NCBI RefSeq assembly: GCF_900156675.1
Contig: NZ_FTOH01000004.1
Coordinates: forward strand, 1-64,000
Direction: 5' to 3'
From: Thalassolituus maritimus
GTDB lineage: Bacteria; Pseudomonadota; Gammaproteobacteria; Pseudomonadales; Oceanobacteraceae
DNA: 64,000 bases
Shown here: positions 1-64,000 of the stretch, piece by piece
How positions within the stretch are numbered: the first letter of the stretch is position 1
Layout of the letters: each line of letters starts with the position of its first letter
Notes under the pieces: generated by a model
What the model saw: only the letters and a program-made list of their open reading frames with translations
The model's database searches: none
What the model was told of the DNA's origin: nothing
Translations under genes and position numbers: made by a program

Positions 1-82
1 GAATAAAACTGTCAACATTCACGTAAATGAATTTTCGACGAGTTCTTACTTGAAATCTTATGTCTCCACAACATCTCAGTAA

Positions 83-121
83 GCACCCACACGAATTACT
101 TAATGCTAATTTTTAAAGAAC
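83..121 (-). promoter_or_regulatory. rRNA leader antitermination signal (boxA-like)
   Basis: On the minus strand the segment 121-108 reads GTTCTTTAAAAATT, close to the boxA core found in rRNA leaders. About 17 bp further on is a GTGTGGGTGC segment (91-82) resembling boxC. Nus-factor antitermination needs such a boxA on rRNA transcripts. Its position just after four stringent-type promoters supports an rRNA operon continuing off the left end. Bases 1-80 would be leader sequence before the 16S gene; I see no gene in them. Confidence 0.7.
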
Positions 122-166
122 GTTGCTTTGATTTCGCTAAAAGCTTTCTCTCAAAGCGGGCTGCGT

Positions 167-194
167 ATTTTACAGAAGCAGCTTTCAATGTCAA
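167..194 (-). promoter_or_regulatory. rRNA operon promoter P4 (closest to 16S)
   Basis: On the minus strand, -35 is TTGACA (194-189), the spacer 16 bp and -10 TAAAAT (172-167), followed by ACGCAGCCCGC. The boxA-like antitermination signal begins about 45 bp further downstream, as expected for the last promoter of an rRNA leader. Confidence 0.82.
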
Positions 195-279
195 CAAGTC
201 TTTTAAACTTTCTCAAGAGGCGAACCTCTTAATTTTGACATCCGATCGAGTCACCAGAGCGTCTCAATCAGTGCGAATC

Positions 280-307
280 ATTCTACCAGAGAATCTTTCG
301 CTGTCAA
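280..307 (-). promoter_or_regulatory. rRNA operon promoter P3
   Basis: On the minus strand, -35 is the consensus TTGACA (307-302), the spacer 16 bp and -10 TAGAAT (285-280). The discriminator (GATTCGCAC) is less GC-rich than in P1 and P2. It lies 119 bp downstream of P2. Confidence 0.82.
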
Positions 308-398
308 CCGTTAATTTTCAAAAAATCTTTTAGAATCAACAAGTTGCAAACCTTTTCCAGACAACTCCAAGGAGCCTCTCTGTCGGATCAGGCGGCGC

Positions 399-426
399 AT
401 TCTACAGTCTTTTCAGACTTGGTCAA
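399..426 (-). promoter_or_regulatory. rRNA operon promoter P2
   Basis: On the minus strand, -35 is TTGACC (426-421), the spacer 16 bp and -10 TAGAAT (404-399), again followed by GCGCCGCC. The discriminator and -35 match P1 almost exactly, so the two may derive from a duplication. It lies 93 bp downstream of P1. Confidence 0.85.
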
Positions 427-491
427 CACCTTTTTTCGACCCGTTTTCCTGGTCGTTGCCAGCGCTGCTGGGTAACGATCAAGAGCGGCGC

Positions 492-519
492 ATTATAGAG
501 ATGCGGCGATTTGGGTCAA
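492..519 (-). promoter_or_regulatory. rRNA operon promoter P1 (most upstream)
   Basis: Read on the minus strand, -35 is TTGACC (519-514), the spacer is 16 bp and -10 is TATAAT (497-492), followed by the GC-rich discriminator GCGCCGC. A short spacer and GC-rich discriminator are typical of stringently controlled rRNA promoters. It is the first of four similar promoters, all firing leftwards towards a boxA-like leader. The 16S gene itself would lie beyond the left edge, so the rRNA assignment is an inference from promoter and leader architecture. Confidence 0.85.
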
Positions 520-619
520 CTACTTTCTGTAATAAATTTTAAGTAGTTACGCATACGCGTATACTCCCGCCTGCTCGACCCAGAATGTGTTGTACCTATA
601 TATAGAAGAGAGTCTCGTG

Positions 620-1282
620 ATGGCAGAGAAGGCAGTCGTAATTTATTCCGGTGGCATGGATTCGTTCACCATACTCAACCGCGCTAAGAATGAAGGCTTT
701 GATCTGTATGCTCTTACCTTTGACTATGGGCAGCGCCATAGCAAAGAGATTCAGTTCGCTAAGCGTGTTTGTGATGAGCTGGAGATCAGCCATAAGATCA
801 TCGACATCACTGCTATTAACCAGCTATTACAAAGTTCGTCTCTGACCTCAGACATTGAAATCCCTGAAGGTCACTACGAAGCTGCCAACATGAAGTCTAC
901 TGTGGTACCAAACCGCAATATGATCCTTCTCTCTCTCGCGATTGGTTACGCGGTAGATATAAGCGCTAACAAAGTCTTCTATGGTGCGCACTCAGGAGAT
1001 CACGCTATCTATCCTGATTGCCGGCCAGACTTTGTCCATGCGATGAACCGGGTTGCCAAGCTGGCCAACTACGAGCCCGTCGATATCGTCACGCCCTACC
1101 TTAATAGCGATAAGACGGAGATTCTGGCAGACGGCCTGAAGATGGGGCTGGATTATGGCAAAACCTGGACCTGCTACAACGGCCGCGACAAAGCCTGTGG
1201 TAAATGCGGCTCCTGCACGGAACGCCTTGAAGCATTTGCTGCTAATAGCGCCACCGACCCTATTGCCTACGAGTCGGTGTGA
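620..1282 (+). CDS. queC: 7-cyano-7-deazaguanine synthase QueC
   Basis: QueC makes preQ0 from 7-carboxy-7-deazaguanine, ammonia and ATP in the queuosine pathway, in the cytoplasm. The N-terminus holds the PP-loop ATP-pyrophosphatase motif SGGMDS. The C-terminus has the Zn-binding cysteine cluster of the family (TCYNG, then CGKCGSC). At 220 aa the length is usual. An upstream GTG at 587 is open in frame, but ATG 620 follows an AGAGAG Shine-Dalgarno-like stretch at good distance and gives the family-typical N-terminus. Its stop overlaps the queE start by one base (TGATG), so the two are translationally coupled. It diverges from the rRNA promoters. Confidence 0.96.
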
Positions 1283-1986
1283 TGGCAAAGAATACCTACC
1301 GCGTTAAAGAGGTCTTCTACACATTACAGGGAGAAGGCGCTCAAGCCGGACGCCCTGCTGTTTTCTGCCGTTTCTCTAAGTGCAATTTGTGGAATGGCCG
1401 CGAGGACAGCCGCACTGCCGCTGTCTGTAAGTTCTGTGATACCGACTTTATCGGTACCGACGGACACCTGGGTGGTGAGTATTCTGCAAGTGAACTGGTA
1501 ACAATCATTGCATCGCAGTGGCCAGGAGAGACCTCAGGGAATTCAGTTCAGGGAAAGCCCTATGTGGTCTGTACTGGTGGCGAGCCAGCACTCCAACTTG
1601 ATTCAGTACTTATCGATGAATTGCATAAAGCAGGGTTTGAGGTCGCCATCGAAACCAACGGCACCCTGCCCTTGCCTGACGGCATCGACTGGGTTTGTTT
1701 GAGCCCGAAAGGTGACTCCAAACTTGCCGTCATCAACTGCGACGAACTGAAACTGGTATATCCACAAGCAGATGCTCTACCAGAACGCTTTGATTACATC
1801 GTCGCTGAGCATTGCTATCTGCAACCGATGGCTGACTTCGAGCCTGTAGTGATCGCCAGCGACAAGCTTGAGGGGGCAAAAGAAGGTCTATCTGTATCCA
1901 ACACCCGCAAAGCCGTGGATTACTGCATGAAGCACCCAAAATGGAAGCTCAGTCTGCAGACCCACAAACTCCTCGGAATAGAATAA
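1282..1986 (+). CDS. queE: 7-carboxy-7-deazaguanine synthase QueE
   Basis: Radical-SAM enzyme converting 6-carboxy-tetrahydropterin to 7-carboxy-7-deazaguanine, the step before QueC. The cluster-binding region near residues 30-54 is of the extended kind, with CNLWNGRED and then VCKFCDTDF, that is CX14CX2C rather than the canonical CX3CX2C. Such an insertion is normal for many proteobacterial QueE proteins. A glycine-rich TGGEPALQ motif for SAM binding follows near residue 95. ATG 1282 overlaps the queC stop. The protein has 234 aa. No queD or queF is present in the window. Confidence 0.95.
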   Translation: MAKNTYRVKEVFYTLQGEGAQAGRPAVFCRFSKCNLWNGREDSRTAAVCKFCDTDFIGTDGHLGGEYSASELVTIIASQWPGETSGNSVQGKPYVVCTGGEPALQLDSVLIDELHKAGFEVAIETNGTLPLPDGIDWVCLSPKGDSKLAVINCDELKLVYPQADALPERFDYIVAEHCYLQPMADFEPVVIASDKLEGAKEGLSVSNTRKAVDYCMKHPKWKLSLQTHKLLGIE

Positions 1987-1998
1987 CGCCACTCAGCG

Positions 1999-2973
1999 TC
2001 ACAGGGTAAAAGCGACCTTCGTTTTCAGCTCGCCGGCCTCATAGCGCCGATGAACCTCTGCAACCGCACTCGCCGGTTGCACCTCCGTTTCAGGCACTGT
2101 GATGCGCCCAGCATCGACTTCTTTCGCTAACCAGCTGAGAAAGCGGCCATGGGTCGCTCTGCCATTACCACTCAGTAAAGGTAACAACATAAACACGGCA
2201 TGAATGCTCAAGGCTTTAGCATGCGCTTGAGTCAGGTCGTAAGTATTACGAGCATTGATGGTTGCAACCTGCCCCCCGGGAGCACAGGCGTATAGCGCTG
2301 TCTGAAAGCTCTCACCACCGAAGGTATCAAGCACCTTATCGAACTGGCCTGCGTGTGCAGCCGCCTCACTGTGCGACAGTGCGGTCACATTAAACGAGGC
2401 GATCTGATCCCGGCGGATGTCATCACCGGCAGTGGCCGTAACAGCAACACCACGAAGCTTAGCGAGTTGCAGAGCCATCTGGCCGACGCCACCAGATCCT
2501 CCCATAATCAGACAGGATTCATCTGCCTGTAACTTCAGACGTTCAATCGCTTCAAAGGCCGTGATCGACACCAGCGGAAGAACGGCGGCCTGCTGCGCAG
2601 TCACAGAGCGGGGAGCTAATGCCATCAGGTCAGCATCGACCGCGATGTAACGACACAGCGTCCCACTACTGCCTTTTACTCCACCCGCACAGCCATAAAC
2701 GACATCGCCTTCAGAGAAACCGGTCACCTGCTCACCAACGGCAATGACCTCACCGGCGAGGTCACAACCAACCACATGATTATCCGAGGCAATTGGCGCC
2801 AGTCCGGCGCGGATTTTGGTGTCGATCGGGTTAAACCCTGAAGCTATGACCCTGACCAGCAGTCCGCCGGGCGAAACCTGCGGCATCTCAAGTGAGGTTT
2901 GCTCCAGAACTGTGGGGGCGCCTGTTTCAGCGAAATGCCAGCCGCTGTTACTCTGCTGTGCGGTATTACTCAT
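1999..2973 (-). CDS. quinone oxidoreductase-like MDR-family NADPH dehydrogenase
   Basis: Medium-chain dehydrogenase/reductase of the quinone-reductase branch, 324 aa. It has a GroES-like N-terminal domain with GFNPIDTKIRAG near residues 47-58 and a Rossmann domain with the nucleotide motif GGSGGVGQMA near residue 157. I do not see the cysteine cluster of Zn alcohol dehydrogenases, so a zinc-free NADPH-dependent quinone or enal reductase is most likely; the substrate cannot be told. Its ATG lies within the end of the upstream LysR gene (ATGAGTAA, 8-bp overlap), so the two are co-expressed and the regulator may control it. Confidence 0.8.
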   Translation of the reverse strand: MSNTAQQSNSGWHFAETGAPTVLEQTSLEMPQVSPGGLLVRVIASGFNPIDTKIRAGLAPIASDNHVVGCDLAGEVIAVGEQVTGFSEGDVVYGCAGGVKGSSGTLCRYIAVDADLMALAPRSVTAQQAAVLPLVSITAFEAIERLKLQADESCLIMGGSGGVGQMALQLAKLRGVAVTATAGDDIRRDQIASFNVTALSHSEAAAHAGQFDKVLDTFGGESFQTALYACAPGGQVATINARNTYDLTQAHAKALSIHAVFMLLPLLSGNGRATHGRFLSWLAKEVDAGRITVPETEVQPASAVAEVHRRYEAGELKTKVAFTL

Positions 2974-3817
2974 GGTGACTGCTCCCCAATAGTTGGCTGA
3001 TGATATCGCCTATGAGCTCATCATCTTTACGAGTGCTCAGGTAACTCGCGAACACCTGGCGCGTCATTTCAGGGACATCGGATACCTCATGCAACTCACC
3101 ACTTTCGAGGTAAGGTGCAACCATAGTCGCAGGTAAGTAACCGGCACCACCGTGCATCAGGATGCTGTCGAGCGCAATCCGGCCAGTATTGGTTTTGAGC
3201 ACCGGCGCCGCCATACCTTTAAATTCCTGAGCGTGCTGAATACGGAATGACGTCCCCCAATCAACCATCACGTAACCGAGTTCAGCGGCCTGGCTCCATT
3301 CAGAGCACTTCTCAGAAGCGACCATGACCAGAGGAACAGATATAACTTCGCGGGTCACCAGTTCATCAGCTTTTGGGGCATCAAACACTAACGCCAGATC
3401 TAACGAGCGTTCAAGGATCTGTCGTACCAGCGCACTACTGCTATGCGCCATTGCGCTGACTGCCATACCGGGCCGCCTCAACAGAGCCGGCAGCTTCTGC
3501 TGTAGCACTGCGTCCCACAGGTTTGGCGTAGCCCCAAGCGCGAACTGATAGTGACGGTCATCGGCAATGGCCACCTCGTGGCGGATGCGCTGCTCGAGAA
3601 GCACACTACTTTCAGCCAGGGGGATGAGTTTCTCACCCGCAGGCGTCAACTGGATGTTGTTTCGCTGTCGGGAAAACAACTCAACACCCAAAAGACCTTC
3701 GAGCTGGCGAATGCGGAAGCTCACCGCAGACTGAGTCAGGTAGAGATTTTCAGCCGCACGCCCGAAGTGTCGGGTGCGTGAGACTTCCATAAATGTTTTA
3801 AGTAGATCCGTATCCAT
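2966..3817 (-). CDS. hdfR: LysR-family regulator, HdfR-like
   Basis: LysR-type DNA-binding regulator, 283 aa. The first 60 residues (MDTDLLKTFMEVSRTRHFGR, then the HTH with LTQSAVSFRIRQLE) match enteric HdfR, the repressor of the flhDC flagellar master operon, very closely as I recall it. The effector domain is more divergent. It sits divergently next to maoP, as hdfR does next to yifE/maoP in E. coli, which supports the assignment. This organism uses FleQ rather than FlhDC, so the regulated targets must differ or be wider. It overlaps the downstream oxidoreductase gene. Confidence 0.8.
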   Translation of the reverse strand: MDTDLLKTFMEVSRTRHFGRAAENLYLTQSAVSFRIRQLEGLLGVELFSRQRNNIQLTPAGEKLIPLAESSVLLEQRIRHEVAIADDRHYQFALGATPNLWDAVLQQKLPALLRRPGMAVSAMAHSSSALVRQILERSLDLALVFDAPKADELVTREVISVPLVMVASEKCSEWSQAAELGYVMVDWGTSFRIQHAQEFKGMAAPVLKTNTGRIALDSILMHGGAGYLPATMVAPYLESGELHEVSDVPEMTRQVFASYLSTRKDDELIGDIISQLLGSSHHE

Positions 3818-3949
3818 TTCAACCAGAAAACTTTCACGTAACGAGAAGATTTTTTCGTTTTACCACAGACACGCCCCTGACCATACTCCGCCCAACACAA
3901 AAGACCGATTTCTTTTGTGATCGACAACTTTGATGATGGCAGGTGCTTT

Positions 3950-4294
3950 ATGAGTCAAATTCAAGCGAAAAGCTTTGAAACTTCAAAGAAATTCTTTGAC
4001 GATGCTAACTTTCCACGTGGTTTTCAGCGCTCAGGTGACTTTACGCGCCAGCAGGCTGACATCCTCGAGAATATGGGCGATGCTCTGAAGTCGCTGCACG
4101 AAGGAACACGCGAAGCGGCGACCGATGAAGAAGTCCGCTTTGTTGACTTCTGCCAGCAGAAACTTGAGCCTATTAACGCGGTCGAACGCGCATGGGCCGC
4201 CTATTGCAAAGCGCTTGCTCGCAAGCAGATTTATTTTACAGCCTCCTCCTCAGCATCGGAGGCAGACTATGAGAACACGGAAACAGATGACTGA
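3950..4294 (+). CDS. maoP: MaoP (YifE) macrodomain Ori organization protein
   Basis: Small cytoplasmic protein, 114 aa, matching E. coli MaoP/YifE, which with the maoS site organises the Ori macrodomain of the chromosome. Family marks are the FPRGFQRSGDFT segment near residue 20 and the ERAWAAYCK segment near residue 85. ATG 3950 is preceded by AGGTG at close distance; an upstream in-frame GTG at 3917 has no such support. It is divergent from hdfR across 132 bp, the arrangement known from enterics. The next gene begins inside its 3' end. Confidence 0.88.
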   Translation: MSQIQAKSFETSKKFFDDANFPRGFQRSGDFTRQQADILENMGDALKSLHEGTREAATDEEVRFVDFCQQKLEPINAVERAWAAYCKALARKQIYFTASSSASEADYENTETDD

Positions 4295-4694
4295 TCATGT
4301 ACTCGGCTTCATCGAAGCTGTAGAACTCCCGGACCTTGGCATCGGCTGCGACGCCAAGGTGGATACCGGCGCTGCTACCAGTAGCCTTCATGCTGACCAT
4401 ATTGAAGAGTTCAGACGCGATGGCGAACTCTGGGTGCGGTTTCACGTAAAGTTTAATAAACAGTCAGCCCGGATTGATCAAACGTGCGAAGCGCCGGTCG
4501 TCGAGCAGCGTGTGATCACCAGTTCGAACGGGCATAGCTCACAGCGTTATATTATCGGTACAGAAATGAACGTAGGGGGCCTGAGCTTTAAAACTGAAAT
4601 CAGCCTCAGTCACCGCGGCAGTATGAAGTACCCTATGTTGATAGGCCGAAAGGCTATCAAAGGCCGCTTTCTTGTGGATGTCAGTCGCGGCTGA
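4269..4694 (+). CDS. rimB: RimB-like retropepsin-type protease (ATP-dependent zinc protease family)
   Basis: A 141-aa protein of the putative ATP-dependent zinc protease / retropepsin-like family (PF05618 type). The aspartic-protease-like signature [16 protein letters not shown] is near residues 25-40 and [14 protein letters not shown] near the C-terminus. In the RimABK system RimB shortens poly-glutamate tails that RimK adds to ribosomal protein S6; the immediately following rimK supports this role. ATG 4269 has a GGAGG six bases upstream and overlaps the maoP end by 26 bp. A second ATG at 4287 is possible but less well placed. Confidence 0.85.
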
Positions 4695-4753
4695 GCGAAG
4701 CATCTTATCTATTAATTTTTTCAGTCGTTGCTATGACCCATCAGGAACCCGTT

Positions 4754-5659
4754 ATGAAAATTGCCATACTGTCACGCAGTGCCAGCCTCTACTCAACCCG
4801 ACGTCTGATTGAGGCAGCCGAGGCCCGCGGACATGAAGTGCATGTACTGGATACGCTGCATTGCTACATGAACATCAACAGCGTCGACCCCAAAATGCAC
4901 TATAAAGGTGAGCAATTAGAGGGCTTTGATGCTGTCATCCCTCGTATTGGCGCATCAATCACCTTCTACGGCACGGCGGTACTGCGTCAATTTGAAATGA
5001 TGGGCGTATACCCACTGAATGAATCCGTAGCCATCAGCCGCTCACGAGACAAGCTGCGTTCCATGCAGCTGATGTCACGCAAAGGCATTGGCATGCCGGT
5101 GACCGGCTTTGCCCACAGCCCGGATGATATTCCTGACCTCATCCAGATGGTCGGTGGCGCTCCTCTTGTGATCAAGCTTCTCGAGGGGACCCAGGGTATT
5201 GGTGTCGTACTGGCTGAGACGAAGAAAGCAGCAGAAAGTGTGATCGAAGCCTTCCTCGGCCTGAAAGCCAACATCATGGTACAGGAATACATTAAAGAAG
5301 CGTCCGGTGCTGACATCCGCTGCCTGGTCGTGGGCGATAAAGTTGTTGCTTCTATGAAACGTCAGGCTGCCGAAGGTGAATTCCGCTCGAATCTGCACCG
5401 CGGTGGTACAGCAACGGTTGTACGAATCACCCCTGAAGAGCGAGCCACCGCAGTGCGTGCCGCCAAAACCATGGGGCTTAACGTCGCGGGTGTCGATATC
5501 CTGCGTTCAAACCATGGGCCGGTTGTGATGGAAGTGAACTCATCACCGGGCATTGAAGGCATTGAGTCTTCTACCGGTATCGATGTCGCCACTAAAATCG
5601 TGATGCATATTGAGAAACATGCGCGCGCACACAACACCAAAACAAAGGGCAAGGGGTAA
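4754..5659 (+). CDS. rimK: ribosomal protein S6-L-glutamate ligase RimK
   Basis: ATP-grasp enzyme that adds glutamate residues to the C-terminus of ribosomal protein S6. At 301 aa it closely follows E. coli RimK along its whole length: MKIAILSR start, CYMNIN and VIPRIG segments, [11 protein letters not shown] in the ATP-binding fold, [20 protein letters not shown], and [14 protein letters not shown] for metal binding. ATG 4754 has AGGA seven bases upstream; the in-frame ATG at 4733 is less likely. It follows rimB by 59 bp and ends before a strong terminator, so maoP-rimB-rimK probably form one unit. Confidence 0.95.
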
Positions 5660-5730
5660 GCGTTTACAAACAGCATCCCCTCTCGTATAGTTCGAATGCG
5701 CCCCAGTAAAACCGGGCGCGGTATTTATCT

Positions 5731-5752
5731 GGGCAGCCATGGCTGCCCTTTT
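5731..5752 (+). terminator. intrinsic terminator after rimK
   Basis: A perfect hairpin GGGCAGCC-AT-GGCTGCCC (5731-5748) is followed by TTTT. It lies 72 bp after the rimK stop and 23 bp before argD, so it closes the maoP-rimB-rimK unit. The U-run is short, so it may be leaky. Confidence 0.7.
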
Positions 5753-5774
5753 GCGTTCTGAGGAAGAAACACAT

Positions 5775-6944
5775 ATGCACGCCATCATGAATACCTATGG
5801 CCGTTTACCCGTCACCTTTACCCACGGTAAAGGCTGCTGGTTGTACGACACAGAAGGCCGTAAGTATCTGGACGCCCTGACCGGTATCGCTGTTTGTGGC
5901 CTGGGTCATGCGCACCCCGCCGTTACCGCCGCGATTCAGGAGCAGGCGGGCCAGCTCGTTCATACATCAAATCTGTACGGCATCGGCCGACAGCAGGAGC
6001 TGGCTGAAAACCTGACCCGTATTTCGGGAATGGATAATGTGTTCTTCTCTAATTCAGGCGCAGAAGCCAACGAAGCCGCCATCAAAATTGCGAGAAAATA
6101 CGGCCACCAGAAAGGCATTTCAGAACCTGTCATTGTCGTGATGACCAAAGCTTTCCACGGCCGTACGATGGCAACACTGACGGCTACCGGCAACGCGAAA
6201 GCGCAGGAAGGTTTCGGTCCTCTGCTGAATGGTTTCGTACGTGTCCCATATATGGATGACGATGCCATCCGTGCAGTCGTTCGCGCAAACCCGAATATCG
6301 TCGCGGTTATGCTGGAACCTGTTCAGGGTGAAGGTGGCCTGGCAACGGCCGGCGAAGATTACATTAAAGCTGTGCGGGATATCTGCGACCAGAATGACCT
6401 GCTGATGCTGGTTGATGAAATTCAGACCGGCAACGGACGTACTGGCAGCTACTTCTGCTATCAACAGTTCGGCATTACTCCGGATGTTGTTACCACAGCC
6501 AAAGGGCTTGGCAATGGCGTACCTATTGGTGCCTGTCTCGCCCGGGGCAAAGCAGCCGAAGTACTGCAGCCCGGAAGCCACGGGTCGACCTACGGCGGAA
6601 ACCCACTGGCATGCGCCGCCGCGAATGCGGTAGTGACGACCATAGAAAATGAGAAATTGGCTGAGAACGCGGCTCACATGGGCAACTACCTGGCCAGTGC
6701 TTTCAACGTGCGTTTACAGGACAACCCTCTGTTCTCCGAAATCCGGGGACGTGGCTTAATGATGGGGATTGTTCTGAAAAAAGACTGCACAGAATTAATG
6801 GCAAAGGGCACCGAAAAAGGCCTTCTGCTGAACGTTACCTCAGGCAATGTTATTCGTCTTCTACCACCACTGACACTGACAGAAGAAGAAGCAGATCTGA
6901 TCGTAGAGGGAGTTATGGAACTGATCCATGAACTCAATGAATGA
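5775..6944 (+). CDS. argD: acetylornithine aminotransferase ArgD
   Basis: PLP-dependent class-III aminotransferase of arginine synthesis (N-acetylglutamate semialdehyde to N-acetylornithine), probably also acting on succinyldiaminopimelate. The 389-aa protein shows [17 protein letters not shown] near residue 40, [33 protein letters not shown] for the cofactor aspartate, and [14 protein letters not shown] with the PLP lysine near residue 245. ATG 5775 is chosen because AGGA lies ten bases upstream. The stop overlaps the start of argF, so the two arginine genes form an operon. Confidence 0.93.
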
Positions 6945-7872
6945 CCAAATGGAAAAGACAGTGAGACACTTTCTGACGCTCTCGGATACTTCTCCGGATG
7001 AGCTCAACTGGATAATTGAACGGGCCATCGAGCTCAAAAAGAAGCAGCGTGCAGGAGAAATCTACGAGCCGCTGAAGAACAGAGTACTGGGGATGATCTT
7101 CGAAAAGTCATCCACCCGTACCCGAGTATCTTTTGAAGCTGGTATGAGCCAGCTCGGTGGCAGCGCGATCTTCCTGTCACCACGCGATACCCAGTTAGGT
7201 CGTGGCGAGCCCGTTGAAGACTCTGCACGTGTACTCTCGCGTATGGTTGATGTTGTCATGATCCGTACTTTTGATCATGACATTATCGAACGCTTCGCTG
7301 CCTACTCTTCTGTACCCGTCATCAACGCCCTGACGGACGATTTCCACCCCTGCCAGCTGCTTGCAGATATGCAGACCTATGTAGAGCACCGCGGTTCTAT
7401 TGCTGGCAAAACGGTGGCCTGGATTGGCGATGGCAATAATATGTGCCACTCCTACATCAAGGCGGCGGTACAATTCGGATTCAATCTGCGTATTGCTACG
7501 CCAGAAGACTTCGAACCTGATGCCCGCATCGTCAGCGAAGGCGGTGACCGTATTCAGCTGTTCAAAACCCCTGAAGAAGCTGTCGCAGGTGCGAACCTCG
7601 TCGTGACTGACGTGTGGGCTTCAATGGGTCAGGAAGAAGAGCAGGAAGAACGCATTCGCAAATTCCAGGCATTTCAGGTTTCTCCTGCTTTGCTGGACAA
7701 AGCAGCGAGCGACGTGATTTTCATGCATTGTTTGCCCGCGCACCGTGGTGAAGAAGTGACTGATGAAGTCATGGAAGATCCGCGTGCAGTGGTCTGGGAT
7801 GAAGCTGAGAATCGCCTTCACGCCCAGAAAGCACTGCTGGAGTTCCTACTCTGCCAGGAAGAAGAGGACTGA
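6928..7872 (+). CDS. argF: ornithine carbamoyltransferase
   Basis: Condenses carbamoyl phosphate and ornithine to citrulline, the sixth step of arginine synthesis. Signature motifs are all present: SSTRTR for carbamoyl phosphate near residue 57, DDFHPCQ near 131, WIGDGNNM, and the ornithine-binding [11 protein letters not shown] near 272. At 314 aa it has the normal length for the short ArgF form. In-frame ATGs at 6928, 6937 and 6949 all lie close to the argD stop; the first is taken. Coupling with argD and lack of arcA/arcC nearby favour the biosynthetic over the catabolic enzyme. Confidence 0.94.
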
Positions 7873-7885
7873 GGCTGTCCTCTGT

Positions 7886-7917
7886 GGCGCTCAGTGCAGT
7901 GACAACTGCTGAGCGCC
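7886..7917. terminator. hairpin between convergent argF and diguanylate cyclase gene
   Basis: Inverted repeat GGCGCTCAG (7886-7894) and CTGAGCGCC (7909-7917), with an extra GCAG/CTGC pairing inside. It overlaps the last codons of the minus-strand cyclase gene and lies 14 bp after argF. No U-run follows on either strand, so a transcription stop is only a possibility. Confidence 0.4.
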
Positions 7918-8979
7918 TTCCAGATAGACCTGATTACGGCCAAGGCGCTTCGCCTCATAGAGCATCCGGTCAGCCCGGTTAAGGACATCCTCAGAAGCCT
8001 CATCCGGATGATACTCGGCACCGCCGATCGATACCCGCTGCTCCAGGTCGACCTCAGAGAATCTATGATTCTCGACAGAAACGCGTATACGCTCCAGAAC
8101 TCCTGACGCCGCTTCAAGATTTAGCCCTGACAGCAGCAGAACAAACTCTTCCCCGCCGTAACGAGCCGCCAGGTCAATTTCACGGACAGAAACCCGAAGC
8201 AGATGGGCGAGTTCAGCAAGCACCTGATCTCCTATCCTATGGCCGTATTCATCATTAACCCGCTTGAAGTAATCGATATCGATGAAGGCAACGACGAACG
8301 GGATCTCTTGCCGGATAGACAGAGCCCTCTGCTTTTCGAGGGTCTTAAGCAAATAGCGTCGGTTATTCAGCCCCGTCAGTTCATCTGTGACCGCCAGTTC
8401 TTCGATACGAGCCAGCGCGCGTCGTAACTCGGAATTTTTCTCGCCGTAGGCTTTCCTCAGAATAAAGAACTCGCGACCGATAAATGCATATACCAGCAGG
8501 CTCGTCATCAAAGCCACACCGATGACGACTTCAAATTCGGGTACAAGCAGTTCACTGGCGCTGTAGTGCGTAGAGAAAATAACTAACGAATAACAAACAA
8601 CAGTAAACAGCGATATGCCGACAAACCCGCGGCCCGATAGCCGGAATACACCAAAAGGCATTATGTTGAGATAACCCAGAATCATGATTCCGCGGAGTTC
8701 AGGGGCCAGAACCATTAGCCCTGACATGTAAAGAATCACGAGCGCCATCACTGGCATCGTCATACTGGGATCGGAGGTCTCCATTGCTCTGCCCGAGTAT
8801 ATGTACCAGACAGTAATTCCATGGACGACAAGATATAAAGATACCATGGCGCCGAACCATGCATTCGGCGAGGCTCCGTACTCAATACCAAAACCGACGT
8901 AGTAAAGAATGCTGAATAGAAGAACACCCGCTGCAGCAAGGCTGTGCCGGCGTAAAATGTCCTTTCTTAGCTGCCCCAT
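7891..8979 (-). CDS. membrane-bound diguanylate cyclase (GGDEF)
   Basis: Makes cyclic di-GMP from two GTP. The N-terminal half has about six hydrophobic segments forming a membrane sensor (for example LAAAGVLLFSILYYVGFG near the start), and the C-terminal half is a GGDEF domain. The active site reads GGEEF, and an inhibitory I-site RxxD (REID) lies five residues before it, so product feedback is likely. ATG 8979 is chosen since GGGAAG precedes it; a longer in-frame start at 9060 adds 27 residues unlike a membrane N-terminus. The 362-aa protein has no EAL domain and no clear partner nearby. Confidence 0.87.
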   Translation of the reverse strand: MGQLRKDILRRHSLAAAGVLLFSILYYVGFGIEYGASPNAWFGAMVSLYLVVHGITVWYIYSGRAMETSDPSMTMPVMALVILYMSGLMVLAPELRGIMILGYLNIMPFGVFRLSGRGFVGISLFTVVCYSLVIFSTHYSASELLVPEFEVVIGVALMTSLLVYAFIGREFFILRKAYGEKNSELRRALARIEELAVTDELTGLNNRRYLLKTLEKQRALSIRQEIPFVVAFIDIDYFKRVNDEYGHRIGDQVLAELAHLLRVSVREIDLAARYGGEEFVLLLSGLNLEAASGVLERIRVSVENHRFSEVDLEQRVSIGGAEYHPDEASEDVLNRADRMLYEAKRLGRNQVYLEGAQQLSLH

Positions 8980-9099
8980 AAAGGCTTCCCAAAGTATCTT
9001 ATCTGTCAGAATAATGGGGGACGGCGCACCCCGCCAGAGCCTTTTACATAAGGACAACAATTCCGGCCCGATTCCATCCTGTTGTCCGTTATAACCACT

Positions 9100-10578
9100 T
9101 CATGCCGGGCGGCACAAGCGTCCTACAGCATCTTTCCAGCCATCGTACAGTTTGTCCCTTTTCGCTTTAGAGATTTTTGGCACAAAGACCCGCTCCGTCT
9201 GCCACAAGCCTGCAACTTCATCCAGGCTCTGGTATACGCCGGACTGAATCCCCGCGAGGTACGCAACGCCCAATGCTGTTGTCTCGGTGATCTGAGGCCG
9301 GGTAACACGTACCCCGAGAACATCACATAAGAACTGAACCAGCCAGTCGTTCTTGACCATACCGCCATCGACTCTCAGCTCTGCCGCCTTCGCGCCATCG
9401 CCTTCCATTGCCGACAGCAGATCCCGCGTCTGGTAACAAACCGCCTGCAGGCCGGCCGTAACCAGCTCTTTGATTCCGCTATCGCGGCTAAGACCAAAAA
9501 TCGCACCGCGTGCATCCGGATCCCAGTATGGCGCTCCCAGGCCTGCGAATGCAGGAACCATATAGACTGGATTTTCGTAACCCGTTTTCTCAGCGAGCGA
9601 CTGACTCTCTTTCGCGTCCTTAATCAGCTGCAAGCCATCCCTGATCCACTGAATCGTGGCACCTGCCATAAAAATCGACCCCTCGAGAGCATAGGTCGTT
9701 TCTCCATTGATCCGATAGGCGATTGTCGTCAGCAGGCGATGCTGAGATGTCACTGCCTCGCGCCCAGTATTCAGCACCATAAAGCAGCCAGTCCCGTAGG
9801 TGCTCTTGATCATCCCCTCAGAAAAACAACCCTGACCGATCAAAGCAGCCTGCTGATCACCGGCCACGCCGCCTATCTGTACCGCTCCACCTAACCAGCC
9901 GCTCAGAGTCTTTCCGAAGTCTGATGCGCTGTCCTGAACCTCAGGAAGCAGTGAAGCAGGGATATCAAACAAGGAGAGCAGATCAGCGTCCCAGCACTCT
10001 TCATGGATGTTATAGAGCATGGTGCGACAGGCATTAGTTGCATCCGTTAAGTGAGAACGCCCGCCTGTCAGCTGCCAGATCAACCAGGTATCGACCGTGC
10101 CAAACGCTAGCTCCCCCGCTTCAGCGCGCGCTCGGGCCCCCTCAACGTTATCCAGTATCCAGCGGATCTTGGTAGCTGAAAAATAAGGATCCAGCAAAAG
10201 TCCGGTGCGTGCAGATATCTCATTTTTCTGGCCTTCCCACTGACGACAAAGGTCCGCGGTTCGTCTGTCTTGCCAGACAATAGCAGGATACACAGGTTCG
10301 CCAGTTTGCCTGTCCCAGATCAGTGTTGTTTCCCGTTGATTGGTAATACCAATCGAAACAATATCAGAGGCTCTGGCACCCACCTGCTTAAGGACATCGC
10401 GCGCGCACTTCAGTGAGGTCTGCCAAAGGTCTGAAGGCGCATGCTCTACCCAACCCGGATTCGGAAAGTGCTGCTCAAATTCTTCCTGCGACTGCGCAAT
10501 CACTTCACCCGACAGACCAAATAATATGGCGCGGCTGCTGGTTGTTCCCTGATCAAAGCTAAGCAGATACTTCGACAT
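9100..10578 (-). CDS. glpK: glycerol kinase GlpK
   Basis: Phosphorylates glycerol to glycerol-3-phosphate with ATP. The 492-aa protein is of family length and starts [20 protein letters not shown] with the phosphate-binding loop of FGGY kinases. [10 protein letters not shown] near residue 80, [14 protein letters not shown] near 238 and the C-terminal [17 protein letters not shown] are typical. No glpF, glpD or glpR lies nearby, so it appears as a single gene, divergent from metR across 142 bp. Confidence 0.96.
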
Positions 10579-10720
10579 ACAGTGAGATCCAATCTGACTA
10601 AAACTCCAGACTAACTGCTCCAGGAAGTCGCTTCCAGATATGTCAGTAAAAATGCGGTGTATATGAATAAAATAACAGATAGCGCTAAACTGTCATGAAA
10701 TATCCTCAAGAACTACCTCT

Positions 10721-11641
10721 ATGCTTGATATACGCCATATGAAAACGCTTGTTGCTCTGAGAGACGCTGGTAGCCTGGTCGATGCTGCCCGGCGTCTGCA
10801 CCTCACTCAGTCGGCACTATCGCATCAACTTAAAGATCTTGAGTCGCGTCTGAATACCCGTTTGTTCGAACGGAAATCGCGTCCTATCCGTTTCACACGG
10901 GCGGGCCTTGAGGTACTACAACTCGCTGACAACGTCTTACCTATGATTCAACGCACCGAACAAACACTGAAGAAGATCGAAGCGGGGCATGATGGACGAC
11001 TCCATATGGCGATCGAATGTCACAGTTGTTTTGAGTGGTTAATGCCAGCCATAAATCAGTTCCGCGATCACTGGCCCGACGTCGAGATTGATCTCACAAC
11101 CAGTTTCCATTTTCAGCCACTTGAGGCACTCAGACGCGGCGACATTGATCTGGTGATTACGTCAGACCCCGCAGATGATCCGGTGGTCACGCACATCCCG
11201 CTGTTCAGATACCAGTCAGTTCTTGCAATCGCTAACCAACACCCCCTGACCCAATACGACTGGATCAGCCCGGAGCACCTGAGCGAGGAAACCCTGATTC
11301 ATTATCCCGTTGACCGCCGGCGCCTGGATATTTTTGAACGTTTTCTTGAACCCCATGGCATTGAGCCATCAGCAACACGGGAAACCGAGTTAACTCTGAT
11401 GATGATTCAGCTCGTCGCCAGCGGGCGCGGCGTCGCCTGCCTGCCAAACTGGGCACTTCAGACCTACCTTGATGCAGGGTTGATATCCGTACGGCCGTTA
11501 GGTGAAGCTGGAGTCTGGCCTGTGCTATATGCAGCCATCCGAAAAGAGCAATCCGGAACTCAGTATCTCAAGGACTTCATCGAGACCGCCGCAGAAAGCT
11601 CATTTGCAACATTGGAAGGAATAGTTCAACCGGAAGCCTGA
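10721..11641 (+). CDS. metR: MetR-type LysR regulator
   Basis: LysR-family regulator of methionine synthesis, 306 aa. The N-terminal HTH (LTQSALSHQLKDLESRL) and the effector-domain segments AIECHSCFEWLMPA, DLVITSDP and IHYPVDRRRLDIF match E. coli MetR closely. MetR senses homocysteine and activates metE and metH. Neither gene is adjacent here; the neighbour is glpK, divergent. I did not find a convincing TGAA-N5-TTCA operator in the 142-bp gap. The gene ends 17 bp before a terminator that works on the other strand. Confidence 0.85.
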   Translation: MLDIRHMKTLVALRDAGSLVDAARRLHLTQSALSHQLKDLESRLNTRLFERKSRPIRFTRAGLEVLQLADNVLPMIQRTEQTLKKIEAGHDGRLHMAIECHSCFEWLMPAINQFRDHWPDVEIDLTTSFHFQPLEALRRGDIDLVITSDPADDPVVTHIPLFRYQSVLAIANQHPLTQYDWISPEHLSEETLIHYPVDRRRLDIFERFLEPHGIEPSATRETELTLMMIQLVASGRGVACLPNWALQTYLDAGLISVRPLGEAGVWPVLYAAIRKEQSGTQYLKDFIETAAESSFATLEGIVQPEA

Positions 11642-11657
11642 TGTAACAAAACCGGCC

Positions 11658-11687
11658 AAAAAAAAAGGGCCTCAACAAAGGAGGCCC
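11658..11687 (-). terminator. strong intrinsic terminator, minus strand
   Basis: On the minus strand GGGCCTC (11687-11681), a 7-base loop and GAGGCCC (11673-11667) are followed by nine T residues (11666-11658). This is a textbook intrinsic terminator for leftward transcription, ending either the rstA-rstB-like message or a separate small RNA. On the plus strand, where metR ends, the hairpin lacks a U-run. Confidence 0.85.
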
Positions 11688-11742
11688 ATTAAAGCGACAC
11701 AGTGTGTCGCAACATTCTCACCACGTCTCCAAAGGATACGTG
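11658..11742 (-). ncRNA. candidate small RNA or structured 3' UTR with three hairpins
   Basis: Three consecutive stem-loops occupy about 85 bases on the minus strand: CACGT/ACGTG with inner TCC-TTT-GGA (11742-11722), GCGACAC-ACT-GTGTCGC (11710-11694), and the terminator GGGCCTC/GAGGCCC with nine T. A TATAAA box lies just upstream (11750-11745), but its -35 (TTACTT with a 16-bp spacer) is poor and the implied start would cut into the first stem. Processing from the kinase 3' UTR is therefore as likely as its own promoter. An 8-codon frame (ATG 11716) lies between the hairpins and is probably chance. I recognise no known family. Confidence 0.4.
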
Positions 11743-11795
11743 CGTTTATAGTGACCTGTATGAACCAAGTAATCTATAGCTGGAAGGTGACTATT

Positions 11796-11812
11796 TGTAA
11801 CGTTATGTTACA
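11796..11812. promoter_or_regulatory. inverted repeat TGTAAC-N5-GTTACA, possible RstA-type operator
   Basis: Perfect 6-bp arms TGTAAC and GTTACA separated by five bases, about 70 bp after the kinase stop codon. The GTTACA half resembles the conserved end of the E. coli RstA box. A similar GTTAC/GTAAC pair lies upstream of the response regulator at 14311-14337. Function is inferred. Confidence 0.3.
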
Positions 11813-11879
11813 GGTGTCTAAAAACGCACCGATTCACGACTCTATTTGTCCTTCATTGCAATTCGTGGCCGATACATTG

Positions 11880-13442
11880 TCAGTCTGTGTGAACACGCGG
11901 CCAGATCAGGCTGAAACGCGCGCCACCCAGTTCGTCACTGCGCCCCACCATTGCCCGACCGCCATGCCAGTACATAATCCGGCGCACAATCGATAATCCA
12001 AGACCATAACCGCCAGAAGCGCGGGTCCGACTGTCATCCAGGCGAGCGAACGCGCTGAAAACACGATCCCAGTCCTCCTCCGGAATTCCAGGGCCATCGT
12101 CTTCGACATCCACACGGCAGATATCGTCCGCTACGCTGCATCGCACTTTGACACGCCCTTTAGCATAACGCCCTGCGTTACCGACCAGGTTCTGAATAGC
12201 CCGGTGCACGTACCTCGGTTCAACCTCAGAGAACGGGAACCCCTCTGGACCACCCCCCTCAAATGATACGGCAACATGCTCTGGCGGTCGGGCCTCGCCG
12301 ACCACCTGTTTGGCCACTTCAGCAACATTGATTTTCTGGAAATCAAGAATCGGCCCGCCCTCTTCGAGACGCGCATAGGTAAGAATTTCATCAATCAGCT
12401 CATCAAGTTCCTGAATGTCCGCATCCATACCAGCAAGCTGTTTGGAAACAAATGGATCATCCAGTACAGAGTCTTCTATGATCTGAGCACCAAAACGAAT
12501 GCGTGCTACCGGTGTACGTAACTCGTGAGAAACGGCGCGGACCATTTCACGCTGAATTGAGATCAGACGCTGAATATGTTCAGCCATCTTATTGAAGGAA
12601 TGACCCAGGCGGCCAACAGCATCTTCACCAGAAGTGCTCACACGCGCATTCAGGTGTCCCTGAGACAGACGACTGGTCGCCTGTTCAAGTTTTCGCAGAC
12701 GCGTTTCAAAGGTGTTAACCACCCAATAAACGCCCAGGCCTATTAGTAAAACACCGATAGTGCCAATGACGAAAACAGCTCTGAAAGAATATGGATTGAA
12801 TTTTTCAACCGGACCGAGACGCACCACCTGCTCAGCCCCCGGGATTTGTATGTAAGCATCCGCACCAGTGCCATCGACGGCAAGCTGCACTAGCACATCA
12901 CCGTACTGCATACGCGCAAGGTCAGTTGCCGATATTTCCAGATCGGCGATATTCACCACGGACAGAGGGTAACCGAAGCGGCTCTGTACATCCGCCAGAA
13001 AGCTTTCGATTGCCTCTCCGCTGCGTTGCCATAGTTCGACTAACAGGCGAGCGGTGGCCCTGACCTGAAGCTCAGAAAGCTTATTAAAGTCGACATACAG
13101 CCACTGTCCATCAGGCATCATGCTGCGCATAGAGGCTGTTTTGCCATCAGGTGAAACAGTAACGATGACCTGACCTCGCATTAAGCGCGACCGCTCATAC
13201 TCATCTTCCGGCCCACCGTCTTCAGAACGAATCGCAATAGACGCATCAAACGCTGCTTCAAGACGCGGCAAGGTCCCCTCATCCGATGCGAGGCGTTCAC
13301 CAATCAGATACAGACTACCGCGGGAGACTTCTTCGTAGAACTGTGCAGAACGCACAAGGTTAACGAGCTGTAAAGCAGCTGAGCACAAGACTGCAACTGC
13401 CAGAAGAGCACCAAGGAGCCCGAAATATACCCGGATAAAAAT
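11880..13442 (-). CDS. RstB-like sensor histidine kinase, apparent ATT start
   Basis: Membrane sensor kinase paired with the upstream response regulator. Order: N-terminal membrane segment, periplasmic domain of about 140 residues, second membrane segment (AVFVIGTIGVLLIGLGVYWV), HAMP, HisKA with VSHELRTPVARIRF carrying the phosphorylated His, then HATPase with NLVGNAGRYA and GGYGLGLSIVRRI. The first ATG/GTG/TTG in frame is TTG 13388, inside the first membrane helix. Upstream the frame stays open to a TAA, and ATT 13442 follows AGGAG by nine bases and gives a full signal-anchor, 520 aa in total. I therefore place the start at ATT. A sequencing error at this codon is the main alternative. Confidence 0.85.
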   Translation of the reverse strand: MFIRVYFGLLGALLAVAVLCSAALQLVNLVRSAQFYEEVSRGSLYLIGERLASDEGTLPRLEAAFDASIAIRSEDGGPEDEYERSRLMRGQVIVTVSPDGKTASMRSMMPDGQWLYVDFNKLSELQVRATARLLVELWQRSGEAIESFLADVQSRFGYPLSVVNIADLEISATDLARMQYGDVLVQLAVDGTGADAYIQIPGAEQVVRLGPVEKFNPYSFRAVFVIGTIGVLLIGLGVYWVVNTFETRLRKLEQATSRLSQGHLNARVSTSGEDAVGRLGHSFNKMAEHIQRLISIQREMVRAVSHELRTPVARIRFGAQIIEDSVLDDPFVSKQLAGMDADIQELDELIDEILTYARLEEGGPILDFQKINVAEVAKQVVGEARPPEHVAVSFEGGGPEGFPFSEVEPRYVHRAIQNLVGNAGRYAKGRVKVRCSVADDICRVDVEDDGPGIPEEDWDRVFSAFARLDDSRTRASGGYGLGLSIVRRIMYWHGGRAMVGRSDELGGARFSLIWPRVHTD

Positions 13443-13464
13443 AGCCGTTTACTCCTGTAACGGG

Positions 13465-14205
13465 TCAGAGCTCTTTAACGAACAAATAACCTTTGCTACG
13501 TACCGTCTTGATACGTTTAGGATTCATCGGGTCATCACCCACCTTCGGACGAATCCGCGAGACACGCACATCGATGGATCGATCCTGGCCGTCATATTCA
13601 ATGCCACGTAACTGGTTAAAAATTTCTTCACGGGTCAGAACCCGTCCGGCGTTGCTACTGAGCAGCCACAACAGATCAAATTCGGCACTGGTCAGGTCAA
13701 TACTCTCACCTTCCAGCCAGGCTTCACGCATCGAACTGTCGACAACCAGGTTACCGAACGTCAGGCGGGAAGATGAGCTGCCTTCTTCTTCCACTTCCTC
13801 TACGCCATCGCCAACTCGGCGCAACAGCGCGCGAATACGGGCCAGAAGAACACGTGGGCGGACAGGCTTAGCGACGTAATCATCAGCCCCCATTTCAAGA
13901 CCCAGAACCTGGTCAAGGTCTTCAGTGCGTGCCGTCAGCATCAGGATAGGCCCTTTGTAGTGCGGACGAACAATGCGGCAGACAGCCAGACCATCTTCAC
14001 CCGGCAGCATCAGATCAAGAACAACCAGATCCGGTTGTTCAGACTTGATACGATCAATAGCACGGCTACCATCGCCCTCTACTGTCACAATCAGGCCGTT
14101 GCTTTCAAGGTAATCCTTGGTCAAGGCAGCGAGACGCTCATCGTCTTCAACGATAAGGATTCGCCAGTTTTCCTCGGGGCTCTGTGTATTTTCGTGCTTT
14201 AACAT
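13465..14205 (-). CDS. OmpR-family response regulator, RstA-like
   Basis: Two-component response regulator, 246 aa: receiver domain with VEDDERL, phospho-acceptor in LVVLDLMLPGEDG near residue 63 and the conserved K in VAKPVRP, then an acidic linker with a poly-Ser/Glu stretch, then a winged-helix domain. The C-terminus (LRGIEYDGQDRSIDV and KRIKTVRSKGYLF) resembles E. coli RstA more than OmpR or PhoB. ATG 14205 has AGGT five bases upstream. It is separated from the kinase by about 22 bp and read in the same message. The signal is unknown; in enterics RstAB answers to PhoPQ and low pH. Confidence 0.85.
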   Translation of the reverse strand: MLKHENTQSPEENWRILIVEDDERLAALTKDYLESNGLIVTVEGDGSRAIDRIKSEQPDLVVLDLMLPGEDGLAVCRIVRPHYKGPILMLTARTEDLDQVLGLEMGADDYVAKPVRPRVLLARIRALLRRVGDGVEEVEEEGSSSSRLTFGNLVVDSSMREAWLEGESIDLTSAEFDLLWLLSSNAGRVLTREEIFNQLRGIEYDGQDRSIDVRVSRIRPKVGDDPMNPKRIKTVRSKGYLFVKEL

Positions 14206-14310
14206 GAAGACCTACCATTCCTAACAATCGAATGTTCCATTCAAGGAACCTGTGCTCGGCTACATCAGCCACAGCAACGCCTCTATCATAACTATAGATA
14301 ACTTTAGACG

Positions 14311-14337
14311 CTGTTACGCTTTGTTGCACAGTAACAG
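14311..14337. promoter_or_regulatory. inverted repeat CTGTTAC-N13-GTAACAG upstream of rstA-like gene
   Basis: Perfect 7-bp arms (14311-14317 and 14331-14337) lie about 105 bp upstream of the response-regulator start, in the space shared with the divergent nrdA. The GTTAC core recalls the RstA box and matches the element downstream of the kinase. An autoregulatory operator is a reasonable guess, not proven. Confidence 0.35.
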
Positions 14338-14445
14338 TCGACATTTATATCAGAACGGCCGTTTTCACACTGAGAAACGATGTTCATCAGGCGGTGACTG
14401 GGCTGGCGTCGGTTACCCCCTTCATGTCCACCACATACGCACAAC

Positions 14446-14454
14446 TTATCCACA
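14446..14454 (+). promoter_or_regulatory. DnaA box upstream of nrdAB
   Basis: TTATCCACA is an exact consensus DnaA box, 212 bp upstream of the nrdA start codon. In E. coli, nrdAB transcription is controlled by DnaA through boxes upstream of the promoter, so the position makes sense. A single 9-mer can occur by chance, though the location in this 461-bp gene-free stretch favours function. Confidence 0.55.
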
Positions 14455-14482
14455 ATACGAGCTGTCCAATAGTGCCGAAACA

Positions 14483-14530
14483 ACACAAGATATGGGGTTG
14501 AATTCACCCACCGGGCGCATTATCTTGTGG
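14483..14530 (+). promoter_or_regulatory. pair of NrdR-box-like elements before nrdA
   Basis: Two 16-bp elements, 14483-14498 (ACACAAGATATGGGGT) and 14515-14530 (ending TATCTTGTGG), have centres 32 bp apart, about three helical turns, as is usual for NrdR box pairs. The half-sites CACAAGATA and TATCTTGTG are exact inverted copies. NrdR represses ribonucleotide reductase genes when dATP is high. The gene-free stretch 14206-14666 holds these, the DnaA box and the GTTAC repeat. Confidence 0.55.
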
Positions 14531-14666
14531 CGAAGTAAAAAACCTACATGACGTCAGAGACTTAGCGCGCTTCCGCAGTTAAAACAACCGGAATGTCAAG
14601 CATTAAGACACCGGCGCCGTCAGGGAAAGATGGAGTAGATTCCCCTTGAATACAGGCACAGAAAAC

Positions 14667-16946
14667 ATGAACGCTACCCTCAGAGTCACCAAACGCGACG
14701 GCAGTCAGGAACCGATTGATCTCGATAAGATCCACAAAGTTGTCACCTGGGCTGCAGAAGGGCTGGAGAAGGTATCTGTGTCAGAAGTTGAGCTACGTGC
14801 TCATCTTCAGTTTTTCGATGGCATCCAGACCTCGGAAATTCATGAAACCCTGATCAAAGCCGCGGCCGACCTGATTTCAGAAGAAGCCCCTGATTACCAG
14901 TATCTGGCCGCTCGCCTGAATATTTTCCACCTGCGCAAGAAATCCTACGGCCGTTTTGAGCCGCCAGCTCTGCTTGATCACGTTAAAGCGATGGTTGAAG
15001 ACGAGCGTTACGACAAGCACCTGCTTGAGGATTACACCGAAGAAGAATTCGCGGCGATGGACGCATTCATCGATCATTCACGCGACATGAACTTCAGCTA
15101 CGCCGCGGTGAAGCAGCTCGAGGGGAAATACCTTGTCCAGAACCGCGTAACGGGTAAAGTCTACGAAAGCGCTCAGTTCCTTTATGTCCTGATCGCTGCA
15201 TGTCTGTTCTCGTCGTACGATAAAGAGCGCCGCCTCGACTACATCAAGCGCTTCTACGATGCGGTTTCCACGTTCAAGCTTTCTCTGCCGACACCCATCA
15301 TGGCCGGTGTGCGCACCCCGACTCGTCAGTTCAGCTCGTGTGTACTGATCGAAGCCGGCGACAGTCTGGATTCCATCAACGCAACAGCCGGTGCCATCGT
15401 TAAGTACGTTTCACAACGTGCGGGCATTGGCATCAATGGCGGGCGCATCCGTGCACTTGGCAGCCCGATCCGTGGCGGCGAAGCATTCCACACAGGTTGT
15501 ATTCCGTTCTACAAGCACTTCCAGACGGCAGTTAAGTCTTGTTCTCAAGGTGGTGTGCGTGGCGGAGCAGCGACTCTGTTCTACCCGATCTGGCACTACG
15601 AAGTTGAAAACCTGCTGGTTCTGAAGAACAACCGCGGTGTTGAAGAAAACCGCGTGCGTCACCTGGATTACGGTGTTCAGCTGAACAAGCTGATGTACGA
15701 GCGTATGATCAAGAATGGCAATATCACCCTGTTTTCACCGAGTGATGTGCCTGGGCTTTACGACGCCTTCTTTGAGGACCAGGAACTGTTCGAGCAGCTC
15801 TACACCAAGTACGAAGCTGATGACAGCATCCGCAAAAAGACCATCAAGGCGGTCGACCTTTTCTCAATGATGATGCAGGAACGTGCAAGCACCGGTCGTA
15901 TCTACATTCAGAATGTGGACCACTGTAATACCCACAGCCCGTTCAATCCGAAGAAAGCGCCGGTGCGTCAGTCAAACCTCTGTCTTGAGATTGCACTGCC
16001 AACCAAGCCGCTGAACGATATCAACGATGAAAGTGGCGAAATTGCCCTGTGTACTCTCGCGGCATTTAACCTGGGTAAGATCGACGACCTGAACGAACTC
16101 GAAGATCTTTCTGATCTTATTGTGCGTGCGCTCGATAGCCTGCTCAGTTATCAGGACTACCCGGTACCGGCAGCACAGCGCGCCAGCCTTGCGCGCCGCA
16201 CCCTGGGTGTTGGGGTGATTAACTTCGCCTATTTCTTAGCGAAGAACGGTGTTAAGTACTCCGACGGCTCAGCCAATGGCCTGACGCACCGCGCTTTCGA
16301 AGCGATTCAGTACTGGCTGCTGCGCGCATCAAACCAGCTGGCGAAAGAGCAAGGCGCGTGTGAAGCGTTCAGCGACACGACTTATGCTCAGGGTATTCTC
16401 CCGATCGACTCTTACAAGAAAGATGTCGACAAGTTCTGTGAAGAGCCTCTTCAGTACGACTGGGAAACGCTGCGCAAAGACATCGTGGATACCGGCCTGC
16501 GTAACTCTACCCTGACCGCTCTGATGCCATCAGAGACCTCATCGCAGATCAGTAACGCGACCAACGGTATTGAACCACCGCGTGGATACATCAGCGTTAA
16601 GCAGAGCAAAGACGGTATCCTGAAGCAGGTTGTGCCTGATTATGAGAACCTGAAGAAAAACTACGAGCTTCTGTGGCAGATTCCGGACAACCAGGGCTAC
16701 CTGCAGCTGGTCGGTATCATGCAGAAGTTTGTCGATCAGGCGATCTCGGCGAATACAAACTATGACCCGTCCCGCTTCCCGGGCAATAAAGTACCGATGC
16801 AGCAACTGCTGAAAGACCTGTTGACCGCATACCGTAACGGCGTGAAGACTCTGTACTACCACAACACCCGCGACGGCATGGAAGACCCGCAGAAAGAAGC
16901 CGTACAGGAAGACGACGATTGTGCCGGCGGTGCATGTAAAATCTGA
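14667..16946 (+). CDS. nrdA: class Ia ribonucleotide reductase, alpha subunit NrdA
   Basis: Catalytic subunit reducing ribonucleoside diphosphates to deoxy forms. The 759-aa protein tracks E. coli NrdA throughout. An N-terminal ATP-cone (VTKRDGSQEPIDLDKIHKV) carries the dATP activity site. Active-site cysteines lie in RQFSSCVLIE, RQSNLCLEIALP and ALCTLAAFNLG, and the C-terminal redox pair is CAGGACKI. An earlier in-frame TTG (14646) exists, but ATG 14667 gives the conserved N-terminus. nrdB follows after 56 bp. Likely controlled by DnaA and NrdR through upstream sites. Confidence 0.97.
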   Translation: MNATLRVTKRDGSQEPIDLDKIHKVVTWAAEGLEKVSVSEVELRAHLQFFDGIQTSEIHETLIKAAADLISEEAPDYQYLAARLNIFHLRKKSYGRFEPPALLDHVKAMVEDERYDKHLLEDYTEEEFAAMDAFIDHSRDMNFSYAAVKQLEGKYLVQNRVTGKVYESAQFLYVLIAACLFSSYDKERRLDYIKRFYDAVSTFKLSLPTPIMAGVRTPTRQFSSCVLIEAGDSLDSINATAGAIVKYVSQRAGIGINGGRIRALGSPIRGGEAFHTGCIPFYKHFQTAVKSCSQGGVRGGAATLFYPIWHYEVENLLVLKNNRGVEENRVRHLDYGVQLNKLMYERMIKNGNITLFSPSDVPGLYDAFFEDQELFEQLYTKYEADDSIRKKTIKAVDLFSMMMQERASTGRIYIQNVDHCNTHSPFNPKKAPVRQSNLCLEIALPTKPLNDINDESGEIALCTLAAFNLGKIDDLNELEDLSDLIVRALDSLLSYQDYPVPAAQRASLARRTLGVGVINFAYFLAKNGVKYSDGSANGLTHRAFEAIQYWLLRASNQLAKEQGACEAFSDTTYAQGILPIDSYKKDVDKFCEEPLQYDWETLRKDIVDTGLRNSTLTALMPSETSSQISNATNGIEPPRGYISVKQSKDGILKQVVPDYENLKKNYELLWQIPDNQGYLQLVGIMQKFVDQAISANTNYDPSRFPGNKVPMQQLLKDLLTAYRNGVKTLYYHNTRDGMEDPQKEAVQEDDDCAGGACKI

Positions 16947-16962
16947 TTTATTAAGGGGCGCG

Positions 16963-16984
16963 GCTATGGGGCAGCGCCCATAGC
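16963..16984 (+). other. hairpin between nrdA and nrdB
   Basis: GCTATGGG (16963-16970) and CCCATAGC (16977-16984) form an 8-bp stem with a six-base loop 18 bp before nrdB. There is no U-run, so it is more likely an mRNA stability or ratio-setting element than a terminator. Confidence 0.5.
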
Positions 16985-17002
16985 ACGAGACTAAAACAGC
17001 GA

Positions 17003-18133
17003 ATGGCTTACACAACTTTTAACCGTAACGAGTTTGACACTTTTGAGCAGCCGATGTTTTTCGGCGAGCCCGTCAACGTTGCACGTTACGACCAGCAGAA
17101 GCATAAGATCTTTGAAAACCTGATCGAAAAGCAGCTGTCCTTTTTCTGGCGCCCGGAAGAAGTCGACCTGACCAACGATCGCAAAGATTTTATGGATCTT
17201 CCGGAGCACGAGAAGCATATCTTCGTCTCTAATCTGAAGTATCAGACACTGCTGGATTCCGTTCAGGGCCGTTCTCCAAATGTCGCACTACTGCCTGTCG
17301 TGTCTCTGCCAGAACTCGAAACCTGGATTGAAACCTGGTCTTTCAGTGAGACTATCCACAGCCGCTCTTACACGCACATCGTGCGGAATATTGTCCCGAA
17401 TCCGGCTGTTGTCTTCGATGACATCACCAAGAACGAATACATCGTCCGCCGTGCAATTTCGGTAACCAAGTACTACGACGACTTTATCGAACTGAGTAAC
17501 TACTATCAGCAGCTCGGTGAAGGCAAGCACACAGTGAATGGTGAAACCATTGATGTGAACCTGCACGAACTGAAGCGCCGCCTGTACCTGACAATGGTCT
17601 CGGTCAACGTTCTTGAAGCGATTCGTTTCTATGTCAGTTTTGCCTGCTCATTCGCATTTGCTGAACGCGCGAAAATGGAAGGCAACGCGAAAATCATTAA
17701 ACTGATCGCGCGTGATGAGGCCCTGCACCTCACCGGTACTCAGCACATGCTCCAGATTATGGCACGTGGTAAAGACGACGCTGAATTCGCACAAATCGCT
17801 GAAGAGTGCCGCGATGACGTCATCGGCATCTTCCGCGAAGCAGCTGAGCAGGAAAAAGAATGGGCTGATTACCTGTTTAAAGACGGTTCAATGATCGGTC
17901 TGAACAAAGACATCCTGAGCCAGTACGTTGAATACATTACCAACCAGCGTATCGGCGCGCTGGGCTTCGATCCGATCTTTGAAGTGCGTAACAACCCACT
18001 CCCGTGGATCAACGCCTGGCTGAACAGTGATAACGTTCAGGTGGCGCCACAGGAAGCTGAAATCAGCTCTTATCTGGTAGGTGCGATTGACAGTGAAGTT
18101 GATACTGCAGACTTCGGTGACTTTGACCTCTAA
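17003..18133 (+). CDS. nrdB: class Ia ribonucleotide reductase, beta subunit NrdB
   Basis: Carries the diiron centre and tyrosyl radical used by NrdA. The 376-aa protein closely follows E. coli NrdB. Iron ligands and radical tyrosine are in [17 protein letters not shown] near residues 105-125, and further ligands are in the [20 protein letters not shown] and [10 protein letters not shown] segments. The C-terminal tail that docks on NrdA reads [23 protein letters not shown] 17003 has no strong Shine-Dalgarno. A ferredoxin gene for cofactor upkeep follows by 11 bp. Confidence 0.97.
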
Positions 18134-18144
18134 TCTCTGATTCC

Positions 18145-18657
18145 ATGACCAACGCACGCAGGGCGGCCCGTATCGGCCGCCGTCGCTGGGCCAGTTCGAG
18201 AACATTTTATTCTGACGCCCAGACCGAAATGGAACTGACCGGTGGCAGCACCACTCAGCTGGAAATGGATCTGGGCGAACTGCCCCTTCCCGCCACTACC
18301 AGATCGCTCCCCAAAGAAGATACCGTACTCGAGCAGGGTGACCTGTTTGATCTGCTGGCAGAATCTCCTGAGCCAACGCCGCAGACCATCTTTGAAGGCA
18401 TGGAGAAACCTATCTTCGAAGTGGCATTCGCGGACGGTCGTAACGCACGTTTCCAGCACGCAAACACCTTGCTGGAATCCCTCGAGGCTCAGGATATTCA
18501 TATCGAATATCAATGCCGCGAAGGCTACTGTGGCAGTTGCCGGGTGCGCTTAGTTGAAGGCGATGTTCACTATATCGAAGAGCCTATGGCATGGATTGAT
18601 GATGATGAAATTCTGCCCTGCTGCTGTATACCGAAGTCGGCCCTGAAACTTCAATAG
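18145..18657 (+). CDS. YfaE-like [2Fe-2S] ferredoxin with long N-terminal extension
   Basis: The C-terminal ~85 residues match YfaE, the ferredoxin that helps rebuild the diferric-tyrosyl cofactor of NrdB: EYQCREGYCGSCRVRLVEG binds the cluster with a fourth Cys in EILPCCCIPKSA. E. coli YfaE has about 84 residues; here 170 are encoded from ATG 18145. The extra N-terminal part starts basic (RRAARIGRRR) and then becomes acidic and probably disordered, with QLEMDLGELPLP and VLEQGDLFDLL segments. No Shine-Dalgarno is visible before 18145, so a later start (ATG 18229, 18265 or 18400) is possible. Cotranscription with nrdAB supports the role. Confidence 0.85.
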   Translation: MTNARRAARIGRRRWASSRTFYSDAQTEMELTGGSTTQLEMDLGELPLPATTRSLPKEDTVLEQGDLFDLLAESPEPTPQTIFEGMEKPIFEVAFADGRNARFQHANTLLESLEAQDIHIEYQCREGYCGSCRVRLVEGDVHYIEEPMAWIDDDEILPCCCIPKSALKLQ

Positions 18658-18733
18658 TTCAAAGTCTTGCATTCAATCGCCGCCTTCCGGTAGCCTTCAT
18701 AAATTCTTATACACCTTTTATACAGAGGACACT

Positions 18734-19207
18734 ATGGCACTCGACTTCCCAGAACTGGGTCAACCAGCTCCAGACTTCACCACCCTGAATCAACGCGAAG
18801 AAGAGGTTGCCCTCAGCGACCTTAAAGGTAAAAAAGTCGTACTCTATTTTTACCCGAAAGCTATGACACCAGGCTGTACCGTTCAGGCTTGCGGTCTGCG
18901 CGATACCCAGAAAGAGCTGGACGACCGTAATGTGGTTGTTCTGGGTCTTAGCCCGGACGCTCCGAAGCGCCTGCAGAAGTTCATTGATCGCGATGAGCTG
19001 AATTTCGACCTGCTTTCAGATGAAGATCACGCCATCGCTGAGAAGTACGGCGTGTGGGCCATGAAAAAGTTTATGGGGCGCGAGTTTATGGGCGTTCATC
19101 GTATTACCTTCATCATTGATGAAGACGGCAAGCTCGTCCACATCATGGAAAAAGTCAAAACTAAAACCCATCACGACGACCTGATCGCAGCGTTGGATGC
19201 TCTGTAA
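18734..19207 (+). CDS. bcp: thioredoxin-dependent peroxiredoxin Bcp/PrxQ
   Basis: Reduces hydrogen peroxide and organic peroxides with thioredoxin. The 157-aa protein matches E. coli Bcp: FYPKAMTPGCTVQACGLRD holds the peroxidatic cysteine and the nearby resolving cysteine five residues later, as in the PrxQ subfamily. LLSDEDHAIAEKYGVW and HRITFIIDEDGKLVH follow. An AGAGGA Shine-Dalgarno precedes ATG 18734. It ends 14 bp from the convergent AraC-family gene. Confidence 0.94.
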   Translation: MALDFPELGQPAPDFTTLNQREEEVALSDLKGKKVVLYFYPKAMTPGCTVQACGLRDTQKELDDRNVVVLGLSPDAPKRLQKFIDRDELNFDLLSDEDHAIAEKYGVWAMKKFMGREFMGVHRITFIIDEDGKLVHIMEKVKTKTHHDDLIAALDAL

Positions 19208-19221
19208 TTTCAAAACAGAAG

Positions 19222-20232
19222 TCAGTCACTACGACGATACTGCAGGGGAGTCATCCCCTGCCAGCGTTTAAACGCTTTGCTGAAGGCGCTGCCGTCGGCA
19301 AAGCCCAGCAGAGCACTGATGTCGGCAATCGGTACGTCTGTTCCCCTAAGCAACTGCGTCGCCCGACGCTCACGTTCGGCATCCAGTAACTGTTGAAAAC
19401 TGGTTCCGGCTTCAACGAGGCGACGCTGTAGCGTACTGACGCTCATATATAAGCGTGAGGCAATTTCCTCACGGTCAGTAGCAAGGTGCACAGCTTCCTG
19501 CAAGCAACGCTCTACCCGTACTCTTACTTCAGGCTGCTGAACCCGCTTTAACTGCGCATCAAGCAATTGCTGGTGCATTCCTGCAAGCGCAGGCTCCCCA
19601 CCGGGCAGAGGCTTCTGAAACCACCCAACGTCATACACCAGAGCGTGCTTGCCCGCTCCGAATTCCGGAATACATCCATACGCACGTTCGTATTCTTCTG
19701 CCTCCGCCTCGTCAACGGTAAAACCCAGCAGCACTCTCACCGGCGGCACCGGGCGGCAGTATAGCCACTCTCCAAACTTCTTAAGTAACAGGAGTACGGT
19801 GTCTATCTGATCACGACTGAATGACCTGTCACCCGGCAGATAGATCACATGCATCTGGCCATTATCTTGATTGAGAGAAAAACGCCCGCCTTCACTGATG
19901 ACCGACGAATAACGCTCTGCCATGCTCAATGCCTCCAGCAGACTCCGACTGTGCATAAGGTTCATGGCAAGTAGGGGGAAATGCAGCGGCGTCAGATACT
20001 CCCCCAGCCGCAGACCCAGCGGCTGGTCTGTCGCCGCTGCTGCGGCTCTCCAGAATAAAAGTGTACGCTCCAGATCAATACGCGCATCAGGTTCTGACAG
20101 CTCACCAGGCATAATGCGAGCCTCCCGCAGGACGTCCTCTGCAGAAATGCCAAGGGAACGAAAACCCTGAAGTAATACGGTCAACCAGTGTACCGATACA
20201 CGTAACTGGGTTGTTTTGCTCTCTCGCGTCAT
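19222..20232 (-). CDS. AraC-family transcriptional regulator
   Basis: A 336-aa regulator of the group with an N-terminal arabinose-binding-like domain of about 200 residues and a C-terminal AraC-type double HTH from about residue 235 (ASRLYMSVSTLQRRLVEAG, then IADISALLGFADGSAFSKAF). The length and layout resemble regulators of catabolic genes such as OruR/ArgR-type proteins, but the ligand and targets cannot be named. It is divergent from the Mpo1-like gene across 95 bp, a candidate target. Confidence 0.85.
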   Translation of the reverse strand: MTRESKTTQLRVSVHWLTVLLQGFRSLGISAEDVLREARIMPGELSEPDARIDLERTLLFWRAAAAATDQPLGLRLGEYLTPLHFPLLAMNLMHSRSLLEALSMAERYSSVISEGGRFSLNQDNGQMHVIYLPGDRSFSRDQIDTVLLLLKKFGEWLYCRPVPPVRVLLGFTVDEAEAEEYERAYGCIPEFGAGKHALVYDVGWFQKPLPGGEPALAGMHQQLLDAQLKRVQQPEVRVRVERCLQEAVHLATDREEIASRLYMSVSTLQRRLVEAGTSFQQLLDAERERRATQLLRGTDVPIADISALLGFADGSAFSKAFKRWQGMTPLQYRRSD

Positions 20233-20327
20233 AATGATTGTTTAGAACAAACCTCTGACCTGCAATGACAAGATAAAGCCCGAAGGCTGGCGTAGACTGG
20301 ATATCATAACAACAAACGGAGACTGCG

Positions 20328-20804
20328 ATGAGTCGTAAAACTGTTGATCAATGGTTCGCCGAGTATGGCGAGAGCCATCAAAACCCGCTGAACAAACTGA
20401 TCCACTGGTTCTGTGTACCACTCATTTACCTGGTGATTTTTGCGCTACTGTGGGAGATTCCGCAACCTGACTGGCTCGCTTCCATACCACTGGTCAACTG
20501 GGCTGTCCTCGGCGCGGTCGTTACCATGACCTTCTATGTAAGGCTGTCTAAACCATTGGCCAAAGGCCTGGGAATATTCACGCTGATTTGCCTTCTTTTT
20601 CCTGTTATCTATGAGCAGATGACTGATACCCCACTATGGCTCACCAGCATTATTGCCTTTGTGATTCTCTGGATTATGCAGTTTGTCGGTCACCATATCG
20701 AAGGTAAAAAGCCGTCATTCTTTAAAGATATTCAGTTCTTACTGATTGGTCCCGCCTGGGTGGTCGGCTTTCTCTATGACCGCCTGGGTATCAGCTATCG
20801 CTAA
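20328..20804 (+). CDS. Mpo1-like (DUF962) membrane protein
   Basis: A 158-aa integral membrane protein of the DUF962/YGL010w (Mpo1) family. It shows the family N-terminus VDQWFAEYGESHQNPLNKLI with the conserved HxxxNK/R-type histidine, four or so membrane helices, and the second histidine motif QFVGHHIEGKKPSF near residue 125. Yeast Mpo1 is an Fe-dependent dioxygenase in 2-hydroxy fatty acid alpha-oxidation; the bacterial role is unknown. ATG 20328 follows an ACGGAG Shine-Dalgarno. Confidence 0.85.
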   Translation: MSRKTVDQWFAEYGESHQNPLNKLIHWFCVPLIYLVIFALLWEIPQPDWLASIPLVNWAVLGAVVTMTFYVRLSKPLAKGLGIFTLICLLFPVIYEQMTDTPLWLTSIIAFVILWIMQFVGHHIEGKKPSFFKDIQFLLIGPAWVVGFLYDRLGISYR

Positions 20805-20920
20805 ACTGACTAATGCGACATGTGGGCCTTACGGCCTGCATGTGCCATTGGCCACCCGTGAGAGATCCGTTAAGGTCAGTGAACTGGAATCATAACCACT
20901 TCACATCAGGGACAGCCATC

Positions 20921-21271
20921 TTGCGTTTTTCACTCCGTACCTCTGCTGGTTTTTCAACCTTGCAGACCACCGCAGGGATCATTATCAGCGGTATACTCAC
21001 AGGTACTGCTCTCCACTACTTTCCTGACCTGCTCGATCAGGCAGATCGCGAAGTAACCCGTTACGCAGCGTCTGCGGAAGCAATTCACCAGGAAGTATGG
21101 GAAACCTATGAGGAAACACAGGGCATAAACGCCAAACCTCGACGGGAATCGGTGCGACACGGCTTCTCTGCCGCAAATGACCTTGTCGCTTCTCCACTCG
21201 GTGGCTACTGTTTTGACCCGGAAGCACCTGAGGGCAACCTCCAGGACTGTCCTGTCGCGGCTTCAGATTAG
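20921..21271 (+). CDS. small single-span membrane protein of unknown function (TTG start)
   Basis: The frame is open from 20813, but TTG 20921 is the best start: AGGGA lies eight bases upstream, and it gives a short N-terminus followed by one membrane helix (TTAGIIISGILTGTALHY, about residues 17-34). The rest is a hydrophilic, probably periplasmic domain with Glu/Asp-rich helices and two C-terminal cysteines (YCFDPE, LQDC) that could form a disulphide. 116 aa. I do not recognise the family. It lies between the Mpo1-like and MAPEG genes. Confidence 0.55.
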   Translation: MRFSLRTSAGFSTLQTTAGIIISGILTGTALHYFPDLLDQADREVTRYAASAEAIHQEVWETYEETQGINAKPRRESVRHGFSAANDLVASPLGGYCFDPEAPEGNLQDCPVAASD

Positions 21272-21336
21272 GCCCTGTTAACTCTGCGTAACTGAGGTCT
21301 GTTGAGAGCCAATCAATATCAGAACAAGGAAATACT

Positions 21337-21711
21337 ATGACTCTCGCCTACTGGTGCGTGCTGGCAGCCGCACTGATGCCATTCCTTTTTACGGGTATCG
21401 CCAAATTCAGCGGTGGACGTTACAACAATTACTCGCCGCGCGAGTTTCTTGAAAAACAGGAAGGTTTCCGCAAACGTGCCCACTGGGCTCAGCTGAATAG
21501 CTTCGAAGCATTCCCGATGTTCGCTGCTGCCGTGATTATTGCTCACCTGACCGGTGCAGAGCAGGATTACATTAATACTCTGGCGATTGCGTTTATTGGT
21601 ATCCGTATCGTGTACGGTGCAATGTATCTGGCAAATCTAGCCGCACTGCGCACACTGGTGTGGGCCGCTGGTCTGGCCTGCGTGATCGCTCTGTTCGCAG
21701 CGGGCGCATAA
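21337..21711 (+). CDS. MAPEG-family membrane protein
   Basis: A 124-aa protein with about four membrane helices typical of the MAPEG family (membrane-associated proteins in eicosanoid and glutathione metabolism). The family motif lies in LNSFEAFPMFAAAVI near residue 52, with the conserved ExxP-like element, and the R-x-x-Y-type segment is GIRIVYGAMYLAN. Bacterial members may have glutathione transferase or peroxidase activity; the substrate is unknown. ATG 21337 follows an AAGGAAA sequence. Confidence 0.82.
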   Translation: MTLAYWCVLAAALMPFLFTGIAKFSGGRYNNYSPREFLEKQEGFRKRAHWAQLNSFEAFPMFAAAVIIAHLTGAEQDYINTLAIAFIGIRIVYGAMYLANLAALRTLVWAAGLACVIALFAAGA

Positions 21712-21765
21712 GAGCAAGGGGGCAGTACCTGACTGTTCAGAGACTGATAAGCAAGCAGTCGACAG

Positions 21766-22014
21766 TTATGCAGTCAGGTGGTGACCCCGGAGTTTGTAGC
21801 AATACGATGGGTTGCAGTAGATGACGATCTGACGGCCCTTGTCAGGCGTCTCAATCATATACAGGTCATTGAATCCCGGAGTGTGCTCAGAAAACATCGT
21901 GTTCTTCAGGACCTGTGCGTGCCATTGAACCGATCTGTCATACTCGTGTACAGCAGGTTGATCCGTCGCAGCAACAAGTGCCACAGCCATGATCGTCGAT
22001 AGCAGGTATTTCAT
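21766..22014 (-). CDS. small secreted protein of unknown function
   Basis: An 82-aa protein beginning with a signal peptide (MKYLLSTIMAVALVAAT, likely cut near residue 18). ATG 22014 has GAGGGG seven bases upstream; an in-frame start eight codons earlier is less well placed. The mature part is about 60 residues and carries two cysteines in IVIYCNPSYCYKLRG near the C-terminus that could form a disulphide. I recognise no family. It stands alone between convergent and flagellar-region genes. Confidence 0.6.
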   Translation of the reverse strand: MKYLLSTIMAVALVAATDQPAVHEYDRSVQWHAQVLKNTMFSEHTPGFNDLYMIETPDKGRQIVIYCNPSYCYKLRGHHLTA

Positions 22015-22180
22015 CGATACCCCTCCTCGCTGACGCAAACACCTTTCTGTTCATCAAAAAGGCAGTATCAGTAAGTATAGAAGAGCTTTCTGAGCCGGCA
22101 TGGCCTTTCACGTTGAGATTCGTAACCGGTTCACATATTCAAAGCGGGAAACGCCTGAAATGTTATCGAGGTCTCACCGA

Positions 22181-22561
22181 TCAGGCATTCACACTCTGAC
22201 GCATAGAGACAAGAAGCTCAGCTTCGGCTCTGGCAACACCCAGTGAGTCGATCAGGTCTTCAGCAGACGCCCCCATTCCCGCGAGACGAGATGCCTGCTC
22301 AAAACGCGCATCAGGTGCCGCAGACGCAGGCCGCTTGTCTGCCGCTGCCGCCCTGGCTTCTACCTGCTTCATCCGGCGCCCGAGACCAATTGCACTTTTG
22401 CTGATGGCCTCCTGCCCCTGCTGCAGCTGGAAAATTTTGTCCTCCAGTTGCTGTGTCTCCCTGCTTTGCTGTTTACGCAGCGCGACGATAAATCCTGCCG
22501 CTGCCAGCAAAACAGTGAAATTTCCGATGAGTAACCAATGAACCAGCGTCAGTGTTGGCAT
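22181..22561 (-). CDS. DUF2802 protein, last gene of the flagellar/chemotaxis region
   Basis: A 126-aa protein with an N-terminal membrane helix (LLIGNFTVLLAAAGFIVAL), a coiled coil (residues 30-75) and a C-terminal helical motif ASRLAGMGASAEDLIDSLG. This layout is that of DUF2802 proteins, which in Pseudomonas and relatives sit right after cheW at the end of the flagellar/chemotaxis cluster. Its function is not known. It starts 9 bp after the cheW stop. Confidence 0.78.
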   Translation of the reverse strand: MPTLTLVHWLLIGNFTVLLAAAGFIVALRKQQSRETQQLEDKIFQLQQGQEAISKSAIGLGRRMKQVEARAAAADKRPASAAPDARFEQASRLAGMGASAEDLIDSLGVARAEAELLVSMRQSVNA

Positions 22562-22570
22562 GACAGACCC

Positions 22571-23050
22571 CTATAGACCGTGAAGTTCTGTCCACTCCTC
22601 ATCTGTCATCAGTTTTTCAAGATCCACCAGAATAAGAAGTTCATCGTTCTTATGGCAGACACCCTGAATAAACTTGGCGCTTTCTTCATTGCCGACATTC
22701 GGAGTGGTTTCGATTTCTGACTGACGTAGATAAACCACCTCAGCCACCGCATCCACGAGAATGCCCACGACCTGATTCTCTGCCTCGATAATGACGATAC
22801 GAGTCTGGTCTGTGGTGTCCGATGTCGGCAAGCCAAAACGCTGTCGGGTGTCGATCACAGTGACGACATTACCCCGCAGGTTAATGATGCCCAGTACATA
22901 AGGTGGCGCCCCGGGTACTGGTGCTATTTCGGTATAACGCAGTACTTCCTGAACCTGCATTACGTTAATACCGTAACTCTCGTTTTCAAGCCGGAAGGTT
23001 ACCCATTGGAGTACCGGATCTTCCGCACTTTTAGCGGCAATTGCTGACAT
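22571..23050 (-). CDS. cheW: chemotaxis coupling protein CheW (first system)
   Basis: Links CheA to chemoreceptors in polar arrays. The 159-aa single CheW domain contains LRYTEIAPVPGAPPYVLGII and NLRGNVVTVIDTRQRFGLP, typical of flagellar-cluster CheW in Pseudomonas-type bacteria. It is separated from parP by 175 bp that contain a terminator-like hairpin and a sigma-54-like site, so it can be read both from the cluster and by itself. Confidence 0.92.
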   Translation of the reverse strand: MSAIAAKSAEDPVLQWVTFRLENESYGINVMQVQEVLRYTEIAPVPGAPPYVLGIINLRGNVVTVIDTRQRFGLPTSDTTDQTRIVIIEAENQVVGILVDAVAEVVYLRQSEIETTPNVGNEESAKFIQGVCHKNDELLILVDLEKLMTDEEWTELHGL

Positions 23051-23126
23051 AAAACATCCTCGCTAAGAAAGGCCGATGCCTGACAGTGTCAAAAACACTA
23101 CAAACCTTTCTTAACTATAGATCAGA

Positions 23127-23141
23127 GCACAAAGTGTACCA
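23127..23141 (-). promoter_or_regulatory. possible sigma-54 promoter before cheW
   Basis: On the minus strand TGGTAC-ACTTT-GTGC keeps GG and GC ten bases apart as in -24/-12 promoters but deviates at two consensus positions. It lies 77 bp before the cheW start. Weaker than the fleS, fliE and fliL sites. Confidence 0.35.
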
Positions 23142-23168
23142 GCCGAAATGAAGGAAAATTTGTAACTT

Positions 23169-23217
23169 AAAAAAAGAGAGCCCAAAGCCGGGTAAAGCGC
23201 TGGTTTACAGCGGCTTT
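23169..23217 (-). terminator. terminator-like hairpin after parP
   Basis: On the minus strand AAAGCCG (23217-23211) pairs with CGGCTTT (23190-23184), with an inner GCTG/CAGC stem, followed by GGGCTCTC and seven T residues (23175-23169). The T-run is eight bases away from the stem, so termination may be partial. Confidence 0.5.
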
Positions 23218-23225
23218 CCAGGGGT

Positions 23226-24107
23226 TCAGCCTTGCGTCGACTTCAAGTGAGACTCAAGAAGATCGACCAGGCTGGGTACATCCAGCAAAGCACACATCTC
23301 TGAAATGACAGTGCCCGCCAGCCAAGGGCGTTTACTTGCGTCTCCGCGCCATTTAATTGACTCAGAAACCAGTGTAATAGTGTCGCAAATACCTTCGCAA
23401 GCGAGCGCCCAAGGCGTACGATCCAGCTGAATGAGGTATTCGTATCCAGATTCACGTAAAGATATGCCGCGCTCTGGCATAATCAATCTGGCGCTGTCGA
23501 CGATCGTCAATTTGTCCGTATCGCTCTGCCATACCCCCAGAGACCAATCGGATTGACCAAACAGTGGCGTTACTTTCATGTTTTCAGCTGGGTATACGCC
23601 CCCCAACTGGGAAAGAGGAATCGCGAGCTTTAAACCAGCAACACTGAACAACAGACACTCGACACCCTGACTCGAATCCCACAGCAACTTCTTTTTATCT
23701 TTCGTAACTGTGGCGTTCTCGCCTGCTACGGTGACGCTGGTCTGTAGCTCCTGCGAAACAATATTTGCCTCTGGGGATGCCTCTTCAACCTTAACTTCTG
23801 GATCAAGGGCGTATGGGTCCCAGTCCTGAATTTCATCTGTGACTACCTCCGGCTGAAGCGAAAGTGACGCTTCTTCCATCAGAGTCCCGACAATCTCCGA
23901 TGTATCGACATCATTCACCACCACAGGCTCTGTTGCAGCTGCTGTTTCAGTCAGAACTGGGGTCTCAGTCACCACAGATACTTCTGTAGCGACAATCAGG
24001 AGTTGGTCGAGATAGTTCTGGAGAACACCATCAACCTGATTTTCTTTAGTAAGAGTACTGGCTTCCTGCGCAGTGACTTTGTCGTCCGTCAGCTGGCTTT
24101 CAGACAT
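23226..24107 (-). CDS. parP: ParP-like CheW-domain protein
   Basis: Polar chemotaxis adaptor that with ParC keeps chemoreceptor arrays at the cell pole. The first ~25 residues end in GVLQNYLDQLL, then about 100 acidic, Val/Thr/Glu-rich residues form a linker, and from about residue 140 comes a CheW-like domain (ECLLFSVAGLKLAIPLSQLG). 293 aa from ATG 24107; this ATG overlaps the stop of the small upstream gene by eight bases. Gene order parC-parP-cheW is the usual one in Vibrio and Pseudomonas-type bacteria. Confidence 0.8.
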   Translation of the reverse strand: MSESQLTDDKVTAQEASTLTKENQVDGVLQNYLDQLLIVATEVSVVTETPVLTETAAATEPVVVNDVDTSEIVGTLMEEASLSLQPEVVTDEIQDWDPYALDPEVKVEEASPEANIVSQELQTSVTVAGENATVTKDKKKLLWDSSQGVECLLFSVAGLKLAIPLSQLGGVYPAENMKVTPLFGQSDWSLGVWQSDTDKLTIVDSARLIMPERGISLRESGYEYLIQLDRTPWALACEGICDTITLVSESIKWRGDASKRPWLAGTVISEMCALLDVPSLVDLLESHLKSTQG

Positions 24108-24420
24108 CGAGGACACCTGCGCAACACGACAGGACGTGAAGTTTCAGCCGGCTGGGGGGAATCGTCTGAACGACATGCAACAACCGCAAAGCGGTAATGC
24201 GGTTGATCGCTACGGCATTAACCTTCAGCGGTGGCTTTAATGGAATAACCCGCATTCCCAGAGCAATGGTATCGGTCGCAACCGGTTTGTACTCTTCTTC
24301 AGGCGCCTGTGCCGCAGCGCCAGCGAGCAGGTCGCTGACGATAGCTTTTCTCGGGTCCTCATCGACTGTCGTCAACAGACTGTCGAAGTACCCCATCAAG
24401 ACATCCGTATTCCCCGACAT
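24100..24420 (-). CDS. small protein of unknown function between parC and parP
   Basis: A 106-aa frame begins at ATG 24420, one base after the parC stop (TGATATG), and ends inside the parP start, so it is flanked by coupling signals on both sides. Its N-terminus DVLMGYFDSLLTTV resembles the ParP N-terminal GVLQNYLDQLLIVA, suggesting a shared partner or a partial duplication of parP. The rest has a Pro-rich middle (VIPLKPPLKV) and a C-terminus with two adjacent Cys (LSCCAG). Other frames are closed by stops, so it is not a simple frameshift of parP. I do not recognise a family. Confidence 0.6.
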   Translation of the reverse strand: MSGNTDVLMGYFDSLLTTVDEDPRKAIVSDLLAGAAAQAPEEEYKPVATDTIALGMRVIPLKPPLKVNAVAINRITALRLLHVVQTIPPSRLKLHVLSCCAGVLDV

Positions 24421-24421
24421 A

Positions 24422-25195
24422 TCAGCGTTTCTCTCCACTTAATTGGGCAAGCAGATGGCGATACGCCCGGACACCACGAGTATTCGGATCTAACTGGTGG
24501 GGAAATATTCCCTCATGACTGGCATCACGCAACCGGGTATCCACTGGAATTGCTTCATCCCATAACGCTCCCTGATAGGTACGTCGCATTTCTTTGAGGC
24601 TGGTTAATGAAGCGGATGTACGCCGATCGAACAGCGTCGGAACGATTGTATATGGCAGCTCACGCTTTTGTGACTTCATGACCATTTTAAGGGTATGCAC
24701 CATTCGCTCCAGACCTTTGAGCGCCAGGTGTTCAGTCTGGGTTGGAATAACCAGCTGCTGGCAGGCAGCAAGGGCGTTGACTAACAGGACTCCCAGAATA
24801 GGCGGAGTATCCAGCAAGGCATAGTCATAATCATCCCAGAGCTGCGCCAGGCTCCTCGCGAGTACCAGCCCCATACCGTCCTGACCACTTACCTGCCGCT
24901 CAAGAGTGGCAAGGGAGGTTGTCGCAGGAAGCATAGAAACATTCGGCAAGCTGGTTGGCTTCAATGTATCGCGGATGTAATCCACATTGCGCCAGCGTTG
25001 CTCAAAGAATAAGTGATACAGACTTCTTTCAAGACCGTCCGGGTCCTGGCCAAAGTAACTGGTCAGAGAACCATGGGGGTCGAGGTCTACCAGAAGCACA
25101 CGGTGCCCCTGGTCAGCCAACAGCCCCCCCAAAGAAACTACCGATGTCGTTTTACCCACCCCACCTTTCTGATTGGATATCGACCAGATTTTCAC
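24422..25195 (-). CDS. parC: ParA-family ATPase ParC (polar chemotaxis localisation)
   Basis: A 257-aa ParA/MinD-type ATPase with deviant Walker A KGGVGKTT near residue 10, VLLVDLDPHGSLT, and Walker B-like YALLDTPPILG near 130. Standing between cheB and parP it fits ParC, which places chemotaxis arrays at the pole, rather than a chromosome-partition ParA; no ParB is nearby. The start codon is GTG with AGAGGAA eight bases upstream. In Pseudomonas motCD lie before this gene; here only a 233-bp spacer does. Confidence 0.88.
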   Translation of the reverse strand: MKIWSISNQKGGVGKTTSVVSLGGLLADQGHRVLLVDLDPHGSLTSYFGQDPDGLERSLYHLFFEQRWRNVDYIRDTLKPTSLPNVSMLPATTSLATLERQVSGQDGMGLVLARSLAQLWDDYDYALLDTPPILGVLLVNALAACQQLVIPTQTEHLALKGLERMVHTLKMVMKSQKRELPYTIVPTLFDRRTSASLTSLKEMRRTYQGALWDEAIPVDTRLRDASHEGIFPHQLDPNTRGVRAYRHLLAQLSGEKR

Positions 25196-25428
25196 AATAG
25201 TATTCCTCTCCGCTCAAAGCAGAACGTCTGCTTATCGCATGAATCTCAATGCCCTACCAGAAACCAAGCAAATATCATGTCAGTTTTAAAATAAACTGGT
25301 ATTTACGGTCAGAAGTTCACCTGCAACGGTGGGTTGTCAGGCAATGAGCTAATGAGCACAACCCAGATTATGCATAGCACAGAAAGAAGCGGCAAAAGCC
25401 TGCCGTGTGAGTGGAGTTCCAGACAGAG
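25196..25428. other. gene-free spacer where motCD sit in Pseudomonas
   Basis: 233 bp between cheB and parC with no convincing frame. In Pseudomonas-type clusters the stator genes motC and motD usually occupy this place. I see no remnant of them, no clear hairpin with a U-run and no confident promoter. Confidence 0.5.
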
Positions 25429-26481
25429 TCAGAGCTGACTCATGAACTTACTAACATCATTAAGTGGAAGGACACGATCAGCTAACCCTGCATTGATCAC
25501 AGCCATCGGCATTCCATAAATAACGCAGCTCTGTTCATCCTGAGCCCACAAGTGACCACCCGACTGTTTGAGTAACCGGGCTCCTTCACGCCCATCTGCT
25601 CCCATCCCCGTCAAGACAATGCCTAACGCCTTACTACCGTAATGTTTTGCAGCAGAGGCAAGAGCAACATCGACACTCGGTCGATAGCTTACCCGCTCGT
25701 CACTTTCCAGAATATGAATCGATCCACCGTGGCGTTTATCAACAATCAGCTGCTTGCCCCCCGGTGCAACATAAACGTGCCCCGGCTTTAAAACATCACC
25801 CTCTTCTGCCTCTTTAACACTTAACGCACTGAGATTATTCAGCCGCTCAGCAAACGCTGCGGTGAACGAAGCAGGCATGTGCTGCACGATAATAATGGGC
25901 TTGTTAAATCCTGCAGGCAAACTCTTGAAAATATTCTGCAGAGCAGCAGGGCCACCGGTGGACGTACCAATGACCACCAGTTCAAGATGACGCGGTACCG
26001 GCTCGTTCGCCCCTGCCGCAGTGGGCGTCTTTTTTTGTGAAGGTTGAGATGGGGAGGTTGAAACCTGCGCTGTGCCCTTCAGCTGCCCCCTCGCTACGCC
26101 AATAATTTTTTCGGCAAGTAACTTACGGATAGAGGCTGCGTTGCGGGCAATAGCATCGAAATTCTTCGGTAAAAAATCGACGGCTCCAGCGTCCAGAGCA
26201 TCCAGAGTTACCCGGGCACCTTCAAAGGTCAATGACGAAAACATCAGAACTGGCACCGGGGTCGATGCCATTATTTTTCGTACTGCGGTGATGCCATCCA
26301 TGACAGGCATCTCGTAATCCATGGTGATTACGTCAGGTTTGAGTTTGTCATTCAGCTCAATGGCCTGAAGTCCGTTTTCAGCAACGCCAATGACCTCAAG
26401 ACGAGGATCGGCATTGATAATATCTGTCACCCGGCGGCGGAAAAAACCTGAATCATCCACCACCAGAACTTTTAAAGCCAT
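25429..26481 (-). CDS. cheB: chemotaxis methylesterase CheB (first system)
   Basis: Response regulator with glutamate methylesterase and glutamine deamidase activity on receptors. The receiver domain (VVDDSGFFRRR, phospho-acceptor in VITMDYEMPVMDG) is joined by a Pro/Ser/Gln-rich linker to the catalytic domain with GTSTGG (Ser), IIVQHMP (His) and LTGMGADGREGA (Asp). ATG 26481 has AGGAAG five bases upstream; earlier in-frame codons overlap cheA and lack support. 350 aa. It follows cheA by 13 bp. Confidence 0.95.
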   Translation of the reverse strand: MALKVLVVDDSGFFRRRVTDIINADPRLEVIGVAENGLQAIELNDKLKPDVITMDYEMPVMDGITAVRKIMASTPVPVLMFSSLTFEGARVTLDALDAGAVDFLPKNFDAIARNAASIRKLLAEKIIGVARGQLKGTAQVSTSPSQPSQKKTPTAAGANEPVPRHLELVVIGTSTGGPAALQNIFKSLPAGFNKPIIIVQHMPASFTAAFAERLNNLSALSVKEAEEGDVLKPGHVYVAPGGKQLIVDKRHGGSIHILESDERVSYRPSVDVALASAAKHYGSKALGIVLTGMGADGREGARLLKQSGGHLWAQDEQSCVIYGMPMAVINAGLADRVLPLNDVSKFMSQL

Positions 26482-26494
26482 AATACTTCCTGTG

Positions 26495-28804
26495 TCAGGC
26501 CGCGCTCGATTGTCGAGTCGCATAACGCGTCAGCATGCTTGGAATATCAAGGATCAAAGCAATGCGGCCATCACCTGTAATGGTTGCTCCAGCCATCCCG
26601 GCGGTACCGTGGAGCATTTTCCCGAGTGGCTTAATAACCACTTCTTCCTGACCAATTAACTGATCAACGACAAAGCCGACTTTGTTTGTACCTACCGAGA
26701 CCACTACCACATGAGCGGACTCGTCGGCTTTCGCAAACTGCTCGCCTTTCACCAACCAACGCTTGAGATGAAACAGTGGAATAGCACGTTCACGCACAAC
26801 CACAACTTCCTGCCCATCGACGACATTGGTCTGAGTAAGATCCAGGTGGAAAATCTCATTTACGTTCACGAGTGGGAAGGCGAACGCCTGATCTTTCAGC
26901 ATTACCATCAGCGTCGGCATAATCGCTAGCGTTAAAGGCACTTTAATACTGATCGTTGTACCTTCACCCTTGAACGAGTCAATCGATATCGTACCGTTGA
27001 GCTGTGTGATTTTTGTCTTAACAACGTCCATTCCCACGCCACGGCCAGAAACATCGGATATCTGTTCTTTAGTGGAAAAGCCCGGCGCGAAAATAAGATT
27101 AAAACATTCATTGTCTGTCAGGCGGTCTGCGGCATCCTGATCCATAACACCTTTTTCTACCGCCTTGCGTCTCAGAACATCAGCGTCCATACCGGCACCG
27201 TCATCCTGAATCCGTAGCAGAATATGATCGCCTTCCTGCTCTGCTGAGAGAATGACCGTACCCACGCGACTTTTGCCACTGGCTTCGCGCACATCTGGTT
27301 GCTCAACGCCGTGGTCTACCGAGTTACGTACAAGGTGAACCAGTGGATCTGCGAGTGCTTCCACCAGGTTTTTATCCAGATCCGTTTCTTCACCACGCAA
27401 TTCGAGGTTAATTTCTTTCTTAAGCTGTCGCGCAAGATCCCGAACAACACGGGGAAAACGCCCAAAGACTTTCTTGATAGGCTGCATCCGCGTTTTCATA
27501 ACGGACGACTGAAGATCACCTGTGACCACATCCAGATTGGCGACCGCTTTCGCCATCGACTCATCGCTGCTCTTGAGTCCCAGACGAACCAGACGGTTAC
27601 GCACCAGCACCAACTCACCCACCATGTTCATGATGTCATCGAGGCGCTTAGTATCAACACGAACAGTCGCCTCGGCCATGGCCTCTTTTTCGTTCTTACG
27701 AGCGTCCGGTTTTGCTTTTGGTGCAGAGGCCGCTGCAGGAGCGGAAGATTTAGCCGCAGGTTTTGCTGCTTCAGGCTTGGCTGCCGGTGTAGCTGCTGGT
27801 TTAGGCGTTGCTGCTTCAGGCTTTTTAGCGCCGGTTTCTTCTGGCGCTTTCGCAGCAGGAGGTTTAGCTCCTGCCGCAGATGAGCCCTGTGGTGCCGCTG
27901 TGTCTGTTGCACCAGGCTTACCTTTTCCGTGTAAGCGATCAAGCAATTCTTCAAATTCAGAATCGGTGATCAGGTCACTGTCCCCTGCTCCCGCCGGCGA
28001 CTCTGGAGTAGCTGTTTTTTCTGGTTCTGCAGGTGCCGGGGCTTCTGGCTTATTCGATGCCGACGAATCGCCGGGCTTACCTTTTCCATGAATCTGATCC
28101 AGCAGAGCTTCAAATTCATCTTCTGTGATTTCATCGTCAGACGCTGATGCAACAGGTCCACTGTCTGTGTCGAACAGATCATCTCCACCAAAAAGGTTAT
28201 CATCATCACCAGTATTCTGTGCGGCAGCAGGGGCCTTCGTAGCAGCAGATGCAGCATCAGATTTTTCATCTAACGCATCAAGCAATTGCTCAAATTCATC
28301 ATCGGTGATGTCGCCGTTGTCCGCATCCGCTAAAGTGCCTTCTGCAGAAGGCGCTTCAGCTTCTTCGACTACTGATTCTTCCACTGCAGCAGCTTCAACT
28401 GCTGGGGCTTCGTCCTCAGGCAATGCCAGATGATGCAAATTATCCAGCAAGCTCTGCTCTGCGGGCTCTGGCATTTCACCAGAACGCACACAGTCAAACA
28501 TTTCATTCACGGTATCCAGAGCACTGAGAACCACATCCATCAGGTCTGCATTCACCGATCGTTTGCCATTACGAAGCGTATCGAACACGTTCTCAGCTGC
28601 ATGGCAACAATCAACCAGGGGGTTCAACTGCAAAAAGCCTGCACCGCCTTTTACCGTATGAAAACCACGGAAGATTGCGTTCAGGAGATCCTTATCGTCT
28701 GGACTGTTTTCCAGATCCACCAGCTGCTCTGACAGCAGTTCCAGGATTTCTCCCGCCTCTACGAGAAAGTCCTGGAGAATCTCTTCATCAGCATCGAAAC
28801 TCAT
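26495..28804 (-). CDS. cheA: chemotaxis histidine kinase CheA (first system)
   Basis: Central kinase of the flagellar chemotaxis system, 769 aa. P1 Hpt domain has the phosphorylated His49 in GFHTVKGGAGFL. A long Ala/Pro/Lys-rich linker (about residues 130-390) carries three copies of an ITxxEFExLLD motif, two of them followed by HGKGKPG. Then come dimerisation (KRLDDIMNMVGELVLVRNRL), the ATPase domain with LVRNSVDHGVEQP and GRGVGMDVVK, and a C-terminal CheW-like domain. The linker replaces a clear P2 CheY-binding domain. Placed between cheZ and cheB. Confidence 0.96.
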   Translation of the reverse strand: MSFDADEEILQDFLVEAGEILELLSEQLVDLENSPDDKDLLNAIFRGFHTVKGGAGFLQLNPLVDCCHAAENVFDTLRNGKRSVNADLMDVVLSALDTVNEMFDCVRSGEMPEPAEQSLLDNLHHLALPEDEAPAVEAAAVEESVVEEAEAPSAEGTLADADNGDITDDEFEQLLDALDEKSDAASAATKAPAAAQNTGDDDNLFGGDDLFDTDSGPVASASDDEITEDEFEALLDQIHGKGKPGDSSASNKPEAPAPAEPEKTATPESPAGAGDSDLITDSEFEELLDRLHGKGKPGATDTAAPQGSSAAGAKPPAAKAPEETGAKKPEAATPKPAATPAAKPEAAKPAAKSSAPAAASAPKAKPDARKNEKEAMAEATVRVDTKRLDDIMNMVGELVLVRNRLVRLGLKSSDESMAKAVANLDVVTGDLQSSVMKTRMQPIKKVFGRFPRVVRDLARQLKKEINLELRGEETDLDKNLVEALADPLVHLVRNSVDHGVEQPDVREASGKSRVGTVILSAEQEGDHILLRIQDDGAGMDADVLRRKAVEKGVMDQDAADRLTDNECFNLIFAPGFSTKEQISDVSGRGVGMDVVKTKITQLNGTISIDSFKGEGTTISIKVPLTLAIMPTLMVMLKDQAFAFPLVNVNEIFHLDLTQTNVVDGQEVVVVRERAIPLFHLKRWLVKGEQFAKADESAHVVVVSVGTNKVGFVVDQLIGQEEVVIKPLGKMLHGTAGMAGATITGDGRIALILDIPSMLTRYATRQSSAA

Positions 28805-28816
28805 TCAACCGCTCCT

Positions 28817-29593
28817 CTAAAACCCTAAGCTCGACAACAGATCATCGACATCATCCTGGCTACTTACTACACCATCGGCTTTGCTATCGGTCTGCGGACC
28901 TTCAGGGTTAATGTCCGGGCCGCTATCGGGCGCCGGCGTACTTTGTTCAAACTCATGGTTGATGCCAGTAATCTGATCAACCTGCCCTGCCATTGAGACC
29001 AGTGTGACCAGTCGCCCTTCCACATCGCGGATCAGATTGATCACTTTGTGAATGACCTGCCCGGTCAGATCCTGAAAATCCTGGGCCAGAACAATTTCAG
29101 AAAACTGTTTTTTTATTTCCGACGAATCTTTAACGCTGCTGGAAAGATATTCATCAATATCACGACTGAGTTCGCGAAATTCGGAGGTATTCATTTCGCG
29201 TTTCATAAATCGTTTCCAGCGAGCAGAAAGTTCCGCTGCCCGATCGCCCATGGCGCCCGCCAAGGGGCCACCAGCATCGGCAATATCCATCGTACGATTG
29301 GCTGACTTATCCGTCATTTCGAGAACGTACGTCAGCTTATCGGTTGTCTCAGTGATATCAGACGCGGCACCTACCGTATCGACATTCAGATTCTTGATCG
29401 ACTCATGCAAGGCACGGGTCAGTCGTCCGATCTCGTTATACAGTGTGCGGTCGCGCAACTGATTAAGGTCGTTTACCAGAGCAACCGCTTTACCAATATC
29501 TCCCTGCTCAAGCTGTTCAAGCATATTCTCAGCAAGCGAGCGTATCTCCGAGCCGACCTGGTTGTCCTTATTGTCCAGGTTTACATCCACCAT
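28817..29593 (-). CDS. cheZ: CheY-P phosphatase CheZ
   Basis: Dephosphorylates CheY-P. The 258-aa protein is mostly helical, with the active-site region LAQDFQDLTGQVIHKVINLI near residue 170 (D and Q of the DFQDLTGQ motif) and the C-terminal CheY-binding tail VDDLLSSLGF. A Ser/Asp-rich disordered linker joins the two. It follows cheY by 14 bp. Only this first system has a CheZ. Confidence 0.95.
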   Translation of the reverse strand: MVDVNLDNKDNQVGSEIRSLAENMLEQLEQGDIGKAVALVNDLNQLRDRTLYNEIGRLTRALHESIKNLNVDTVGAASDITETTDKLTYVLEMTDKSANRTMDIADAGGPLAGAMGDRAAELSARWKRFMKREMNTSEFRELSRDIDEYLSSSVKDSSEIKKQFSEIVLAQDFQDLTGQVIHKVINLIRDVEGRLVTLVSMAGQVDQITGINHEFEQSTPAPDSGPDINPEGPQTDSKADGVVSSQDDVDDLLSSLGF

Positions 29594-29607
29594 GGCGCTA
29601 CCTTTAA

Positions 29608-29994
29608 TCAGCCTTCGACGCGTTCAAAAATCTTGTCGATTTTTTCTTTAAGTACTGCCGCAGTGAAGGGCTTAACGACGTATCCGTTCACGCCCGCCTG
29701 TGCCGCTGCAACGATCTGATCGCGCTTGGCTTCCGCAGTGACCATCAGAACTGGCAGAGTTTTGAGGCGCTCGTCTTCCCGCACATGCTTGAGAAGATCC
29801 AGGCCTGTCATCCCTGGCATGTTCCAGTCGGTGACCAGAAAATCGAAGTCGCCATTCTGCAGCATCGGCAACGCTGTTGTGCCATCGTCTGCCTCCTGAG
29901 TGTTGGTGAAACCAAGATCACGCAGCAGGTTTTTGACGATACGTCTCATTGTTGAAAAATCATCCACAATGAGAATTTTCATGTTCTTGTCCAA
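29608..29994 (-). CDS. cheY: chemotaxis response regulator CheY (TTG start)
   Basis: Flagellar-switch response regulator, 128 aa. Receiver with [10 protein letters not shown], phospho-acceptor in [10 protein letters not shown] and KPFTA near the C-terminus. TTG 29994 is chosen over ATG 29982 because GGAGG lies five bases before TTG but fifteen or so before ATG, and the resulting start [12 protein letters not shown] matches many annotated relatives. Upstream lie 157 bp after fliA without a clear sigma-28 site. Confidence 0.93.
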
Positions 29995-30151
29995 AACGAC
30001 CTCCAATATACGACTTTTACAAACCAAGCCGGTCCTGAATTAAGTTTAGACCCAGTTAGCGGTTTATCCAGAAAGAGAGAGAAAGAATAGAAAAGAATAA
30101 TGACGGCGTCTGATATGGTCTGAAAGCGCTGGACGCGCCGGTAGGGAAAAA

Positions 30152-30877
30152 TCAGGCCCAATCACTCAGACGCGCGCGTAAACGGTGTGTGGCTTGAGAG
30201 TGCAGCTGACTCACGCGAGACTCGCTGACGCCTAATACAGCGCCAATTTCTTTGAGGTTCAGCTCTTCGTCATAGTAAAGAGCAAGAACGAGCTGCTCGC
30301 GCTCTGGCAGGCCTGAAATGGCTTCCGCCAACTGACGACGAAATGCATCCCTCTCCATGCCTTTTCCGGGCCCGGGGGTGGAGTCATCCATCAGATCGGG
30401 AGAACTGTCGTTTTCCAGCAACTCTTCATAGCTGAACAGACGACAACCCGCACTATCCTTCAGTATCTGGTGGTACTCGTCCTGGCTTATACCAAGGACA
30501 GCCGCAACCTCACTGTCGTCGGCATCACGACCTTTGACTGCTTCAACCTGTTTAATCGCATCCTGGATACGGCGGGCGTTGCGATGCACTGAACGGGGTG
30601 CCCAGTCACCTTTGCGTATTTCGTCGAGCATGGCCCCACGAATCCGGATACCGGCGTAGGTTTCGAAGCTCGCGCCTTTGCCGCCATCGTATTTACGCGC
30701 AGCTTCAAGCAAACCGATCATGCCCGACTGGATCAGGTCATCTACCTGCACACTGTCCGGTAAGCGTCCCATCAGATGATGAGCAATCCGCTTCACCAGA
30801 CCCGCGTGTTCCCGGACCAGATCGTCGAAATTAGTATTCTGAACGTCGGAGTACACCAGACAACTTCCCGTCGACAC
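30152..30877 (-). CDS. fliA: flagellar sigma factor FliA (sigma-28)
   Basis: RNA polymerase sigma-28 for late flagellar genes, 241 aa. Region 2 (LVKRIAHHLMGRLPDSVQVDD, SGMIGLLEAARKYD and the FETYAGIRIRGAMLDEIRKGDW segment) and region 4 (ALYYDEELNLKEIGAVLGVS) are typical. It starts 3 bp after fleN stops and is followed by cheY. Activity would be held back by FlgM, not seen in the window. Confidence 0.95.
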   Translation of the reverse strand: MSTGSCLVYSDVQNTNFDDLVREHAGLVKRIAHHLMGRLPDSVQVDDLIQSGMIGLLEAARKYDGGKGASFETYAGIRIRGAMLDEIRKGDWAPRSVHRNARRIQDAIKQVEAVKGRDADDSEVAAVLGISQDEYHQILKDSAGCRLFSYEELLENDSSPDLMDDSTPGPGKGMERDAFRRQLAEAISGLPEREQLVLALYYDEELNLKEIGAVLGVSESRVSQLHSQATHRLRARLSDWA

Positions 30878-30880
30878 CCG

Positions 30881-31705
30881 TCATGCTCCTACCTGATCAA
30901 CCAGCCGGTCCACGAAGAACTCAAGATGTCCGCGTGGCGTGGATGGCAGCGGCCAGCTGTCTACTTTCTTGGCTAACGCCCGGAAAGACGTCGCTGCTTT
31001 TGACCGTGGATAGGCTTCAATTACCGCCTTCTGACGCTGTACCGCTCGCTTAACCGCATCGTCAGAAGGAACTGCGCCAACGTATTGCATAGCAACATCA
31101 AGAAAACGATCAGTGACTTTGGTCAGCTTGGCAAACAAAGCCATACCGTCCTGCGGTGACTTCACCATATTGGCAACGACACGGAAACGGAACAGACCGT
31201 AATCGCGGTTCAGAAGTTTAATCTGAGCATACGCATCCGTGATCGAAGTCGGCTCGTCAGTCACGACTACCAGTACTTCCTGTGACGCCCGGACAAAACT
31301 CAGGACGGTATCTGAAATCCCCGCTGCCGTATCGATGATCAGTACATCAATATCGTCGCCGATATCGCTGAACGCCTGAATCAGCCCGGCATGTTCCATT
31401 GGATTCAACTGCGACAGTTTCTGGGTCCCCGAAGAGGCAGGCACAATTCTGATACCACCGGGGCCTTTGACCAGAACTTCTCTCAGGTCACACTCGCCCT
31501 GCAGCACATTTTCAATTGTCTTGTTCGAGCTGATACCGAGAAGAATATCGATATTTGCCAGACCGAGGTCGGCGTCAAGAATAACGACACGCCGGCCCAT
31601 TTCAGACAGGGCAATACCAAGATTTACGGAGACATTGCTTTTGCCAACACCGCCTTTACCGCCGGTGACTGCTATGACCTGTACAGGATGACTCGCCATC
31701 TTCAA
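30881..31705 (-). CDS. fleN: flagellar number regulator FleN (FlhG), MinD-like ATPase
   Basis: MinD-family ATPase that limits flagellar number and antagonises FleQ. 274 aa with Walker A TGGKGGVGKSNVSVNL, VVILDADLGLANIDILLG and the VLIIDTAAGISDTV segment. It matches Pseudomonas FleN over its length, ending SWPLPSTPRGHLEFFVDRLV. TTG 31705, directly after the flhF stop and five bases after GGAG, fits best; ATG 31699 two codons later is the alternative. Confidence 0.94.
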   Translation of the reverse strand: MKMASHPVQVIAVTGGKGGVGKSNVSVNLGIALSEMGRRVVILDADLGLANIDILLGISSNKTIENVLQGECDLREVLVKGPGGIRIVPASSGTQKLSQLNPMEHAGLIQAFSDIGDDIDVLIIDTAAGISDTVLSFVRASQEVLVVVTDEPTSITDAYAQIKLLNRDYGLFRFRVVANMVKSPQDGMALFAKLTKVTDRFLDVAMQYVGAVPSDDAVKRAVQRQKAVIEAYPRSKAATSFRALAKKVDSWPLPSTPRGHLEFFVDRLVDQVGA

Positions 31706-33049
31706 TTAAACTCCGTGTTGAAAGCTTTGCTGTTGTGTTGCCATATTCATTGCTTCTGCCGCCTGCCAGCGCGTACGCGCCATTCGAGCCATCTGCTCAG
31801 CCAGATTGACCAATCTCGATGCATCCGGGTAATGCAGATCATCCGGGATGTGAGGGCCGTCGGTGATCAGGGTCAGTGGCAAGCGGGTCAGAGCGGCAAC
31901 ACTGAGGCCAGCCCCCAGGCTGAAACACTCATCCAGTTTGGTGAAAATACAACCATCCAGCCCCGCTGGCTTGAAGTGCTCGTAGTTCTCCTGAAGGCAA
32001 CGCGCCTGACTTGTCAGAGGCAGCACCAGAAACTTACGAACATCACGACCAGTCTGTTTAAGCATAGACAACTGTGACGAAAAATGTGGGTCCTGACTGG
32101 CAAGTCCAGCACTATCGATCAATACCAGTTTCTTCTTGCGCAGCGTGCTGAGCGTTTTCACCAGATCACCATTCTGCAGCACCACTTTCATCTCGACACC
32201 CAGAATCCGGGCGAACGCCTGAAGCTGGTCATGCGCTGCCATACGATAGTTATCAAGCGTCACAAAGGCGACCGAGTCCGGCCCATGGCGCTGAACAAAT
32301 CGCGCAGCAATTTTGCCCAAAGTAGTTGTTTTGCCTGCACCGGTCGGACCGACCAGGGCGATGGTTCCGCCCTTTTCGAGTACGCCCTGAGGCAGTAACG
32401 GCAAGTCGCTCTGGATGACACCCAAGGCGGATTTCCAGGCCTGTTCAAGGTCACCGCTCTGATCACTCATGCTGACCACCCTGTCCGCCCACGCTGGCTC
32501 AAGACCAATATCCTGACAACGCTGCCACAACTGCGACTGCTGCCAGGTCAGAGGGCGACGGGTATCCCACGCACTGCCCTGATGACTGACCAGCCAGTCT
32601 TTCAGCTCGCGCAGTTCACCCTGCATTTCCTGCAGGCGGGTCTGGTAGGTTTCTTCTGATTGTTTACGCGCTTCAACAGCCTGCTCCGCCAGTCGGGTAG
32701 CGGCTGCCACATCCGCTTCAGTGCGACTCACCTGAGCTGACGCTTGCTGAGAATCTCTTTGCTGAGGTGCATAACGCGCCGCAGTGTCAGCTGCATATTC
32801 CTGACGCTGAGCGGCACTCGCCCGTGCTGCCTGCTTCGCTGCTTCCAGCTCACGCTGAAGGCGCAGCTGACGATCCAGTTCGCTCTGTTTTGCCGAATCG
32901 ATCTCTCCCAGCATCTCGCTACTGGCCACAACTTCCATGCCGTTATCCAGGCGTCGGCTGGATACAATAACCGCATCCGGGCCCAGCTCAGCCGACACCA
33001 TTTTCAGTGCCAGCTGCATGTTGTCTGCGACGAAACGTTTTACCTTCAT
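31706..33049 (-). CDS. flhF: flagellar placement GTPase FlhF
   Basis: SRP-family GTPase that recruits the first flagellar parts to the pole. 447 aa: N-terminal basic B domain (MKVKRFVADNMQLAL) followed by a Gln/Ala-rich coiled coil (residues 75-150), N domain, and G domain with GPTGAGKTTTLGKIAARF near residue 230, LVLIDSAGL and FTKLDE. Together with FleN it marks polar flagellation. It begins 12 bp after flhA. Confidence 0.95.
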   Translation of the reverse strand: MKVKRFVADNMQLALKMVSAELGPDAVIVSSRRLDNGMEVVASSEMLGEIDSAKQSELDRQLRLQRELEAAKQAARASAAQRQEYAADTAARYAPQQRDSQQASAQVSRTEADVAAATRLAEQAVEARKQSEETYQTRLQEMQGELRELKDWLVSHQGSAWDTRRPLTWQQSQLWQRCQDIGLEPAWADRVVSMSDQSGDLEQAWKSALGVIQSDLPLLPQGVLEKGGTIALVGPTGAGKTTTLGKIAARFVQRHGPDSVAFVTLDNYRMAAHDQLQAFARILGVEMKVVLQNGDLVKTLSTLRKKKLVLIDSAGLASQDPHFSSQLSMLKQTGRDVRKFLVLPLTSQARCLQENYEHFKPAGLDGCIFTKLDECFSLGAGLSVAALTRLPLTLITDGPHIPDDLHYPDASRLVNLAEQMARMARTRWQAAEAMNMATQQQSFQHGV

Positions 33050-33061
33050 AATTCAGCCTCG

Positions 33062-35272
33062 TTACGACTTGCCACCAACGGCAGCAACAATCGTAATGCT
33101 CTTGTTGTCCGGCACTTCCTGGTAAGCCAGTACGTGCAATTGCGGAATACTGTTCCTGACGAACTGCGACATCGCCGGACGTAATTGCGAAGTCACCAGA
33201 AGCACCGCTGGGCGGCCTGCCGCTTCTTGTGTCTGCACCGATTCATTCAGTGAGCGTTGCAAGGTATCTGCCATGCCTGGCTCAAGTACCAGACCTTGCT
33301 GGCTACCCTGTTGCGCACTTTGCTGTAAGCTTTTCAGCAATAATTGTTCCAGCCCCGGATCCAGCGTCATAACCGGTAATTCGTCGGTATTTCCGAAGAT
33401 ATTCTGAGTAATCATGCGGGCCAGAGCCAAACGAGCGGCAGAAACGAGAGCGGCAATATCTTGACTCTGAGCCGGAGAGTTCGCCAAAGACTCGGCGATA
33501 GAACGCAGATCCCGGATAGGCACCTGTTCACGCAGCAGGTTTTGCAGGACCGCGAGAAGCTGACTGATGCTGACTTTGTTGGGCACCAATTCTTCGGCCA
33601 GTTTCGGAGATGTCTTCGCCAGCATATCGACCAGATGCTGAGCATCCTCATGACCAATTAATTCATGAGCATGAGTCTGTAATTTCTGGTTCATATGCGT
33701 TGCGACCACGGTACTGGCATCGACGACGGTATATCCAAGCGTTTGTGCCCGGTCTTTCAGATCTGGAGTGATCCAGTAAGCTTCCATACCGAAGGCTGGG
33801 TCGGTCGTCGCCATACCTTCGATTTTGCCGTATACCTGGCCTGGGTTAATCGCCAGCTCACGCTCAGGATGAATTTCTGCTTCCGCCAGCGTCACACCCA
33901 TCAGGGTGATCCGGTACTGATTGGGCAACAGATCAAGATTATCCCGGATATGTACCGACGGAATAAGAAAGCCAAGTTCCTGCGACAGCTTGCGACGAAC
34001 GCCTTTAATGCGGCTGAGTAGTTGCCCGCCCTGGTTTTTATCCACCAGCGGAATCAGCCGATAACCCACTTCAAGTCCAACGCGATCCACAGGCTCCACG
34101 TCGTCCCAACCTAACTCTTTAACTTCCAACTGCTTCATCGCCTCGGCGGCTTTTTCCTGCGGCGCCGCTAAGGCATTCCCCGCTCCTGCACCGGCACCTT
34201 CAAGCGCCGGGGTCTCTTTTGGCTTCCCACCCAATCGTCGTACGACTGCATCGCCCAGCTCTCCGCCTTCTTTTTTCCAACGAATAACATAGGCAGCCAG
34301 GCCAGCAACAAGAGCGGCACTGATAAATACCGTGTGTGGCATTCCCGGAACAACACCCATTAACAGAAGTAGACCGGCAGACACAGCAAGCGCGCGGGAA
34401 GAACCAAACATCTGGCCGAAGACCTGCTGCCCCATGTCTTCGTCACCGCCATTACGGGTGACCATAATGGCCGTTGCAGTCGACAGCAGCAGTGATGGAA
34501 TCTGAGCGACCAGACCATCACCAATCGCCAGCAGCGTATACGCAGATACTGCATCACCAAAGGTCAGGTTGTGCTGAGCCATACCGATGGCAAAGCCACC
34601 CACCACGTTAATGATCAGAATCAGAATGCCAGCGATCGCATCACCTTTTACGAATTTGCTGGCACCGTCCATGGCACCATAGAAGTCCGCTTCTGCGGCA
34701 ATATCTGAACGACGTTTTTTCGCCTCTTCGGCCTCAATCAGGCCGGCATTCAAGTCAGCGTCAATGGCCATCTGCTTACCGGGCATAGCATCCAATGTGA
34801 AGCGCGCGCTCACTTCTGAAACACGGCCAGCACCTTTGGTCACCACCACAAAGTTGATGATCATCAGAATCATAAAGACCACCAGACCCACGGCATAGTT
34901 ACCGCCGATCAGCACCTCACCAAATGCCTCAATTACTTTACCCGCAGCATCGCCACCTTCGTGGCCGTACAAGAGTACAACCCGGGTAGAGGCCACATTG
35001 AGCGCCAGACGCAATAACGTAGCGATCAGTAGAATGGTCGGGAAAATGGCGAAATCTAACGGGCGCTTTGAATAGACACTGACCAGCAGTACGACAATCG
35101 ATAAGGCAATGTTAAAGGTGAAAAAAGTATCCAGCAGAAAGGGCGGCAGTGGCAGCGTCATCATGCCCAGCAACACCAGCAGCATGACCGGAATGCCGAG
35201 ATTGCCCTGCATAAGGATTGAGGCTCCGCTCTTCAGTTGTCCGACTACATTGCTTCCGGAGGCCGCTGCCAT
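33062..35272 (-). CDS. flhA: flagellar export gate protein FlhA
   Basis: Core of the flagellar type III export gate in the inner membrane. The 736-aa protein has eight membrane helices in the first ~330 residues, the conserved FHIPEP-type cytoplasmic loop (GRVSEVSARFTLDAMPGKQM, ADLNAGLI), and a large cytoplasmic C-terminal domain that binds chaperone-substrate complexes. Preceded by a weak sigma-54-like site and separated from flhB by 94 bp. Confidence 0.96.
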   Translation of the reverse strand: MAAASGSNVVGQLKSGASILMQGNLGIPVMLLVLLGMMTLPLPPFLLDTFFTFNIALSIVVLLVSVYSKRPLDFAIFPTILLIATLLRLALNVASTRVVLLYGHEGGDAAGKVIEAFGEVLIGGNYAVGLVVFMILMIINFVVVTKGAGRVSEVSARFTLDAMPGKQMAIDADLNAGLIEAEEAKKRRSDIAAEADFYGAMDGASKFVKGDAIAGILILIINVVGGFAIGMAQHNLTFGDAVSAYTLLAIGDGLVAQIPSLLLSTATAIMVTRNGGDEDMGQQVFGQMFGSSRALAVSAGLLLLMGVVPGMPHTVFISAALVAGLAAYVIRWKKEGGELGDAVVRRLGGKPKETPALEGAGAGAGNALAAPQEKAAEAMKQLEVKELGWDDVEPVDRVGLEVGYRLIPLVDKNQGGQLLSRIKGVRRKLSQELGFLIPSVHIRDNLDLLPNQYRITLMGVTLAEAEIHPERELAINPGQVYGKIEGMATTDPAFGMEAYWITPDLKDRAQTLGYTVVDASTVVATHMNQKLQTHAHELIGHEDAQHLVDMLAKTSPKLAEELVPNKVSISQLLAVLQNLLREQVPIRDLRSIAESLANSPAQSQDIAALVSAARLALARMITQNIFGNTDELPVMTLDPGLEQLLLKSLQQSAQQGSQQGLVLEPGMADTLQRSLNESVQTQEAAGRPAVLLVTSQLRPAMSQFVRNSIPQLHVLAYQEVPDNKSITIVAAVGGKS

Positions 35273-35312
35273 TTAGATACCCGTCAAAAAAATGTTCTAC
35301 CGACTGGGTATC

Positions 35313-35327
35313 GCAAGAAGTGTTCCC
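35313..35327 (-). promoter_or_regulatory. weak sigma-54-like promoter before flhA
   Basis: On the minus strand GGGAAC-ACTTC-TTGC keeps the GG/GC pair at correct spacing; two of the -24 bases differ from TGGCAC. It lies 41 bp upstream of flhA, where Pseudomonas relatives have a sigma-54 promoter. Confidence 0.4.
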
Positions 35328-35366
35328 GTTTTAATTCAGACAGTCATTTTTATCGAACTTTTTAAG

Positions 35367-36512
35367 TTATGAAGGATCCGGGTCGACTCTCAGATCACGA
35401 GGAATTGGCATATCAGGCTTACGTTCAGGCTTCGGCCCTTTACCTTTGGCGAACTGATCCATCTGATAGATATACGCCAGTACCTGCGCCACGGCGACAT
35501 AGAGCCCTTCTGGTATTTCATCGCCGACTTTGGTGTGTGTGAAGAGCGCCCGGGCCAAGGGCGGAGCCTGCATCTGAGGTACGTTATTTTCTTTAGCGAT
35601 TTCACGAATTTTTAAAGCAACCCGATCTGAACCTTTCGCCAGCAACACAGGCGCAGCACTGGCGCCCGCGTCATAGCGTAGCGCAACCGAGTAGTGAGTT
35701 GGGTTAGTAATTACAACATCTGCTTCAGGCACATCAGCCATCATACGGCGCTGAGCCACTTCCCGTTGTAACTGACGAACCTTACTCTTAACCTCAGGCT
35801 TACCCTCGGTTTCTTTATATTCGTCTTTAATTTCCTGCATCGACATACGCATCTTCTTTGTGAAGCTGTATATCTGCCAGGGCACATCAACAATGGCGAT
35901 CAGTGCCGTAGAGGCACACAGGGCAAGCACACTCCAGATAATGATAGTGACGGCATGGTCAATCGCGGATTCGGTGTTCTCATACTGAATGCGCATCGCA
36001 TCCTGAAAGAAGAACATAAGCGTCAGCCAGGCGACGGTACCGACAACCAGTACTTTCGCCCAGGCCTTAAACAGTTCAACCAGAGAGTTGGCAGAGAACA
36101 TCCGCTTCAGACCACTCAGCGGGTTTAAACGGTCGAGCTTCGGTGTGATAGCTTTCCCTGAAAATAACCATCCCCCGACTAAAAGTGGGCCGGCGAACGC
36201 GGCGATCAATACCACCACCAGCCAGGGCGCGAGCGCAATGGCAGCTTCAAGTGCAGATGCATCGAGATACGATGTCATCATACCGGTATCAAACGCAGTA
36301 TCCCGATCAAATGAAAATGAATGTTTAGCCATCGCAGCGATGCGCTCTGACATAAAGGGACCAAACATCAGCAAGCCGGCAGCCCCCATGACCAATACCA
36401 TGGTGGTGCCCAGTTCTTTAGATCGGGGAACCTGGCCTTCGTCCCGCGCCTTCTGCAAACGTCGGGGGGTGGGTTCTTCTGTTTTTTCCTGACTACTATC
36501 CTGCTCTGCCAT
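35367..36512 (-). CDS. flhB: flagellar export switch protein FlhB
   Basis: Export-gate protein that switches substrate from rod/hook to filament type. 381 aa: charged N-terminus (EKTEEPTPRRLQKARDEGQV), four membrane helices, then a cytoplasmic domain with the self-cleavage motif NPTH in VVITNPTHYSVALRYD near residue 270. A Pro/Lys-rich tail of about 25 residues ends the protein. It follows fliR by 8 bp. Confidence 0.96.
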   Translation of the reverse strand: MAEQDSSQEKTEEPTPRRLQKARDEGQVPRSKELGTTMVLVMGAAGLLMFGPFMSERIAAMAKHSFSFDRDTAFDTGMMTSYLDASALEAAIALAPWLVVVLIAAFAGPLLVGGWLFSGKAITPKLDRLNPLSGLKRMFSANSLVELFKAWAKVLVVGTVAWLTLMFFFQDAMRIQYENTESAIDHAVTIIIWSVLALCASTALIAIVDVPWQIYSFTKKMRMSMQEIKDEYKETEGKPEVKSKVRQLQREVAQRRMMADVPEADVVITNPTHYSVALRYDAGASAAPVLLAKGSDRVALKIREIAKENNVPQMQAPPLARALFTHTKVGDEIPEGLYVAVAQVLAYIYQMDQFAKGKGPKPERKPDMPIPRDLRVDPDPS

Positions 36513-36520
36513 AACAACCT

Positions 36521-37297
36521 CTAGAGAGTGATCAGCTTCTTCAGGAACTCGAAGAGAACATCCATGTAGCCATGAAAGCTAGATGCCATCTCATCAATGT
36601 TCAGCCACATAATTAACAGACCAACGATCATGGTCACCGGAAAACCGAGCGCAAAAATGTTCAGCTGCGGGGCCGCCCGGGTCATGACACCAAATGCCAG
36701 GTTCACAATGAGCAGCGCGGTCATAGCAGGTAGAGAAATCACCACCGCGGCAGCAATCATCCAGCCACTCCAGTTGACCAGGAGTCCGAATTGCTCAGCG
36801 GAAAAACTTGCCATACCAATCGGAATAGAGCGAAAACTGTCGACCAGTACTTCAATCAGTACCAGATGCCCGTTCAACGAAAGAAATACGAGGCTGACCA
36901 TAAACAGAAACCACTGCGAGATCACGACCACCGAAGCGCCCTGACTGGGGTCTACCGTGGTCGCGATACCCAGGCCGGTCTGCATCGCGATCAATTGCCC
37001 GGCAATCACAAACACCTGCATGAGTAATTCGGTCACGAATCCGAGTAAAACGCCAATAAGTAGTTGTTGCAGGATAATAATAACGGACGCAAGGGAGATG
37101 GCTTCGACCATAGGAATCGGCGGTAACAGCGGTACGACGACTAACGTAACTGCAACGGCAAGAAGCAGGCGTACCCGCATTGATACCATGCGGGTACCGA
37201 TCAGGGGCATCACCATCAAAAGACCGGATATCCGCGCAAAGGGATATACGTAACGAGTAATCCAATGGCTGATATCCAGAGCTTCGAACTCAATCAC
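36521..37297 (-). CDS. fliR: flagellar export apparatus protein FliR
   Basis: Membrane component of the export gate with FliP and FliQ. 258 aa with about six hydrophobic segments, the family signature LIGTRMVSMRVRLLLAVAVT near residue 33 and LTELLMQVF-like and GLGIATTVDPSQG segments near 100-120. It starts with GTG directly after fliQ. Confidence 0.94.
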   Translation of the reverse strand: MIEFEALDISHWITRYVYPFARISGLLMVMPLIGTRMVSMRVRLLLAVAVTLVVVPLLPPIPMVEAISLASVIIILQQLLIGVLLGFVTELLMQVFVIAGQLIAMQTGLGIATTVDPSQGASVVVISQWFLFMVSLVFLSLNGHLVLIEVLVDSFRSIPIGMASFSAEQFGLLVNWSGWMIAAAVVISLPAMTALLIVNLAFGVMTRAAPQLNIFALGFPVTMIVGLLIMWLNIDEMASSFHGYMDVLFEFLKKLITL

Positions 37298-37300
37298 AGA

Positions 37301-37570
37301 TCACCCGATCAGGAACGGAATATTAAGATAGATTTCGCGTGTAAAATCGAGCACAGCGCTGACGGCCCAGGGGCCAAACATGATCATCGCCAGCAAGGTA
37401 ACCACTAAACGCGGCAGGAAACTCAGTGTCTGCTCGTTAATCTGGGTGGCCGCCTGAAAAGTACTCACCATCAGACCGATAATCAGACTGGGAACAATAA
37501 TGACAACAACAATGGCCAGCACGATGTAGAGTGCGCTGGTAAAGATATCGCCGATGATCGCTTCAGACAT
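37301..37570 (-). CDS. fliQ: flagellar export apparatus protein FliQ
   Basis: Two-helix membrane protein of the export gate, 89 aa, normal length. VVVIIVPSLIIGLMVSTFQA, ATQINEQTLSFLPRL and a second helix around LLAMIMFGPW are typical of the family. It lies 41 bp after fliP, with a GGAGG Shine-Dalgarno. Confidence 0.95.
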   Translation of the reverse strand: MSEAIIGDIFTSALYIVLAIVVVIIVPSLIIGLMVSTFQAATQINEQTLSFLPRLVVTLLAMIMFGPWAVSAVLDFTREIYLNIPFLIG

Positions 37571-37611
37571 TCTGGCCTCCTGCTGCTGGTAACGTCTTCA
37601 TAAACCCCTGC

Positions 37612-38379
37612 CTATATCGTTCCGAAACTATTCGCCAGAGTGCCCATGATTAATGCCCAACCATCAATCAACACGAACAGCATGATCTTAAATGGCAACG
37701 ATATAATGATCGGAGAGAGCATCATCATACCCATCGCCATCAGGATACTGGCAACGACAAGGTCAATGATCAGGAACGGAATAAATATCAGAAAGCCAAT
37801 CTGAAATGCCGTTTTCAGCTCACTGGTAATAAACGCCGGAATCAGGATATGAATTGGTGTTTCTGCCGGACCTGCAATATCAGTACGACCACTGATGCGC
37901 ACAAACAAATCAAGATCCGTCTCACGTGTTTGCGCGAGCATAAACTCGTGCATGGGCACTGCAGCTCGCTCTAGCGCTTCAAGCGGTGCAATTTCTTCAG
38001 CGAGATATGGCTGAATCGCCTCAGCATTCACGATGCGGAAGACAGGCATCATGATAAACAGCGTCAAAAACAACGAGAGGCCAAGAAGTACCTGATTCGA
38101 TGGCGTCTGCTGCAGGCCAATGGCCTGTCGGAGAATCGCCAGTACAACAATAATTCGGGTAAATGACGTCATCATAATGAGCAGCGACGGTAATACCGTC
38201 AGCAGCGTCATTAATACAAGGATCTGGATAGTAACTGAGTACTGACCACCGTTGTCATTGGCGGTATAAACAACGGCAGGAATACCGCCAGGGCCAGTTA
38301 CCGGGGCCGCAGGGTCTGCGCCGAAAGCGAACGCCGGCATCATAAGAAACAGAGGCAGCCAACGCATCAGAGTCTTCAT
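37612..38379 (-). CDS. fliP: flagellar export apparatus protein FliP
   Basis: Pentamer-forming export-gate protein. 255 aa with a cleavable signal peptide ([18 protein letters not shown]), then helices with [36 protein letters not shown], the periplasmic segment, and [20 protein letters not shown] followed by [22 protein letters not shown] overlaps the fliO stop (ATGA). Confidence 0.96.
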
Positions 38380-38783
38380 TTGCGTACGGCCTTCTTCAGA
38401 ATATCGGCAAAATCAGCGGGCTTATTTTCTGCAACATCAATCGGTTGGTCCAGCGTTGCCAGCGTGTTAATGCCGTGCGGTGTAATACCAATCACAAGCT
38501 GTTGTTCACCGGCCTGAATAATGGCCACTTTTTCGCGCTGCCCTAAGGGTAGTACCGCAAGTGTTTTCAGGTGTTGAGCACCGCCTGTCCACTGACCAAC
38601 GCGGGTTTTATTCACCAGCCAGGCCAAGCCAACAATAAGACCAAGTATCAGGATCAGGAAAAGCACGACCTTTCCAGCACTGGCCATCGGTGTCGCTTGC
38701 AGCATAGGCGTCACCTGTTCTTCAGCGAACGCCATGCCGGGCAGCAAGAGTAAAAATTTAGCGCAGGCGGTGTATACGTTCAC
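38376..38783 (-). CDS. fliO: flagellar biosynthesis protein FliO
   Basis: Small assembly factor that helps build the FliP complex. 135 aa from a GTG start inside the end of fliN (26-bp overlap). A signal-like N-terminus is followed by one membrane helix ([20 protein letters not shown]) and the cytoplasmic segment [20 protein letters not shown], the most conserved part of FliO. The Shine-Dalgarno is weak; translation by coupling to fliN is likely. Confidence 0.9.
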
Positions 38784-39294
38784 TCTGACTCACCACATCC
38801 GTCAGGCGGATACCAAATTTATCGTTAACCATGACAACTTCACCGTGCGCAATCAGGGTTCCGTTCACCAGTACATCCAATGGTTCACCAGCAAGACGAT
38901 CAAGCTCTACAACAGAGCCCTGATTTAACTGCAGCAGATTCCGGATAGGTATTTTGGTCGCACCTACTTCCATTGAAATACGAACCGGAATATCGAGGAT
39001 GACCTCCAACTCAGGGTTATCACCATTGCCACCGGGGCGACCTTCATCCTGCAGTTCATCAAGTTCAACCTGCTTTACAGGGTCAGGCTCTGGTTCAGGT
39101 TCTTCATCATCTGTTTCTCCCGCTTCTTCCATGGCAGCGGCCCACTCATCGGCCAGCGCCTGATCATCTTCTTCACCTTCCGCTGCACTTTCCTCGCCGC
39201 TGGCCTCTTCAATACCACCCGCTACTTCATCAGCAAGTTTCTGAGGATCTAATTCTTCTTCGGGTGACTGATCCTGATCTTTTTCGTCACTCAT
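38758..39294 (-). CDS. fliN: flagellar motor switch protein FliN
   Basis: C-ring protein that binds CheY-P. The last ~85 residues are the conserved SpoA domain (LEVILDIPVRISMEVGATKI, LLQLNQGSVVELDRLAGEPL). The N-terminal ~90 residues are strongly acidic (Asp/Glu/Ala/Pro-rich), longer than in E. coli FliN (178 versus about 137 aa). Longer acidic N-termini are found in related marine bacteria. Follows fliM by 12 bp. Confidence 0.95.
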   Translation of the reverse strand: MSDEKDQDQSPEEELDPQKLADEVAGGIEEASGEESAAEGEEDDQALADEWAAAMEEAGETDDEEPEPEPDPVKQVELDELQDEGRPGGNGDNPELEVILDIPVRISMEVGATKIPIRNLLQLNQGSVVELDRLAGEPLDVLVNGTLIAHGEVVMVNDKFGIRLTDVVSQSERIHRLR

Positions 39295-39306
39295 AACCTG
39301 CTCCTG

Positions 39307-40275
39307 TCAGCGTTTTCTGTGAGAAATCTGTTCTTTAATTTTGACAGCCAGATTCTCATTGGATATGCCCATTTTCCCGGTAAAGATTGGAATGCCATTC
39401 GCTTCCAACACAAAGTCTTCGGGGATTTCAATCGGTATGACATCACCGGTTTTTAATGCGGCAACTTCTCGTAGTGTAATGTCGCGCTGCGCCAGTGTTC
39501 CGTGTATTTCGACGGGAGCCTCGAGAATGTCCTCACGCAGCGACTGCTGCCAACGTTCATCAACGTCGTCCACGTCACTCTGGAAACCAGCGTCCAGAAC
39601 CTCGCGCATCGGTTCAATCATCGAATAAGGGATAGTCAGGTGGAGGTCACCACCACCGCCATCAAGCTCAATATGGAAGGTACTGACAACTACGACCTCG
39701 CTTGGACTGACGATATTGGCCATGGCTGGATTTACTTCCGACCCCACGTATTCAAATTCAACAGGAATCACCGGCGACCAGGCTTCCATCATGTCGTTGA
39801 ATACCTGCGTCAGAATCAACTGAACAACCCGAACCTCTGTCGGCGTAAATTCACGTCCTTCAATCTTTGCATGACGCCCATCGCCGCCAAAAAAATTATC
39901 CACCAGTTTAAAAACCAGCTTGGCATCAAGAATAAATAGTGCCGTACCACGCAAGGGACGCATTTTCACCAGATTCAGACTGGTAGGTACATACAGAGTG
40001 TGTATGTACTCACCAAATTTCATAATCTGTACACCGCCAGACGCGACATCAGCGCTGCGACGCAGAAAATTAAACATGCTGATGCGGGTGTAACGTGCAA
40101 ATCGCTCATTGATCATTTCCAGCGTTGGCATACGTCCGCGGACAATACGGTCGTTGCTGGTAAGATCGTAGGATTTGATTCCGGCCGCATCGACCTCTTC
40201 TTCAGGGCCAATGTCGCCGTCGTCTACACCATGCAATAAGGCATCAATTTCATCTTGCGACAGTAAATCCTGCAC
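39307..40275 (-). CDS. fliM: flagellar motor switch protein FliM
   Basis: C-ring protein, 322 aa. The N-terminal CheY-binding peptide LLSQDEIDALLHGV is present, followed by the CheC-like middle domain (RFARYTRISMFNFLRRSADV) and the C-terminal SpoA domain (TLAQRDITLREVAALKTGDV). The start is GTG with AGGA seven bases upstream. Confidence 0.96.
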   Translation of the reverse strand: MQDLLSQDEIDALLHGVDDGDIGPEEEVDAAGIKSYDLTSNDRIVRGRMPTLEMINERFARYTRISMFNFLRRSADVASGGVQIMKFGEYIHTLYVPTSLNLVKMRPLRGTALFILDAKLVFKLVDNFFGGDGRHAKIEGREFTPTEVRVVQLILTQVFNDMMEAWSPVIPVEFEYVGSEVNPAMANIVSPSEVVVVSTFHIELDGGGGDLHLTIPYSMIEPMREVLDAGFQSDVDDVDERWQQSLREDILEAPVEIHGTLAQRDITLREVAALKTGDVIPIEIPEDFVLEANGIPIFTGKMGISNENLAVKIKEQISHRKR

Positions 40276-40284
40276 ACTTAATTC

Positions 40285-40815
40285 CTACTGCATTACAAAG
40301 TTGGTAAACAGCACAGCTTCGACACCGTCAGAGCCTGCTTCCCGTTCCATCATTTCCGTGATCGCGCTTTTCAACGCATTTTGCAGAGCAACCCGTCCTT
40401 CGGCTGTTCGTAATTTCGCGAACTCCTGGCGGCTGACGATATTGATCACCTCGTTTCTCACCATGGGTTCATGCAATTCAAGAGCATCTACGATGGATTG
40501 CTGACGCGTCATAATTTCGATGCTTGCCTGTACATATCTCTGACGCGTACCGACCTGAAAGCTGATGACGAATTCTGGCTTCAGTTTGACGTACACCGCA
40601 GGAATTTCAGGCTCTTCAACGACCTCTTCGACCACTTCTTCGTCTGTGACCTCTTCCTCTTCGCCACCGAGTAAGAAGAAGGCTGCGGCACCGCCGCCCG
40701 CCAGTAAGACGATCAGAACGATGGCGATGATGATAATGAGCTTCTTCTTACCACCACCCGACTGTTCTTCTTCGCCTTCCTGACCTTCCAGCTTGAGGTC
40801 CTGTTCTTTTGCCAT
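40285..40815 (-). CDS. fliL: flagellar basal body-associated protein FliL
   Basis: Membrane protein that surrounds stators and supports torque. 176 aa: an acidic/Gly N-terminus, one helix (KLIIIIAIVLIVLLAGGGAA), an acidic Glu/Val stretch, then the periplasmic domain with YVKLKPEFVISF and VRNEVINIVSRQEF. First gene after a consensus sigma-54 site, so it probably heads fliLMNOPQR-flhB. Confidence 0.95.
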   Translation of the reverse strand: MAKEQDLKLEGQEGEEEQSGGGKKKLIIIIAIVLIVLLAGGGAAAFFLLGGEEEEVTDEEVVEEVVEEPEIPAVYVKLKPEFVISFQVGTRQRYVQASIEIMTRQQSIVDALELHEPMVRNEVINIVSRQEFAKLRTAEGRVALQNALKSAITEMMEREAGSDGVEAVLFTNFVMQ

Positions 40816-40844
40816 TTGGGAATCTCCTGTATGAAGTCAAATTT

Positions 40845-40859
40845 GCAAAGCTTGTGCCA
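40845..40859 (-). promoter_or_regulatory. sigma-54 promoter of fliL
   Basis: On the minus strand TGGCAC-AAGCT-TTGC is an exact match to the -24/-12 consensus, 30 bp upstream of the fliL start codon. It would give a FleQ- or FleR-dependent transcript starting at fliL. Confidence 0.85.
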
Positions 40860-41018
40860 CGTTTTTTCGCCAAAAAAATGACATCAAAACCCTACGATAA
40901 GTCTGACTTCAGTGTAGAAGTAAATTGCTGTGGCAGCCGATGGAATTGGCCAATCAAACAGAGGACGCGAAGAAACCGATGGGCCGGAGTCTCAGTTAGC
41001 TATAGAGAGAATGGCAAT

Positions 41019-41050
41019 GTCAGGCCTGACGCAAACACTGCAGGCCTGAC
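41019..41050. terminator. perfect 10-bp hairpin between fliK and fliL
   Basis: GTCAGGCCTG and CAGGCCTGAC (41019-41028 and 41041-41050) pair perfectly around a 12-base loop, nine bases after the fliK stop on the minus strand. No U-run follows, so it may be a weak terminator or protect the fliK 3' end. The rest of the 243-bp gap shows nothing else besides the fliL promoter. Confidence 0.45.
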
Positions 41051-41058
41051 CGATCTGG

Positions 41059-42435
41059 TTAAGCGAATGTATCCAGTAGGGAATCAGGGGCCGGTGTATG
41101 AGCCTGATTTATGCCGACTACCTCCTCCCCTTCAGCGCCAGATCCGCCAGCAAAACCCGCATTTGAGCCGTCAGAGTTATCAGAAGCACCGCCCCTACCT
41201 TGACCACCACTGTCGGCAGAAACACTGAACTCACTCAACTCAATCCCCTCAGCAGCAAGTGCATCCCGCAGCCGCTGGGCGCTGTTGTCGAGTACATCTT
41301 TCACCTGGTGACTCTGTGCAGACACCTGGACACTGGCTTGATCGTTCTGTACCTGCATACGGATTTCGAGGCTGCCCAACTCAGGAGGGTCAAGCTGAAT
41401 ACGCGCCTGCTGAACATCGTTCGCGACCATAGTCATCAAACGAGCACCTAACGCTGGCGTCCACTCCCTACGGTCCTGCCCAAATTCCAGTCGCTCCCGG
41501 AACTGGCGCTGGAGCTTCTGCTCAAAACCTTCCTCAAAACTGTAGTCTTCTGAGACGAGTTCTTCGGTTGGGCTCTCTGCATTAATCATGTCTGCATTAG
41601 CGGCGGCAGCGGTCGTCGCTGCGGCTGGCTGAGACTGAACCGCTGCAGGCGTTACAGAGGCTTGTGTCATCGATGCCCCTCCCTGACTGTTCAGCATACT
41701 CTCTCTGAAACCGGACGTTTCCAGGCGCGTATCATCGGCAGTGACTGGTTTAAATACGTCACTGACCAGTTCACTCTCGGCTTCTTCTGAAACGGGTTCA
41801 GCGCCATTAGCTGTCGCGGCGGTAAGTTGCGGCTTACCTGAGATTCTCTGATCACTCTGCTGGCGCATCTCGCCAGAGTTCTGGCTGCGTATCGCATTCG
41901 CCATCGGCGAAACAGTCGCGACCGCAAGCGGTGAAGCAGTATCTGTCACACGATCCGAAGGCGTGGCTAGTGTAACGTTAGCCGATGCATCAAGATCAGC
42001 ACCGTCAAAGTCTTCAGCTATATGACCGCCTGACGCCACTTCTGTATCGGCGTAACGCACTGAAATGTCTTTTCCTTTCTGAATCTGAGCCATCAGGGTG
42101 TCGCCCATCAGCTCCTGGCCTGATGTATCAACAGGCTCACCAGTAGAGAGAAGCGAGAGGCTTTCCCCCGACAATGCGGTGTCCTTGTCGCCTGATAAAC
42201 CGAGCGGCAAGTCCAGCGGCAGATTTTGCCCCTCTGAGATTGCCGCCAGGGCCGAAGGTATGCCGCCAGTTTTTTCTGTATCCAGCGGTTGAAGCTGCAT
42301 CTCATCAAGCAAACTTGAAAAGTCACTCAGGCCAGAGGCCCCGTCACCACTGAGCTTCAGGTCCTGAAAGTCGATATTTCCGCCAAGCGACATCAGCAGT
42401 GACGCCATCGGGCTGTTTGGAAGAGAAGGGTTCAT
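41059..42435 (-). CDS. fliK: flagellar hook-length control protein FliK
   Basis: Secreted ruler that measures the hook and triggers the FlhB switch. 458 aa, with a long low-complexity Ser/Ala/Gln/Thr-rich N-terminal part and the conserved C-terminal Flg_hook domain near residues 330-410 (ARIQLDPPELGSLEIRMQVQ, VKDVLDNSAQRLRDALAAEG). The tail is Gly/Ser-rich. It has its own sigma-54-like promoter and follows hptB. Confidence 0.92.
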   Translation of the reverse strand: MNPSLPNSPMASLLMSLGGNIDFQDLKLSGDGASGLSDFSSLLDEMQLQPLDTEKTGGIPSALAAISEGQNLPLDLPLGLSGDKDTALSGESLSLLSTGEPVDTSGQELMGDTLMAQIQKGKDISVRYADTEVASGGHIAEDFDGADLDASANVTLATPSDRVTDTASPLAVATVSPMANAIRSQNSGEMRQQSDQRISGKPQLTAATANGAEPVSEEAESELVSDVFKPVTADDTRLETSGFRESMLNSQGGASMTQASVTPAAVQSQPAAATTAAAANADMINAESPTEELVSEDYSFEEGFEQKLQRQFRERLEFGQDRREWTPALGARLMTMVANDVQQARIQLDPPELGSLEIRMQVQNDQASVQVSAQSHQVKDVLDNSAQRLRDALAAEGIELSEFSVSADSGGQGRGGASDNSDGSNAGFAGGSGAEGEEVVGINQAHTPAPDSLLDTFA

Positions 42436-42470
42436 CCCGGTCTCCTGTTATCTGGGTTACCGGGGATATC

Positions 42471-42485
42471 GCAAAAGGTGGGCCA
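42471..42485 (-). promoter_or_regulatory. sigma-54-like promoter of fliK
   Basis: On the minus strand TGGCCC-ACCTT-TTGC differs from the consensus at a single base. It lies 36 bp upstream of the fliK ATG, in the 65-bp gap after hptB, so fliK can be expressed separately from the signalling block. Confidence 0.65.
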
Positions 42486-42500
42486 GTTTTTAATGAAGAG

Positions 42501-42827
42501 CTACAGAAACTCGCTCAATTGTTCGCGAACATGGAGATAGGATTGCTCCAGACGATCAATCGCGCCACCAAGTTGGTTTACAGCACCATCAATCGCCATC
42601 TTTTCTACTGTGTGCGCTTGCTCTGCTAAATCAACCGCGCAGACATTGCTGCTCGCACCCTTAAGACTGTGCACAGTCATCCGGACACTTTCGCAATCCC
42701 CCTCACTCAAAGCCTTTCGCATGTCTGGGAAACGTCGGTCGCTATCGCGGATATACAACTCAATAAGAGGCTGAAACTCCTCCTCCATAATCTCCTTAAG
42801 CATGTTCAGCGACTCAAAATCAATCAT
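42501..42827 (-). CDS. hptB: Hpt phosphotransfer protein, HptB-like
   Basis: Single histidine-phosphotransfer domain, 108 aa, with the phosphorylated His in MTVHSLKGASSNVCA near residue 59. In P. aeruginosa HptB receives phosphate from hybrid kinases and passes it to HsbR; the gene directly upstream here is an HsbR-like protein in the same order. ATG 42827 overlaps the hsbR stop (ATGA). The kinases that feed it are not in the window. Confidence 0.82.
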   Translation of the reverse strand: MIDFESLNMLKEIMEEEFQPLIELYIRDSDRRFPDMRKALSEGDCESVRMTVHSLKGASSNVCAVDLAEQAHTVEKMAIDGAVNQLGGAIDRLEQSYLHVREQLSEFL

Positions 42828-44530
42828 GTCGCCTGCTCCAGTGGCCATTGAATAACTACAGACACCTCGTTACCTTTGCCGCGATACTCAATCGAATCAC
42901 AGATACTTTCAATGAGAGGGATACCTCTGCCTGAGTAATGATTTCCATTAGCTTCCCCTGCATTATGTCGCTTGTAATCAAAGCCATCACCACTGTCTTC
43001 CAGGGTCAGGGTCAGAGTGCCACTATCACCTACTCCGGTATGATGCATATTAATGCGGACGAAGCCTTCCTCAAGTTCAGCCACACGCTTCTCTCTCTGA
43101 CGGTAGTATTCCATAAATCCATCCGGAGATTGTTTCATGGAAGATTGTAGCCCTAACACGCCATGCTCAAAGGCGTTAGAGAATAGCTCAGCAACAACAG
43201 TGTATAACTGCCCGCCAATCGCCCGTAATCCCGGAACCTCCATCATTATATGATTCATCAGCGGCACTGGGTTGAACGACTTTAAGGTCGACGCCTCCAG
43301 TCGGTATTCCATACTCCAGTCTCGTGGTCCCTGAGATATGCCGGCTTTTGTAACACCACTTTCTTTTTCTTCGCGGAGCGCATCAGCCATGACAACTTCA
43401 ATCAGCGTAGTGTCATCATCCTGCTCTGAACCGTCAACAAACTTATCCACGGCGCGCTGTATATCATCATAGACATCGCTGGCATGGGCCGAGTCCCGAA
43501 CAACGTTCAGTAGCCTTTCTTGACCGAACATTTCACCGTCAGAATTCCGTGCCTCTATGATACCGTCTGACCAGAGGAATAAACGATCCCCGTTCGCCAT
43601 TGGAAATTCCGTCATCTGGTCATTGAACTTATCGGCAGACATCACACCAAGAGGCAGATGACGCGAAGACAGTGTCTCGATCATTTCGCCATCGTTACGC
43701 AGCAGGTAGCAGTCCGGAACGCCCCCCATCCAGACGCTGGCGGCCTGACGATCGGGTGCCAGATCTACTGCAGCGGCACAGCAGAAAAAACCGACGGGAA
43801 GAATACTTTTCAATTTCTGATTAATCTCACGAAGTACTTCACGTAAGCCGAAACCCTTTGCCGTCATACCGTAGAAAATATCAGCCATCGGCATTGCACC
43901 AATTGCAGCCGGAAGGCCATGCCCGGTAAAGTCTCCGAGCAGTACATGCATCCCGCCACCGGGCTTACGGGCTGCCAGCAGAACATCGCCATTAAAAACG
44001 GCTAATGGAGACAGTTCGTAACGGATATTCGGGGATGTCAGACAGCCTGCATGAGCGACGTTATCATATACCGCCTTTGCCACTCGTTGCTCCTGCAACA
44101 TATGACGGTTGACCCGAGCAATTTCATCACGCTGATTCAACAGCGTGCGATGCATCTCCGACATGCGGTGGTAAGAGTCAATTTTTGCTTGAAGAACAAC
44201 ATGATTATAGGGTTTGGTGAGGAAATCATCCCCCCCTGATTCGAGACAATCTGCCAGGCTCTGTGCGTCCGAAAGTGATGTCAGAAAGATGACAGGAATG
44301 AAATCTTCTTCGGCTATGGATTTGATCTGGCGGGTGGCCTCCTTTCCGTTGAGGCCGGGCATCATTACGTCCATCAAAACAATATCAGGGCGATGCTCCG
44401 TGAAGATATCTACCGCTTCAAATCCATTTGTTGCTTCTATTACATCGTTTCCCTGGTTGCGGACTACGCGTGATAACACTTTGCGATCAACGCTGTTATC
44501 GTCCGCGATCAGGACCTTATAAGCGGTCAT
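42824..44530 (-). CDS. hsbR: HsbR-like response regulator with PP2C phosphatase and anti-sigma kinase-fold domain
   Basis: A 568-aa fusion: receiver domain (phospho-acceptor in IVLMDVMMPGLNG near residue 52), coiled-coil linker, SpoIIE/PP2C phosphatase (LLGDFTGHGLPAAIGAMPM near 190, LFLWSDGIIEARN near 300), and a C-terminal HATPase_c_2 domain (VAELFSNAFEHGVLGL near 450, GRGIPLIESICD). In Pseudomonas HsbR is both kinase and phosphatase of the STAS protein HsbA, switched by HptB. Its neighbours here are the STAS gene upstream and the Hpt gene downstream, matching that system. Confidence 0.85.
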   Translation of the reverse strand: MTAYKVLIADDNSVDRKVLSRVVRNQGNDVIEATNGFEAVDIFTEHRPDIVLMDVMMPGLNGKEATRQIKSIAEEDFIPVIFLTSLSDAQSLADCLESGGDDFLTKPYNHVVLQAKIDSYHRMSEMHRTLLNQRDEIARVNRHMLQEQRVAKAVYDNVAHAGCLTSPNIRYELSPLAVFNGDVLLAARKPGGGMHVLLGDFTGHGLPAAIGAMPMADIFYGMTAKGFGLREVLREINQKLKSILPVGFFCCAAAVDLAPDRQAASVWMGGVPDCYLLRNDGEMIETLSSRHLPLGVMSADKFNDQMTEFPMANGDRLFLWSDGIIEARNSDGEMFGQERLLNVVRDSAHASDVYDDIQRAVDKFVDGSEQDDDTTLIEVVMADALREEKESGVTKAGISQGPRDWSMEYRLEASTLKSFNPVPLMNHIMMEVPGLRAIGGQLYTVVAELFSNAFEHGVLGLQSSMKQSPDGFMEYYRQREKRVAELEEGFVRINMHHTGVGDSGTLTLTLEDSGDGFDYKRHNAGEANGNHYSGRGIPLIESICDSIEYRGKGNEVSVVIQWPLEQAT

Positions 44531-44539
44531 GATTACCTG

Positions 44540-44842
44540 TTACTGAATAGTGAAAAGTTGCTCAAAGTTAGAAATCGCTAATATCTTACGAACATCGTCA
44601 TTACAGTTCGTAATTGAAATTTCAGAGTGGTCGCCTCCCGCATGATCGCGGAGCAAAAGCAGCATACCCAACGCCGAGCTATCGAGGTAAGTAGCACTGC
44701 CCAGATCAACAATATATTTCCGCACCTTAGATGCACTTTCATAGGCATCGCGAAACTCCTGATGAGCACTGAAATCAAAGCGTCCGTCAACCTGAATGAC
44801 CAATTCCTGGCCGTTACCCGCCAATGTTGCACGTACAGACAT
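44540..44842 (-). CDS. hsbA: STAS anti-sigma factor antagonist, HsbA-like
   Basis: A 100-aa STAS domain with the phosphorylatable serine in YLDSSALGMLLLLRDH near residue 57. In the Pseudomonas system HsbA, when unphosphorylated, binds FlgM and so frees FliA, and when phosphorylated acts on the diguanylate cyclase HsbD. It is encoded 9 bp before hsbR and 59 bp after cheB2. The name rests on domain type and gene order. Confidence 0.8.
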   Translation of the reverse strand: MSVRATLAGNGQELVIQVDGRFDFSAHQEFRDAYESASKVRKYIVDLGSATYLDSSALGMLLLLRDHAGGDHSEISITNCNDDVRKILAISNFEQLFTIQ

Positions 44843-44901
44843 GCGACTATCTCCTGAAATAAATCCCGTACATTAGGTTTAGCACAAGCCACAAGAAGTG
44901 G

Positions 44902-45948
44902 TCATAGCAATCGTGCTTTTTTAATCATTTCTGACGCAATTCCCGTCAAAGGAACAAGTTCATCAACCGCCCCCAGCTCATACGCTGACTTTGGCATCCC
45001 CCAAACCACGGAAGAGGCTTCATCCTGGGCCATGGTCAACGCACCTGCGTCATGAAGCCGCTTCATAGCGACTGCGCCATCCGCGCCCATACCCGTCAGC
45101 ATCACAGCCACCAGGCGCTTCCCCCCAGCAACCTGTAACAGTGAATCAAACATTGCCTCCACTGAAGGTTTATGAAGATTCTGCTTGGGGCCATCGTCGA
45201 CGATGGTAAATAGCTGATCACCTTTCCGCCTGAAGCGCAGATGGCGCCCGCCCTGAGCAATGATCACTCTACCGGGGATCACCTCCAGATCATTTCTCGC
45301 TTCAAGCACTTCCATCGGATAGCGGTTATCAAGGCGTTTTGCCAACGAGGCACTGAAGACTTCAGGAATATGCTGACTGATCACTATTGGTGGGCAGTTA
45401 ACAGGTAGAGTAGAAAGAACCTCTGATATCGCCTCAGTCCCGCCAGTAGAAGATCCGACAGCGATAATACGCCTGTAGTTATCATTGGTCTCACGTGTCA
45501 CAACTCGTGTCGTTTTCTGACTTCTGGTCGTTTCAACAGCAACAACCCGTGCCTGCGATGCAATCCGGACTTTATTACACAGCGCTTCGGCGAAATCGTA
45601 AAAATCATCAGGACTTTGTGCTTTTGGCTTACAGATGTAGTCAACAGCCCCCATCTCCAGCGCCTCCAGCGTTTCAGGCGCACCCTTCTCGGTGAGAGTC
45701 GATACCATCACTACCGGCATTGGTCGAAGACGCATCAGATTGCTGAGAAACTGCAACCCATCCATTCTTGGCATTTCAACGTCGAGCGTAATGACATCCG
45801 GGTTCAACTGTTTAATTTTATCGCGTGCAATCAGTGGGTCGCTGGCCACTCCGACCACATCGATATCCTCAGTACTGTCAAATACTTCACGAAGCATTTT
45901 TCTGATGAGAGCGGAATCATCAATGATCAAGACTTTAATTTTACTCAT
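44902..45948 (-). CDS. cheB: chemotaxis methylesterase CheB (second system)
   Basis: Receiver plus methylesterase, 348 aa: VLIIDDSALIRKML, phospho-acceptor in VITLDVEMPRMDG near residue 56, catalytic GSSTGGTEAI (Ser), ISQHIPEVFS (His) and LTGMGADGAVAM (Asp). It is clearly a different paralogue from the cheB at 25.4-26.5 kb. Last gene of the che2-like set, following cheD by 12 bp. Confidence 0.94.
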   Translation of the reverse strand: MSKIKVLIIDDSALIRKMLREVFDSTEDIDVVGVASDPLIARDKIKQLNPDVITLDVEMPRMDGLQFLSNLMRLRPMPVVMVSTLTEKGAPETLEALEMGAVDYICKPKAQSPDDFYDFAEALCNKVRIASQARVVAVETTRSQKTTRVVTRETNDNYRRIIAVGSSTGGTEAISEVLSTLPVNCPPIVISQHIPEVFSASLAKRLDNRYPMEVLEARNDLEVIPGRVIIAQGGRHLRFRRKGDQLFTIVDDGPKQNLHKPSVEAMFDSLLQVAGGKRLVAVMLTGMGADGAVAMKRLHDAGALTMAQDEASSVVWGMPKSAYELGAVDELVPLTGIASEMIKKARLL

Positions 45949-45960
45949 ACCCGTTCCCCC

Positions 45961-46605
45961 TCAAAAAAGATCAATACCGCTGTCTCCCTGCTCCATGTCT
46001 TCCATTTTAACTTTGCGGCTATATTCCGTTTCACGTTTCATCAATGTATCGTTCTTAACATTCGAGATGCGGCGCATTTTCACCGATCCCGTGTCGGGGA
46101 AATACAGAACCTTACGGGCGTATACATCACCGACATCAGCACTGGCAATTTCGAGCCCTTCGTTATGCAGATAGTTGTATACAAAGAGGATGTTCCGCTG
46201 ACCAATATCACTCATGGAAGCAATCATCTGACCGCCACCAAAGAGCTTCACTTCAAGATTCTGACGGCGACCACCGCGCTTGAGTATTTCGTTGATCAGA
46301 AATTCCATCGCCCACGTACCGTATCGCGAGTTCTGGGTCACTGGGTTAGATCCCCAAACATCACTGGAGTGCTCACTCTGCTCCGGAAGCATAAAGTGAT
46401 TCATTCCGCCGATTCCCAGCTTACGATCACGAATACACGCTGAGACACAAGACCCTAAAACGGTCGCAATCATCTCTCCTTGTGTCGAAACGTATAGTTC
46501 ACCGGGAAGAATTTTGGCGGCCCAGGTGTTGTGAACCCCGTCCCAGTATCGCGCGACATGTTCAAAACCACTGAGAGGTTTCGGTTCGGGTGGGCGCTGA
46601 TGCAT
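45961..46605 (-). CDS. cheD: chemoreceptor glutamine deamidase CheD
   Basis: Deamidates receptor glutamines. 214 aa with the catalytic cysteine in VLGSCVSACIRD near residue 52 and histidine in GGMNHFMLP near 70; the third residue, a Thr/Ser, follows further on. It is longer than many CheD proteins, with N- and C-terminal extensions of 30 residues or so. Only the second system has a CheD, as in the P. aeruginosa che2 cluster. Confidence 0.92.
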   Translation of the reverse strand: MHQRPPEPKPLSGFEHVARYWDGVHNTWAAKILPGELYVSTQGEMIATVLGSCVSACIRDRKLGIGGMNHFMLPEQSEHSSDVWGSNPVTQNSRYGTWAMEFLINEILKRGGRRQNLEVKLFGGGQMIASMSDIGQRNILFVYNYLHNEGLEIASADVGDVYARKVLYFPDTGSVKMRRISNVKNDTLMKRETEYSRKVKMEDMEQGDSGIDLF

Positions 46606-46616
46606 AGGCAGATCCC

Positions 46617-47465
46617 TTAGTAAATTTTCTGGTATATGGTATTACCCAGCGACTTGAAGCGGTCTGTAAGACCGTTCAGTGATTCTGAGTGACCTATGAT
46701 CAGATAGCCCCCTACCGGTAGATAATCAGCATAGCGATTGAACAGGGTTTTCTGAGTTTCTCGATTGAAATAAATCACGACATTACGGCAAAAAATAACG
46801 TCGAATTTGCCTTTCATTGGCCAACCTTCCAGGAGGTTCAGACGTTTAAAATGCACGAGATCACGTATGCTCTTTTTCACGCGAACCTGGTTACCAGTCC
46901 GGTTCTTTTCAAAGAATTTTTCAACAGCATCATCTGGCACAGACATCAGACTGTCTGCAGGGTAGACTCCCTCAGCGCCCGTACTGACGACGTTAGAATC
47001 CAGATCAGTCGCCAGGATTTTCACGTCAAACGCTGAAGCCATATGCGCTTCAGCCAGAGTGAAGGCGATGGTGTACGCCTCTTGTCCGATGGAACAACCA
47101 GAAGACCAGATTCTCACCTTCTTATCTGATTTTTTCTTCAATTCCGGAATGACTGTATCTCTTAAGAAATCAAAGTGATGCGACTCCCGGTAAAAAGACG
47201 TCAGATTGGTTGTAATTAAGTTGATGAAATTAGTCGATTCATCCCGAAAGTTGTCTTTCAGGTACTCCAGATAATCAGCAAAGTTCCGGTATCCCGTCTG
47301 ACGCAGCCTGCGAGCGATACGTCCATACACCATATTCGCCTTATGACGGCCCAGAACGATCCCTGTATGCTTAAGAGCAAGAGCGGCGATTTCGTCAAAA
47401 TCGCGCTCTGTCATTAAAAACTCCTTGTCGGCTAACAGGGGCTTATCAGACACATGTGCGTTCAT
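46617..47465 (-). CDS. cheR: chemoreceptor methyltransferase CheR
   Basis: SAM-dependent methyltransferase of receptor glutamates. 282 aa: N-terminal helical domain (GIVLGRHKANMVYGRIARRL), Rossmann domain with IWSSGCSIGQEAYTIAFTLA near residue 120, DVIFCRNVVIYFN near 230. It may be anchored by the receptor C-terminal pentapeptide, since the receptor gene is directly upstream. This is the only cheR in the window, so it could serve both systems unless another lies elsewhere. Confidence 0.94.
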   Translation of the reverse strand: MNAHVSDKPLLADKEFLMTERDFDEIAALALKHTGIVLGRHKANMVYGRIARRLRQTGYRNFADYLEYLKDNFRDESTNFINLITTNLTSFYRESHHFDFLRDTVIPELKKKSDKKVRIWSSGCSIGQEAYTIAFTLAEAHMASAFDVKILATDLDSNVVSTGAEGVYPADSLMSVPDDAVEKFFEKNRTGNQVRVKKSIRDLVHFKRLNLLEGWPMKGKFDVIFCRNVVIYFNRETQKTLFNRYADYLPVGGYLIIGHSESLNGLTDRFKSLGNTIYQKIY

Positions 47466-47471
47466 ACCTGA

Positions 47472-50219
47472 TCAAAACTCTTCCCAGTCGTCGTCAAAGT
47501 TACTCACCGACAATCCACCCTGGTCGGCAGCTGACGCAGACGGAGCAGGTGCCACCTTTGGAGCAGCAGCTGGAGCAGGTGCTGCCGCAACGGGTGCATC
47601 CATCGACATAGACCCGGAGGCGAAAGATGCATCAACTGTGAAGAATTCCATTAACTGGGTCATTCCCTGAGCCTGGCCCGCCATGGCCTCACCCGCCGCC
47701 GTTGCCTGCTCAACCAGAGCAGCGTTCTGCTGCGTCATTTCATCCATCTGGGCAACCGCGCTGTTCACCTGATCAATACCTGCAGACTGCTCAGCAGCCG
47801 CAGTACTGATTTCCTGGATCATAGCCGATACACGATCAACTGCGCCGATAATTTCATTCAGGGTTTTACCCGATGCATTCACCAGAGACGTCCCTGCTTC
47901 AACCTTATCCACACTGTCGCGGATCAGATCCTTGATCTCTTTCGCAGCACCGGCAGAACGCTGCGCCAGATTTCTTACTTCGCCAGCAACCACCGCGAAG
48001 CCCCGACCCTGTTCTCCCGCTCGCGCGGCCTCAACGGCTGCGTTCAGTGCCAGCAGGTTGGTCTGAAAGGCGATCTCATCAATCACGCCGATAATGTCTG
48101 AGATCTTCTTACTGGCCTGATTAATTTCATCCATCGCAGTGACGGCTTTCTCAACAACTTCGCCACCTTCTTCCGCTTTGTTCTTCGCCGAGCTCGCCAG
48201 CTCGTTGGCATGCACGGAATTTTCGCTGGTCTGTTTCACCGCACTGGTCATTTCTTCCATGCTGGAAGCGGTTTCTTCGAGGCTCGATGCCTGAGACTCT
48301 GTGCGTTTACTCAGATCGGCATTGCCCTGAGCTATTTCGCTGGCGCCCGTAGCAACAGTCGATGCAGACTCACGGATACGGGTCATAATTTCGGTCAGAC
48401 GCTCAACCGTTGAGTTGGCATCCTGCTTGAGCTTACCGAATGAGCCCATATAGTCTGTTTCGATCTTACGTGTCAGATTACCGTGTGCCAGAGCATCGAA
48501 TATGCGTACCGTGTCGTTAACAACATCATCTGCTATTCCGAGCAGGCGATTGAGGCCTTCGGCCAGACTAAGGAAGAAGCCTTGCTTGCCGATAGTATCG
48601 ATTCGACGGGAAAGGTCACCGCCCGCAGCCGCCTCAACAATGGCATCTATTTCACGTTCAGCGCGGACTTCAATCGTGCGATCATTCCACTCAACAACCG
48701 TACCCAACCGTTCGTTGTTGTCGTTAATAATTGGGTTCGCAATTAGCGAGTAGTGGCGACCACCCACTTCAATTTGAGTTTTGTAGGTCTGTGTTAACGC
48801 TGCCAACATGGAGCGCTGGTGCGCTGGGTTCTTATGGAATGTGTCGATATTTTCACCCATCAAAGCCGAGGCATTAAATGCCGGAAGATCTTTGCGCAGA
48901 TCGGCTTCAGAGTCCTTCATCATATTCTCAACGGCTTCGTTCATGTAAATGATATTGCCGTCCGTGTCAGCGATCATAGCGTTCGTACTCACACAGTCGA
49001 GCGCCTGACGCACACGAAGGTTTTCGTTCGCAATGCGCTTTTCTTCTTCACGGGCTTTAAGAATATCGGTCATATCCACCCACTCAACCACGGTACCGAT
49101 GCGGTTACCGTCGGCGTCGTACCATGGTGATGCAGTCAGGTCGAACTTAACGTCATCGAACGACAACTGGGTCTCAATTGGTTTATCAAGTGATTGAAGA
49201 ATACCGCGTTGATGAGAAGGATTTTTATGGAAGACATCGACATTGGTGCCGATCAACTCAGAGACCTTGAAGTTACTCAGATGTTTCTGAATATCCTTTT
49301 CACGTTTTTCAAGTGACTTAATCATTTCATCGTTCATATAAACGATATTCAGATCATTATCCGCCATCATCACGGTTGCCTGACACAACTTCAGTGCACT
49401 GGCGATCTGAGCGTTCTTTTCGTTAACCGTCGCCTTCGCCTTTTGCTCGGTGATATCGGAAGCAAATTTTACCACCTTAACAACGACACCATCGTCATTG
49501 ACGATTGGGTTGTAAGTTGCCTGAATCCACACAGAGCTTCCGTCTTTGGCCACTCGTTCAAACTCGTCCGCACTGAACTCACCCTGGCCCAGCTTCTTCC
49601 AGAATTCTGCGTATTCTGCGCTATTTGCATAGTCTGGCTTCACAAACATACGATGGTGTTTACCCTGGATTTCATTAAGTTGATAACCCAGAGTCTTCAA
49701 GAAATTATCGTTTGCAGTCAGAATTTCACCAGTTGGCGTAAATTCAATAACAGCCTGCGCACGACTGATAGCCTCAACTTTACCGGCAAAGTCGATATTC
49801 CGTCGTTTTTGCTCAGTGATATCGGTAGCATACTTAACGACCTTGATCACTTTGCCTGTTTCGTCAAAGATGGGGTTATACGTCGCCTGTATCCAGATGC
49901 TCTCGCCTGCTTTATTAAAGCGTTCGAACTCAGCGGTCTGAAAATCGCCACGCGCCAGCGAGTTCCAGAAGGCGGCATATTCTGGTGTTTTGGAATATTT
50001 TGGCGATACAAAGATACTGTGGTGCTGACCCTGTATCTCTTCCAGACGATACCCCATCGCATCCAGGAAATTCTGATTCGCTGTGACGATGGTGCCATCT
50101 GGCTTAAATTCAATAGAGGCCTGACTTTTTTCAATAGCTGCCAGCTTCCCTTCCATTTCGCGGATTTTATTGGGGTCGATGGCTGGGCCACCGGAAATGA
50201 TATTGCGGAAAAAGCTCAT
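47472..50219 (-). CDS. soluble methyl-accepting chemotaxis protein with four PAS domains
   Basis: A 915-aa receptor with no membrane helix. PAS1 (about 20-135) and PAS2 (about 140-260) are near copies, both ending in a [12 protein letters not shown]-like segment; PAS3 (about 270-385) and PAS4 (about 400-520) form a second pair sharing FHKNPxHQR. Two HAMP-like segments follow (about 525-620), then the signalling domain with the hairpin tip [20 protein letters not shown]. An Ala/Pro-rich tail ends in DWEEF, a CheR-binding-type pentapeptide. PAS1/2 recall BdlA, the overall plan the soluble Aer2 of Pseudomonas. The ligand is not known; haem or flavin is possible. Confidence 0.92.
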
Positions 50220-50262
50220 AGTTACCTTCCTGTACCTTCTTCAGGCAAATACCTTACGGCAG

Positions 50263-50784
50263 TTAATCTTCGTCAATAGAATAAGGAGTTGCAGCCATAC
50301 CCATGCGTAGCATCAGTAGCTCTTCTACATCGAGCAGAATGACCATCTTCTCGTTTACGTTCACCAGACCTTTAATAAAATCTGAATTATCGTCCTCGGT
50401 CAGCTCCGGAGGACGACGGGTATCATCGTCAGCAATGGTATAAACATCAGATACGGCATCAACGACGATCCCCATCACCCGCTCCCCATTGTCGCTATCA
50501 AACTTTAAGATAATGACAACAGTCGTCGCGGTATAACCGGCCTCTTCAAGGCCAAATCTCAGGCGTAAATCCATGATGGGCACGATGGTGCCGCGAAGAT
50601 TGATCACACCGCGAATGTAGGATGGTGCGTTAGGAATAAGAGTGGGTTCTTCCCAGCCCCGAATCTCCTGTACCGCCAGAATATCAACACCGTACTCTTC
50701 ACCTGACATAATAAAGGTCAGGTATTGCTGCTCGTCACCGATGTCACCTTCCGGCAAAACTATCTCTTTCTTAAGCTCTTCCAT
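50263..50784 (-). CDS. cheW: chemotaxis coupling protein CheW (second system)
   Basis: Single CheW domain, 173 aa: QQYLTFIMSGEEYGVDILAV, GWEEPTLIPNAPSYIRGVIN, RGTIVPIMDLRLRFGLE. A 25-residue middle insertion (DDDTRRPPELTEDD) is slightly longer than usual. ATG 50784 has GAGG six bases upstream; an in-frame ATG at 50796 overlaps the cheA2 stop and is possible. It lies between cheA2 and the receptor gene. Confidence 0.93.
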   Translation of the reverse strand: MEELKKEIVLPEGDIGDEQQYLTFIMSGEEYGVDILAVQEIRGWEEPTLIPNAPSYIRGVINLRGTIVPIMDLRLRFGLEEAGYTATTVVIILKFDSDNGERVMGIVVDAVSDVYTIADDDTRRPPELTEDDNSDFIKGLVNVNEKMVILLDVEELLMLRMGMAATPYSIDED

Positions 50785-50792
50785 CCCGGACC

Positions 50793-52874
50793 TCATGCCG
50801 CTCGTTCTGATCGGTTCTGATTTCGTTTAACAGGGACAATGTTCTTGCCGATACTGGATATGTCGATAATCAAAGCAACAGTGCCATCACCCAGAATTGT
50901 GGCGCCTGAAATGCCAGAGACCTTTTGATAGTTCTGTTCAAGACTCTTGATCACAACTTGTTGTTGCCCCAGAAGATCATCAACAACAATACCGATTTTT
51001 TCGTTATCGCCTTCCACGACCACCAGCATCATTTCGTCAACGACGTCTTTTTCATCACGCAGTCCAAAAATCTTATCCAGGCGGACAATAGGTATATATT
51101 CGTCGCGCAGCTGCATAACATACTGGCTACCCGTGACATGGTTCAGTGATGAGCGATGAATCTGAATTGATTCGACGATGGATACCAGTGGGAATATATA
51201 GGTCTCTTCACATACTTTGACGAGCTGACCATCCAGAATTGCAAGCGTCAGTGGCAGGCGAATGATGAAGGTCGAACCCACATTGCGCTGAGACTTCACT
51301 TCAATACTTCCGTTGAGCGCCTGGATATTACGACGTACCACATCCATACCCACACCACGACCTGATATATCGCTTACTGCTTCCGCCGTCGAGAAACCCG
51401 GCAAGAAAATCAGATTGTGGATTTCTTCCGGTGTCAGACTGTTATTCTCGGGAACCAGCCCTTTTTCTATGGCTTTTTTAAGAATTCGATCTTCGTTCAG
51501 ACCGGCACCATCATCAGCAACTTCGATAACGATATTTCCACCCTGATGATAGGCATTGAGGGTGATGGTGCCCTCTTCACATTTACCGGCTGCTATACGT
51601 TGTTCTGTGGTTTCAAGTCCGTGGTCCATGGAGTTACGTACGAGGTGAACCAGAGGATCATTGATTTTTTCCATGACCGTTTTGTCGAGTTCGGTCTGCT
51701 CACCGATAGTTTCAAGGACAACCTTTTTGCCGAGCTGACCACCCAGATCACGTACCAGGCGAGGGAAGCGACTGAAAGCAAAACTGATTGGCATCATGCG
51801 TATCTTCATAACGCTTTCCTGCAACTCGCGGGTGTTTTGCTCGAGCTGCGAAAGACCTTCCTGTAATTTCGCCAGTCGACTCAGGTCAAAGTCCTGACCA
51901 AGCTGGCCCAACATCGACTGAGTAATGACCAACTCACCAACCATATTAATCAGGCTGTCCACCTTATCGATTGACACCCTGATAGAGGAACTCTCTGCGG
52001 CTTTCTTTGGCGCTTTTGCAGGCTTGGCGCTCTTCTGCGCCTCAGCGATCACAGGCGCTTTTTCAGTTGCAACCTCGGGTGTCTCCTGAGGTTGCTGCTC
52101 TTCAGCGGCATTCTTATCAGGTGTTACGTTATTATCTGAGGTTGTTTCTGCATCACCCGTTAACGGCAAATAGGTCAGGTCGCACTCGTCCTCAACCCAC
52201 TCAAAAATCGCTTTAATCTCATCGAGTGGCACTGAAGTAGTGACTTTGATCTGCCAGTTGATGATGCATTCTTCTGGCGTCAGACTGCTCAGTTCCGGGA
52301 CATTATCGATATCGGCGGTAACATCAAAGTTGTCTTCACCAACCAACTCGCGCAGTTCACGGAACATCCTGAACGGCTCATTCCCCGTCATGAGCAGGTC
52401 GGTATGTGGATGTACATCAATTAACCAGCCACTGTCTTTTCCGTCAGAATCCGCGGAGGTCTCTTCTGCAGCAGCACTCTCCTGCTCCATTCCAAGAATC
52501 TTCTCGAATTCTTTGCGTAACTCTGCAGGGCGTTCTGTCTCTGGATCGTTTCCATCCTGCATATCTGAAAGCATGCCACGTAAACAGTCGACGGACTGCA
52601 AAAACAGGTCGACATAGCGGGGCTCCATCGAGCGCTTTCCGGAGCGTATTTCGTCAAGTAAGGTTTCGAGAACGTGAGTGAACTCGGACACTGGCATAAA
52701 ACCGAATGTGCCGGCACCACCTTTAATGGAATGAGCAGCGCGGAAGATATTATTGACGGTCTCGTCATCAACATCGGCGGGGTCCATGTCCAGCAGTTCA
52801 CTTTCCATAACGTCCAGGCCTTCGAAACTTTCTTCGAAAAATACCTGATGAAATTGCGACAGATCGACACTCAT
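50793..52874 (-). CDS. cheA: chemotaxis histidine kinase CheA (second system)
   Basis: A 693-aa CheA. P1 with His48 in RAAHSIKGGAGTFG, a P2-like domain (about residues 150-240, WLIDVHPHTDLLMTGNEPFR), a Pro/Ala/Lys linker, dimerisation domain (KVDSLINMVGELVITQSMLG), ATPase (LVRNSMDHGLETTEQ, GRGVGMDVVRRN) and CheW-like domain. It differs from the first CheA by its ordinary linker and clear P2. Probably phosphorylates CheY2 and CheB2. Confidence 0.95.
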   Translation of the reverse strand: MSVDLSQFHQVFFEESFEGLDVMESELLDMDPADVDDETVNNIFRAAHSIKGGAGTFGFMPVSEFTHVLETLLDEIRSGKRSMEPRYVDLFLQSVDCLRGMLSDMQDGNDPETERPAELRKEFEKILGMEQESAAAEETSADSDGKDSGWLIDVHPHTDLLMTGNEPFRMFRELRELVGEDNFDVTADIDNVPELSSLTPEECIINWQIKVTTSVPLDEIKAIFEWVEDECDLTYLPLTGDAETTSDNNVTPDKNAAEEQQPQETPEVATEKAPVIAEAQKSAKPAKAPKKAAESSSIRVSIDKVDSLINMVGELVITQSMLGQLGQDFDLSRLAKLQEGLSQLEQNTRELQESVMKIRMMPISFAFSRFPRLVRDLGGQLGKKVVLETIGEQTELDKTVMEKINDPLVHLVRNSMDHGLETTEQRIAAGKCEEGTITLNAYHQGGNIVIEVADDGAGLNEDRILKKAIEKGLVPENNSLTPEEIHNLIFLPGFSTAEAVSDISGRGVGMDVVRRNIQALNGSIEVKSQRNVGSTFIIRLPLTLAILDGQLVKVCEETYIFPLVSIVESIQIHRSSLNHVTGSQYVMQLRDEYIPIVRLDKIFGLRDEKDVVDEMMLVVVEGDNEKIGIVVDDLLGQQQVVIKSLEQNYQKVSGISGATILGDGTVALIIDISSIGKNIVPVKRNQNRSERAA

Positions 52875-52878
52875 GTGC

Positions 52879-53241
52879 TTACCCCAGAACGCGCTTGATC
52901 GTACTCAGCAATTGATCCGGATTAAACGGCTTAACGATCCAGCCAGTAGCACCTGCCTGTTTACCCTGCATCTTCATATCACCTGCCGATTCGGTGGTTA
53001 ACATAAGCATCGGGGTAAACTTATAGTTGTCGAGTTGACGGAGATTCTTCACCAACTCAATGCCATTCATGTTTGGCATATTTACGTCAGTCAGCACCAG
53101 GTCAAAGCTCTCAGTTTTAGCGATTTCTAGCGCCTCCACACCGTCAGTCGCTTCGCGTACGTCAAAGCCCGCACCTTTCAGTGTGAAACTCACCATCTGA
53201 CGCATGGATGCCGAATCATCGACCGCTAAAATACTCGTCAT
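52879..53241 (-). CDS. cheY: CheY-like response regulator (second system)
   Basis: A single receiver domain, 120 aa, with AVDDSASMRQMVSFTLK, phospho-acceptor in LVLTDVNMPNMNG near residue 53, and GWIVKPFNPDQLL. It lies 4 bp before cheA2. Relatives in this gene position often do not bind the flagellar switch but act as phosphate sinks or on other outputs; which applies here is open. Confidence 0.92.
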   Translation of the reverse strand: MTSILAVDDSASMRQMVSFTLKGAGFDVREATDGVEALEIAKTESFDLVLTDVNMPNMNGIELVKNLRQLDNYKFTPMLMLTTESAGDMKMQGKQAGATGWIVKPFNPDQLLSTIKRVLG

Positions 53242-53270
53242 AGGAGTACTCCCTCTTAGTAAACGAATAA

Positions 53271-53552
53271 TTAATCTGGCAGGTTTATCGCCTGCTTGAG
53301 GCCAAGGTAGCCCGTTATCTCCCGGATATTGTCAGAGACCGCATGCCATTGAATGCTGTTTCCCGTAGTTTCCAGCGTTTTCCGGAGACTGATCAGAAGC
53401 TGGTAACCCGCAGTGTCCGAGTACTGCACTTCACTGCCATCAAGAACAACATCCCCGCCCGCCTGAACAGCAGTTTCAAGCTTCTCCAGGAGCGCTTCAG
53501 CCTGATCAATGCTCAGACGATTACCGCAGTTAACTGGGCTGGTGTCGGTCAT
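53271..53552 (-). CDS. STAS-domain protein heading the second chemotaxis set
   Basis: A 93-aa STAS-like protein with the acceptor region VQYSDTAGYQLLISLRKTL, where the usual Ser is replaced by a Thr in DTAG. It lies 29 bp before cheY2 and is a different protein from the HsbA-like one. STAS proteins at the head of such chemotaxis clusters occur in other gammaproteobacteria, but their role is unclear. Whether HsbR also acts on it is open. Confidence 0.75.
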   Translation of the reverse strand: MTDTSPVNCGNRLSIDQAEALLEKLETAVQAGGDVVLDGSEVQYSDTAGYQLLISLRKTLETTGNSIQWHAVSDNIREITGYLGLKQAINLPD

Positions 53553-53563
53553 GGTTTTATTCC

Positions 53564-53579
53564 GGTCATGGACATGACC
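53564..53579. promoter_or_regulatory. palindrome GGTCATG-GA-CATGACC before STAS-cheY2
   Basis: Perfect 7-bp arms with a 2-bp centre lie 12 bp upstream of the STAS start codon, in the 129-bp gap after fliJ. It could be an operator or a small mRNA hairpin at the border between the flagellar genes and the inserted block. No confident promoter was found beside it. Confidence 0.35.
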
Positions 53580-53681
53580 TTAAGATTAGTAGGCAATCTG
53601 TGAGCTGCCACACAATGTGTAGTTTTTTTTATAGATCAATGAATGAAGGTATGAAAGTCAGGAAATATGCGATTTGGATGA

Positions 53682-54122
53682 TCAGCGACGGCGGTTTGCC
53701 CACTCGTCCGCTTCACGCTGCTCAGCACGACTGATAGACAGCTTATGTTCTTCTTCGAGCTTATCGATCATGCTTTCCATCGCATCGGCTTTATGATGAA
53801 CCTCTAAATAGGCATCGCGCGCACGCTGACTGAGTGCCTCAAGTTCCTTGAGTTGGTTGTCCTGCTGCGCCAGAGCAGTTTCTATCTGACCAATAAATTC
53901 GAGAGAGTTGTGTATTTGTCCGGCAGCAACACTCTGGTCGGCGGGGCTGGTAATCTGGCGCCGATATTCCTGAGCGTACGTGTCCAGCTGCGTTCGTTTG
54001 TCTTTTTCGGCGGTCAGACGCTGCTCAATATCGCCCCAGCGCTGCAGCGCTTCTTTTTCTTCTCTTCGCTTAAGGTTAAGAACAACGGCCAATCGTTTGG
54101 AGCGAGGGTGCTGGTAGGTCAC
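53682..54122 (-). CDS. fliJ: flagellar export chaperone/stalk protein FliJ
   Basis: Coiled-coil stalk of the flagellar ATPase complex that links FliI to FlhA. 146 aa, almost wholly helical with heptad patterns ([20 protein letters not shown] and [19 protein letters not shown]). GTG start overlapping the fliI stop (GTGA). The sequence is weakly conserved but length and place are right. Confidence 0.9.
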
Positions 54123-55444
54123 TTATCGGTACCCGGAAACAGATCATTGAGGGCCTTCCGGCTGTTCGCAATATCCGCACCTTCGGTCAGCCCTTGCCTG
54201 AGCATCGCTTTAATCTGAGGCATACGATCAATTGCAACATCCAACACCTGGTCGGTGCCAGCCTGATACGCCCCAACAGCGACGAGATCCTGGTTCTGAC
54301 GGTAATGCGCCATAAGGCGTCGGCACAGCTGCGCTTGCTGTAGCCAGCCTTCGTCGACAACCTGAGGCATCACACGGCTGACGGAAGCCTCGACATCAAT
54401 CGCTGGGTAATGCCCCTCTTCTGCCAGCTTTCTGGACAGGACGATATGACCATCAAGAATTGCCCGGCTGGCGTCGGCGATCGGGTCCTGCATATCGTCG
54501 CCTTCACTCAATACCGTATAGAACGCCGTAATAGACCCGCCACCTTGTTGACCATTACCCGTACGCTCAACCAACTTTGGAAGCTTATTAAATACTGAAG
54601 GTGGGTAGCCTTTCGTGGCTGGAGGTTCCCCCACGGCAAGAGCGATCTCTCGCTGCGCTTGTGCATAACGCGTCAATGAATCCATGAGCATAAGAACGTT
54701 CAGTCCCTGATCTCGAAAGAACTCAGCAACCGAGGTAGTATACATGGCGGCTCTCAGGCGCATTAACGGCGAGTCATCGGCTGGTGACGCAATCACAACG
54801 GCACGTTTGAGCCCTTCTGGCCCGAGAATTTCGTCAATGAACTCTTTAACCTCACGGCCACGCTCACCGATCAGTCCGACGACAACGACATCAGCGTTGG
54901 TGAAGCGAGTCATCATACCGAGAAGCACACTTTTACCGACACCCGAACCCGCAAACAAACCGATACGCTGTCCGCGTCCTACTGTCAGCATGGAATTAAT
55001 GGCGCGGATACCAACATCGAGCGTTTCACGAATGGGCGCGCGGTGCAGCGGGTTAATATAGCGACCCTGAAGATTTCCGGATTCGGTATTGAGAAGCGGG
55101 CCATCAAGATCCAATGGCCGACCAGCACCGTCAACCACCCGCCCCAGAAGAGAGAACCCAACCGGCACATCCGCACTGCCTTGCAACGGCCAGACGCGCG
55201 CGCCTGGACGCAGACCATCGACCTGCTCAATCGGCATCAGGAAAATACGCTGGCCATCAAAACCGACAACCTCAGCTTCAACATCACCGCCGCCCGGACG
55301 TTCTACACGGCAGCGATCGCCTGTGCGAACATCGATACCGATAGCCTCAAGCGTAAGGCCGACCATGCGTACAAGACGACCGGATGTGCGCGGTTGATAT
55401 ACCGCCTCGGGTGCTATATCACGCCAACGGCTGCTCAGAGTCAT
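54119..55444 (-). CDS. fliI: flagellum-specific ATPase FliI
   Basis: Hexameric export ATPase related to F1-beta. 441 aa: N-terminal beta-barrel domain, Walker A in [19 protein letters not shown] near residue 165, [16 protein letters not shown], Walker B in [19 protein letters not shown] near 250. ATG lies 26 bp inside the end of fliH. Confidence 0.96.
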
Positions 55445-56534
55445 CGTCTGATTCCTCCGTCGTCGAATCCGGATTTGTGTCCGGTTCCGTGTCTGTTTGT
55501 GTGTTTTGTTCCGTGCTCTGTTCTGAACCTGAGCCGTTTTCAGTTTCAGGCTGCTCAGCTTCGGACTGCTGAGTTTCAGACTTCAGAGCTTCTGATGTTG
55601 ATGCCTCCGGCTGCTGAATGTCGCCCTGAATGATCTCTTCAGTGTCATCGTAGTCATCCAGTACATCTTCTGAGCTGGTATCCTCTGGCACATCAATCAG
55701 CGCAGACTCACCGGAAGCGTCGTCCGGATAGCCGTCTGACGCCGTCAGTAACTTACTCGCCAGTGCGACGATTGTTTGCTGAAGACTTTCACTGACTGAA
55801 TACTCAACAAGAGTATTTTCACTTTCAACACGGCACTCACCCGCATTCAGCGTCTTATCGACGAGCAGTTTATTCGCTACAGAATGCGATGCCAGTAATT
55901 CAGAGTCGGCTTCTGAAACGTAAACCTTTGCCAGAGTCTCACCCGATGGCAACGCCGCAATGGCCTTGTCGACAAACTGCGCGATGCTGTCGGCCCCAGA
56001 ATTCAATTCGTGCTCAAGCACCTGTTCGGCGAGCCGGGTAAGAAGCATCAGCATGACTTCCGGCAGTTCGGCCTCGCGCTCTTTTAATGCTGCGGTCAGC
56101 GTTGCATTAATCTGACGCAGGCGCTGCGCCTCGTCAGTAACTTCCTGACTGCCCAGTGCTTTGCCTTCCTGAAAGCCCGCAGTCGAACCTTCTTTTTTAC
56201 CAGCATCAAAGCCTTTAGCCTGACCATCCGCCTGTCCTTCGGCGAAACCAGCATCGTAGCCGTCTTTATGGCCCTGCTGACGTCCTTCAACCAGGCCCTG
56301 CTCTAAACCCGCGTTGTAGGCTTCCCGGCGAATCGCTTCCAGTTCTTCGGCGGTCGGGAAATTAGGTGGGGAGTCGTCGTCGGCAGATTCTGCATCCACC
56401 TTCTCTGCGTCCGGATCAGGCTCTCGCTCAACAGTGTGAACCGGTGGTTCAGTCCAGAAAGGGAGTCGCCACGGGCGCGCCTCTTCCGCACTTTCAGCGG
56501 GAATTGGCGCGTCACGTTTCTTTAGTTCGGTCAT
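55419..56534 (-). CDS. fliH: flagellar assembly protein FliH with long acidic tail
   Basis: Regulator of FliI that tethers it to the C-ring. The N-terminal part has the family GxxxG repeats ([20 protein letters not shown] and on to about residue 135), followed by the conserved FliH domain (about 145-265). The protein then continues for about 105 residues of acidic, Ser/Thr/Gln/Glu-rich sequence with no predicted fold. At 371 aa it is about 100 residues longer than Pseudomonas FliH. The tail is read in frame into the overlap with fliI, so it is a real part of the gene. Confidence 0.92.
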
Positions 56535-56537
56535 GGG

Positions 56538-57569
56538 TTACACCATGGCCTCACCACCACCACCCAGCATAATTTCACCGGCATCCGCCAGACGACGGGC
56601 AATGGTAAGAATCTCTTTCTGAGCGCCTTCAACGTCACTGAGTTTAACCGGCCCTTTCGCATCCAGGTCATCACGCAACAGCTCGGCAGCACGCTTCGAC
56701 ATGTTCTTGAAAATCTTTTCCTGGACGCCCGGATCGGCCCCTTTCAATGCCAGCACCAGAAGATCGGTTGACACTTCACGCAGCAGCGTCTGAATACCCC
56801 GATCATCAACGTCAACGAGGTTATCGAAGACAAACATAAGGTCTTCGATCTGAGTACCCAGGTCTTCGTCGACTTCTTTGATCTGCTCAAGCAGTTCAGA
56901 AGCAATCGTGCTGTCCACGAAGTTAACAATGCTGGCAGCACATTTGATACCACCCATAGTCGTGGTCTGCGTGCCTGCTTTGCCAGAAAACTGGCGTTCG
57001 AGAATATCGTTGAGTTCCTGCAATGCGGCTGGCTGAACAGCCTCAAGCGAAGCAACACGCATGATGATGTCGAGGACAACTTTCTCATCAAACAGAGACA
57101 GCACTTCCGCCGACTGGTCAGCGTCCAGATACGACACAACAATGGCCTGAATCTGAGGGTGCTCGTGGCGGATCAGGTCGGCTACCTGACGCGGTTCCAT
57201 CCACTTCAATGAATCCAGACCTGTGGTGTTACCGCCAAGGAGAATCCGGTCAATAAGCGCACCCGCTTTATCCTGACCCAGAGCCTGAGTCAGCATATTA
57301 CGAATGTAATCGTCAGCGCCAAGGCCCATACCGGTCTGACCGCTGACGGCATCAAGAAACTCTGACACCACACCTTCGACCTGAGTCTGATTCACACTGG
57401 TCAGAGTGGCCATGGCCGAGCCCACGCGCTGAACTTCTTTCGGGCCCATGTGTTTGAGGATTTCAGCAGCGTCTTTCTCACCGAGAGACATCAGCAGAAT
57501 CGCAGCACGTTCGGTGCGGTTCAGGTTGGCTAGTGCATTGCCCGCTTCGGGCATCGTATTATCCGGCAT
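56538..57569 (-). CDS. fliG: flagellar motor switch protein FliG
   Basis: Rotor protein in contact with the stator. 343 aa: N-terminal FliF-binding domain (LNRTERAAILLMSLGEKDAA), middle domain with KWMEPRQVADLIRHEHPQ (EHPQ motif near residue 137), and the charged torque helix near residues 290-310 (VQEKIFKNMSKRAAELLRDD). ATG overlaps the end of fliF by 11 bp. Confidence 0.96.
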   Translation of the reverse strand: MPDNTMPEAGNALANLNRTERAAILLMSLGEKDAAEILKHMGPKEVQRVGSAMATLTSVNQTQVEGVVSEFLDAVSGQTGMGLGADDYIRNMLTQALGQDKAGALIDRILLGGNTTGLDSLKWMEPRQVADLIRHEHPQIQAIVVSYLDADQSAEVLSLFDEKVVLDIIMRVASLEAVQPAALQELNDILERQFSGKAGTQTTTMGGIKCAASIVNFVDSTIASELLEQIKEVDEDLGTQIEDLMFVFDNLVDVDDRGIQTLLREVSTDLLVLALKGADPGVQEKIFKNMSKRAAELLRDDLDAKGPVKLSDVEGAQKEILTIARRLADAGEIMLGGGGEAMV

Positions 57570-59298
57570 CGCTATTTACCCACTGAATAACTACCTGAGC
57601 GACCCGGGCCGGATCTTCTGCGATCAGCCCTTTCAAGGCATCCAGCTGACGCTCATAACTTTCTGACGCACCGGGCAGTAGATATTCATCCATACCTGCC
57701 AGTGTCACCTTATCATCATCCAGACCGGCCTCAGCATCTTCAAGCTCATCGAGCAGTAAGTCACTTTCTTCCCGACCTTTATTGGTAATGCTCTTAATAG
57801 TAGGACGGATTACGCCGAATATGAGGATCAGAACAAACAATCCCGCCAGCACCTGTTTTACCAGTTCCCAGAACCAGGGCTGAGTCCAGATATCAGGCTC
57901 ACCCAGCGTCAGTGAGTCGTCACCCATAAATGGAGAGTTGATAACGTTCACGCTGTCACCACGTGCCGCATTAAAACCCACTGCATCTTTTACGAGCGTT
58001 TCGAGACGTTGCAGGTCATCCACGGTCCATGGCTGACTCGTAGTATTACCATCCGCATCAAGCACTGCCTTGTCATTGATGACGACCGCAACGGTCAGAC
58101 GACGGATATCACCGACTGAGTGCTGGCGGTAACTCAGTGTACGGTCGACCTCATAATTACGGGTCGCTTCTGAGCGACGCTTACCTGCCGCTCCCGCACC
58201 ACCGGCACCTGTGCCAATGGCCTCTTCCGGAGCGGCAGCTTCTGGCGGTGGCTGATTAGAAAGCGCACCAGGAATACCGCCACCGGCCTCTGACATGTTC
58301 TCTTCATCAATGACCTGCTCACTACGCAGCGCAATCAAATCAGGATTAAAGAGTTCTGAGCTTTCTTCTCTGATCGTAAAGTCGATGTCTGCCGACACTT
58401 CCGCTTTATAGTTCGCAGAACCCAGCACCGGCTGAAGAATATTATTCACCGCGTCAGAAATAGACGACTCAACTTTTTCGCGATATTCCAGCTGGCGGGC
58501 TGCCAGCATTTCTTCCGTGTCATCTTCGATTTTCGACAGCAGATTGCCATGCTGATCAACCACTGACACATCAGCCCGGTCCATTTCACTGACGCTGGTC
58601 GCGACCAGATTCACAACGGCCTCAACCTGATCTTTACTCAGATTGCTGCCCGGGTATAACTCTACGAATACCGATGCGCGCGGCTTGCGTTGATCACGAA
58701 CAAACACCGACTGACGGGGAATCGCCAGATGAACACGCGCATTGCGCACCGATTTAACACTGGCAACCGTGCGTGCAAGTTCGCCTTCCAGACCGCGGCG
58801 ATAGCGTGCGTTTTCAATAAACTGACTGGTACCGAGCGCGCTGTCCTGCTCAAGCACTTCCAGCCCGACGGTTTTATCATCGATCAGGCTGGCCGCAGCG
58901 AGTTTCATCCGTGCCTGGTGCACATCCCCCGCTTCGACCATCAGAACCTGGGTCGTCGGATCAATCTGAAAAGGAATTCCTTCACGATTCAGGATCTCGA
59001 CAATGTCCTGTGCATTGTGATCCTGCATACGATGAATCAGAGGCTTGTAGGTGGGTTCTCCCGACCAGATCATGACCGCGATGCCAATGGCGACGACCAG
59101 TGCGATACCACCAATCGCCATCACCTGACGCGTCATAGGCAGGCTGCTGAATCCAGCGAGCAGAGGATGTCCGGATGTCGGAGTACTATTCTCGCTTAAG
59201 CCTTCGGCACCAGTATTCGTGCTGCTTGCCTGAGGTTTCTGAGCGTTTGCGTTAGCGCCATCAGCGCCGGCGCCTGCTTGTGCGGGTACGTTTTCCAT
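57559..59298 (-). CDS. fliF: flagellar MS-ring protein FliF
   Basis: Forms the MS ring in the inner membrane. 579 aa: helix near residue 60-80 (QVMAIGGIALVVAIGIAVMI), periplasmic ring-building motifs, a Gly/Ala-rich insert near residue 350, second helix near 465-485 (QVLAGLFVLILIFGVI), and a cytoplasmic C-terminus with LKGLIAEDPARVAQVVIQWV that binds FliG. Confidence 0.96.
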   Translation of the reverse strand: MENVPAQAGAGADGANANAQKPQASSTNTGAEGLSENSTPTSGHPLLAGFSSLPMTRQVMAIGGIALVVAIGIAVMIWSGEPTYKPLIHRMQDHNAQDIVEILNREGIPFQIDPTTQVLMVEAGDVHQARMKLAAASLIDDKTVGLEVLEQDSALGTSQFIENARYRRGLEGELARTVASVKSVRNARVHLAIPRQSVFVRDQRKPRASVFVELYPGSNLSKDQVEAVVNLVATSVSEMDRADVSVVDQHGNLLSKIEDDTEEMLAARQLEYREKVESSISDAVNNILQPVLGSANYKAEVSADIDFTIREESSELFNPDLIALRSEQVIDEENMSEAGGGIPGALSNQPPPEAAAPEEAIGTGAGGAGAAGKRRSEATRNYEVDRTLSYRQHSVGDIRRLTVAVVINDKAVLDADGNTTSQPWTVDDLQRLETLVKDAVGFNAARGDSVNVINSPFMGDDSLTLGEPDIWTQPWFWELVKQVLAGLFVLILIFGVIRPTIKSITNKGREESDLLLDELEDAEAGLDDDKVTLAGMDEYLLPGASESYERQLDALKGLIAEDPARVAQVVIQWVNSDAG

Positions 59299-59309
59299 AG
59301 CTCAGCTCG

Positions 59310-59720
59310 TTATACAGGCATGTTCATAATGTCTTTATAGGCCTCAACAAGTTTATTACGAACCTGTGTCATCGCCTGAAAAGAAACGCTGGATTTCTGC
59401 AGAGCAATCATGACCTCCGGAAGGTCAATCGAAGGGTCGCCCTGCTCAAACCGTGTCGCCAGTTGCGCTGCGGTCTGTTGATTTTCGTTTACGTTATCGA
59501 TGGCATTTTTAAACATCGACTGAAAATCAGGAATCGTATTATCGCCACTGATTTCATTAACGCTGGATGCTTGCTCGGCTTGCTTTGAGATCCGTGCAAC
59601 GGCGTCCATTTCAGTATTTGGTCGCACTCCCTGGCTGGCCATTTCATTCTGCGAACGCAACTGATCTTTTACCTGTCGCATCTGCATCAGAACTGAACTT
59701 ACATCAACACGATCAACCAT
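59310..59720 (-). CDS. fliE: flagellar hook-basal body protein FliE
   Basis: Joins the MS ring to the rod. 136 aa; the C-terminal part is typical ([40 protein letters not shown] and [18 protein letters not shown]). The N-terminus is about 25 residues longer than in E. coli. First gene of the fliEFGHIJ run, behind a sigma-54 site. Confidence 0.95.
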
Positions 59721-59801
59721 TTTCTACACCCTCTTCTGCAACGCACCGGCAACTTATTTTTGACACTTTTTCTGTATTTTTCCGATGTATTCTTTGACGT
59801 T

Positions 59802-59816
59802 GCAATCCCCTTGCCA
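59802..59816 (-). promoter_or_regulatory. sigma-54 promoter of fliE
   Basis: On the minus strand TGGCAA-GGGGA-TTGC differs from the -24/-12 consensus at one base. It lies ten bases after the fleR stop and 82 bp upstream of fliE, where Pseudomonas has a FleR-dependent promoter. Confidence 0.75.
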
Positions 59817-59825
59817 GCTTCGCCC

Positions 59826-61196
59826 TTAAGACGCTGCTAACACCATAGATTCAACATCAACACCCTCATCTCTTAAACGCGCCACCTTGTAGCGCAGTGT
59901 GCGGGGGCTGATGCCCAGCCGTTCAGCGGCTTCTTTTCTGCTGGGCTCTTCTTTCAGTGCACGAACGATTAATTCAACCTCACGGGTACGCAAATCAGAA
60001 CCTAACTCGCCTTCATCCTGCGCGACATCAGCCGCATCCACGGAAACCGGTGCCGGGACCTGACGATGCTTTGGCACCGGAGTCAGAATAAAGTCATTAG
60101 CGTTCAGCTGATTTCCCGTCTGCATAATCAGTGCACGCTGGACTGTGTTATCCAGCTCGCGGACATTGCCTGGCCAGCTATGCGTTACCAACTTACGCTC
60201 TGCATCGGCATGCAACGATGGTGCTGGACGTTTCATCTTGTCAGCATGATGAGCCAACAACCGGCGTGCTAACGGCAAAATATCATCACGGCGCTCCCGT
60301 AGTGGCAGCCACTGCAGGGGGAATACGGTGAGGCGATAGTAAAGATCTTCCCTGAAGTTACCCTCAGCCACATAGTCCGCCAGTTCACGGTTTGTTGTGG
60401 CAATGATACGCACATCAAGATCAATGGTTTTCTTGCCGCCGAGACGCTCCACCTGACGCTCCTGCAACACACGCAGCAGTTTCGCCTGAAGGCCCATGTC
60501 CATTTCAGTAATTTCATCAAGCAGAATGGTGCCACCATCCGCCTGTTCAAACTTGCCCGGCATCGCACTGTAGGCGCCGGTAAATGCGCCCTTTTCGTAG
60601 CCGAACAACATGGCTTCAAGCATATTTTCCGGAATCGCCGCGCAGTTCAGCGCGATGAACGGGCCACTTTTTCTTGGGGAATTCTGGTGAATATAACGGG
60701 CAAGAACTTCTTTACCTGTGCCGCTCTCACCACTGATAAGAACCGTAGAATCTGTTGCCGCGACACGCATGGCCATCTGAAATAACTGCTGCGACGCAAA
60801 AGATTCACACACAGGTTGGTCTTTGTCTGATACCTGAGCTTCTCCTTGCGTGTAAGGCTTTAACAGAGCCTCAAGTTCACGCAGCTCGAAGGGCTTCATC
60901 AGGTAATCATCAGCGCCTTTCTGCATCGCCTGAACCGCCTGAGAAACATCGCCATAGGCAGTCATCAAAAGAACGGGTAGCCATGGGTGCTGCTGTTTCA
61001 CATGGTTAAGCAACTCAAGACCGTCCATGCCTGGCATATTAATATCCGACAGAACAACGTCGAAATTATGGTGATTCAGCAAAGCCACAGCCTCGATGCC
61101 GTTCGGAGCTTCCTTGACGTCATACCCTTTCATTTTCAGGGTATCTACAACTGCTTCACGTAGAGTCGGATCATCTTCAACAACGAGTAAGCGCAT
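59826..61196 (-). CDS. fleR: sigma-54-dependent flagellar response regulator FleR
   Basis: NtrC-type activator of basal body and hook genes, 456 aa: receiver domain (VVEDDPTLREAVVDTLK, phospho-acceptor in VVLSDINMPGMDG), AAA+ domain with [17 protein letters not shown] near residue 155, the sigma-54 contact loop EKGAFTGA, and a C-terminal Fis-type HTH (SRKEAAERLGISPRTLRYKV). ATG 61196 has AGAGGA upstream; longer starts lie in the fleS end. Paired with fleS. Confidence 0.95.
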   Translation of the reverse strand: MRLLVVEDDPTLREAVVDTLKMKGYDVKEAPNGIEAVALLNHHNFDVVLSDINMPGMDGLELLNHVKQQHPWLPVLLMTAYGDVSQAVQAMQKGADDYLMKPFELRELEALLKPYTQGEAQVSDKDQPVCESFASQQLFQMAMRVAATDSTVLISGESGTGKEVLARYIHQNSPRKSGPFIALNCAAIPENMLEAMLFGYEKGAFTGAYSAMPGKFEQADGGTILLDEITEMDMGLQAKLLRVLQERQVERLGGKKTIDLDVRIIATTNRELADYVAEGNFREDLYYRLTVFPLQWLPLRERRDDILPLARRLLAHHADKMKRPAPSLHADAERKLVTHSWPGNVRELDNTVQRALIMQTGNQLNANDFILTPVPKHRQVPAPVSVDAADVAQDEGELGSDLRTREVELIVRALKEEPSRKEAAERLGISPRTLRYKVARLRDEGVDVESMVLAAS

Positions 61197-61224
61197 AATA
61201 ATTCCTCTTAGATACCTGTTTGAA

Positions 61225-62424
61225 TTAACCGCGTGCGAGCGGTAGGTACATTTCTGCAGACACCCCACCCAGTGGGCTGTCGGTTAATCTGAAATCACCG
61301 TGATGAGCACGAACAACCGCCTGCACAACAGCAAGGCCAAGCCCGGTACCGTTGCTTTTCGTCGTGAAGAAAGGCTCCATCATGCGATTTTTCTTGTCAT
61401 CGGGAAGGCCCGGACCGTTGTCCATGACGGCGATACACAGCCTGCCATGCTCGTCACGGCGGGCGACTAATTTGATCTCGATAGGATGCTCACAGGACTC
61501 AAGGGCGTTGTTAATCAGGTTCATTACGGCGCTGATTAAAGAGTCCCGATTACACATAAGGGAAGCTTCCCCTACTTGATTCTCAAGCGTGCAGACAGCG
61601 CCGCTCTGGGCGACAGCAACCTCCATCGCCGAAGCAATACCATCCAACAGGGACGTCACTTTCACATCATCGTTTAATGGCGCCTCGCCACGGGCAAAAA
61701 TCAACATATCGCGCACCTGGCTTTCCAGGTGATGAAGTCGCTCCTGCAACTTACCGGCAAAGCGAATACGATGTTCTTCAGCGAGATCTTCGGAATTAAG
61801 ATGACCCGCGTAGAGTGTCGCCGCAGCCAGCGGTGTACGAATCTGATGCGCCAGAGACGCAACCATTTTTCCCATGGCGGACAAGCGCTCGTGCTGAGCC
61901 AGTTGGGACTGCAACGCGCGGGTTTCAGTCAGATCAGTTAAAAGAATCAGCTGCCCACGCTCATTGGTCATGGCTGCGGTGCGCAGACTGACACGACGAC
62001 CATCCACCAGTGAAATCTCATGACCATCATCACGGCGCGGTTTGAAACAACGCTTAATCACGTTGCGCCAGCGCTGGCCAAGCAAGGTGCCAGCACCCGA
62101 AGCCGCTAATAAAAGGTCTTCGGCGGCTGGGTTACTCTGAATAATGACGCCATTTTCATCCAGCAGCAGAACACCTGCAGGTAACATCTGCAGCAGGCTT
62201 TCCAGACGATCGGCCAGGCGTTCTTTTTCGCCCAGCTCCTGCATCCTTTGAGCAGATACTGTCGCCAGCTCACCACTGAGTTGCTCGACCTTATTTTCAA
62301 GAAAGGCGTAGGAGTCTGTCAGCTGCTGCGACATTTCATTGAACATGTTAAATGCGCGCTTTAGCTCGCTGGGGTCCAGCGGCTGCTGATCGTCAGGAAC
62401 TGAACTTAATGCCACACTCGCCAT
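61225..62424 (-). CDS. fleS: flagellar sensor kinase FleS
   Basis: Cytoplasmic kinase for FleR, 399 aa with no membrane helix: N-terminal coiled coil, PAS domain (GVLLLDENGVIIQSNPAAED near residue 90), HisKA with VASLAHQIRTPLAAATLY carrying the phosphorylated His near 200, and HATPase with LINNALESCEHP and GTGLGLAVVQAVVRAH. ATG 62424 has GAGG five bases upstream. It follows a consensus sigma-54 promoter. Confidence 0.93.
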   Translation of the reverse strand: MASVALSSVPDDQQPLDPSELKRAFNMFNEMSQQLTDSYAFLENKVEQLSGELATVSAQRMQELGEKERLADRLESLLQMLPAGVLLLDENGVIIQSNPAAEDLLLAASGAGTLLGQRWRNVIKRCFKPRRDDGHEISLVDGRRVSLRTAAMTNERGQLILLTDLTETRALQSQLAQHERLSAMGKMVASLAHQIRTPLAAATLYAGHLNSEDLAEEHRIRFAGKLQERLHHLESQVRDMLIFARGEAPLNDDVKVTSLLDGIASAMEVAVAQSGAVCTLENQVGEASLMCNRDSLISAVMNLINNALESCEHPIEIKLVARRDEHGRLCIAVMDNGPGLPDDKKNRMMEPFFTTKSNGTGLGLAVVQAVVRAHHGDFRLTDSPLGGVSAEMYLPLARG

Positions 62425-62481
62425 AAATACCTCACCAGAACACCACATTTGCGGCGGAAAAATGTCACTAGTAGGTATTGG

Positions 62482-62496
62482 GCAATTAGCGTGCCA
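62482..62496 (-). promoter_or_regulatory. sigma-54 promoter of fleSR
   Basis: On the minus strand TGGCAC-GCTAA-TTGC matches the -24/-12 consensus exactly, 57 bp upstream of the fleS start. In Pseudomonas this promoter is driven by FleQ, whose gene is next upstream. Confidence 0.88.
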
Positions 62497-62603
62497 GCAA
62501 TCGAAAATAGCTTTGAGGGTGGATAATTTAAGAAAGAGAGGTTACGAAAGTCAGGTGGGATTGCAGACAGCGGCCCGCAGACGCAGGCCGCTTTCTGGCC
62601 TGC

Positions 62604-64000
62604 TCAGGCCATGTCTTTTTCTTTACGGTTAATATTGTACTTACGCATTTTCTCCACCAGCGTAGTGCGGCGGATACTCAGTTTCTCGGCAGCGCGAGCA
62701 ACAACACCATTGGCATCATCGAGCGCCTGCTGAATCAGTGAGCACTCGAGATCGGAGAGATATTCCCGCAGATCCAGGCCGTTCACCGGCAGCAATGCTG
62801 GACTATCGACACCGGCCAGGCCTTCGTTCTGGGTAACATCTGCCACAACCGGCGGCGTGTACTGCTCATCGTCTTCATCAACATGACGAAATTTCTTCGG
62901 TAGTTCATTTACACCGATCACACCGTACGGATGCAGAATGGCAAGACGCTCTACGAGATTCGCAAGCTCACGAACATTGCCATGCCACTCGTGACGACAG
63001 AGCGACATAATTGCAGCCGAGTTAAAGCGGATGGAACCGCGCTTCTCATTCTCGAGGCGCGAAATAAGTTCGTTCAGAAGCAGGGGTAAATCTTCAACAC
63101 GTTCACGTAGCGAAGGCATATCGATTGGGAATACATTCAGACGGTAATACAAATCTTCCCGGAATGAGCCGTCCTCGATCATCTTCTCAAGATTCTTGTG
63201 CGTCGCTGCAATTACCCGCACATTCGCCTTAAGCGTTTTATTACTGCCAACACGCTCAAACGTGTGCTCCTGCAACACGCGCAGGATTTTTACCTGCATA
63301 TTGAGCGGCATGTCGCCGATCTCATCAAGGAAAAGCGTACCACCTTCGGCCAGCTCAAAACGTCCCGGACGACTATTGATTGCACCAGTAAACGCACCTT
63401 TCTCATGACCGAACAGCTCACTCTCAAGCAGCTCAGCCGGGATAGCACCACAATTAACAGGCACAAAGGGTTTGTTACGGCGGTGTGAGTGGTAATGCAG
63501 ATTACGGGCGACCACTTCCTTACCTGTGCCGCTTTCACCCTGAATCATAACGCTGACGTCTTTATCAGCCACCTGCATAATCAGCTCGCGTACGTGCTGA
63601 ATCTGACGACTGGTGCCGACAAGGCTACGGAAAAGCTGAACTTCGCGTCGCTCACCACGACTGCGATTGTGCGTATATTGCTCGCGGAACACCTGACAGC
63701 GATGAAGACTATCCAGCATTTTGTTGTAACTTGGTGGCATTGCCAGGCTGGCCAGGACACAGCGACGAACGTTTTCTGATAATTCGTCGACCTGAACCTG
63801 ACTACCAACAAAAAGGAACGGCAGGCCTTTGTCCCACGCGAGCATCGCCTCGACCGTCTTCTCCAATGGCTGACCCTCGCAGTCGCCCAGCATCACGGCA
63901 CTGATCTCAGTGCTCTCTTCAATACTGGCATCTGCAACTTTGCGCCAGTCTGACGAGCCCGCCACGATAACTTCTTCGCCCAGGAAATCGAGAATCACCT
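62604..64000 (-). CDS. fleQ: flagellar master regulator FleQ (5' end beyond window)
   Basis: Sigma-54-dependent master activator of flagellar genes and c-di-GMP responder. 465 codons are in the window and the frame runs off the right edge; about 25-30 N-terminal residues are missing by comparison with Pseudomonas FleQ. Seen are the FleQ receiver-like domain (lacking a classic phospho-site), AAA+ with [37 protein letters not shown], and the C-terminal HTH ([20 protein letters not shown]). A GTG at 63998 is in frame but is not the true start. Confidence 0.96.

Follow-up and report, generated by a model that had tools for sequence, protein, structure and literature searches.

A putative F7 chemosensory and Hsb partner-switch operon between two flagellar units of Thalassolituus maritimus

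Introduction

What does a second chemotaxis-type gene set do inside the flagellar cluster of Thalassolituus maritimus, where it adjoins an Hsb-type partner switch, and is it part of the flagellar transcript, of motor control, or of neither? The function of stage 1 and stage 2 F7 systems is called unclear in the cited part of PMC7184735; loci placed in a flagellar operon link an F7 array with a partner switch for which the targets, RpoS and FlgM/FliA, are known in P. aeruginosa, they occur in culturable marine bacteria, and their promoter-like borders give predictions for the bench. The window analysed here is the whole stretch of 64,000 nucleotides that carries the locus. We consider it somewhat probable that the locus is an F7+Hsb operon lying between two flagellar units, in which a putative heme-PAS array drives an RpoS/FliA switch and not the motor, and that this arrangement is ancestral and has been lost piecemeal.

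Gene layout of the fliJ-fliK interval

Open reading frames and domain matches give the order fliJ-STAS1-cheY2-cheA2-cheW2-receptor-cheR-cheD-cheB2-hsbA-hsbR-hptB-fliK; all the named genes are uninterrupted frames on the minus strand, and their domains agree with their names. The upstream flagellar unit, fliE-F-G-H-I-J, runs from 59720 down to 53682 (fliE being named by reading alone) and is closed by fliJ (53682-54122; PF02050, 61.2 bits). The block starts with STAS1, an anti-sigma-antagonist-like protein (53271-53552; PF13466, 56.9 bits), followed by the domain-matched CheY2 (52879-53241), by the kinase CheA2 (50793-52874), which is assigned to the F7 type by gene order and kinship, and by CheW2 (50263-50796), again by domain match. 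An Aer2-like receptor of PAS-HAMP-MCPsignal layout (47472-50219) precedes CheR (46617-47465), CheD (45961-46605) and CheB2 (44902-45948), all three identified by domain matches. The 3' part encodes a second STAS protein of HsbA type, with the motif YLDSSALG (44540-44842; domain match and alignment), an HsbR-type regulator with REC-SpoIIE/PP2C-HATPase domains (42824-44530; domain match) and an HptB-type Hpt protein (42501-42848; PF01627, 47.9 bits). The downstream flagellar unit is opened by fliK (41059-42435; PF02120, 87.6 bits). A separate set of the motor kind (cheW, cheB, cheA, cheZ, cheY), assigned to F6 by gene content, lies at 22571-30039; these five genes, together with fliF, G, H, I, L, M, N and fliA, were first named by order and then checked. 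Genes for FlgM, FliA and RpoS are all present in the same genome.

Within the block the genes are tightly packed: the gaps are 29 nt (STAS1-cheY2), 4 (cheY2-cheA2), 43 (cheW2-receptor), 6 (receptor-cheR), 11 (cheR-cheD), 12 (cheD-cheB2), 59 (cheB2-hsbA) and 9 (hsbA-hsbR), while cheA2-cheW2 and hsbR-hptB overlap. The two widest gaps of the whole interval are the block borders, 129 nt between fliJ and STAS1 and 65 nt between hptB and fliK. The first-pass annotation of this DNA had read correctly both the presence and order of the che set and Hsb switch between fliJ and fliK and the spacing, said to be mostly under 60 bp, which only the border gaps exceed. It had also placed an Hsb-type trio between fliJ and fliK in P. 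putida; for Pseudomonas other than P. aeruginosa, such a trio near fliK is in print (PMC5085249, cited part). The merger is not supported as a novelty, being common in related genera: synteny comparison finds the merged che and Hsb genes in the fliJ-fliK interval in 17 of the 22 family genomes searched, and a che set of this kind, joined to a pair of anti-sigma antagonists and a serine phosphatase, is already described as stage 1 F7 in the cited sections of PMC7184735. Among 35 relatives, a count that includes the genome of the window, 18 have the same order in the same place, and since the order is kept in relatives it is not due to chance; the fliJ-fliK address itself is conserved over several families.

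Receptor array and partner switch

The receptor contains four PAS stretches, three of which pass Pfam alone; the remaining one, third in order (279-384), is weak in Pfam (PF13596) but matches the solved chain 6ceq. The Aer2 PAS structures 3vol, 4hi4 and 6ceq are all matched, with FHKNPAHQ corresponding to the Aer2 pattern FHKNPxHQ, and the C-terminus, DDDWEEF, fits the CheR-type tether pattern x-[HFYW]-xx-[HFYW]. Judged by these matches, the receptor is Aer2-like. With near-copies removed, the receptor before cheR is absent in 7 of 39 che-bearing loci, which counts against the model proposed below. Candidate phospho-acceptors are present in the sequences of HsbA, HptB and STAS1, the last having Thr (DTAG) at the usual phospho-site of the alignment.

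In the proposed model the receptor would sense O2 or redox state and build an array with CheA2 and CheW2, adapted by CheR, CheD and CheB2, whose output would go to the partner switch and not to the motor. HsbR would be set by HptB and perhaps, we infer, also by CheA2; it would in turn set the phosphorylation of HsbA, and HsbA would apportion the two sigma factors, of which HsbR holds RpoS and FlgM holds FliA, following the wiring known from P. aeruginosa (PMC6482189, cited part). If RpoS reads the block promoter, a feedback loop would result.

A different reading, possible if rather doubtful, is that the two modules are neighbours joined by history only: the F7 array would act through CheY2 on some other target, and hybrid kinases would run the Hsb switch via HptB alone. 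It draws on the constancy of hptB after hsbR, found in 34 of 36 loci with che (and in 9/9 where the 5' side is unseen) and in 35 of 39 without. Since hptB adjoins hsbR with or without che, HsbR receives a separate input, and many lineages retain Hsb in the absence of che. Moreover, CheY2 shows the lowest divergence among eleven proteins compared: its mean p-distance is 0.254, against 0.333 for FliI and HsbA, which points to an important partner for CheY2 itself. Against this reading, an antagonist and a serine phosphatase recur with che genes in stage 1 and stage 2 F7 clusters (PMC7184735, cited part), Che1 of Shewanella is joined to CrsA/CrsR (PMC9855816, cited part), and the association of che and switch returns in many lineages, unlike what drift would give.

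Border signals and transcription

STAS1 is preceded at 53580-53611 (minus strand) by a conserved promoter-like element in which GTGGCA and TAATCT are 17 nt apart and TAA follows, with ACTAATCTTAA as a sigma-S-like extended -10. Scoring used the sigma-S consensus that we take to be KCTAYRCTTAA, and the window's element agrees with this pattern at only 8 of 11 positions. Sigma-S-like elements are enriched before STAS1 (z 6.2) and, where che is gone, before hsbA (z 11.8), and not at control genes; these z values ignore relatedness among loci, and the control stretches are mostly coding whereas the border gaps are noncoding. The element shows no enrichment in 17 F7 loci around which no flagellar gene was seen (z 0.9), a point against the model. 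A shorter core drawn from the very sequences on which it was scored, CTANWCTTA, is found with at least 7/8 matches in 28 of 33 loci (shuffle mean 5.2, maximum 11), and before hsbA in 12 of 40 loci that lack che, where mono-shuffles give 4.0, and in 19 of 44 full loci, where they give 7.2; the sigma-S claim rests on the consensus KCTAYRCTTAA and not on this post-hoc core. Directly downstream of the -10 lies the inverted repeat GGTCATgtccATGACC (53564-53579, minus strand), whose arms GGTCA/TGACC are kept in the three nearest relatives; it is possibly an operator or a leader hairpin. At the other border a sigma-54 core, TGGCCCACCTTTTGC, lies between hptB and fliK (42471-42485, minus strand), and such a core is found there in 29 of 37 che-bearing loci (shuffle mean 1.2) and in 33 of 35 che-less ones.

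With a sigma-S-like element at its head and a sigma-54 core before fliK, the block has borders of its own at the sequence level, which fulfils, as far as sequence goes, one half of what the earlier annotation had given as grounds for its refutation. We infer that it may be transcribed alone from a sigma-S-type promoter and that fliK would restart from a sigma-54 promoter; in P. aeruginosa, growth-phase and RpoS control of the cluster II che genes is cited in PMC2714965 (cited part). The expectation of the earlier annotation that the block is expressed together with the export genes is disfavoured by this pair of signals, and the corresponding reading, a single flagellar transcript carrying export proteins, receptor array and anti-sigma switch that would tie sensing to the timing of assembly, is unlikely. 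One strand, short gaps and a site inside the flagellar cluster speak for it, and no terminator-like site is listed on the block strand in either border gap, so read-through is possible; however, both border signals are conserved across the order.

Other candidate signals were rejected. A sigma-54 reading of TGGCAG...TTGCC before STAS1 has, by eye, the wrong GG-GC spacing. A CRP-like reading of TGTGTGGCAGCTCACA scores 8-9/10 only in the window and the three nearest relatives, while nine further loci reach 5-7, and is genus-specific at best. For sigma-28, promoter matches between hptB and fliK do not exceed shuffles (z 1.4 and 0.9), and the sigma-28 -10 alone before STAS1 (z 3.0) is equalled or exceeded by controls (3.0, 3.8, 2.4, 4.9). 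Sigma-70 elements number 10 against 13.5 in shuffles; the sigma-70 extended -10 gives z -3.2 before STAS1 and, before hsbA of che-less loci, 2.4 against 2.3 for the fliM control.

Evolutionary history

Contexts were tabulated after removal of HsbR matches under 480 bits and ORFs under 480 aa, leaving 162 rows, near-copies included; nine near-copies (L039, L040, L068, L069, L072, L074, L150, L241, L250) were removed before the promoter scans and the receptor count, six of them for the CTANWCTTA count and four for the distance table, in which L098 and L241, from one organism, were both kept. Loci with and without che are intermixed in the HsbR tree, and a single che-bearing clade is rejected (AU p 0.000187); the test used those of the 162 rows that exceed 690 bits and show hptB or a flagellar side, 93 in all, of which 70 were left after removal of 80 % duplicates and unknown contexts. 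The HsbR of the window groups with those of the Pseudomonas and Marinobacter fliJ-fliK loci (71 rows, support 99). Except for L212, the F7 CheA proteins of the order's fliJ-fliK loci then compared all lie to the same side of a 99 % branch. Over 27 loci, distance correlations are 0.83 for CheA2-FliI, 0.88 for CheA2-HsbR and 0.92 for CheB2-HsbR; by this measure, the block genes share their history with FliI and HsbR.

Two relic loci are also found, one keeping only cheY2 and cheD, the other only cheR. Because of these relics and the scatter of che-bearing loci in the HsbR tree, the F7+Hsb nest was probably ancestral in the order and lost piecemeal, and what probably remains of it in Pseudomonas and Marinobacter is the Hsb trio; this polarity follows from parsimony and the two relics, one of which, the single cheR, may have been gained separately. 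The reverse history, with the Hsb trio first in the fliJ-fliK interval and F7 sets inserted beside it several times, is improbable. The tree is unrooted and by itself separates no gain from loss, and F7-type sets without an adjoining hsbR also occur inside flagellar operons (L210, L211, L212, L226), L212 being another such set in fliJ-fliK and L226 lying between fliN and fliG; these sets also count against the partner-switch model. Repeated insertion is opposed by the shared order and orientation of the che-bearing Hsb loci inspected (STAS1 first, cheB2 beside hsbA), by the CheA branch and by the relics.

The loci in which the nest is intact suggest where the Hsb switch of Pseudomonas came from. 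More tentatively, and with some doubt, HptB-HsbR-HsbA, the switch between motile and sessile life in Pseudomonas, may be the orphaned output arm of an ancestral O2-sensing F7 operon of the flagellar cluster; where this is intact, Aer2-CheA2 would signal to HsbR or STAS1, so that one cytoplasmic array would divide RNA polymerase between RpoS and FliA while RpoS transcribes the array. If this is true, it would supply the output hitherto missing for ancestral F7 systems.

CheY2 and the flagellar motor

The best solved match of CheY2 is V. cholerae CheY4 (4hnr, 4h60), for which pull-downs showed no binding to FliM (PMC3774744, cited part). At the FliM-contact sites K94, R95, Y109 and K122 of V. 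cholerae CheY3 (Table 3 of the same source), CheY2 has A, G, W and T, much like CheY4, while the F6 CheY of the window retains the CheY3 contact residues in the alignment. That the block is a second motor-control set, CheA2-CheY2 switching the motor beside the F6 set, is most improbable despite its flagellar address, given the Trp and Thr at Tyr109 and Lys122 and the presence in the window of a set with cheA, cheZ and a CheY3-like CheY. In favour of motor control, the MCP TOL_2508, CheA TOL_2510 and CheW TOL_2481 of T. oleivorans rise on n-C28, which the authors read as chemotaxis (PMC6304351, cited part); by gene spacing, TOL_2508 and TOL_2510 are putative members of such a block in that species, and the rise of the F6 CheW TOL_2481 with them counts against the partner-switch model. 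Under that model, these alkane-induced 'chemotaxis' proteins may belong to a stress or lifestyle array and not to motor control.

Comparison with known systems

The Che2 set of P. aeruginosa (cluster II), which we take to be of stage 2 and to lie away from flagellar genes and hsb, is one point of comparison. It shares the core cheY2-cheA2-cheW2-aer2-cheR2-cheD-cheB2, an order taken in part from the cited part of PMC7184735, and the pentapeptide tether.

The Pseudomonas HsbA-HsbR-HptB system (PMC5085249, PMC6482189, cited parts) has the same three genes (STAS, REC-PP2C-HATPase and Hpt) in the same order; in Thalassolituus, an entire F7 set separates fliJ from hsbA. CrsA-CrsR of Shewanella oneidensis, where CrsR holds RpoS, is likewise a partner switch beside an Aer2-type F7 set, Che1; this carries McpA, and the cited part of PMC9855816 lists ten genes with no hptB among them and does not mention a flagellar address. 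No published flagellar address of such a che set was found among the matches listed, titles and abstract starts, and open-licence PMC papers; nor did the open-licence PMC search return HptB at the mcpA place or the proposed history.

In gene order the block is close to the stage 1 F7 clusters of V. cholerae and M. alcaliphilum (PMC7184735, cited part), which share the 5' anti-sigma antagonist before cheY, the order cheY-cheA-cheW-aer2-like-cheR-cheD-cheB, the 3' antagonist and serine phosphatase (here HsbA and HsbR), and an F6 set elsewhere in the genome. These have two cheW genes, whereas the Thalassolituus block has one, and they carry mcpA between cheB and the 3' antagonist, where only 59 bp separate cheB2 from hsbA here. 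Conversely, the Thalassolituus block adds hptB, sits between fliJ and fliK, and has an HsbR of the HptB-linked group.

Gene content and distribution among relatives

The gene order proposed by the first-pass annotation was confirmed: fliJ, STAS1 (an anti-sigma-antagonist-like protein), cheY2, cheA2, cheW2, receptor, cheR, cheD, cheB2, hsbA, hsbR, hptB and fliK follow one another on the - strand, from 54122 to 41059, and the widest gaps of the block are its two borders, of 129 bp and 65 bp. Pfam profiles recognize a STAS domain in both small proteins, STAS1 and HsbA, Response_reg in CheY2, Hpt/H-kinase_dim/HATPase_c/CheW in CheA2, PAS stretches with HAMP and MCPsignal in the 915-aa receptor, REC-SpoIIE-HATPase_c_2 in HsbR and Hpt in HptB. 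The genes fliF, G, H and I lie 5' of the block, with a likely fliE (59310-59720, by reading alone), and fliL, M and N lie 3' of it; the motor-type (F6) set, cheW, cheB, cheA, cheZ and cheY, occupies 22571-30039. The genome measures 3.86 Mb on 30 contigs.

HsbR neighbourhoods were retrieved from 35 genomes, that of the window included; in 18 of them upstream fli genes, STAS1, che genes, hsbA, hsbR, hptB and downstream fli genes share a single contig (the window, L039-L049, L051-L053 and L055-L057, the fliJ of L055 and L056 being visible with profiles only). The merger is not unique but common in related genera; it is found in 17 of the 22 genomes of the same family and in other genera as well. 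G009 carries che-hsb-fliK with the upstream fliF-G-H inverted, the locus of G032 is split across contigs, and four genomes (G007, G011, G026 and G033) have hsbA-hsbR without che between fli genes and fliK, hptB being undetected in G033. In G007, G011, G015 and G026 the CheA2 query gave only F6- and Chp/Pil-type-level CheA matches. A lone MCP-type receptor ORF (L054 6080-7657, - strand) lies between fliJ and hsbA of che-less G011. Reduced forms also occur: only STAS1-cheY2-cheA2 was detected between fliI and fliL-fliM in L210 (G030), while L211 (G025) has an F7 set and hsbA before fliK, with hsbR undetected.

Across 244 genomes of the order, CheA was found at E<=1e-140 in 64 and HsbR at E<=1e-120 in 102; an Hsb-type HsbR lies within 10 kb of CheA in 23 of the 64, as judged by comparing the two lists by eye, and one further genome of the 64 (G439) has a CrsR-type copy. 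Thirty-one CheA-centred loci were retrieved (L216-L246): 13 directly follow fliI/fliJ (the far side being out of view in L222-L224, L230 and L234, the last a variant set described below), one (L226) lies between fliN and fliG, no flagellar gene is visible around 10, and 7 resemble E. coli-type sets. In a scan of named loci that sampled 80 of at least 523 relatives and is no census, the arrangement is present in Oleispira, Reinekea and Salinibius, and also in Bermanella, Oleiphilus and Marinagarivorans, where the 5' flagellar side falls beyond the locus; the Hsb trio alone is found in Marinobacter, Gilvimarinus, Marinimicrobium, Natronospirillum and several Pseudomonas.

Signals at the two borders

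The sigma-S -10 consensus, KCTAYRCTTAA, is known from E. coli. A stretch of the type TTAGCAGCTT...GTCTAATCTTAA is kept before STAS1 in relatives otherwise little alike. The best match to the E. coli consensus within the 150 bp before each gene was scored, and dinucleotide shuffles served as null. Upstream of STAS1 in 32 full loci the mean was 8.50 against 7.77 for shuffles (z 6.2), with at least 9/11 in 14/32 (shuffle mean 4.4, max 8). The hsbA upstream stretches of 39 che-less loci averaged 8.46 against 7.48 (z 11.8), with at least 9/11 in 20/39 (shuffle mean 2.6, max 5), and those of 38 full loci gave z 5.0 (14/38 against 5.2, max 12), so that a second, internal element is possible. There was no rise upstream of cheA2, cheR, hsbR or fliM, nor anywhere with the reversed or complemented consensus (z -3.7 to 2.0). 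Several points weigh against a sigma-S reading: relatedness among the loci inflates the z values, the control stretches are mostly coding, 17 F7 loci with STAS1 and without a flagellar gene in view show no enrichment (z 0.9), and the window's own site, ACTAATCTTAA at 53590-53580, agrees with the consensus at 8/11 positions. An inverted repeat, GGTCAT-GTCC-ATGACC (53564-53579), lies 3' of this putative -10, its GGTCA/TGACC arms being kept in the three nearest relatives. The window has only two other CTANWCTTA sites, both on the - strand and none on the +, at 30049, just upstream of F6 cheY, and at 22080, downstream of F6 cheW.

At the 3' border, a sigma-54 core, TGGC-N8-TGC, is found between hptB and fliK in 29/37 full loci, where shuffles averaged 1.2 (max 3), and in 33/35 che-less loci, where they averaged 1.5 (max 6); after hsbA it occurs in 0/38 full and 1/39 che-less loci, and after cheB2 in 1/39. 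The window copy lies at 42485-42471 (- strand), one of 14 on this whole strand; three others stand just before genes of the flagellar region, at 62496 (sensor kinase 61225-62448), 59816 (the likely fliE) and 40859 (fliL). Thus, by sequence prediction, the block appears to be flanked by two flagellar units, each headed by a sigma-54 element, and to have a start signal of its own, and these predicted signals disfavour the co-expression with the export genes that had been proposed.

Evolutionary history

When near-copies are counted, hptB lies 3' of hsbR in 34/36 full loci and in 9/9 che loci of which only the 3' flagellar side is seen; it is likewise 3' of hsbR in 3/3 relic rows and 35/39 che-less flagellar loci (1/1 more at a longer gap), in 10/48 unknown contexts and in 4/26 che loci without a flagellar gene in view. 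HptB is therefore tied to a flagellar address and an Hsb-type HsbR rather than to che.

In a FastTree tree of 154 HsbR rows, a group of 71 (support 99; long branches lie outside it) brings together almost every HptB-linked flagellar HsbR of the order, whether or not che is present, and includes four rows without a flagellar gene in view; the flagellar rows L062, L114, L139, L154, L170, L173 and L208 fall outside. Second HsbR copies in G021, G010, G018 and G027 (L063-L066), 34-37 % identical to that of the window, also fall outside the group, and neither che kinase nor flagellar gene was detected near them. On a 70-row tree the label 'full che' requires 12 changes, 7 of them forced by starred branches, and a single clade of 35 full rows against 32 che-less ones is rejected (lnL 719.8 worse, p 0.000187). 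Family f199 holds a full locus, L235, a che-less one, L249, and a relic, L247, which are each other's closest kin; between fliJ and hsbA, L247 has retained cheY2 and cheD alone, besides a 322-aa ORF without Pfam match, and the genome of L249 has another F7 set elsewhere (L229). A further relic, L102, retains cheR alone; its contig equals that of L150 in length and is taken to be the same one.

In the F7 CheA tree, which covered part of the loci, a 99 % branch sets the order's fliJ-fliK loci on one side (31 rows, of which 30 are flagellar and one has a contig too short to show its neighbours); on the other stands L212, which belongs to this order as well, with 17 rows of the class, including the flagellar L154, L170 and L208. 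Pairwise distances over 27 loci correlate at 0.83 for CheA2-FliI, 0.85 for CheB2-FliI, 0.88 for CheA2-HsbR, 0.92 for CheB2-HsbR and 0.51 for hptB-FliI. We read the arrangement as ancestral, passed down together with the flagellar operon and lost on many occasions, a direction that an unrooted tree cannot itself prove; the trio of Pseudomonas and Marinobacter would then be what is left of it.

Other F7 sets were seen at flagellar addresses. L212 (G029; 4881-11013, - strand) has, between fliJ and fliK, F6-type CheY and CheZ, then F7-type CheA, CheW, STAS, CheD and CheB; L234 (G451), of the same family f9, has a like set after fliJ, its contig ending before fliK, and neither receptor nor hsb was seen in the two sets. 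The top match of the window's F6 CheA in G029 is the L212 kinase (298.7 bits), followed by a 2155-aa frame and a 794-aa frame at 30 %; hence neither this query nor CheA2 brings an F6-type CheA to light in that genome, and its contaminated sister G451 holds one further 663-aa candidate. It looks as if an F7 kinase took over motor outputs inside the flagellar operon. L226 (G467) reads fliM-fliN-cheA-cheW-MCP-STAS-cheR-cheD-cheB-fliG, with F6-type cheY and cheZ upstream on the opposite strand.

Sensing and output

The fourth PAS of the receptor matches the solved Aer2 chains 3vol and 4hi4, the third matches 6ceq, and FHKNP(A/S)HQ is kept; these chains are heme-binding domains from the Aer2 proteins of P. 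aeruginosa and V. cholerae. The receptor is absent from its usual place in 7/39 full loci. In 32 full loci 33 receptor ORFs were found, every one with a CheR-type pentapeptide at its end, and their lengths range from 245 aa (L059, at the end of the sequence retrieved) up to 1265 aa, which amounts to a constant output with an exchangeable sensor.

Among eleven proteins compared, CheY2 diverges least (mean p-distance 0.254, against 0.333 for FliI and HsbA), and its best solved matches, 4hnr and 4h60, are V. cholerae CheY4. In the pull-downs described in PMC3774744, CheY4 does not bind FliM. When the alignments are read against Table 3 of that paper, the CheY4 positions W101 and T114 are occupied by Trp and Thr in CheY2 as well, and the Lys-Arg of CheY3 is replaced by Ala-Gly, whereas the F6 CheY of the window retains the CheY3 residues; the block is therefore unlikely to control the motor.

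For P. aeruginosa, PMC6482189 reports that HsbR phosphorylated through HptB dephosphorylates HsbA; unphosphorylated HsbA binds FlgM, freeing FliA, while HsbR holds RpoS, and phosphorylated HsbA binds HsbR, freeing RpoS. The genome also encodes FlgM (C25:145787), RpoS (C11:126738) and FliA (30152-30877). In the most likely mechanism, the array would add to this switch a second input, oxygen or redox, via CheA2 and the HsbR receiver or STAS1. Cluster II che genes of P. aeruginosa are stationary-phase induced, RpoS playing a role for cheB2, as cited in PMC2714965, which fits a sigma-S-type start.

In T. oleivorans MIL-1 grown on n-C28 alkane, PMC6304351 reports an MCP (TOL_2508) up 2-fold, CheA (TOL_2510) 4-fold and CheW (TOL_2481) 2.5-fold. 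If TOL_2481 is taken as the F6 cheW, a gene count along the window order gives the block's receptor and CheA2 numbers that differ by one at most from TOL_2508 and TOL_2510, cheW2 falling between the two, and we infer that these proteins are the receptor and CheA2 of the block. On this mapping, the block would be more strongly produced on a long-chain alkane, and the motor role given to these proteins in print may merit re-examination; the concurrent rise of the F6 protein favours the authors' interpretation.

Comparison with known systems

No publication describing the flagellar address together with che was found in the open-licence PMC literature; for Pseudomonas species other than P. aeruginosa, an Hsb trio in the fliK region has been described (PMC5085249). 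The stage 1 F7 cluster, as given in the main text of PMC7184735, where a term search returned neither fliK nor flagellar operon, comprises an anti-sigma antagonist, cheY, cheA, two cheW, aer2, cheR, cheD, cheB, mcpA, an anti-sigma antagonist and a serine phosphatase; the window matches it apart from its one cheW, the absent mcpA and the terminal hptB. The combination varies a known arrangement, occurs widely and is probably old; it offers an origin for the Hsb switch of Pseudomonas and, for ancestral F7 arrays, an output that can be tested.
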